DNA from: Mesorhizobium sp. 61-13
Lineage (GTDB): Bacteria; Pseudomonadota; Alphaproteobacteria; Rhizobiales; Rhizobiaceae
Assembly (NCBI GenBank): GCA_001897075.1
Contig: MKRZ01000182.1
Location: 1-35,160 of the forward strand
DNA length: 35,160 nt
Direction: 5' to 3'
In this document: piece by piece, positions 1 through 35,160 of the stretch
Numbering within the stretch: the first letter of the stretch is position 1
Layout of the letters: the number at the start of each line of letters is the position of its first letter
Notes under the pieces: model-generated
What the model was told of the DNA's origin: nothing
The model's input: only the letters and a program-made list of their open reading frames with translations
Databases searched by the model: none
Made by a program: the position numbers and the translations under genes

Positions 1-17
1 TTTTTGCAAGCTTTCCA

Positions 18-1313
18 TCACGCAGTCCCCCCAGTGGTCTTAGGCGAGGTTTTCGGCTTGGCCGGGGCCTTGGCTTTCGCCGGCGCCTTGGCAGCGGGCT
101 TCTTGTCCGAAGCCGCCTTCGGTGCCGCCGGTTTCTTGGCCGCTTCCGCCTTGGCCGCTGCGGCAGGGGCCGCCGGTTCCTTGCCGGCAAACGCCGGATG
201 CACGACCTTGCCGCCATCCGTCAAAATCGTTGCCTTGGCCAGTTCGTCGTCGCGGTTGATCTTCAGCGTCTTCGTTTCCTTATCGATCATCGTCTCGAGG
301 AAGGCGAACAGGTTCTTGGCGTAGAGCAGCGAGGCCGATGCCGCGACACGGCCCGGCACATTGAGATGGCCGACGATCTTCACGCCATTGGCGGTGGTCG
401 CGACCTTGCCCGGAACCGCGCCCTCGACATTGCCGCCGCGCTCGACCGCCAGGTCGACGATCACCGAACCCGGCTTCATCGAGGCTACCATCGCAGCCGA
501 CACCAGCTTCGGGGCCGGGCGTCCGGGGATCAGCGCCGTGGTGATGACGATGTCCTGCTTGGCGATGTGCTCGGCGGTCAGTGCCGCCTGCTTGGCCTGG
601 TATTCCTTCGACATTTCCTTGGCGTAGCCGCCGGCCGTTTCTGCAGCCTTGAACTCGTCGTCCTCGACGGCGAGGAACTTTGCGCCGAGCGACTGCACCT
701 GTTCCTTCACGGCGGGGCGAACATCGGTTGCGGTGACGACTGCACCCATGCGGCGCGCCGTGGCAATCGCCTGCAGGCCGGCAACGCCGACACCCATGAT
801 GAAGATCTTGGCCGCCGGCACCGTGCCAGCCGCCGTCATCATCATCGGTAGCGCCCGGTCATATTCGGCCGCGCCGTCGATCACCGCCTGGTAGCCTGCA
901 AGGTTCGCCTGCGAAGACAAAACGTCCATCACCTGCGCACGTGTGATGCGCGGCATGAACTCCATGGCGAAAGCCGTCACGCCCGCCTTGCCAAGTGCTG
1001 CAACCGCCGCCTCATGGCCATAGGGGTCCATGATGGCCAAAACCGCAGCGCCCTGCTTGTAGGATTTGAGCTCGGCTTCGTTCGGGCGGCGCACCTTCAG
1101 CACAACGTCCGCCTTGGCGACATCGCCCGCCTTGCCGATCTTCGCGCCAGCCTTGGCAAACTCGTCGTCGGTGATGCGCGATGCCGTTCCGGCGCCCGCC
1201 TCGACGATCACGTCGAAGCCGTACGCCGCAAGCCGCTTCACCGTATCCGGAGATGCACCGACCCGGGTTTCCGCTGCGTCAACTTCCTTCGGTACGAAAA
1301 CTGCTTGAGACAT
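18..1313 (-). CDS. pntA: Re/Si-specific NAD(P)(+) transhydrogenase subunit alpha, with an Ala/Lys/Pro-rich C-terminal tail
   Basis: 431-aa ORF; MSQAVFVPKEVDAAETRVGASPDTVKRL start; dinucleotide-binding segment IFIMGVGVAGLQAIATARRMGAVVTATDVRPAVKEQVQSLGAKF typical of PntA/alanine dehydrogenase. Confidence 0.93.
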   Translation of the reverse strand: MSQAVFVPKEVDAAETRVGASPDTVKRLAAYGFDVIVEAGAGTASRITDDEFAKAGAKIGKAGDVAKADVVLKVRRPNEAELKSYKQGAAVLAIMDPYGHEAAVAALGKAGVTAFAMEFMPRITRAQVMDVLSSQANLAGYQAVIDGAAEYDRALPMMMTAAGTVPAAKIFIMGVGVAGLQAIATARRMGAVVTATDVRPAVKEQVQSLGAKFLAVEDDEFKAAETAGGYAKEMSKEYQAKQAALTAEHIAKQDIVITTALIPGRPAPKLVSAAMVASMKPGSVIVDLAVERGGNVEGAVPGKVATTANGVKIVGHLNVPGRVAASASLLYAKNLFAFLETMIDKETKTLKINRDDELAKATILTDGGKVVHPAFAGKEPAAPAAAAKAEAAKKPAAPKAASDKKPAAKAPAKAKAPAKPKTSPKTTGGTA

Positions 1314-1476
1314 AACTGCTCTCCATCCGGCAGAGATTCCGCCGGTTCAACCGTGTCGAAACGTTTGCTGGAACATTAGAGCGCCGTGTGCCCAATTAGA
1401 CCCACGAACGAGACAAACACCTTGATTGAGCATCGGTGCAACCCGAAAATCGCGTCGTACTTTTTGGCCAGACACT

Positions 1477-3519
1477 TCACCCGGGCAGGATGATCAGTTG
1501 ACCGAACGCATCAAGATGGAACTTTTGGCCCGTAAGAACTAGCGTCGTTGTTGTCGCCTCTTCGACGAGCGCCGGACCATCGAGATCGACTTCGGGGCTC
1601 AGCTTCGTGCGCTCGTAAACCTTGCAATCGACCCACCCGTTGTCCCCGAGATAGACTTTTCTGTGACCCTTGATCGCGTCGCTTTCTGACCACTTTTCTG
1701 ATCCTAGTCGCGCCACATTGATCACATCGGTCTGTGCTTCAGCATGCAGATGAACTGCCGTAAATTCGACGGCAGAGCCGGGCAGATCAAAAGAAAATGC
1801 CTTTGCGTGCGCTGCATTAAAAGTGTCAAGAAGGTCTGCGATTGAAGCAGAGCGCTTGAAATCAACCGCGACGCTATGCTCTTGGCCCCGGTAACGCATT
1901 TCGACCTTAGGGCTAAATGACAGGCCTTCTTCCGTAGGCAATTCAAAATACCCTACTGCCTCTCGCTCCAGTTCCGTAAGCACCGCATTGATGATCGCTA
2001 TGCCAGCCTCATCGACATCGCCAAAGACGGTACGAAAAACATCGACACGCGGCCGCGCGGCCAGCATTCCCCATGCGGAGAAAACACCAGGATGCGTCGG
2101 GATGATGGTCTTGCGGACCTTCAGCTCCTGACCAAGACGCGCTCCAAGCATCGGTCCGGCGCCGCCCGAAACGATGAGAGCGAGATCACGTGGATCATGT
2201 CCTCGCTGGATTGTAACCAGCTTCAATGCATTGATCATAGTCTCTTCCGCAACGCGCAAAATGGCTTCAGCGGCGGCCTCCACGGTCATCTGCAATGGGA
2301 TTGCAACCAGATTCACTGCCTTCTTGGCAAGATCGGTATCGAGCTTAAGCCTCCCCTCGGCGAAGTTCGAAGGATCCAACACACCGGTCACAAGCTTCGC
2401 GTCCGTAACTGTCGGCAAAACGCCGCCTCGTCCATAACACGCCGGACCTGGCGTCGAGCCCGCGCTTTGCGGCCCAACCCGCAATCGTCCAAAAGTGTCG
2501 ATCCATGCGATCGACCCTCCCCCCGTACCGACCTCTACAATATCGACCACTGGCACCTGAACCGTATAGCCTGGCGAGGTGCGGGTTTTCTCCAGCTTGT
2601 AATCACTGTCGAGCTTGGGTTGACTATCGAGAATCAGGGAACACTTGGCTGTCGTACCACCCACATCGAAATACAGCACGTTGGGTTCACCGACGATCGA
2701 TCCTATGCGGGCAGCACCAGCCACGCCTCCGGATGGGCCCGATTCCACCAGGGTCAGAGGTGCGTCTACAACCTTTTCGAATTTCGCAATGCCACCGTTT
2801 GATTGCATGGCGTAATAAGGCCCTTGAAGCTTCTTCTTTTCAAATGCAACTTCAAGATTGCGAAAATATCGTCTGATGATCGGCTGCACAAATGCATTCA
2901 TCGCAACAGTATTACTCCGTTCATATTCACGCCATTGGCGGGAAATCTCGGAGCTCGTGCAGACCGATACTTCAGGCAAAGCTTCACGAACCAGGGCTGC
3001 ACACCTGCTTTCGTGTGCCGGGTTGACGTAGCTGTGCAGGAAAACGATGCCGACCGCTTCAACCTTCTCAGCCTTCAAGACGTCAATGCAGCGCAGCACA
3101 TCGTTCTCATCCAGTTCTCGAATAACGTTCCCTCGCGCATCAAGACGTTCAGCCACCTCGAGCCGCAGGTGACGTGGTACAAACGGTTCCGGTGAGGAAG
3201 AGCGAAGATTATACAAATCTGGCCGATTGCCACGGCCGATCTCTAGGACATCACGAAAGCCTTCGGTCGTAATAAGCGCCGTGCGAACGCCCTTTCGTTC
3301 AGTAATGGCATTTATGACGGTTGTGCCGCCATGAACGAGAAAACTAACATTCTCGGTAGACAGGCCATGTTCTTCTGACTGAGCGATTGCGTCCAGAACA
3401 CCCACCGACTGATCGTCAGTCGTCGTTAGACTCTTAGCCAGAAACAGCCGACCGCTCCTTTCATCGTAAGCAATCAAGTCTGTGAAGGTTCCACCAACGT
3501 CGGTCGCAAGCCGTATCAT
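1477..3519 (-). CDS. hyuA: Hydantoinase/oxoprolinase family protein, HyuA-type ATPase subunit
   Basis: MIRLATDVGGTFTDLIAYDE start (ASKHA phosphate-binding motif), FLVHGGTTVINAITERKG, YFDVGGTTAKCSLI, VSGGAGPM. Start moved to ATG at 3519 with AGGA upstream; the longer ORF to 3594 overlaps hyuB. Confidence 0.92.
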   Translation of the reverse strand: MIRLATDVGGTFTDLIAYDERSGRLFLAKSLTTTDDQSVGVLDAIAQSEEHGLSTENVSFLVHGGTTVINAITERKGVRTALITTEGFRDVLEIGRGNRPDLYNLRSSSPEPFVPRHLRLEVAERLDARGNVIRELDENDVLRCIDVLKAEKVEAVGIVFLHSYVNPAHESRCAALVREALPEVSVCTSSEISRQWREYERSNTVAMNAFVQPIIRRYFRNLEVAFEKKKLQGPYYAMQSNGGIAKFEKVVDAPLTLVESGPSGGVAGAARIGSIVGEPNVLYFDVGGTTAKCSLILDSQPKLDSDYKLEKTRTSPGYTVQVPVVDIVEVGTGGGSIAWIDTFGRLRVGPQSAGSTPGPACYGRGGVLPTVTDAKLVTGVLDPSNFAEGRLKLDTDLAKKAVNLVAIPLQMTVEAAAEAILRVAEETMINALKLVTIQRGHDPRDLALIVSGGAGPMLGARLGQELKVRKTIIPTHPGVFSAWGMLAARPRVDVFRTVFGDVDEAGIAIINAVLTELEREAVGYFELPTEEGLSFSPKVEMRYRGQEHSVAVDFKRSASIADLLDTFNAAHAKAFSFDLPGSAVEFTAVHLHAEAQTDVINVARLGSEKWSESDAIKGHRKVYLGDNGWVDCKVYERTKLSPEVDLDGPALVEEATTTTLVLTGQKFHLDAFGQLIILPG

Positions 3520-3541
3520 CTGAGAATTCCTGTGTTGATTT

Positions 3542-5269
3542 TCAGTTCGCGCGCGCGGTCGAGAAGTGCGGATAGAGCTTTTGTGCTTTTTCAAGCGTGA
3601 TCAGGCCATTGCACACATCGCTTGCAATGGCGTCGACGCTGCGCTCTGAAGGAGCCCCCCACCCGCCACCGCCACCAGTTACGATTCGAACAACATCCCC
3701 CCGTCGCACGGCACGGGTAGGCGAGCGACCCAAACGTTCGGTGAGACCACCCTTGTCCAGAACCTCAAGATAATTCACGGAACCAGGCTGTCCGTCTTCC
3801 ATCGGCCACGGCGGCGTGTCGGTACGCCCGAAGCCGCAATAGATTTCGGCATCGTCCGTACAGATCTCATATTCACGCACCAATCCGTAGCCACCCCGAT
3901 ATCGGCCGGCTCCAACGCCGCCGTCGGTATTGAGTGCGTATCGGCGGACAAGCAGCGGAAACTTCGCTTCAAGCAGTTCAATCGAATAGTTGTAGGTGTC
4001 GCCATCAGTCAAAGCGATGAGGCCGCTGGCACCATCCCTGTCGTTACAACCTCCCCAACCTCCATGCTCAGGTTCGATATGGACGAATAGATCTCCAGAG
4101 GCATCGCGTCCGGAAATATAGGTGACGCACAAACTGGTATAGGAGCCGGCCGAAAAATGGTCGGGCACAATGGGAGCTAGCGCTTTCCAAACAAGTTCGG
4201 AAGCATGCACGGATCCTTCATAGTACCAGCCGGTTGGCGACGGCATTTCGGCGGTGAAAATGGTCCCGGCCGGAGCAATGACTTTTAGCGGGCGAAACCA
4301 GCCCTCATTAGATGGCTCGTGCGGAGAGACGAGCGCCTTGAAAATTGTTTTTACCGCTGAGTTAAGCGCACCTCTGGCGCAATTTATCGGGCCGGCAGCG
4401 GCAGTCGGACAACCTGTAAAGTCAACTTCCAGCTCGTCGCCATGAATGCGAACCGTAACCTGAACCTTGATCGGATCGCCACCGACACCATCATCGTCGA
4501 TCACGTCCACGGCATTGTACACACCGTCAGGTAGCGCAGCTACGACAGCACGCGCCTGCCGCTCACTTTCGTCCAGAAGCGTCCGAAACGTCAATTCCAG
4601 CGTTTCGGCGCCGTAACGAGAGATAATTTCTGATACTCGCCGGTCTGCGATCCTTACAGTTGCAAGTTGAGCGTTGAAATCTCCGATGGCCATCTCGGGA
4701 AGGCGTACGTTTCCGCGGATGATCTTCAAGATGTCTTCGATGACAACGTCGTCACGTGCGATGCGAATGCAGGGCAAACGCAGCCCTTCCTGGAACACGG
4801 AATTCGCATTGGGCGGCAGGCTGCCGGGGATCGCGCCGCCAACATCCAGCCAATGCGCAATATTGATCGCGAAGGCGATAATGCGGCTACCACTAAAAAT
4901 CGGCCTCACGATTGCAAAATCGCAGGCGTGCGTGCCGCCGCTGAATGGATCGTTCGTGACGATAACGTCACCAGGGGCGAGCGTGTCGCCAAAAGCATCG
5001 ATAACGCTTTTGACCTGGACCCCAAAAGTGCCGGTAAAAAGCGTAATCCCGTTCGTCTGGGCGATAAGGTCGCCATCCTTGTTGCAGATACCGCAGGCGA
5101 AATCGAGAACCTCGTAAATGACAGGACTCATGCTGGTCCGGGTCATGACAATCGCCATCTCGTCTACGATGGCCAGCAATTTTCCATTCAATATCTCATG
5201 TGTAACAGGGTCGAAGTCCGGCAATTCACCTGAGATTGTTGGAAAATGAATCGAACTTCTCTCGTCCAT
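3542..5269 (-). CDS. hyuB: Hydantoinase B/oxoprolinase family protein, HyuB-type subunit
   Basis: DPVTHEILNGKLLAIVDEMAIVMTRTSMSPVIYEVLDFACGICNKDGDLIAQ and VTNDPFSGGTHACDF are hallmark HyuB segments; 22 bp upstream of hyuA on the same strand. Confidence 0.92.
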   Translation of the reverse strand: MDERSSIHFPTISGELPDFDPVTHEILNGKLLAIVDEMAIVMTRTSMSPVIYEVLDFACGICNKDGDLIAQTNGITLFTGTFGVQVKSVIDAFGDTLAPGDVIVTNDPFSGGTHACDFAIVRPIFSGSRIIAFAINIAHWLDVGGAIPGSLPPNANSVFQEGLRLPCIRIARDDVVIEDILKIIRGNVRLPEMAIGDFNAQLATVRIADRRVSEIISRYGAETLELTFRTLLDESERQARAVVAALPDGVYNAVDVIDDDGVGGDPIKVQVTVRIHGDELEVDFTGCPTAAAGPINCARGALNSAVKTIFKALVSPHEPSNEGWFRPLKVIAPAGTIFTAEMPSPTGWYYEGSVHASELVWKALAPIVPDHFSAGSYTSLCVTYISGRDASGDLFVHIEPEHGGWGGCNDRDGASGLIALTDGDTYNYSIELLEAKFPLLVRRYALNTDGGVGAGRYRGGYGLVREYEICTDDAEIYCGFGRTDTPPWPMEDGQPGSVNYLEVLDKGGLTERLGRSPTRAVRRGDVVRIVTGGGGGWGAPSERSVDAIASDVCNGLITLEKAQKLYPHFSTARAN

Positions 5270-5574
5270 ATTCGCGGCACTCCGGTAACGCTTCTGCCAG
5301 GCAAAAGCTCAAGCAATTGTTGATTGCGGAGGTTATGGATCGCCGAAACCTAATGCTAATGCCCAGTGACGATTGACCAATCCCTGCAGCTATTGAATTG
5401 CCGTTGTTTTTGCAGCTGGGGTTGATTCATGCGCAAGAAGCGCGATCGCCGACGTTGCCAATGGATCAAATTAATCGCACGAGAGCATTACTGATCGAGA
5501 TTTTTGCATTGATCTGATTTTAGGTTCAAGCCTAGCCTCACAATCACAATGAGAGCCAGCAGCGGGCAGAACTG
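5270..5574. promoter_or_regulatory. Divergent promoter region between hyuBA and the Mo-hydroxylase/F420 operon
   Basis: ~305-bp, AT-richer non-coding gap between two divergent operons, with short repeats (gcaattgttgattgc; two copies of tgcagct). Function is inferred from layout. Confidence 0.6.
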
Positions 5575-6456
5575 ATGGACTTTGTTTCGGCCAGGACCAA
5601 GCATGAAGCGCTCGATTGCTTGGACAAGAAAGGGGACGAAACCTGCGTCATCGCCGGCGGCACTGACGTTATGGTGCAAATCGGCCTGAAGCAGTTGTCA
5701 CCAGCTGTTCTGCTGCACGTGGAGAGACTGTCGGAACTCACCCAACTGAGCGAGGCTGAAACAATCCGCATCGGTAGCCTTGTTACGCAACGCTCCCTGG
5801 CTGAAAGCGGGCTCGTTTCACAAAAACTCCCCTCGCTAAGGAGCGCTGCCTCGCTCTCTGGCGGCTGGCAAACACAGTCGGTAGGTACGATAGGAGGCAA
5901 CGTCTGCAACGCCTCGCCGGCCGCCGACCTCATTCCAGTGCTCCTCGCTCACGATGCAACCGTTACGCTGGAAAGCAAAGCACGCGGTGAACGTCGTCTG
6001 CCAATCGGGCAGTTTGTTCTCGGACGAAGAAAGATAGCTCGCGAAAAAGACGAGTTGCTGACCTCGTTCGAACTGCCCCGGCCAGCACCACATAGCGGCT
6101 GCGCATTTGCCAAGGTGGGGCGGCGCTCAGCCATGGAGATCTCTGTTATCAACATGGCCGTTCGCATGCTGCTGAAATCCGATGGGACGGTTTCAGACGC
6201 CGCCATTGCGGTAGGTTCGGCCGGCCCGGTCGCATTTCGCGCGGTAGAGGCCGAAAACTTGATTAAGGGCGAGCACCTGGACGACGATCTGATTGCGGAG
6301 GCCGCCCAACGCCTGCTGGACAGGGCAACTCCCATTGATGACGTGCGAGGGAGCCAAACGTACCGACGCAATGTATTGCCGCGCATATTCGAACGCTGCT
6401 TGAGGCAGGCAGCCGAACTGGCGTCCAGAACCGTGGGGACTGAACGTGCGCATTGA
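5575..6456 (+). CDS. FAD-binding (medium) subunit of a xanthine dehydrogenase/CO dehydrogenase-family Mo hydroxylase
   Basis: VIAGGTDVMVQIGLKQ and TIGGNVCNASPAADLIPVLLAHDATVTLES match FAD-binding PCMH-type medium-subunit motifs. Confidence 0.92.
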   Translation: MDFVSARTKHEALDCLDKKGDETCVIAGGTDVMVQIGLKQLSPAVLLHVERLSELTQLSEAETIRIGSLVTQRSLAESGLVSQKLPSLRSAASLSGGWQTQSVGTIGGNVCNASPAADLIPVLLAHDATVTLESKARGERRLPIGQFVLGRRKIAREKDELLTSFELPRPAPHSGCAFAKVGRRSAMEISVINMAVRMLLKSDGTVSDAAIAVGSAGPVAFRAVEAENLIKGEHLDDDLIAEAAQRLLDRATPIDDVRGSQTYRRNVLPRIFERCLRQAAELASRTVGTERAH

Positions 6457-6913
6457 AGCAACAATCAACGATAGAATCGAAACCTTCGACGTTGCGGGCG
6501 ACACGACCTTGATGGACGCCCTGCGAAACAATCTGCATCTAACCGGCACCAAAGAGGGCTGCCGCGAAGGTGAATGCGGGGCATGCACCGTGCTGGTCGA
6601 AGGCAAAATGGTGGATTCCTGCATCTATCCCGCCGCCGCTGTAGACCGCCGACGCGTCGAAACCATCGAAGGAATGAATGACGAACTCTCTTTGCAGATA
6701 AAGGCGGCTATGGTCGAACATGGCGGTGTCCAATGCGGATATTGCACGCCCGGATTTGTAGTCGCACTTTCATCTCTTCTACGTCGCCAGCCTGACGCTG
6801 ACGAAGTACTGATCCGGGAAGCTTTAGCTGGGAACTTGTGCCGATGCACAGGGTACGCTCAGATCATCGACGCCGCCTTGGCCGTCGTTCAGGCAAATGG
6901 TGAACGCGGATGA
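6446..6913 (+). CDS. (2Fe-2S)-binding small subunit of the Mo hydroxylase
   Basis: GCREGECGACTVLVEGKMVDSC (plant-type 2Fe-2S) and QCGYCTPGFVVAL...GNLCRCTGYAQII (second cluster). Overlaps the neighbouring ORFs. Confidence 0.95.
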   Translation: MRIEATINDRIETFDVAGDTTLMDALRNNLHLTGTKEGCREGECGACTVLVEGKMVDSCIYPAAAVDRRRVETIEGMNDELSLQIKAAMVEHGGVQCGYCTPGFVVALSSLLRRQPDADEVLIREALAGNLCRCTGYAQIIDAALAVVQANGERG

Positions 6914-9225
6914 GCGTGATCGGATTTCCGATGTCCCGGCCGGACGCAGCCGCCAAGGTAAGCGGCGAGACAATTTTTGCGTTCGACTATGAAGAACCTG
7001 GCACACTCGCGGGAAAGATTCTTCGTTCCACCATTGCGGCGGGCCGCATCGTCCGCGTCGATGCCTCGAAAGCGCGGGGCATGCCGGGCGTTAGAGCGGT
7101 TATCACTGCCGCCGACGTCCCATCCGTGTTGGGCGGCTGGATCATTCGCGACACGCCTATGTTCGCCAAAAGCGTGGTTCGTTATGTCGGTGAGCCAATC
7201 GCCGCCGTAGCGGCAGACTCCAAGGATGCGGCCCTTCGCGCCCTTGATGCAATAATCGTGGAAATCGAGGCCACCAAATCGGCTTGCACCATCGATGACG
7301 CGATCGCCGACGGGGCGCCGCTTCTCCATCCCGATCTCAAAACTTATCGAATGGCATCGGGCGGGGAAGGCGGCGATTATCCGCGCTATGGCAACATTGC
7401 CGCCGAGACCGCCTCGGTCGGCACAGACGAGGGCGTCGAAAAGGAATTTGCGCGCGCCGCTCGTATTGTCGAAGACGTCTATCGGACGCAGCGCCAATAC
7501 CAAGCCTATATCGAGCCCCGCAACGCCGTTGGCATATTCCGTGGCGGGCGTTACGTCACACACACCGGCACGCAATGGCCAGCCAATGTACGCGCGCGTA
7601 TCAGCCAATTCCTGGATGTCCCGCTTTCCAAGGTGAGGGTCATCGGGCACCCTTATGGCGGCGGCTTCGGGGGCAAGCTGGACTATGCGCTGGAGCCTTA
7701 TGCCATTGCTTTGTCACGGGCCTGCGGCGGTCGGCCGGTCAAAATACAAAACACAAGGCATGAGGATATGCTTACCGCGCCTTGCCGGGAAGCGACCTTA
7801 ATCAAGTTCCGGTCAGCGCTGGATGCTGAAGGCAACATCCTGGCGCGTGACGTCGAATGTTACATGGACAATGGCGCGTACACCGGCGAGATGTCGTTCC
7901 TGGCAAGCTTCCCGTTCCATTTCGCCGCGATCAATTACCGGGTTGGCAAGCTGAGGGCCGTTGGTCGGTTGGTCTACACCAACGCCGCGCCAACCGCCGC
8001 CATGCGCGGCGTCACCGGCGTGCCAATGTACTTCGCGCTCGAAAACCACATGGATCACATCGCTGCGGAACTGAACGTAGACCGTCGTGAATACAGGCTA
8101 CGGCATCTATTCCAGTCTGGCGACAGAATGTCCAACGGCCAGGTCCTGGAAGACGCCGATATACTGCGCCAGCAGTTCGATGCGATTGAGTCGATTGTTC
8201 CATGGCAAGAAGCACAGAAAAACAAGAAGCCCATGAGGGGCATCGCCATTTCGCCAGCGATATGGCCGACCAATCCCTTGCCTAGCTCCGCAACTGTCAA
8301 GTTGCAGGAAGATGGCTCCGTGGTCGTCGTTACCGGTGCCAACGACAATGGTAGCGGTGCCGTCGAAACGGGCATCCGTCAAATCGTTGCTGAAGAACTC
8401 GGCGTTCACCCAGACAACATAGTGATGACAGATCCGGATACCGATACTTCCGGATTCGATGGTGGCTCACAAGGGCAGCGGACGACAATCGTTGCCGGGG
8501 GGGCCGCCCTTGCTGCGGCGCGCGAACTCAAATCAAAAATACTGGCCCTAGCCGCGAGTATGCTGCAAACCACACCTGACAAGATCGAACTGGCGAACGG
8601 CCAAGCTAGACTGAAAGAACGAAACGACGTTTTCGTTTCGATTTCAGAGCTCGGAGTACACGCCACATTCTCCAACGGTTCACTGCAAGGTACCGGCGGC
8701 AGTTCCATCAAGCCGGTGCCTCACGACGCCGGGTGTGCCAGCGGGATGCTTGCACCTCTCTTCAACTCGCCTACCTACCATGTCCATTTCGCCGAAGTTG
8801 AGGTCGATCCGGCTACTGGAAACGTCAAGGTGCTACGCTATATCGTCGCTCAGGAAGTCGGCCGCGCCATCAATCCGAAAAGCATTGCGGGACAAATTCA
8901 GGGGGGCGTGACGCAGGGGATCGGCTACGCACTCTACGAGAGCCTGCGGATTTCGCCCAAAGATGGAACGCCCCTTGAGAAAGGGCTCGAATCCTATCGC
9001 CTGCCCCTATCGGTCGATATCCCGAGGATCGAGGTCCTCCTGACGGAGAATCACAACGCTAACGGCCCCTTCGGAGCCAAGGGCGTCGCCGAGGCGCCAA
9101 TCCTGCTTCCAGCCGCCGTCATAGCATCGGCCATCAGCGATGCGATCGGAAAGCCGTTCTCGAAGGCACCTATCACACCAGAAGATGTGCTTGCTGCACT
9201 CTTGGAAAAACCACCAACAAGCTGA
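6910..9225 (+). CDS. Molybdopterin-binding large subunit of a xanthine dehydrogenase-family protein
   Basis: VGEPIAAVAADS, GHPYGGGFGGKLDYALEPYAIAL, C-terminal GPFGAKGVAEAPILLPAAVIASAISDAIG with the catalytic-Glu segment. No AYXCSFR loop of true CO dehydrogenase; AAMRGVTGVPMYFALE in that region is of the general XDH type. Confidence 0.93.
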   Translation: MSVIGFPMSRPDAAAKVSGETIFAFDYEEPGTLAGKILRSTIAAGRIVRVDASKARGMPGVRAVITAADVPSVLGGWIIRDTPMFAKSVVRYVGEPIAAVAADSKDAALRALDAIIVEIEATKSACTIDDAIADGAPLLHPDLKTYRMASGGEGGDYPRYGNIAAETASVGTDEGVEKEFARAARIVEDVYRTQRQYQAYIEPRNAVGIFRGGRYVTHTGTQWPANVRARISQFLDVPLSKVRVIGHPYGGGFGGKLDYALEPYAIALSRACGGRPVKIQNTRHEDMLTAPCREATLIKFRSALDAEGNILARDVECYMDNGAYTGEMSFLASFPFHFAAINYRVGKLRAVGRLVYTNAAPTAAMRGVTGVPMYFALENHMDHIAAELNVDRREYRLRHLFQSGDRMSNGQVLEDADILRQQFDAIESIVPWQEAQKNKKPMRGIAISPAIWPTNPLPSSATVKLQEDGSVVVVTGANDNGSGAVETGIRQIVAEELGVHPDNIVMTDPDTDTSGFDGGSQGQRTTIVAGGAALAAARELKSKILALAASMLQTTPDKIELANGQARLKERNDVFVSISELGVHATFSNGSLQGTGGSSIKPVPHDAGCASGMLAPLFNSPTYHVHFAEVEVDPATGNVKVLRYIVAQEVGRAINPKSIAGQIQGGVTQGIGYALYESLRISPKDGTPLEKGLESYRLPLSVDIPRIEVLLTENHNANGPFGAKGVAEAPILLPAAVIASAISDAIGKPFSKAPITPEDVLAALLEKPPTS

Positions 9226-9240
9226 AAGACACGAGGGAAC

Positions 9241-10239
9241 ATGTCCATGACCGATCAAGACCGCTCCGTCGGCGTATTTATCCTCGGCGACTTGCCGCCT
9301 CAGGATATCGCGTCAGTTAGCAGGCAAATCGAAAAGAATAAATTCGATGAGATCTGGATTGCAGAAGACTGCTTCATGATCTCCGGCTTTGCCAGTGCTG
9401 CCATCGCCCTGCAAGCGACGGAATCCATTAAGGTCGGTATAGGCGCGGTATCAAACAGGGTGCGTCATCCCGCTATCGCAGCCATGGAAACCACTACGCT
9501 TTCAGGCGCATTTCCCGGCCGTTTCAGCAGGCTCGGCGTTGCCCACGGCGTCCCATCCTGGATGAAGCAGATCGGCCTGTTTCCGAAATCGGTCCTCGGT
9601 GCGCTTCGCGAATCCGTTACCGCGATCCGTCGGCTCGCCAAGGGAGAAACGCTGTCAGAGCAGGGCGAATATTACAGTTTCGAGGACGTCAAGCTTCTCC
9701 ACCCTGCTCCGCAGGTCAAGGTCCTCACCGCTGTCGTTGGGCCAAAATCCGTCGACCTCAGCGCTGAAATTGCCGACGGCATGCTTATCTCGGTCCTGGC
9801 AGGTCCGAAATATGTGCGCGCCATCCGCGACCAGATTACCGAGACTCGGCGGGCAAAGGGACTTTCGGACGAGTTCGAGTTGGTCACCTACGTGCTGGCA
9901 TGCGTCGGAAACAATCGCGAGGCAGCGCGGAAAAAGGTGCGGGACGCCACTGCCTTCTATCTCGAGGCGATGGGCCCGACGATGATGACGGGCGTCTATG
10001 GCGCCAACGAGCAGGTTGAGAAACTACTGGCCGAGCACGCTGGGCAGGAGCTTGCGAAATCAATACCCGAAGATTGGCTGGACTGGATTGCGATCGCAGG
10101 AGAACCTGCTGATGCAGTCAAAAGCATCAAGGCATTCTTTGAAAGTGGTGCGACGTCGGTTGTGCTTTGCATAGTTCCCTCCGACGAACTCCCCCAACAA
10201 CTTGATCTCATCGGGAGCGAAGTACTCCCCAACCTCTGA
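9241..10239 (+). CDS. LLM-class, probably F420-dependent oxidoreductase (methylene-H4MPT reductase-like)
   Basis: SVGVFILGDLPPQDIASVSRQIEKNKFDEIWIAED, IKVGIGAVSNRVRHPAIAAMETTTLSGAFPGRFSRLGVAHG, DGMLIS...; luciferase-like TIM-barrel pattern. Co-operonic with F420 biosynthesis genes. Confidence 0.88.
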   Translation: MSMTDQDRSVGVFILGDLPPQDIASVSRQIEKNKFDEIWIAEDCFMISGFASAAIALQATESIKVGIGAVSNRVRHPAIAAMETTTLSGAFPGRFSRLGVAHGVPSWMKQIGLFPKSVLGALRESVTAIRRLAKGETLSEQGEYYSFEDVKLLHPAPQVKVLTAVVGPKSVDLSAEIADGMLISVLAGPKYVRAIRDQITETRRAKGLSDEFELVTYVLACVGNNREAARKKVRDATAFYLEAMGPTMMTGVYGANEQVEKLLAEHAGQELAKSIPEDWLDWIAIAGEPADAVKSIKAFFESGATSVVLCIVPSDELPQQLDLIGSEVLPNL

Positions 10240-10271
10240 AATTGCACACCAAAGCTCCGGAGAAATCCGAC

Positions 10272-10940
10272 ATGAACGACAAGTATACCATCTCCATCGT
10301 CGGCGGCTCTGGAGCCTTGGGTTCCGGTCTTGCTTTCCGCCTGGCAAGAAGCGGTCACAATGTCCTTATTGGATCCCGTAGCCGGGAACGGGCAGAGGCT
10401 TGCGCTCAGGAACTGAACCAGAAGATCGGCGGCACCAATATTGTCGGCGTCACCAATCTCGAGGCGGCCCAACAGGGTGAGATCGTTTTCCTGACCGTCC
10501 CCTACGGTAACCACGGCGACACGCTGAACGAAATCAAAGACCATGTGTCTGGCAAGATCGTGGTCGATGTGACGGTGCCATTGGTCCCACCACGCGTCGC
10601 TCGTGTGACCCTGCCTCCCAATGGCTCGGCTGCCGTGACCACGCAAGTAACGCTTGGTGAGAGCGTGCGAGTGGTGTCGGCATTTCATAACGTGGCCGCC
10701 GTCCATCTGCACGACGTCGATCACGTTCATGAATGTGACGTTCTTGTGTTCGGTAACGACAAGGAAGCAAGATCAGTAGTTGTCGACCTGGCCGACCAGA
10801 TGGGCCTGAAGGCCTGGCATGGCGGCAGTATCGACAACTCGGTCATGGGTGAAAGCCTCACCCCTGTCCTGATCTTCATCAACAAGCACTATGGAGTGAA
10901 TGGCGCGGGGTTGCGAATTACAGGACGCCCCGCCGCCTGA
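10272..10940 (+). CDS. npdG: NADPH-dependent F420 reductase (F420:NADPH oxidoreductase, Fno/NpdG family)
   Basis: YTISIVGGSGALGSGLAFRLARSGHNVLIGSRSRERAE Rossmann start, VFLTVPYGNHGDTL, VVDVTVPL, VSAFHNVAAVHL typical of the NpdG family. Confidence 0.9.
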   Translation: MNDKYTISIVGGSGALGSGLAFRLARSGHNVLIGSRSRERAEACAQELNQKIGGTNIVGVTNLEAAQQGEIVFLTVPYGNHGDTLNEIKDHVSGKIVVDVTVPLVPPRVARVTLPPNGSAAVTTQVTLGESVRVVSAFHNVAAVHLHDVDHVHECDVLVFGNDKEARSVVVDLADQMGLKAWHGGSIDNSVMGESLTPVLIFINKHYGVNGAGLRITGRPAA

Positions 10941-10946
10941 CAGGTC

Positions 10947-11717
10947 ATGGCAGTACCAAATGTAAACATCGTCGCGCTCAGCCCCTATCCTCTGATTAAC
11001 AAAGGGGATGATCTCGTTGCCATTACACTGGCAGCATTGGCTGCGCAAAAGCTTGTGCTCCGAGATGGCGACATACTCGTCTATGCCCAGAAAGTGATCT
11101 CCAAAAGCGAAGGTCGCAAAGTTTCCTTGGCCAGCATCAGGCCAGGCAATGGCGCCATCGAGCTTTCCAAGCAGGTTGAAAAAGATCCCCGCCTTGTCGA
11201 ATTGATCCTGAGTGAATCACAAGAGGTGGTTCGAGCCGTTCCCAACGTTTTGATTGTTCGCCACAGGCTCGGATATGTCCTTGCCAATGCTGGGATCGAC
11301 GCCTCGAATGTCGATGAATGTATCGACGACCAGTACGTCCTTCTGCTGCCCGAAAACCCGGACAGGTCGGCCCTGAATATCCGCAAAGGGCTATCTAGAG
11401 CAACAGGCTGCCGGCTTGCGGTTGTCGTCAACGACAGTTTCGGCCGGGCATGGCGCATGGGCACCGTCGGCACGGCCATCGGATCGGCCGGACTAGCGAC
11501 GGTAATCGACATGCGCGGCACTGTGGACCTATTCGGGCGACAGTTGCAAAGCACTGATATTGGCTTTGCCGACGAGATATCTGCGGCGGCTTCCATGGTC
11601 CAGGGGCAGGCCGGGGAAGGTACACCCGTCGTGCTTGTTCGTGGATTGGCATGGGCAGAGAGTTCCGATGACGCGACAGCTCTTGTCAGGCCCAGAAACA
11701 TGGACCTGTTTCCCTAG
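10947..11717 (+). CDS. cofE: Coenzyme F420-0:L-glutamate ligase
   Basis: GDILVYAQKVISKSEGRKVSL, VNDSFGRAWRMGTVGTAIGSAGLATVIDMRGTVDLFGR are CofE signatures. 256 aa, so no C-terminal FbiB nitroreductase-like domain. Confidence 0.95.
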   Translation: MAVPNVNIVALSPYPLINKGDDLVAITLAALAAQKLVLRDGDILVYAQKVISKSEGRKVSLASIRPGNGAIELSKQVEKDPRLVELILSESQEVVRAVPNVLIVRHRLGYVLANAGIDASNVDECIDDQYVLLLPENPDRSALNIRKGLSRATGCRLAVVVNDSFGRAWRMGTVGTAIGSAGLATVIDMRGTVDLFGRQLQSTDIGFADEISAAASMVQGQAGEGTPVVLVRGLAWAESSDDATALVRPRNMDLFP

Positions 11718-11725
11718 GAGCATGG

Positions 11726-12703
11726 ATGAGAAGCGCGTATCCATCTTATGTGGCGTTGTCTGGCGGGGTCGGTGGAGCCAAGCTCGCGCTCGGACTCTCC
11801 AGAGCTGTTTCTGGCGACGAATTGCTTGTTGTGGCCAACATTGGAGACGATTTCGAGCATCTGGGTCTCTATATCTGCCCCGACCTGGATACACTGGCCT
11901 ACACCATATCAGGTCTCAATAACTGGCAGTTGGGATGGGGACGCAACGATGAAACATGGAATTTCATGGACACGCTTGCCGACCTCGGCGGTGAAGCATG
12001 GTTTCGTTTGGGAGATCGCGATCTTGCCTTGCACGTCCGACGCAGCCGCCGGCTTCGAGACGGCGCGAGTCTGTCCAGTACCGCCAAGGAAATCGCCTTC
12101 CGGCTTGGCGTCCGATGCGCGATCTGCCCTTGCTCTGATGATCCGATCCGCACGATGGTCACCACCGACGCTGGCGAACTTGAGTTCCAGCGTTACTTTG
12201 TCGAGCAGCGAGCCGTTCCCCGGATCCGCAGTCTGAGATACCAGGGAGCGGAAACCGCAAGGCCATCCACAACATTCGTCGATGCACTTTCAGGTGACGG
12301 ATTGAAAGCGGTCATCATCTGTCCGTCAAACCCGTTGCTCAGCATAGGGCCGATTCTGGCAATGCGACAGGCACGGGACGCCTTGCAGCACACCCCTGTG
12401 CCGATCATTGCCGTCAGTCCACTGAGGTCTGGAAAAGCCTTCAAGGGACCGACGGAATCCAACATGCGCGATCTGGGCATGACCCCGGACTCGCTTGGCG
12501 TGGCCCAGTACTACGGTTCGCTGATCGACGGAATTGTCATCGACCACAGTGATGCAGACCTCGCTCCGCAAATTCGGGAACTAGGCATATCGGTAACTTT
12601 CGCCGACATATCTATGCCCGCGCCAGAAGACTGCGAGCGGCTTGCGCGCGAGGTCGTTGGGATCGTGGAACGGAACGAAATCAGAAAACAGGTCGTCGAG
12701 TAG
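11726..12703 (+). CDS. cofD: 2-phospho-L-lactate transferase family protein
   Basis: YVALSGGVGGAKLALGLSRAVSGDELLVVANIGDDFEHLGLYICPDLDT and LNNWQLGWGRNDETWNFMDTL are CofD hallmarks; AGGAG upstream. Confidence 0.96.
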   Translation: MRSAYPSYVALSGGVGGAKLALGLSRAVSGDELLVVANIGDDFEHLGLYICPDLDTLAYTISGLNNWQLGWGRNDETWNFMDTLADLGGEAWFRLGDRDLALHVRRSRRLRDGASLSSTAKEIAFRLGVRCAICPCSDDPIRTMVTTDAGELEFQRYFVEQRAVPRIRSLRYQGAETARPSTTFVDALSGDGLKAVIICPSNPLLSIGPILAMRQARDALQHTPVPIIAVSPLRSGKAFKGPTESNMRDLGMTPDSLGVAQYYGSLIDGIVIDHSDADLAPQIRELGISVTFADISMPAPEDCERLAREVVGIVERNEIRKQVVE

Positions 12704-12705
12704 TC

Positions 12706-13443
12706 ATGCGCGATCACGCCCCATTCCACGATGCGACATTGATCGTTCCCGTGCGCGCGCTGAACGATGGAAAGAATCGTCTCGCCGAGATTCTCACTGA
12801 ATCCGAACGAAGACAGTTGATTGGCGCCATGCTGGAGGACGTCATCGCCGCCGCGACCGCGTGCCCGCACATCGGATTGACACTGATAGTCACCGAAGAT
12901 GACGAGGCTGCTCAACTGAGCGTCGCCGCCGGCGCGGTTGTGCTTCGTCTCGGAGGCGTTTCAGGTTACAACAATTGCGTTCGCCTGGCCGTCGATCATG
13001 TGCGCGCCGTCAGGGGCGGAACTATAATCGTCTGTCCAGCGGATGTTCCATTTGTTCAGCCTCACGAATTGGCGGCTGTGGCGGAAACCGCATCGGTAGC
13101 CGGCCAAATTGCACTTGTGCCTGCTTTCGATGGCGGCACAAATTGCATAGGTCTGTCGCCCGATGCAAAATTGGATTTCAAATTCGGCAATTCCAGCTTC
13201 GAGAAGCACCTCGCGGAAGCCGGCCGTAACGAGCTCAAATCGGTGGTTCTCGAACTTCCTGGCATGGCGTTCGACATCGATACGCCGCGACAGCTGGAAC
13301 AACTGTCTTTGATTCAGTCAAACTCGAAGGCCAGCCGATTGGCCGAAACGATCTCGTGTGGCCGCAGTTGGCAGGATGTCAAAGTGACAATGCCTGATGC
13401 TGCATTCCATGCCGGTCGGGCAGACCCACAGATCCAAGGATAG
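12706..13443 (+). CDS. cofC: 2-phospho-L-lactate guanylyltransferase family protein
   Basis: TLIVPVRALNDGKNRLAEILTESERRQLIGAMLEDV and IVCPADVPFVQPHEL match the CofC nucleotidyltransferase pattern; sits between cofD and fbiC. Confidence 0.92.
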   Translation: MRDHAPFHDATLIVPVRALNDGKNRLAEILTESERRQLIGAMLEDVIAAATACPHIGLTLIVTEDDEAAQLSVAAGAVVLRLGGVSGYNNCVRLAVDHVRAVRGGTIIVCPADVPFVQPHELAAVAETASVAGQIALVPAFDGGTNCIGLSPDAKLDFKFGNSSFEKHLAEAGRNELKSVVLELPGMAFDIDTPRQLEQLSLIQSNSKASRLAETISCGRSWQDVKVTMPDAAFHAGRADPQIQG

Positions 13444-15864
13444 ATGGGAATTATGAATAGACTGTCGTTCGAAGAAGCTGTCAGGATTGGTTCCAAGTTA
13501 CCGATCAAAGAACTGGCGGCGCTTGCTTCGGAAACATGCGCCGCAGCGCACGGACATACCGTAACCTATTCGCCAAAGGTGTTTATTCCTCTCACCCAAC
13601 TTTGCCGTGACGTCTGCCACTACTGTACCTTCGCCAAGGCTCCAAGAAATCTAAAACAGCCTTACCTTTCGATCGACGAAGTCCTCGATGTTGCAAAAGC
13701 CGGAGCCAAGGCTGGTTGCACCGAAGCGCTGTTTACGCTGGGCGACAAACCGGAGCTTCGTTACAATTCCGCGGCCAAAGCACTCGAAACGATGGGCTAT
13801 TTAACGACGCTGGATTACGTAAGGGCGGCGGCGGAAATCGTACTTAAGGAGACGGGCCTTCTCCCCCACATCAACGCCGGCGTCATGGCGAGTGACGATA
13901 TTGCCGCGCTGCGGCGCGTCTCCGTATCCCAAGGCTTGATGCTCGAGAGCACTTCGTTGCGCTTGTGCGAGAAAGGCGGGCCTCATTACGGCTCCCCTGA
14001 CAAGCTGCCCGAAGCTCGCCTTTCCACGTTGCGTGCAGCGGGTGAGCTACGAGTTCCGATGACCACCGGCCTTCTATATGGAATTGGAGAGACGCGCGAG
14101 GAGCGATTGGAATCGCTGTTCGCGATCAGGGCATTGCACGAGCAATATGGTCACATTCAGGAAATCATCGTCCAGAATTTCCGCGCCAAGCCGGGCACGC
14201 GCATGGCGTCCGCACCGGAGCCCGATCTTGATGAGACGGTGTGGACCATCGCAATGGCGAGGCTCGTGTTTGGCCCAGACATGAATATCCAGGCCCCGCC
14301 GAACCTCTCCCCTGACGGGTTGCAACAGATACTAGACGCCGGCATCAATGATTGGGGCGGTGTTTCGCCGGTCACGATAGACTATGTCAATCCGGAAGCG
14401 CCATGGCCTCATCTAGAAGACCTGAGAAGTCAAACTGCCAATGCAGGTCGAACTCTGGCGGCCCGCCTGCCCATCTACCCGCAATATTCCAATTCGAAAT
14501 GGCTCGATCCGGCAACCCACACATTCGTCATGAAAGTCAGTGATGCGGCCGGGCTTGGGCGAGAGAGTATGTGGACAAGTGGGGTAAGTGTCTCGGCACC
14601 CACCATCGTCAAAACATCACAGAAAGTGTCGTCTTCCACGGCCTATTTTGTTGAGAAGAGTCTTAGCGGAGCACGGCTCGCCCAAGCTGAGGTTGCTACG
14701 CTTTTTTCGGCGCGAGGCGCTGACTTTCACCATGTCATCGACGCAGCCAACGATCTGAGAAGGCAAATAAACGGCGACCACGTGACCTACGTGGTCAACC
14801 GCAACATCAATTACACGAACGTCTGCAGTTATCACTGCCAGTTCTGCGCCTTTTCGAAAGGCAAGATCAGCGAAGAGCTTCGCGGCCGACCCTATATCAT
14901 CGATCTGGAAGAGATCGTGCGTCGCGCAACAGAGGCTAGCCGACGCGGCGCAACCGAAGTTTGCTTGCAAGGCGGTATTCATCCCGATTTTTCAGGCGAG
15001 ACATACCTTGCGATCACCCGCGCAATCCGATCGGCTCTACCCAACATCCATATCCATGCATTCTCACCGCTCGAGATTTGGAGTGGAGCAAAGTCCCTTC
15101 ACCTGACTGTTTCAGATTACCTAAAGCGTCTCATTGACGCTGGGCTCGGGACATTGCCAGGCACCGCAGCCGAGATTCTGGACGACAATGTGCGGGCTAC
15201 CCTTTGCCCCGACAAGCTTAGCAGCGCCGAATGGTGCAGTGTGATTGAAAGTGCCCATGCCCTCGGCTTGAAAACGACTGCGACCATTATGTTCGGGCAC
15301 ATAGATTCCTATGAAAATTGGGCGACGCATCTTCTGAAGATCCGGGACATCCAGGAGCGCACTGCAGGCTTCACGGAATTCGTACCTCTACCATTCGTCG
15401 CACAGGAAGCACCGCTGTTTGTCAAAGGTCGCTCAAGGATCGGCCCGACATATCGAGAGGCGGTTCTGATGCATTCGGTAGCCCGCCTCGTATTTGGACA
15501 TTTGCTGCCGAGGATTCAGACATCTTGGGTGAAGATGGGCCTGGAGGGTGCTGCGGCATGCCTCAATGCCGGCGCCAATGACATGGGTGGAACTCTCATG
15601 AACGAGAGCATCACCAAGGCGGCCGGTGCAAAACACGGAGAGGAGATGCCGCCAGAGCAAATGGACCAGCTGGCATCCTCGATTCGTCGTCAGGCACGTC
15701 AGCGCACAACCCTCTATGGTGCAGCTCCTCCAATTCAGATCTCCCGATCGTACGGAGCTCCCATCGTCGAGAAAACCAATATGACGGACGCAAAGAACTA
15801 TGGCACCGCAGCCATTTCCGGCCACGGCCAAGCAGCGCTGTCTGCCGACTTGACCCCTGATTGA
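13444..15864 (+). CDS. fbiC: Bifunctional FO synthase (fused CofG-CofH)
   Basis: 806 aa with two radical-SAM CxxxCxxC motifs: LCRDVCHYCTF (CofG half) and VCSYHCQFCAF (CofH half). Confidence 0.96.
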   Translation: MGIMNRLSFEEAVRIGSKLPIKELAALASETCAAAHGHTVTYSPKVFIPLTQLCRDVCHYCTFAKAPRNLKQPYLSIDEVLDVAKAGAKAGCTEALFTLGDKPELRYNSAAKALETMGYLTTLDYVRAAAEIVLKETGLLPHINAGVMASDDIAALRRVSVSQGLMLESTSLRLCEKGGPHYGSPDKLPEARLSTLRAAGELRVPMTTGLLYGIGETREERLESLFAIRALHEQYGHIQEIIVQNFRAKPGTRMASAPEPDLDETVWTIAMARLVFGPDMNIQAPPNLSPDGLQQILDAGINDWGGVSPVTIDYVNPEAPWPHLEDLRSQTANAGRTLAARLPIYPQYSNSKWLDPATHTFVMKVSDAAGLGRESMWTSGVSVSAPTIVKTSQKVSSSTAYFVEKSLSGARLAQAEVATLFSARGADFHHVIDAANDLRRQINGDHVTYVVNRNINYTNVCSYHCQFCAFSKGKISEELRGRPYIIDLEEIVRRATEASRRGATEVCLQGGIHPDFSGETYLAITRAIRSALPNIHIHAFSPLEIWSGAKSLHLTVSDYLKRLIDAGLGTLPGTAAEILDDNVRATLCPDKLSSAEWCSVIESAHALGLKTTATIMFGHIDSYENWATHLLKIRDIQERTAGFTEFVPLPFVAQEAPLFVKGRSRIGPTYREAVLMHSVARLVFGHLLPRIQTSWVKMGLEGAAACLNAGANDMGGTLMNESITKAAGAKHGEEMPPEQMDQLASSIRRQARQRTTLYGAAPPIQISRSYGAPIVEKTNMTDAKNYGTAAISGHGQAALSADLTPD

Positions 15865-15898
15865 CAAAAGACGCGCGAAATTTGTCGAATATATATTC
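15863..15898. repeat. Two adjacent inverted repeats upstream of the LysR gene (GACAAA-n12-TTTGTC, then GAATATATATTC)
   Basis: Read directly: gacaaaagacgcgcgaaatttgtc followed immediately by the perfect 12-bp palindrome gaatatatattc. Confidence 0.7.
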
Positions 15899-15938
15899 AA
15901 TGCAACAGCAGGAACACCTAGAAAAAGAGTTATCTTAA

Positions 15939-16835
15939 ATGCAAGTTGAGATCAGGCATATACAAGCTTTTTTGGCTGTCGCATCTGAGCTGCATTTCGG
16001 CAGAGCAGCAGAGAAATTGAATGTTGCTCAACCGGCCCTGAGCAGGACCATTCAGAATCTGGAAGAATTTCTTACTGTTCAATTATTCGAACGAAACACG
16101 AGAACAGTTCGGCTGACTGAAGCCGGGAAGATATTGCAGGAACATGGCGCGAGAGTTGTTCATCAGCTGAATCAGGCGATCCATCTTGTCCGGCGTGCGC
16201 CAGGAGGCGAGGTTGGTACAATCAGCATCGGCTACGTAGATCTTCTTCTTGGTGGACCGATTGCGGATATAATGTCTCGCTATCGAAGACGTTTCTCAGA
16301 TATTCATGTCGAATTTTTACCAAAATCGCCTGATGAGCTTTGCAGTCTTGTTGCAGACAAGCAATTTGACTGCGGTTTCGTCCTAGGCCCGGTTCGAGAC
16401 ACCAATCTGGATACGGTTTGTATCTCCATAGAGCCTCCGGTTCTTGTATTGCCTGTATCTCACAAGCTTAGCCTAAAGAGTAAAGTGCAATTGCGAGAAA
16501 TGGCGCGCGAATCATTTATTCTTCCACCGCGCTACGGCTGGCAGAATTTTCACATATTGTTTGACCAAGCCTGTCACGCCGCAGGTTTTACCCCTCGTTC
16601 GTCTCAGGAAATTCATCAGATTGATGCGCTTTTTACTATGGTATCGGCCGAGGTAGGTGTCGGAATATGCCCCGAGTCGATGCTTCACTCTCAAAGGGCC
16701 GGCGTTGTCGCAAAGGAAATATCCAACAGTTCGCTGTTCTTCGAGACAAACTTCATTTGGAATCGAGAGTCGGATTCTAAACTTCTCGAGAACCTTCAGG
16801 AAATCGTTTCAGAATACATAATAGATGTAAGGTAG
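15939..16835 (+). CDS. LysR-family transcriptional regulator
   Basis: HIQAFLAVASELHFGRAAEKLNVAQPALSRTIQNLEEFLTVQLFERNTRTVRLTEAG N-terminal wHTH and LysR substrate-binding domain layout. Confidence 0.95.
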   Translation: MQVEIRHIQAFLAVASELHFGRAAEKLNVAQPALSRTIQNLEEFLTVQLFERNTRTVRLTEAGKILQEHGARVVHQLNQAIHLVRRAPGGEVGTISIGYVDLLLGGPIADIMSRYRRRFSDIHVEFLPKSPDELCSLVADKQFDCGFVLGPVRDTNLDTVCISIEPPVLVLPVSHKLSLKSKVQLREMARESFILPPRYGWQNFHILFDQACHAAGFTPRSSQEIHQIDALFTMVSAEVGVGICPESMLHSQRAGVVAKEISNSSLFFETNFIWNRESDSKLLENLQEIVSEYIIDVR

Positions 16836-17076
16836 CTCCACAGGACTTATGGAGCAGTAACTGGGCTGCGGTCTCGAGCCTGAATTCAAATCCCGCACTT
16901 TGCCCCATTAAGATCGGGATGCCGCAAGCAATTTGGCTCTTCCGTTGCGACCAGCAGCCCCGTCAGGGAAAGCACGGCCGCCTTTCCGGGCGGTTCATGC
17001 TGTTCCAGATGGTTAAGTGATGCCCGCTTTCCGCATTGGTTAAGTGTCAACTCGGAATGCATTAGGAAAAACGGTT

Positions 17077-17466
17077 ATGAAGATTCATATCGCGGCCGCG
17101 GCGATCCTACGCGAAGATGGGGCGACCCTTCTTGTTAGAAAACGAGGAACATCCGTTTTCATGCAAGCCGGTGGAAAGATAGATGAAAACGAAGAGCCTG
17201 TCTCCGCGCTTTGCCGCGAGCTCTACGAAGAACTCGGCTTGATCATCAATCCAGATGACACTGAATACCTTGGACGGTTTTCTGCACCCGCCGCGAATGA
17301 AGCAAATTGCCTCGTGACAGCGGAACTTTTTCGTCTGCTTGTTAACGTAGGGATCAGTGCCCAAGCTGAGATTGAAGAAATACTCTGGGTGCAACCCGGC
17401 TCGCAAGCTATGTTAAATCTTGCCCCGCTGACGAGAGATATAGTTCTACCAACTATCTGGGGTTAG
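17077..17466 (+). CDS. NUDIX domain-containing protein
   Basis: NUDIX box GKIDENEEPVSALCRELYEELGLI fits Gx5Ex7REUxEExGU; start at ATG 17077 with AGGA upstream. Confidence 0.9.
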   Translation: MKIHIAAAAILREDGATLLVRKRGTSVFMQAGGKIDENEEPVSALCRELYEELGLIINPDDTEYLGRFSAPAANEANCLVTAELFRLLVNVGISAQAEIEEILWVQPGSQAMLNLAPLTRDIVLPTIWG

Positions 17467-17541
17467 TCGCTGTGATTTCATGCCGACAAATCTGCGCAAA
17501 TCAGCTCATGACTCATCTCCTGCTGCTAACTCATTTACGCC

Positions 17542-17602
17542 GTCCGCTCTGCACCCTCATCCCGGACGTTCGCGCAAACTTTGCCTTCATTCAAAAGCGG
17601 AC
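17542..17602. repeat. Imperfect palindromic intergenic element, copy A (GTCCGCT ... AGCGGAC)
   Basis: gtccgctctgcaccctcatcccggacgttcgcgcaaactttgccttcattcaaaagcggac; terminal 7-mers are reverse complements; similar to 21631-21691. Confidence 0.55.
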
Positions 17603-18257
17603 GTTACGAGCGATAATTGGCGAACGGCGGCTATGCGCCCTTTTCGGAAGCGTGACAGCTGGGGTGCGTCAAAGCTGCCATCCCTGATGACCGCAAGGCG
17701 GCCTTCATGTCCGCGAAGTCGCATTATCCGGGAATTAGATCGTCTTTCCAAATCATGCGGCTGCCGCCCGCGTCTGCTCTGGTCGGCAAAACAGCGATAT
17801 CTTCTGTTACGGCAAGTCACGTCCGCCAGAGCACTATCGTTTTAATTAGCTGTATGTCCCGAGTGTTAGATAATCCGCCAATGGGTGCACTCTAGCGGCA
17901 TACGACGTTCTGGCGGCTAAGATGATTGACGCCCCGTTCTCTGTCGGTGACCCACGAGGAAGTCCTGTCCCAAGTGCACGTTCTCGCCGAATATTTTTCG
18001 GCATGCAGTTGCGGCGATGACCTACGCCGGCTGTTGGCGTAGTATAGTTGCTGCCAAGTCGACGCTCAATGTCGACACGCCGCCGATCGTCGCGCTCAAA
18101 CACACAAGTTATATGATTATGGTGCGGCGCACGAACTGGCGGCATCGCTATACAAGACTGCACCGACGGAACCAGGCTGGCTTCGCGGCCGTTTAATCCA
18201 GCCCCCATCAGGGCTATCAACGGCTATTCATAAATCATTGTAGGAGGCTGCGGGTCG

Positions 18258-20384
18258 TTGGCCGAAAATCAACTGTATGTCATGCATATTTCCATTCACG
18301 GTCTTTTCCGGGGCACTGACCCGGAAGTGGGCACCGACGTCGACACGGGCGGACAGGTCCGCTACGTCCTCGACCTGATCGAGGCGATGGGCAGCCACCG
18401 CAACATCCGCAAGGTCGATCTGCTTACGCGCAAGATCACCGATGCGCGGGTCGCTTCCGACTATGGCGTGGACCTCGAAGCCCTTTCCCCTAAGGTCAGC
18501 ATCCGGCGCATTCCCTGCGGGCCGAGCCGCTATATGCGCAAGGAGCTTTTGTGGCCCCATCTCAGCGAGTTCACCGACGGCGCGCTGGCGATGATCCGCG
18601 AGCAGGGGGAACTGCCCGACATCCTGCATGCGCATTACGCCGATGCCGGGCTGGTCGCGGTGCGGCTGAGCAAGGCGCTCGGCATCCCGGTGGTCTTCAC
18701 CGGCCATTCGCTCGGACGGTTCAAGCTAGCCAACCTGATGGCGCGCGGCATGGAGCGGGAGAAGGCCAACCAGACCTTCAACCTGACCGAGCGGATCGAG
18801 GCGGAAGAAGAAACCATCGAGAACGCCGCGCTCGTCGTCGCCAGCAGCAAGAACGAGGAGCGCGAGCAGTACCGGCTCTACGATCATTACGAGCGCAAGC
18901 GGATCATGGTGAACCCGCCCGGCTGCGATCTGGCGAAGTTCGGCGAGAAGCCGGGCAAGGCAGTGAACCAGGCGCTCCAGAAAACGCTTGCCCGCTTCCT
19001 CGACGATCCGGCCAAGCCGGCGCTCATCATGCTGGCCCGCCCAGACCCGCAGAAGAATATCCTCGCCGCCATCGAGACGTTTGCCGAAGCGGGTTTGCGC
19101 GACATGTGCAATCTGGTGCTGTTCCTCGGCGCACGCGACGACATCAGGGAGCTCGAGCCGGCGCAGAAGAAGCTGTTGCAGGATGTGCTCTACCTCATCG
19201 ACCGGTACGACCTTTATGGCAGTGTCGCCTACCCGAAGACCAATCCGCCCGAAATGGCCGCAGCACTTTTCCACTATGCCGCGCGCAGCGGCGGCGCGCT
19301 GCTGGGACTTTCCCGTCACGAGAATTTCGGCCTGACGTTGGTGGAGGCTGCAACTGCGGGGCTGCCGGTCGTCACGTCTGGGGCCGGTGGCATGTCGGAC
19401 ATCCTCGACATCTGCAAGAATGGCATTGTCGTCGACCCTGACAATCCGGCGGAAACGGCTGGGCGTGTCCACGAACTCCTGCTCGACCCGACACGCTGGA
19501 AACAGATGGCCGAGAGCGGCAAGGCGGCCAGCCGCGCGAACCTCACCTGGAAGAGCCACCTCGACCGCTATCTCGGCGAGGTTCGCGAGATCGTTCGGGC
19601 GCAGGTGACGCCGGAAGTGAGGATCACCCAGCCCAAGCCGCTCTCCAAGAGCACGAGGCTTTTGATCTGCGATATCGACGACACGTTGACTGGTGACCGT
19701 GACGCCATCAGCCGGCTAAACAGGATTATCGCGCAGCGCGACGACATCACTTTCGGGATCTCGACCGGCCGTAACCTTGAGGGTGCGATGGAGACGCTGC
19801 AATCATGGTCGGTCATCGAGCCGCAATTCCTGATCACCTCAGTGGGCACCGAGATTCACACCAATTTCGGCGAGCTGATTCCTAACGGCAGGTGGTCGAG
19901 ACATCTGCAGTTCCGCTGGAGCCCGCAGCGTGCGCGCGATGTCTTGGGAAAGGTGCCATGGCTGCGGCCACAGGAAGGCGAAGCGCAAGCGCGCTTCAAG
20001 ATCAGCTACTATTGCGAGGATGCGGACGCGACGACGATCGCGAACGTAAAGACGCTGCTTCGAAAAAACGGATTGCAGGCGCGCGTCGTCGTTTCGCGGA
20101 ACTATTGCGTCGATGTCCTACCGGTGCGTGCATCGAAGGGCCATGCGCTGCGCTTCCTCGCAGCGCAATGGAGCATCGATCTCAGTAACATCTTCACCGC
20201 CGGCGATTCCGGCAATGACCTCGACATGCTGCGCGGACTGGTCAAGGCCACCGTGGTCGGCAACCATAGCGGCGAGCTTGAAATGCTCCGGGACGATCCA
20301 AACACTTGGTTTTCATCACGCAACTCGGCAGCCGGCATTCTTGACGGACTGGTGCACTACGGTCTGATCGCACCGACGCAATGA
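18258..20384 (+). CDS. Sucrose-phosphate synthase-like GT4 glycosyltransferase fused to a HAD-IIB (sucrose-phosphate phosphatase-like) domain
   Basis: MHISIHGLFRGTDPEVGTDVDTGGQVRYVLDLIEAM, VFTGHSLGR and ENFGLTLVEAATAGLPVVTS in the GT half; LLICDIDDTLTGD and FTAGDSGNDLDMLRG in the HAD half. TTG start preceded by AGGAGG. Confidence 0.92.
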   Translation: MAENQLYVMHISIHGLFRGTDPEVGTDVDTGGQVRYVLDLIEAMGSHRNIRKVDLLTRKITDARVASDYGVDLEALSPKVSIRRIPCGPSRYMRKELLWPHLSEFTDGALAMIREQGELPDILHAHYADAGLVAVRLSKALGIPVVFTGHSLGRFKLANLMARGMEREKANQTFNLTERIEAEEETIENAALVVASSKNEEREQYRLYDHYERKRIMVNPPGCDLAKFGEKPGKAVNQALQKTLARFLDDPAKPALIMLARPDPQKNILAAIETFAEAGLRDMCNLVLFLGARDDIRELEPAQKKLLQDVLYLIDRYDLYGSVAYPKTNPPEMAAALFHYAARSGGALLGLSRHENFGLTLVEAATAGLPVVTSGAGGMSDILDICKNGIVVDPDNPAETAGRVHELLLDPTRWKQMAESGKAASRANLTWKSHLDRYLGEVREIVRAQVTPEVRITQPKPLSKSTRLLICDIDDTLTGDRDAISRLNRIIAQRDDITFGISTGRNLEGAMETLQSWSVIEPQFLITSVGTEIHTNFGELIPNGRWSRHLQFRWSPQRARDVLGKVPWLRPQEGEAQARFKISYYCEDADATTIANVKTLLRKNGLQARVVVSRNYCVDVLPVRASKGHALRFLAAQWSIDLSNIFTAGDSGNDLDMLRGLVKATVVGNHSGELEMLRDDPNTWFSSRNSAAGILDGLVHYGLIAPTQ

Positions 20385-20394
20385 TGAATAGGAG

Positions 20395-21390
20395 CTAGTC
20401 ACGGAGCGGCACACCGTATTTGCTGGCATCGACCCGCAAATAACCTTCCGGCGTGGTCCAGAGCCGCATCGGGCTTGTGATCTCGCCGACAAAGCTGCCG
20501 TCGGGCCGATGATTGAGGAAGGTCATGAGCGCAAGTCGGCCATCCGGAACCTCTATAACCCGACCTCCATAAAGATGGCCAACAGCGTCGCCTGCGAAGA
20601 ACAGTTCCTCGACGAGCTCAAACGGCCCGTTGGGATTGCGCGAGCGGACATAGTGGGTGCCGGTACACATGCCGCATCTACCCGTAGCCAGGTAGGCTGG
20701 ATCGCGCAGGCGCGATGAGTTGCTGAAGAGGCAATACCACCACCCGTCAAGCTGAAAGAGTTGCGGCACCTCCATCTCACCATAATAGCCAATCCGGAAA
20801 AGCGGCGGCTCGACGGTCCAGTTCGTAAGATCGGGTGACGAGGCCTGCCCGATCACGCCTGCGCCGCGGGCATTGATGTCGTTATCTCGTGCGGTGAACA
20901 ACATCCGCCATCCGCCAGTCGCAGCATCTTCGAAGACCCATGGGTCTCGAAATGACTGGTCGTGCCAGCGCGAGACATCATAGGATTCGTAATATTGGGC
21001 ATCCGCCTCTAGCAGCGCTTCGTTCCCCAATCTCTGCCAGTCGTGAAGATCGTCTGACACCGCCGCGCCGATGCGCTGGATCTGGCAATCCTCGGCTTTC
21101 TGGGTTCCCGTATAGAACATCATCCATTTGCCGTCTGGACGCCTCACGACCGAGCCCGTCCAGGTCGTGCCGTCATCCCAGCCGGGCCCAATCGCTGGCC
21201 CCAACACGACGCCATGGTAGTCCCAATCTTCGAGGTCGAGCGATGTTGCATGATAGATCCGGGCCTTCGGATGCCGCAGGTCAGGATGCTCTTGGGTGCG
21301 AGGCGCAGTGAGGCAGTAAAGATGATACGTGCCCTTATCCTTCGCAAACCAGAAGTCCCAGACATAATGCCCGGGTAACGAAAATCCCAT
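20395..21390 (-). CDS. GH32/GH68-like (beta-fructosidase/levansucrase clan) glycoside hydrolase
   Basis: MGFSLPGHYVWDFWFAKDKGTYHLYCLTAPRT, GTTWTGSVVRRPDGKWMMFYTGT, SFRDPWVF (RDP motif). Start at ATG 21390. Confidence 0.75.
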   Translation of the reverse strand: MGFSLPGHYVWDFWFAKDKGTYHLYCLTAPRTQEHPDLRHPKARIYHATSLDLEDWDYHGVVLGPAIGPGWDDGTTWTGSVVRRPDGKWMMFYTGTQKAEDCQIQRIGAAVSDDLHDWQRLGNEALLEADAQYYESYDVSRWHDQSFRDPWVFEDAATGGWRMLFTARDNDINARGAGVIGQASSPDLTNWTVEPPLFRIGYYGEMEVPQLFQLDGWWYCLFSNSSRLRDPAYLATGRCGMCTGTHYVRSRNPNGPFELVEELFFAGDAVGHLYGGRVIEVPDGRLALMTFLNHRPDGSFVGEITSPMRLWTTPEGYLRVDASKYGVPLRD

Positions 21391-21630
21391 CGCAAAAATC
21401 CTGTTATTTATAGCCGGGAACCCGGCTGTTAGACGGCCCCGCCAATTGGGTCTGCCCAACGTCGCCCACCAATGTGCCGAACTTAAGAAAGCTACTTGAA
21501 CATCCGAACGATGGTTGCTGACCAAGCTCCAGCCTCATTTGTCCCATGAACTGTGGGGCGTCCGGTCGCGACAAGGGCGCCCGCCATGGTTTTGCTTGAG
21601 CCAAGGGGCGACTGCCAAGCCAAATTGTGC

Positions 21631-21691
21631 GTCTGCTTTGCGCCTTCATTCCGGTCGTTCGCCTGACCTTCTAAAATCCCCAAAAGCGGAC
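21631..21691. repeat. Imperfect palindromic intergenic element, copy B (GTCTGCTTTG ... CAAAAGCGGAC)
   Basis: gtctgctttgcgccttcattccggtcgttcgcctgaccttctaaaatccccaaaagcggac; related to copy A. Confidence 0.55.
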
Positions 21692-21853
21692 ATCGTCCTT
21701 CGAACTAGCTGACAACTAGGTTGGGGTTGATAGCTGCCGTGTGGCTTTGCCTTGACCGCAATCTCGGGCTGCACCGCCACTTACAGGCTTGTGGACGTAA
21801 GCTGTTCCCATGTTCGAACAGAGGTGGATCGATGTTGAAAGTTTTGATCACGT

Positions 21854-22957
21854 CTAGAACCGACCGTTGGGCACGATCCCGCCGGCGTAGCCGAGTTGCA
21901 GGTCTTCGTGCTGCTCGGAGCTCGGTTCTGCGGTCAGCGTTCGCCAGTGGCCCTTGAGGAACTGATCGCAGGTCTCGTCCTCGAGCTCGACTCGGTAGTC
22001 GTTCCGAAGCCCGTGCAGATCGAAAGCTCGCCAAATCTCGTCGTCGATGACGGAAAGGTCGCTGCGCGATACTCGGTAGGCGGTACCGAGGATTTCGGTA
22101 TGCGATTGGACCGACGAGGCGATCAGCGCGACGTTCTGCCGGTGGAAGCCGAAGCCTAGAAATACGATGCGGTCCGCCTCGGACACCGCCAGTCGCATAG
22201 CCTGGAGCGCGGTGTCGTCCTCGACCTGCTCGGTGAATGTCCGCACGGACCGCGAAACGCTGGCGACGGCCTTGGGATCCGAATTGCCGAACGCCACCCC
22301 AGGTCCTTCGCCGGTCTGCCAAGGCAATCGGCCCACAGCCCCGTACGGGCGATGGATGCGAAGCCGCTCGAGGATGGCCCGGAACTCGCCGATATCGGTC
22401 CCATAGTATTGCGACAGCGAGAACGGCAGGTACTGCTCTAGGCATCTGTCGTAGTTGAAGTTGATTATCTCCAAATTCGCGAAGATTCCTTCGACCTCGC
22501 TCTTCCGAACGTTCTCGGTGAGCAGCTTGGTCAACGTGCCGTACCACGTCCCGACGAAGTTGGAGATGTCCAACCCACCCGATGCGTCGATCGGCCGGAA
22601 TGCGCTGCTGCGCTGCTCCGCCTCCAGGATGGCCTGGGCTATGCCGAGCTTTCCGACCAGTTCTACCTTGGGATCCTCGAGGGCGTCGATCAGATTGTCG
22701 ATCGAGATGGCCTGCTTGGCGGACCGGGTCAGCTGGCGCGCCGCCTGGATGTGCTCATCGACCGCCTCGTGCAGGTCGGGGTAGAGCCTCGCCTTGAGGG
22801 ACTCCAGAAAATCCCGGCTGCCACTTGTCTGACTATACCCGTCGAACCGGAGATCGGTGAGGCCCACGATGTTCTCCAGAAGATCGGGACCGGTCGGGAG
22901 CCCCACTTCGTAGCTCGCGCCAGCGCCGACGACCAACAGCGTTCTCGCTCTGAACAT
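21854..22957 (-). CDS. SIR2-like family protein (candidate NAD-consuming defence effector)
   Basis: MFRARTLLVVGAGASYEVGLPTG (SIR2 GAGxS), NLEIINFNYDRCLEQYL, RIHRPYGAVG, DRIVFLGFGFHRQNV. ATG 22957 with AGGAG upstream; the ORF extension to 23080 is unlikely. Confidence 0.8.
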   Translation of the reverse strand: MFRARTLLVVGAGASYEVGLPTGPDLLENIVGLTDLRFDGYSQTSGSRDFLESLKARLYPDLHEAVDEHIQAARQLTRSAKQAISIDNLIDALEDPKVELVGKLGIAQAILEAEQRSSAFRPIDASGGLDISNFVGTWYGTLTKLLTENVRKSEVEGIFANLEIINFNYDRCLEQYLPFSLSQYYGTDIGEFRAILERLRIHRPYGAVGRLPWQTGEGPGVAFGNSDPKAVASVSRSVRTFTEQVEDDTALQAMRLAVSEADRIVFLGFGFHRQNVALIASSVQSHTEILGTAYRVSRSDLSVIDDEIWRAFDLHGLRNDYRVELEDETCDQFLKGHWRTLTAEPSSEQHEDLQLGYAGGIVPNGRF

Positions 22958-23126
22958 GGGGGGCTCCTCTGAACGGGACGCACCATGGTAGCTTGGTCCC
23001 CTTGCGGTCAATGGCCGGCCAGTGCTGCTCCACGATGCAGACGGTATCGAGTTCGGCCTCGATCTCGCGAAGCGTGACATCCCCGTTTATCCGGGTCGTT
23101 ATGGGCCGCCATTTCGGCCTTTCAGG

Positions 23127-23160
23127 CCGCTTTGCGAAACTCCCAAAAGCTGCCGTCCGC
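23127..23160. repeat. Possible degenerate copy C of the intergenic palindromic element
   Basis: ccgctttgcgaaactcccaaaagctgccgtccgc resembles copy B termini (GCTTTG ... CAAAAGC). Confidence 0.35.
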
Positions 23161-23310
23161 CCACGCAGCCTGAATGCCCGTGACGTGGGTGGCGGTGTGA
23201 ACGCTTTGCCGCGGGGCTGCAGAAGGTGGATTTATTTGTGGCGGCGGATAGATCGGTAAACCAACAACGCGCCCGATCTCTTGGGTTAGCAGCAGCCGAT
23301 CTCAGACAAC

Positions 23311-24366
23311 TCAGGCTACGGGTTCGCCAATAATGGTCATGCTCAGGAAGTCTGAGCTGCCAACGCGGGAAATTCCCGTGACAACCTCACTGAACGGATC
23401 GTTTGCCTGCGCTCCTTCGGCCGATTCCCTTGTAGGAAAGAGCGATATGATATTCCCGGTTTCGATCTCGCGTATCGCATGGCAACGACGCCATTTCGGG
23501 TTCTCTGGGTCAAGGGTTGGCGCCCAATTTATCAATTGCGGCAGCGCCTCTAGCCAGACACCCCAAGCAGTGCCGACGAATTGACCGGGCATAGGGTCCA
23601 ACGCCCGGCTTACGAGTCCAATTACTTCGCCGCTTGAATTAAGGACTGGGCCGCCGCTCATTCCGGATGGCCAGTGCGCTTCAACCTCGAATACGGGGGT
23701 CGGGTTGGACCTATCCCGACCCTTGGGGTGCAAAGCCGTCACCACCCCGTAGGCAGCCTGCAACCCGCCCTCGGATATAATCGACCGTACTTCGTCGGCA
23801 TTTCCTTTGATAGTGTCAACATAGGGGAAGCCAAGGGCGATGACGGTGTCACCAACACGCGGCCCGGACCGGAGCCTTATGGGGAGTGTTCCGGCCATAT
23901 TTTCGGGTTGTGGGTCGCGCGTTCGTAGGACAGCGATGTCGAGTGGCCTGGGTCTATCGTTACCGCGCAGGACATTCAAAGGATTGTCGTCGGGAATAGC
24001 CGGCGTGAAAGCACGAACAATCGGCGCAATACCCTCATTCGGAACGGGAGGTGTACCAAAGGCGACGCCAATTCCGAGCAAAGCAACAAAACCCTCATCG
24101 GCCCGAAACGCGCGCATGGACTCGACAACGTGATCCGCCGTAAGCAGGGTGCCCCATGGGTCAGCCGCCAGACATGAGCCGTAGCCTTGCAGGTCTCCAT
24201 CGCGTCCGACATGTAAAACCGGCAGCACTGCTCGTCGCACGCCAAAGGGGTCGTCAAATTCGAACAGACTATGATGTTGTTCTTCGCGCGGGACGAGGGC
24301 GCGCGGGCTGCGTCCTGCTGCGTCATCTTCGCAGGTTTGAACCAAAATCGGCGAAAAGTCGGTCAT
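23311..24366 (-). CDS. Trypsin-like (S1 family) serine protease
   Basis: GYGSCLAADPWGTLLTADHVVE (His), RPLDIAVLRT (Asp), WPSGMSGGPVLNSSGEVIGLVS (Ser, GxSGGP): intact catalytic triad. Confidence 0.88.
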   Translation of the reverse strand: MTDFSPILVQTCEDDAAGRSPRALVPREEQHHSLFEFDDPFGVRRAVLPVLHVGRDGDLQGYGSCLAADPWGTLLTADHVVESMRAFRADEGFVALLGIGVAFGTPPVPNEGIAPIVRAFTPAIPDDNPLNVLRGNDRPRPLDIAVLRTRDPQPENMAGTLPIRLRSGPRVGDTVIALGFPYVDTIKGNADEVRSIISEGGLQAAYGVVTALHPKGRDRSNPTPVFEVEAHWPSGMSGGPVLNSSGEVIGLVSRALDPMPGQFVGTAWGVWLEALPQLINWAPTLDPENPKWRRCHAIREIETGNIISLFPTRESAEGAQANDPFSEVVTGISRVGSSDFLSMTIIGEPVA

Positions 24367-24441
24367 CGTCTCCCCCTTATCTAGGGATCAGCGGCACCAG
24401 AATCTGGTCCTTTGCGTGGACTACAGCAGGTCAATCCTGGT

Positions 24442-25383
24442 TCAGGAACGAGGGCAGCCGCGCTTTCTTAAGTTCCGTCGGGCCAGTGCGGCCAAGAAGT
24501 GAATGCGCAATCTGAAAAGGAGATGTGAGAGCCGGCTGCCTTTCGGCGGGATTGCTCCCGCCTCGGCAAAACGCACCAGGTCTCGTCTGAATTCCTGCCA
24601 TTGCCCTTTGCTCTTTAAGAATTGAACCCCTTCCTGCTTTTCATGATGCTCGGCCCATTTGTAGAGATGGGCATCATCGACATGGGATTCCAAATGTCCT
24701 TTCGAATTCCTCAGCAGGTCAGCCATCGGGAGAATATCGTCAGGGGACGCTAGGTTCTCATGCTCCCGGCGTAAATGCCACGCCAGCATGTCCGCTGCTT
24801 GAAGCGGCGACAGCAGTTTGTCGTTCTGAAAGGCAGGGACGCCGCTGATAAGTTTCCGGGCTCTGCGCGGGATGTTTCGCTTCATCTGGTGGAACAAGAG
24901 GGACATGTCTGCGCTCACGCCGTCTTGTTCGTCGAAGATGTATTCGATTCGAGTCTTGGCTTTGGTCTCTGCGACGTAGCGTGCAACGCCGGATATCACG
25001 CTAAAGCAGCAGGTGAAGTGCGGGCTTCCCAGACCGCGAGGCGAGACGGGGGTAAGAACGCGAAAATGCTCGCCACGATTGATCGTGAACTGGAAGGACA
25101 GAGGCTCGAAATGGCTGATGACGCGCGCCAGACCTTTCAGCTTCTGATCGCGGGCCTCCTTCGTCCATCCTTTGAACTCACCGCGCAGGTTATTCGCTTC
25201 CACCATGCGTAAGTACGCGATCGAGGGCAGCGCCTGTAGCTCCTCGCGCCATGCCTCGGAAAAGAGCTGCCATCTATCGGCTCGGTTGAGATAGCCGGCC
25301 ATGAACAGCCGCTTGTCTCCCTTGTCACTGGCTGAGTCGTCACAGAACGCCTGAAGGAGGATAGGGCTTCGTCTTTCCCACAT
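24442..25383 (-). CDS. DUF3800 domain-containing protein (RNase H-like fold predicted for the family)
   Basis: LQAFCDDSASDKGDKRLFMAGYLNRADRWQLFSEAWREEL, RIEYIFDEQDG, LLSPLQAADMLAWHLRRE match the DUF3800 pattern. Confidence 0.87.
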   Translation of the reverse strand: MWERRSPILLQAFCDDSASDKGDKRLFMAGYLNRADRWQLFSEAWREELQALPSIAYLRMVEANNLRGEFKGWTKEARDQKLKGLARVISHFEPLSFQFTINRGEHFRVLTPVSPRGLGSPHFTCCFSVISGVARYVAETKAKTRIEYIFDEQDGVSADMSLLFHQMKRNIPRRARKLISGVPAFQNDKLLSPLQAADMLAWHLRREHENLASPDDILPMADLLRNSKGHLESHVDDAHLYKWAEHHEKQEGVQFLKSKGQWQEFRRDLVRFAEAGAIPPKGSRLSHLLFRLRIHFLAALARRNLRKRGCPRS

Positions 25384-25385
25384 AT

Positions 25386-28300
25386 CTACGCAGCTCTTTT
25401 TAGGAGGTCTATGCCGATGACCGTGATCTCATCTACGTTCGGAAACTCCTGCGCAATTTCTTCCCAACGATTCTGAAGCGCTGCAATCAGGCCTTCAAAA
25501 TCAACCCGGTTGGCTCCACCCGGTACATCCCACCCAGCCTTTTCGCCCGTGCGTACCAGAACGAAAACGCCGCGTGCCGACCTGTTGTCGCGTAAATAGT
25601 CGCCACAGAGCTGGTTCTCCAACCGCTCGAAAAGTTCAGGGCCAGTCCACTTGTCGGCCAGCTTCAACTCGGCCGGTACGGGTGCATCAAATCCCATCCC
25701 GTGGAACCTGATGTCAGGCTTCTTGGCATCTGCAAACTCCTCCTCTTGCGGGACGGAATAGCGAGCGGACGCCTTCTCACGAAGCTCACGCCCGATATAT
25801 TTCCGCATATCGGTTTCTAGCGTCGCACCTGCTTTAAGTATTGTAGCGATGCTACTGTCTCCGTTCTCAAGATCATCTTTCAAATCGAGGAACCGCATCA
25901 CCGCAAGCTCCGCCAGCTCTCGATGATTGGCCGGCGTTCGTTCCAGCTTGTCATGGAAGTCGCGGACCTGTGCAGGCATCCACGGCGCGATATCCGAGTC
26001 CTGCTCGGCCTTCACCTTTGCCAAGTGGGCGAACCATGGACGGGATTCCACCTCCGGGTGGGATCGCGATATTTCTTGCAGGGCCAGGAAGGCTTCCTTA
26101 CCAGGAATCTTGTTCAGCAGATCAAATAGTCCGTTCCTTGAATCCTGCGCCTTGTCGCGCAAACCTGGCGAATAAACCCCCGTGCCGGCGCGATCGATGT
26201 CCTCGCTTCGCCGGATATAACCATGCATCAGCAGATAGAGGGTCTTCAAATGTCGAGGTGTTTGATATCTGGCCCTGGTGCTGGCCGCGCTTCTGCGGCC
26301 GCCCCATAGGTTTGTTACAAAGCTCATCGCGAATTCTGTTCGCGCCTCGCCCTGAGGCAATTCTTCAGAATGGGCTGCAAGGTCGGGAACTGCGGCTTCA
26401 GGATCGACACCTACCCAGACGGCGTACCAGTGAGCCACATGCTGCGGGGTGTGTACCGACCGGACTTTTTGCCACGCGAGCGCGGCTATTTCCTCGTCGG
26501 ACAGTGCCGATCCCTGCAAAATCTTGAGGAGCTTTTCCAACGTGGCTGCGTTCGCAGGCTCGGATTCCTTCAGCAGATTTGCGATGTGCGGGCCGAGAGT
26601 GGCCCAGCTCCATTCACCGGACCAGCTAACGTCACTGAGGACGTAATTATCCTCCTTCTCAGGTGTCGCTTTCGAAAGCTCGAAGCCAATCTCCTGAAGA
26701 AGGAAATCTTTGACGGTGCTCGTATGCGCCTCGAAGAGCTTGGGAAACCAGGTTGGGAAACCGTTCAATTCAAACGAGGCATATCGGCAGGCGAGTTCGA
26801 TGTCTGCTTCGCTGAGGCTTTGCGCCCAATTTGGTGTCTCCTGCGCTTCGATTTCGAGTCCGGCCAAGCCCAGAATTACCGACATTGGTGTCGAGTTTTC
26901 TGGTGCGCCTTCCGAACGAATAGTCGGTCTCTCACGCCGCCAATAAGCAACAATTCCGTCACGGAACGCTTGCGCGATATCCTTGCCAAACTCGGCTTCC
27001 AAGTTTCTCCAGTTGCCATGGGTCCACCGACCAGAGCGATCACTATCGCGGCGCATCCGGTCGTGAAGGTAGGTTAGGCCGTTGAAGACATAGCCAGGTT
27101 TGGTCAGACTTGGGTCGCGCAATTTGTCGAGATTTTCGCTCAGATACTTTTTTGAGTCTGCGAGATTCTTTTCCTCTTTTCGCTTTCTTTCCTCGGAGCG
27201 TCTCTTCCATTGCGCTTCCTGGCGTTTCCAGGCGCGGGCGTCTTTTCCTTGTGCCGGTGGATTGAGGAACTTGTCCAACTCATCCGACAACTCCGTGTTG
27301 CCGGAGACGAGTCGCTTGAGCCTTTCACGCCACAAACGCGGCCGGTCGTTCGTGATGTAGAGTCTAAAAGCCAACGACAGCGCGACAAGCTTGTCGTCTT
27401 GGAAGGGCTGAGTTGCAATTTGCTCGGAGACATAGTCGAAATCCTCCGCGCCAAAGCGCCAGAACGGCTCCACGACAAAAACCGGCCAGAAATCGGTAAG
27501 CCGTTCGTTGCGCTTTTCGTCTCGCCGTTCTCTCGCAAGGTTAATCTCATACCAAAACAAGGCCCTATTCAGTTCCGGCCACTCTGGCACAAGGGTCGAG
27601 AACTTCGTTTTCGCATTGTTGAGTTCGCTGTCGAGATAGTGACGTCCCATTCCGAACTTATCGAGGACCGCCAGCACGGCAGGTTGCAGTGACGCTGAAT
27701 GGCGGGCCTCGATGAGACGCTCGGCTGCCTGGGATGCGGGCGTCATCAGCCAAGTAAATTTCTGCGATATCTCGCAAAAACGCCTCTCGATAACTGGCGG
27801 CGTGTTGAGCAGTTGATCAAAGCCGACAAGCAACTCGGACAGTTGATCGAGACCGGCGGCCTGAACGAAGGTGCTCACAGCGTCGGAAAGGCGATCGACG
27901 CTGTACCGCTCTTTCTCTTCCGTTTTGCCCAAGCACTCAAGCAGCCACTTGATCGTGTCCGGTGTCGGAGCGGTTTCCTTCGTCAACTCGGCAAGCCAGT
28001 CGCGATCCAGTTCTGCCGCTTCTGCGAGAAAACTGTTGCGGATGTCTTCTTGATCCTGCTCGGACCCAACTGCCCGAACTGCTCTAAACGCGGCAATGCG
28101 CGTGTACTGTGAAACGGAAGGTGAAAGCGCGATCTGCTTTGCCTCGGGCAATGCACCGGAGAGCTGGCCCAGCCAGACCATTCGGAGCAGAAAAGCCTTC
28201 AGCTCTTCATCGGTCGCATACTTAGCTAGAAGGCTGCGCACATCGTCGGTCAGATCGGGATTGGAGAAGCGTTGTACAGCCGCATAGTCGGTCATCGAGC

Positions 28301-29720
28301 GGCCGGATGTTCCGCTCGCCAGTTGTTCGCAGACTTCATGGAGAATGAGCCTTCGCGTCTCGAACGGTAGCTGGCTCGGATCGCCCCCTTCAAAAACAAC
28401 CTCAGGGGCAACTTTTCGCAACCTCTCTCGAATCTTGGGATCGAGAATAGCCAGCCAAGGTAAGATCGGACGGAGCGTGGGGACGATGATGTCCAGCCCG
28501 TACTGATTGGTGAAGAAGAGGGCTTCGATCTTTCGTCTCAAGGTTTCTCGGCTCAACAACTCAGCGAACCATTCGGCCGCGAGATACTCGCGGACGGAGC
28601 GATGATGGAAGCGCACAGTTCCATAGATTGCTTCGTCAAATATCGGGCGGGACAGCAGCGTTGAGCGTTCTCTGTCGTCCCAGTCAGGAAGCACGTCGTG
28701 GAGAGCGATGCCTTTCGAATTTTCGGCTCCATCCGGAACTCGAATAGTCGAATCTTGCGCCAAGGTGGTCGCTGCGGCTATCAACCTTGCTCCTTGCAGA
28801 GCCTTTTGGGGAGCTAGCGGGTATACATCGATGCGCTCCTGATCTCTTTCCCGGAGACGCCGCGATATGTTGTTGCGCATGATTTCTAGGCGGCTTCCGA
28901 TGCGGCCCTGATCAAGCCAGAATTCCGTCAGTTCCATCAAATCCTGTGGTCTTGACGTGAAGGACCATGCATCGGCGCGCTCGATGGCCTCAATGAAGGC
29001 TTTAGTGTCATTGATGCCACGGGCACTAGAAAATGCCTCGATTTGAGTACGAGACAGGTCGTCCAACGTGACGATCTTAAAGACGGGCTTGGACTTTTCT
29101 GCCGGCCTATCCGAAGTCTCAACAGCGCTCTCGATCATGTCGTCGATGTCGGAAGTCTCGTCTTCCTTCGCCGTCGTCGTGGCGGGCGTGAAAGGCAGAT
29201 GAGCGACGCAAAGCGCAAGATCGGTTTTGGGGCGCCACGCATTGGTGCGTCCGGTGACAACAATGTGCGAGCGATCCTTCGCCGTTGCGATCCGTCTTCC
29301 CAGCTTCTTAATTGCGAGCGCGAAGTCTCCCGGATTGCGCAAGCGCGCCTCATCGACCGAGTCCAGCAGAAGCCAGCCCTCATCATTCGATGCCAGCCAC
29401 GTCTCGAACTCTTCGAAAGTACCGACCTCAAATCCGTCCTCGAAATCATTAGGTACATGTTCGAGGCGGATAAAAAACGCGAACTTGCCTTGGGTACGGA
29501 GATCGAGGGCGATATTCCGAATTTCAGCAGTTTTACCTGAACCGGCTTCCGACAGGATAATGACGCGGTACCGCTCAATCAGGTCCGACCAAGAAAGCCG
29601 CTCACCGACATGGAACGCATGACTCAGGTCGAGCTCATCGTCCTCGTTGGCGTACTTGGACAGCTCGTGAAAAGTGCGGTTCAGCTCTATAAATTGATAC
29701 TCGGAGTCGCTTTCGATCAT
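25386..29720 (-). CDS. NACHT/STAND-type NTPase with helical-repeat middle region and possible C-terminal PD-(D/E)xK nuclease
   Basis: YRVIILSEAGSGKTAEIRNIALDL (Walker A), EGWLLLDSVDEARL (Walker B), HIVVTGRTNAWRP sensor-like; C-terminal KKPDIRFHGMGFDAPVPAELKLADKW fits PD-x(n)-ExK. Confidence 0.82.
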   Translation of the reverse strand: MIESDSEYQFIELNRTFHELSKYANEDDELDLSHAFHVGERLSWSDLIERYRVIILSEAGSGKTAEIRNIALDLRTQGKFAFFIRLEHVPNDFEDGFEVGTFEEFETWLASNDEGWLLLDSVDEARLRNPGDFALAIKKLGRRIATAKDRSHIVVTGRTNAWRPKTDLALCVAHLPFTPATTTAKEDETSDIDDMIESAVETSDRPAEKSKPVFKIVTLDDLSRTQIEAFSSARGINDTKAFIEAIERADAWSFTSRPQDLMELTEFWLDQGRIGSRLEIMRNNISRRLRERDQERIDVYPLAPQKALQGARLIAAATTLAQDSTIRVPDGAENSKGIALHDVLPDWDDRERSTLLSRPIFDEAIYGTVRFHHRSVREYLAAEWFAELLSRETLRRKIEALFFTNQYGLDIIVPTLRPILPWLAILDPKIRERLRKVAPEVVFEGGDPSQLPFETRRLILHEVCEQLASGTSGRSMTDYAAVQRFSNPDLTDDVRSLLAKYATDEELKAFLLRMVWLGQLSGALPEAKQIALSPSVSQYTRIAAFRAVRAVGSEQDQEDIRNSFLAEAAELDRDWLAELTKETAPTPDTIKWLLECLGKTEEKERYSVDRLSDAVSTFVQAAGLDQLSELLVGFDQLLNTPPVIERRFCEISQKFTWLMTPASQAAERLIEARHSASLQPAVLAVLDKFGMGRHYLDSELNNAKTKFSTLVPEWPELNRALFWYEINLARERRDEKRNERLTDFWPVFVVEPFWRFGAEDFDYVSEQIATQPFQDDKLVALSLAFRLYITNDRPRLWRERLKRLVSGNTELSDELDKFLNPPAQGKDARAWKRQEAQWKRRSEERKRKEEKNLADSKKYLSENLDKLRDPSLTKPGYVFNGLTYLHDRMRRDSDRSGRWTHGNWRNLEAEFGKDIAQAFRDGIVAYWRRERPTIRSEGAPENSTPMSVILGLAGLEIEAQETPNWAQSLSEADIELACRYASFELNGFPTWFPKLFEAHTSTVKDFLLQEIGFELSKATPEKEDNYVLSDVSWSGEWSWATLGPHIANLLKESEPANAATLEKLLKILQGSALSDEEIAALAWQKVRSVHTPQHVAHWYAVWVGVDPEAAVPDLAAHSEELPQGEARTEFAMSFVTNLWGGRRSAASTRARYQTPRHLKTLYLLMHGYIRRSEDIDRAGTGVYSPGLRDKAQDSRNGLFDLLNKIPGKEAFLALQEISRSHPEVESRPWFAHLAKVKAEQDSDIAPWMPAQVRDFHDKLERTPANHRELAELAVMRFLDLKDDLENGDSSIATILKAGATLETDMRKYIGRELREKASARYSVPQEEEFADAKKPDIRFHGMGFDAPVPAELKLADKWTGPELFERLENQLCGDYLRDNRSARGVFVLVRTGEKAGWDVPGGANRVDFEGLIAALQNRWEEIAQEFPNVDEITVIGIDLLKRAA

Positions 29721-30221
29721 CTTATTCCATTGGAAATGCGGGGTGACATCTTGCTATCATGCGCAAGGGAACAAGAGAAGAACAACCGAGCAGCACGATG
29801 CTTCTCATGCCGCTGAACCGGCCTGTCAGCGGAATCCGATAGGCCGCCCCAAAATGTTAACGTCGGAGGCAGGATAGGCGATAGGGAAAGCGGCCATCCT
29901 CAATGTAGGCAATCACCCTCGCGTACGTGCCGTCTCTCTCGCCAACGTCATGATGAGCGACAGGCCGTGAGGCCATCAGCTAAGCGCCCCTGAAGAGGCG
30001 TCGAAGCTTCACCCTTACGCTCGGAATGTCATCTTTGCCTGATCAGGGTATGAAAGCTGTCAGTCCGCTGTCGGCCCCAAAGGCGACATTGCGCGAACCA
30101 TTCGGTCGGGTAGACTTGAGCGCCATATCAAAGCCCTCCAAGAAACTCCTCAAGCAGCCACAAACAACTGGACTTCTTCGCCACGGCAAGCGTGTGTGTC
30201 GCGACCTTTGCGGAGCGCGAC

Positions 30222-30467
30222 ATGGGGAAACGATCAGAAAGAGATTATGCTCGACGAGAAGAGGAGGGGTTGCTTGATCAGCTTGATCGAATGGAACCAG
30301 ATCTAAGGTTGTTGGAGGGTACGGTGTCTGTGCTACGGGCATTGTCCGAAACGAGCGATGGCGTAGAGCCAGTAGCTTTGGAAGCGATAGCTCATTTGGC
30401 GGGCGAAAGCCTCGAACGGGTCGCATTGCGGTGGCGCGAGTCGTGCAATGTCTTACGTGAGCGGTGA
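30222..30467 (+). CDS. Small acidic/charged hypothetical protein
   Basis: 82-aa ORF MGKRSERDYARREEEGLLDQLDRMEPDLRLLEGTVSVLRAL... with plausible composition and no competing ORF of clear family. Confidence 0.45.
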   Translation: MGKRSERDYARREEEGLLDQLDRMEPDLRLLEGTVSVLRALSETSDGVEPVALEAIAHLAGESLERVALRWRESCNVLRER

Positions 30468-30717
30468 AGGCTTGTGGCTAAGTCTACCCATCGTAGGGTC
30501 CAATTTCACATGGAGGCCTGTCAACCATTACCTCCATTTATACGCCACTGACTAAATCCCAACTGCATGGTGGACTTCCGCCGCAACGCAAGCATTCGTT
30601 GTCTCATGACGCGAGCAGATAGATAGCCGGCGTCGAGGTGCAAATTCTCTCTGCCCGCCCTTGTGCGGGCTTGGGTCAGTGCAAGCGCTGGATTGTCCAA
30701 CGCATCACTTTGCATTG

Positions 30718-31146
30718 ATGGAGAGCACCATGACCCAAACCATAGGCACGACAGCTATACCGGCACCCAACCCTGCCGTTGGACGCATCACATCAAGGAA
30801 CACGGCTCCCGCGTCGCCGACCGCTGATAGGACGCTTCCCATCCATGGCCCGAAGGCATCGTCCAAGAAGACCAAGCCCACTCAGTTGAAGCAGTCAGGA
30901 CGACATAAGGAGACCGGTGGTCGGGATCAGATTTCTAAAGTCAACATCGTCCTGAAGAAGCTTCAATTGGTTCGTGGCGTGACAATCGCGCAGATGGTGG
31001 AGGCGACAGGATGGCAGACACATTCGGTGCGTGGCTTCCTATCAGCGGTGGTGCGCAAGAAGCTCGGGCTCGATCTGGTGAGCGAGATCGGCAAGGACGG
31101 ACTACGTCGCTATCGCATTATCGAGCGAGACAGCGAGACAGCGTGA
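30718..31146 (+). CDS. DUF3489 domain-containing protein
   Basis: C-terminal KLQLVRGVTIAQMVEATGWQTHSVRGFLSAVVRKKLGLDLVSEIGKDGLRRYRI is the DUF3489 pattern; start chosen at MESTMTQ (alternative MTQT at 30730). Confidence 0.85.
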   Translation: MESTMTQTIGTTAIPAPNPAVGRITSRNTAPASPTADRTLPIHGPKASSKKTKPTQLKQSGRHKETGGRDQISKVNIVLKKLQLVRGVTIAQMVEATGWQTHSVRGFLSAVVRKKLGLDLVSEIGKDGLRRYRIIERDSETA

Positions 31147-31625
31147 GTGACATGCGCGGTACGCTCGATGTTGATGCCGAGGTTGCAGCGTTGAACGACC
31201 TTTCACGAGACGATCTCGCTCATCGGTGGCGGAAAGTTTATGGCTATCCGCCACCGAAGGGGGTGCGCCGGGACTTTCTGCTGCGCGCCGCCGCGTGGCA
31301 CCTTCAGGTGAAGCGTGTAGGCGGATTGTCGCCAGATGCGCGCAGGCTGCTGCGCCCTGCAATAATCAACGCCAAGAAGCAGCTGGTCGTGACGGAATCT
31401 GGCGGCGGTATCAGGGAGGCCGATATCCGGGTTGAGGAAGTCAAGCCTCGCAAGCGGCTTTCGCCGGGCATGCGACTGATCCGCGAGTGGAATGGCCGCA
31501 GCCATGTTGTCGATGTGCTGGAAGAGGGTTTTGCCTTTGAAGGCAGGTTGCACAAATCGCTGACCGCGATCGCGCAGCAGATCACAGGCACGCACTGGTC
31601 CGGGCCGAGGTTCTTCGGACTATGA
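31143..31625 (+). CDS. DUF2924 domain-containing protein
   Basis: LNDLSRDDLAHRWRKVYGYPPPKGVRRDFLLRAAAWHLQ and LSPGMRLIREWNGRSHVVDVLEEGFAFEGRLHKSLTAIAQQITGTHWSGPRFFGL are DUF2924 hallmarks. GTG start overlapping the upstream TGA (GTGA). Confidence 0.88.
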   Translation: MSDMRGTLDVDAEVAALNDLSRDDLAHRWRKVYGYPPPKGVRRDFLLRAAAWHLQVKRVGGLSPDARRLLRPAIINAKKQLVVTESGGGIREADIRVEEVKPRKRLSPGMRLIREWNGRSHVVDVLEEGFAFEGRLHKSLTAIAQQITGTHWSGPRFFGL

Positions 31626-33325
31626 GCGCGCTACAGAAGAAGCTACGTTGTGCGGTCTATACCCGCAAATCGACCGAAGAAGGCCTCGACCAGGAGTTCA
31701 ACTCGCTCGATGCCCAACGCGAGGCATGTGTCTCATTCATCGCCTCGCAGGTTGGGCTGGGTTGGCGTGTCGTAGCAGACCCCTACGATGATGGCGGCAT
31801 CTCCGGCGGCACCATGGAGCGTCCAGCGCTGAAGCGACTGTTGCAGGACGTTCGCGACAGAAAGATTGATGTGGTGGTGGTCTATAAGATCGACCGCCTC
31901 ACCCGCTCTCTGATGGACTTTTCCAAGATTGTCGAGGTCTTCGATGCCAATGACGTATCATTCGTCTCGGTGACGCAGCAGTTCAACACCACCACCTCAA
32001 TGGGCAGGTTGACGCTGAATGTGCTTTTGTCCTTTGCCCAGTTCGAACGCGAGGTCACAGCAGAACGCATCCGGGACAAGATTGCCGCCTCACGCAAGAA
32101 GGGCATGTGGATGGGTGGTTCGGTGCCGTTCGGCTATCAGGCAATCGAGAAGAAGCTGATTATTGACCCAGAAGCCGCCGAGAAGGTTCGATCGATCTTC
32201 AGCCGCTATCTCGAACTCAAATCCGTCTTTCTCCTGCTGGAGGAACTGAACTCTGCTGCCGGCGACGATGACGGGGCGTTAACATCGGGCCCGCACCCAC
32301 AGCAACGAACAATTTACTCGCGCGGCATGCTTTATCACCTGCTCTCAAACCCGGTTTACATTGGCAAGGCCAGACACAGAGGCAAGATTTACGATGGTGA
32401 GCATCAAGCCATCATTGACGACGAGACGCTCGCCTCGGCTCAAGCAATTTTGAAAGCCCAGACTCCTCATCGCAAAAGCAGAAACCGCAGCCAAAGCCAG
32501 CATATTCTGACCGGCCTACTCTTTGATGAAACCGGCGATCGGTTAAGTCCGGTGTTCACCACCAAAGGTGAAAAACGCTTTCGCTATTATGTCTCCCACC
32601 GCCTTGAGACTGGAAGACGAACCGATCCGACAGGATGGCGGCTGCCGGCTGAGGAGCTGGAGCAAACTGTTCTCCATCAACTAGACCTGATCCTTCGCGA
32701 TGAGGTCCGATTGTCAAAATGGGCCAGCGCAGCATCGCCGTCAGTTCGCATCGAAACCGTGATTGCGAAGGCAGCTCAGCTTCGTGAGGCACTAAAGGCA
32801 GCATCCCATGTTGAGTGCGCCAAGATGCTGAAGGCCCTGCTTCGATCGATCTGCATAAGGCCCGGCGAGATGGTGCTGGAGATCAACCTCCACGCTCTGC
32901 TCGAAGCGAGCCATGATACCGACGAAAGACAGCATGACGGGCAGGAACAACAATCGGTGACGATCACCGTACCGTTTACGCTTCGGCGCAGGGGTTTCGA
33001 GTCGAAGATCATTCTGGAAGGGCCTTCCGCCCGCCAACAACGTGACGGTAGCCTTATGGACCTATTGGCCAAGGCTCATGTTTTGCTCGGCATGCTGACC
33101 GATGGTTCCAGTCGGACCATTGCCGATGTCGCAAACACCACCAACATTCATGTTGCCGATGTCAGCCGCATTCTTCCCCTCGCCTTCCTCGCGCCGAAGA
33201 TAACCGATGCCATCTTGCGCGGCCTGCAGCCAGTCGAGCTTACTGCCCGTACCCTGGCACGGGACGATCTTCCAATCCTATGGTCCGATCAGCGCCAGCA
33301 GTTTGCCAACTTGGCCAGAAACTGA
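31622..33325 (+). CDS. Large serine recombinase (resolvase + recombinase domains)
   Basis: CAVYTRKSTEEGLDQEFNSLDAQREACVSFI, VVVYKIDRLTRSLMDF, FAQFEREVTAERIRDKIAASRKKGMWMGG; ATGA overlap with the upstream gene. Confidence 0.95.
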   Translation: MSALQKKLRCAVYTRKSTEEGLDQEFNSLDAQREACVSFIASQVGLGWRVVADPYDDGGISGGTMERPALKRLLQDVRDRKIDVVVVYKIDRLTRSLMDFSKIVEVFDANDVSFVSVTQQFNTTTSMGRLTLNVLLSFAQFEREVTAERIRDKIAASRKKGMWMGGSVPFGYQAIEKKLIIDPEAAEKVRSIFSRYLELKSVFLLLEELNSAAGDDDGALTSGPHPQQRTIYSRGMLYHLLSNPVYIGKARHRGKIYDGEHQAIIDDETLASAQAILKAQTPHRKSRNRSQSQHILTGLLFDETGDRLSPVFTTKGEKRFRYYVSHRLETGRRTDPTGWRLPAEELEQTVLHQLDLILRDEVRLSKWASAASPSVRIETVIAKAAQLREALKAASHVECAKMLKALLRSICIRPGEMVLEINLHALLEASHDTDERQHDGQEQQSVTITVPFTLRRRGFESKIILEGPSARQQRDGSLMDLLAKAHVLLGMLTDGSSRTIADVANTTNIHVADVSRILPLAFLAPKITDAILRGLQPVELTARTLARDDLPILWSDQRQQFANLARN

Positions 33326-33387
33326 GCCGATCCGGGCAAATCTCCAACCATCAACGCTGAAATCTATTGGGCACGCTCTGCGCTCGA

Positions 33388-33439
33388 AAGAGACGATCCG
33401 GCAATTTTGCCCAGAACCCGGTCCAAAAGACCGTCTCTT
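33388..33439. repeat. Inverted repeat between recombinase and tRNA-Arg (aagagacgatc / gaccgtctctt)
   Basis: 11-bp arms with one mismatch, ~30-nt spacer; read directly. Confidence 0.5.
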
Positions 33440-33531
33440 GCCCAACAGATTGGTACAACTGTCCACTAAGCGACGGAAATCACAAGGCTTTCTCGCAGCC
33501 GCATAAAAAGTCGCCAAACAGCCTGACTGAG

Positions 33532-33608
33532 TGGTGATCCCGACAGGAATCGAACCTGTGACCTACAGATTAGGAATCTGCCGCTCTATCCTACTGAGCT
33601 ACGGGACC
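33532..33608 (-). tRNA. tRNA-Arg (anticodon CCU)
   Basis: Reverse complement GGTCCCGTAGCTCAGTAGGATAGAGCGGCAGATTCCTAATCTGTAGGTCACAGGTTCGATTCCTGTCGGGATCACCA folds as a cloverleaf; CCA encoded; anticodon CCT. Confidence 0.95.
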
Positions 33609-33702
33609 ACTCGGCCAGACACATAGCGGCTTGCGGCCGCTTCGCCAAGCCGAAGCCGGCCGAAAAATCCGGCCGCCCGCGAAAATGAACGCCAGCCGCG
33701 CC

Positions 33703-34866
33703 TTATGCCGCCAGCGCCGTCTCGGTCAGCTTGACCCAATAGCTCACGCCATGCGCAATCGCCTCGTCGTTGAAGTCGTAGGCCGGATGATGCAGGCCGG
33801 CGGTCGCGCCGTTGCCGATGAAGATGAAGGCGCCGGGCCGCGCTTCCAGCATATAGGAAAAGTCCTCGCCGCCCATCACCGGTGGCATGGCACGGTGCAC
33901 CTGACTTTCGCCGGCCACGCTTGCGGCGATGTCGCTGGCAAAGACCGTCTCGTCCGGATGGTTGAAGGTCACCGGGTAGTTGGCGTCGAAATCGAGCTCC
34001 ACCGTCACGCCATAGGTCGCCGCCACGCCGTCGCAGATGGCGCGCACCCGCGCCTCGGCAAGCTTGGCCACTTCCTTCTTCAGCGTGCGTACCGTGCCGG
34101 CCAGCTCCGCCTGTTCGGGAATGACGTTATAGGCGTCGCCGGCATGGAACTTGGTTATCGACACCACCACCGCCTCGACCGGATCGACATTGCGCGAGGC
34201 AATGGTCTGCAGCGCGCCGACGAGCTGGCTGCCGACGACTATGGGGTCGAGCGTGCCGTGCGGCATCGCCGCGTGACCACCACGCCCCTTGATGCGGATG
34301 GTGAGTTCAGCCGTTGCCGCCATGATCGGACCGGGGCGGATGGCGAACTGACCGACCGGCAGGCCGGGCATGTTGTGCATGCCGAACACCTTGGCGATGC
34401 CGAAACGATCCATCAGGCCGTCCTTGACCATTTCGTTGCCGCCGCCGCCGCCTTCCTCCGCCGGCTGGAAGATCACCGCAACCGATCCGGCGAAATTGCG
34501 CGTTTCGGCAAGATACTTGGCGGCCCCCAAAAGCATGGCCGTATGCCCGTCATGACCGCAGGCATGCATCTTGCCCGGAACCGTCGAGGCATAGGGCTTG
34601 CCGGTGATCTCGTTGATCGGCAGCGCATCCATGTCGGCCCTCAGACCGATGGTGGAGCCGTTGCCGAGATTTCCCTTGATGATGCCCACGACACCGGTCT
34701 TGCCCAGCCCCGTCACCACGTCGTCGCAGCCGAATTCCTTCAGCTTGCCGGTAACGAAGGCCGCCGTCTCGAAAACGTCGAAGTTCAGTTCGGGCGTCTG
34801 GTGCAGGTGCCGGCGCCAGCCGGCGACTTCGTCCTGCAGTTCGGCGGCGCGGTTCAGGATCGGCAT
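33703..34866 (-). CDS. M20 family amidohydrolase/aminoacylase (hippurate hydrolase-like)
   Basis: WRRHLHQTPELNFDVFETAAFV, GLRADMDALPINEITGKPYAS, MHACGHDGHTAMLLGAAKYL, QPAEEGGGGG, MPPVMGGEDFSYML. Start set to ATG 34866. Confidence 0.93.
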   Translation of the reverse strand: MPILNRAAELQDEVAGWRRHLHQTPELNFDVFETAAFVTGKLKEFGCDDVVTGLGKTGVVGIIKGNLGNGSTIGLRADMDALPINEITGKPYASTVPGKMHACGHDGHTAMLLGAAKYLAETRNFAGSVAVIFQPAEEGGGGGNEMVKDGLMDRFGIAKVFGMHNMPGLPVGQFAIRPGPIMAATAELTIRIKGRGGHAAMPHGTLDPIVVGSQLVGALQTIASRNVDPVEAVVVSITKFHAGDAYNVIPEQAELAGTVRTLKKEVAKLAEARVRAICDGVAATYGVTVELDFDANYPVTFNHPDETVFASDIAASVAGESQVHRAMPPVMGGEDFSYMLEARPGAFIFIGNGATAGLHHPAYDFNDEAIAHGVSYWVKLTETALAA

Positions 34867-35083
34867 GATTGTCACACTCGTTGGTGGTTTAGCGACTTTT
34901 AAACACTTGGGAGGAGCCTGCCATAATTGTGAAAGGCTCAACCTTTGCCATGTTGATGTCACATAGGCTAAATAGCAACTGCGCGAAAGCTGCCGGGCGG
35001 CCCCAACGGCAGGCTGGCAGCTCCGCACGGAAATCTTAGAAAGCCGCAGGCGGCTACGGCAAGAGGCGATTTCGAATTTCACG

Positions 35084-35160
35084 ATGACAAGCACGCATTT
35101 CCTGAAACGCGCACTGTTCGGCGCGCTTGTGCTGGCTGCGTCCGCTGCGCCGGCACTCGC
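35084..35160 (+). CDS. N-terminus of an exported protein, truncated by window end
   Basis: MTSTHFLKRALFGALVLAASAAPALA reads as a Sec signal peptide; the ORF runs off the window. Confidence 0.6.
   Translation, partial: MTSTHFLKRALFGALVLAASAAPAL

Follow-up and report, generated by a model that had tools for sequence, protein, structure and literature searches.

Several described systems come close to the locus analysed here. bNACHT25 carries a PD-(D/E)XK DNase at its N-terminus, and this domain is required for defence (PMC12169576). In the CARD-NLR system LypABC, trypsin-like peptidases can act together with NLR-like proteins (PMC13236601), and proteins of the DUF3800 family have a published RNase H fold (PMC10910872, PMC12669027). 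NCBIfam lists an equivalog family, NF058534, under the full name 'NACHT domain-containing antiphage protein HyoA', and a related one, EruA (NF058535). A literature search for HyoA and EruA as antiphage names gave no match in the papers covered.

The window, that is, the whole stretch of DNA analysed, is one complete contig (C182, 35,160 bp) of a draft genome of 3.9 Mb in 216 contigs. An earlier note on this DNA had described three tightly arranged genes on one strand, each with intact motifs, beside a recombinase and a tRNA, and all of these were found in place. Two features that it does not mention were added, a putative PD-(D/E)XK-type C-terminus of the NTPase and a SIR2-like gene farther downstream. 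The parts of the locus are:

25386-29720, minus strand: HyoA, a STAND/NACHT-type NTPase of 1444 aa (ORF list; NCBIfam NF058534), with the P-loop at residues 57-64, Walker B at 116-124, a long middle part and a putative C-terminal PD-(D/E)XK-like nuclease domain at about 1300-1444
25389-25820, minus strand: predicted C-terminal nuclease domain of HyoA, residues 1301-1444 (conserved residues and AlphaFold2 model)
24442-25383, minus strand: DUF3800 protein, 313 aa (PF12686, E 6.5e-8; model matches to RNase HII/H2)
23311-24366, minus strand: trypsin-like (Trypsin_2) serine protease, 351 aa (PF13365, E 5.8e-17)
24430-30080: transferable HyoA-DUF3800 module, the blastn block common to the window and locus L091
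31622-33325, plus strand: large serine recombinase of the carrier island (Pfam Resolvase 4e-40, Recombinase 8.8e-11)
33532-33608, minus strand: tRNA-Arg (CCT), the island edge (ARAGORN)

By ORF positions, 2 bp separate HyoA from DUF3800 and 75 bp separate DUF3800 from the protease. Promoter and terminator scans gave no more matches than in shuffled sequence.

The NTPase matched the HyoA profile from end to end (positions 1-1430 of 1430) with 1857.9 bits, the curated equivalog cut-off being 1200 bits. By sequence it is thus a full-length member of this catalogued anti-phage family, which bears out the earlier proposal of an anti-phage STAND/NACHT protein and withdraws the accompanying one of an unnamed system. 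The P-loop AGSGKT (K63) and the Walker B motif LLLDSVDE (D120/D123/E124) could be read directly from the sequence, and A59, G62, K63, D120, D123 and E124 were unchanged in all 22 aligned HyoA homologues. The Pfam NACHT and nSTAND models hit the protein below cut-off only (E 0.004-0.07). PADLOC (2023), which holds no HyoA model, had no family matching the NTPase at E up to 1, AVAST (Avs) as modelled there included, so that defence searches with tools from that time would overlook it.

At the C-terminus of HyoA, E1302, E1326, D1336, E1351-x-K1353, Q1370 and Y1375 were invariant in 25 of 25 homologues with identities ranging from 20 to 96%. In an AlphaFold2 model of the last 300 residues (mean pLDDT 83.9, pTM 0.61), these residues sit on elements in the order alpha-beta-beta-beta-alpha-beta, the first strand being a short E-E bridge by DSSP. 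The residue pattern of PD-(D/E)XK nucleases, D...(E/D)xK with a supporting E and Q, is therefore present together with the order of the core elements, suggesting that HyoA probably carries its own effector, a predicted C-terminal PD-(D/E)XK-type nuclease. Pfam gave no family match for the C-terminus of the window HyoA, and one of 21 relatives touched PDDEXK_15 at E 0.19. In the PDB, Foldseek ranked a protein of unrelated kind first (E 0.005) and matched endonucleases of the nicking and restriction types at E 0.05 and weaker, with the Hachiman defence system among the weak matches, and a viral library returned restriction, Mrr, RecB-like and HamA-like proteins, again weakly (E 0.07-0.9). Sequence searches of the PDB gave no useful match for HyoA, its C-terminus or the DUF3800 protein.

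The DUF3800 protein scored 33.8 bits against PF12686 (cut-off 21). Its acidic residues D15/D16, D151 and D198 were read from the sequence, and D15 and D198 were invariant in seven relatives. Although the confidence of its model was modest (pLDDT 67.3), the top 13 PDB matches were all RNase HII/H2 (E 0.003-0.05), and in line with the published family fold we regard the protein as a predicted RNase H-fold nuclease, probably translated together with HyoA.

We asked how widely this pair occurs. Of 148 genomes of the genus, 22 gave a match to the HyoA model at any score (4 above cut-off), as did 33 of 398 genomes of the order (9 above cut-off). Plasmids carry relatives of the window HyoA too: 63 records contain them, and in 36 the relative spans at least 80% of its length. 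For 23 further HyoA loci, from 21 genomes, the gene neighbourhood was drawn, and PF12686 was searched in the same genomes. One genome (G010) was left out because its HyoA ends at the contig edge, and it has a DUF3800 elsewhere. Not one of the 20 other Hyphomicrobiales genomes in which the surroundings of HyoA could be assessed has a DUF3800 next to it, and neither the plasmid copy of HyoA in R. johnstonii (57%) nor the one in B. glumae (48%) has such a neighbour.

A general NACHT-DUF3800 pairing was also considered and dropped: the PF12686 search of 22 HyoA genomes and 25 further ones, the majority of which have long ORFs related to HyoA, found it in the window's own genome only. The two cases there are the window itself and another contig (G000:C89), where a DUF3800 lies about 1 kb from an NTPase gene; at this locus (L038), a second HyoA-related long STAND ORF occupies 4400-8473 and a weak DUF3800 lies about 1 kb upstream at 9458-10465. 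Some HyoA copies elsewhere are interrupted. On B. glumae plasmids (e.g., NC_012720.2, 122032-128046), an ISNCY transposase gene splits HyoA in many strains, HyoA being in one piece in p39s3p, and a homologue in G366 (L068, 7462-11805) is broken by one in-frame TAG.

When 85,488 species genomes were scanned with the single DUF3800 protein, a search that detects close relatives only, two came up, one in a Rhizobiaceae MAG (L091) and one in Aquibium carbonis (L092). At both loci, DUF3800 lies 2 bp behind a HyoA that is 96% (L091) or 92% (L092) identical to that of the window. DNA homology by blastn covers window positions 24430-30080 for L091 (96.0% identity) and 24439-29785 for L092 (90.4%); one end lies 3-12 bp beyond the stop codon of DUF3800, the other upstream of HyoA but short of the recombinase module. 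Because the homology stops just past DUF3800 and the protease is absent from both loci, HyoA and DUF3800 make up a single transferable module, to which the protease does not belong. The dN/dS was 0.15 for HyoA (window versus L091) and 0.20-0.25 for DUF3800, indicating that both proteins are kept under purifying selection.

The kept 2-bp junction, the joint transfer in three loci and the purifying selection on both genes would also be expected if this lineage relied on HyoA and DUF3800 as an obligate two-gene system, with HyoA as the sensor and DUF3800 as an indispensable effector or regulator, such as one that holds toxicity in check. Accessory roles of DUF3800 RNase H-fold proteins in some CRISPR systems (PMC10910872, PMC12669027) fit such an arrangement. 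However, every other judgeable HyoA homologue does without DUF3800, relatives of DUF3800 with 40-53% identity occur without HyoA, and the pairing is known only from three closely related loci that perhaps go back to a single joining event. An obligate pair is therefore unlikely, and we regard DUF3800 as an accessory in this sublineage and the pairing as an unstudied minor variant of the known HyoA. Put forward tentatively, and with a low probability, is a two-nuclease variant, in which a STAND NTPase that ends in a PD-(D/E)XK nuclease domain would act together with a co-translated RNase H-fold DUF3800 protein, the latter being needed for the anti-phage activity or tuning it.

The protease gene itself looks sound: the Trypsin_2 match is above the Pfam cut-off and the triad H79/D143/S237 can be read from the sequence. 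The earlier note had joined it to the other two genes as the effector of a three-gene defence operon. One strand and short gaps speak for such an operon, as does the action of trypsin-like peptidases in CARD-NLR systems (PMC13236601), but the module borders in L091 and L092, the sole other loci with the pair, exclude the protease, and on this ground the three-gene unit was rejected. HyoA is found elsewhere without either partner. The one good protease relative in the 398 genomes of the order (44%, G256) has a ZacC gene rather than HyoA in its vicinity; the genus holds weak relatives only and plasmids none, and viral contigs yielded no relatives of HyoA, DUF3800 or the protease. Moreover, Pfam finds a peptidase domain only, whereas LypA is reported to have an ATPase domain, and a separate protease effector is unnecessary if HyoA has its own predicted nuclease-like domain. 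The three-gene operon is thus highly improbable, the claim of a new system of this kind is removed, and the protease is an unrelated neighbour, a separate cargo of the island.

Downstream of the protease, a SIR2-like gene with a GAGAS motif runs from 21854 to about 22957 on the minus strand (PF13289, E 0.002; PADLOC SIR2, 9e-5; both weak). It likely represents one more defence gene on this island, and its real start is probably near 22957. The shared strand, together with the position of the protease relative near ZacC, could mean that the protease is part of a defence unit of its own on the island, perhaps one that includes this gene. About 350 bp lie between the two genes, though, both SIR2 scores are weak and no second locus with a protease and a SIR2-like gene was found, which makes such a unit quite unlikely. 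On a plasmid of R. johnstonii (L115, 12963-15946), a HerA-SIR2 pair is located near HyoA (PADLOC HerA 5e-168, SIR2 2e-81).

The recombinase module recurs at the same tRNA-Arg site in G064 and G063, the sharing with G064 starting at window position 30159. The recombinase beside tRNA-Arg is thus a recurring integration module, and the suggestion of a mobile island holds. In Aquibium carbonis, a TraG-like protein, a relaxase and another serine recombinase flank the HyoA-DUF3800 module. The left border of the island was not found; window positions 18258-21525 had trivial matches only in 19 relatives. Farther left, at 10947-15864 on the plus strand, genes resembling those of coenzyme F420 biosynthesis were recognised by eye (ligase, phospholactate transferase, guanylyltransferase and a fused CofGH-like radical SAM protein of 806 aa), with an LLM-type oxidoreductase nearby at 9241. 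F420-like genes are unexpected in this order.

The explanation we favour, and consider probable, is that HyoA is an anti-phage STAND NTPase with its own C-terminal nuclease, DUF3800 an accessory in one sublineage and the protease separate cargo. It is built on family membership, gene order, module borders, conserved residues and predicted folds. For sensing, nuclease activity, the target and the role of DUF3800, we infer the following course. HyoA would work as a single protein in most relatives; its long middle part may sense an infection signal, upon which the NACHT-type NTPase would bind and hydrolyse NTP and oligomerise. This would in turn switch on HyoA's own PD-(D/E)XK-like nuclease, and phage DNA, host DNA or both may then be degraded by it. 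The gene for the RNase H-fold DUF3800 protein would have been added directly behind HyoA in the window's sublineage and would travel with it, most likely supplying a second nuclease that adjusts or curbs the response. HyoA thereby gains a testable mechanism, a predicted C-terminal nuclease with named residues, and HyoA with and without DUF3800 offers a natural comparison for the role of DUF3800 accessories in defence.

Compared with the known systems, the locus resembles CARD-NLR/LypABC (PMC13236601) in having a trypsin-like peptidase gene near an NLR-like protein; membership of that type calls for a peptidase with CARD and ATPase domains beside an NLR, whereas Pfam shows Trypsin domains only for the window peptidase, which is not conserved with the NTPase. 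EruA is a related NACHT-type antiphage family and matches residues 215-1387 of the window HyoA at 201 bits, far under its cut-off of 1000 bits. Like bNACHT25/32 (clade 6; PMC12169576), HyoA is predicted to join a NACHT-type NTPase to a PD-(D/E)XK-type nuclease. The nuclease is N-terminal in those proteins but predicted to be C-terminal in HyoA, which departs from the tripartite bNACHT architecture in that its P-loop at 57-64, with about 50 residues before it, leaves scant space for an N-terminal effector domain. As in V-A2 and VI-F CRISPR loci (PMC10910872, PMC12669027), an RNase H-fold DUF3800 protein accompanies a defence gene, but the partner here is HyoA and no CRISPR gene was present among the ORFs examined. 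HyoA itself is the closest, matching the window NTPase over its whole length, and the window's lineage differs from the other judgeable homologues by the DUF3800 gene attached behind it.
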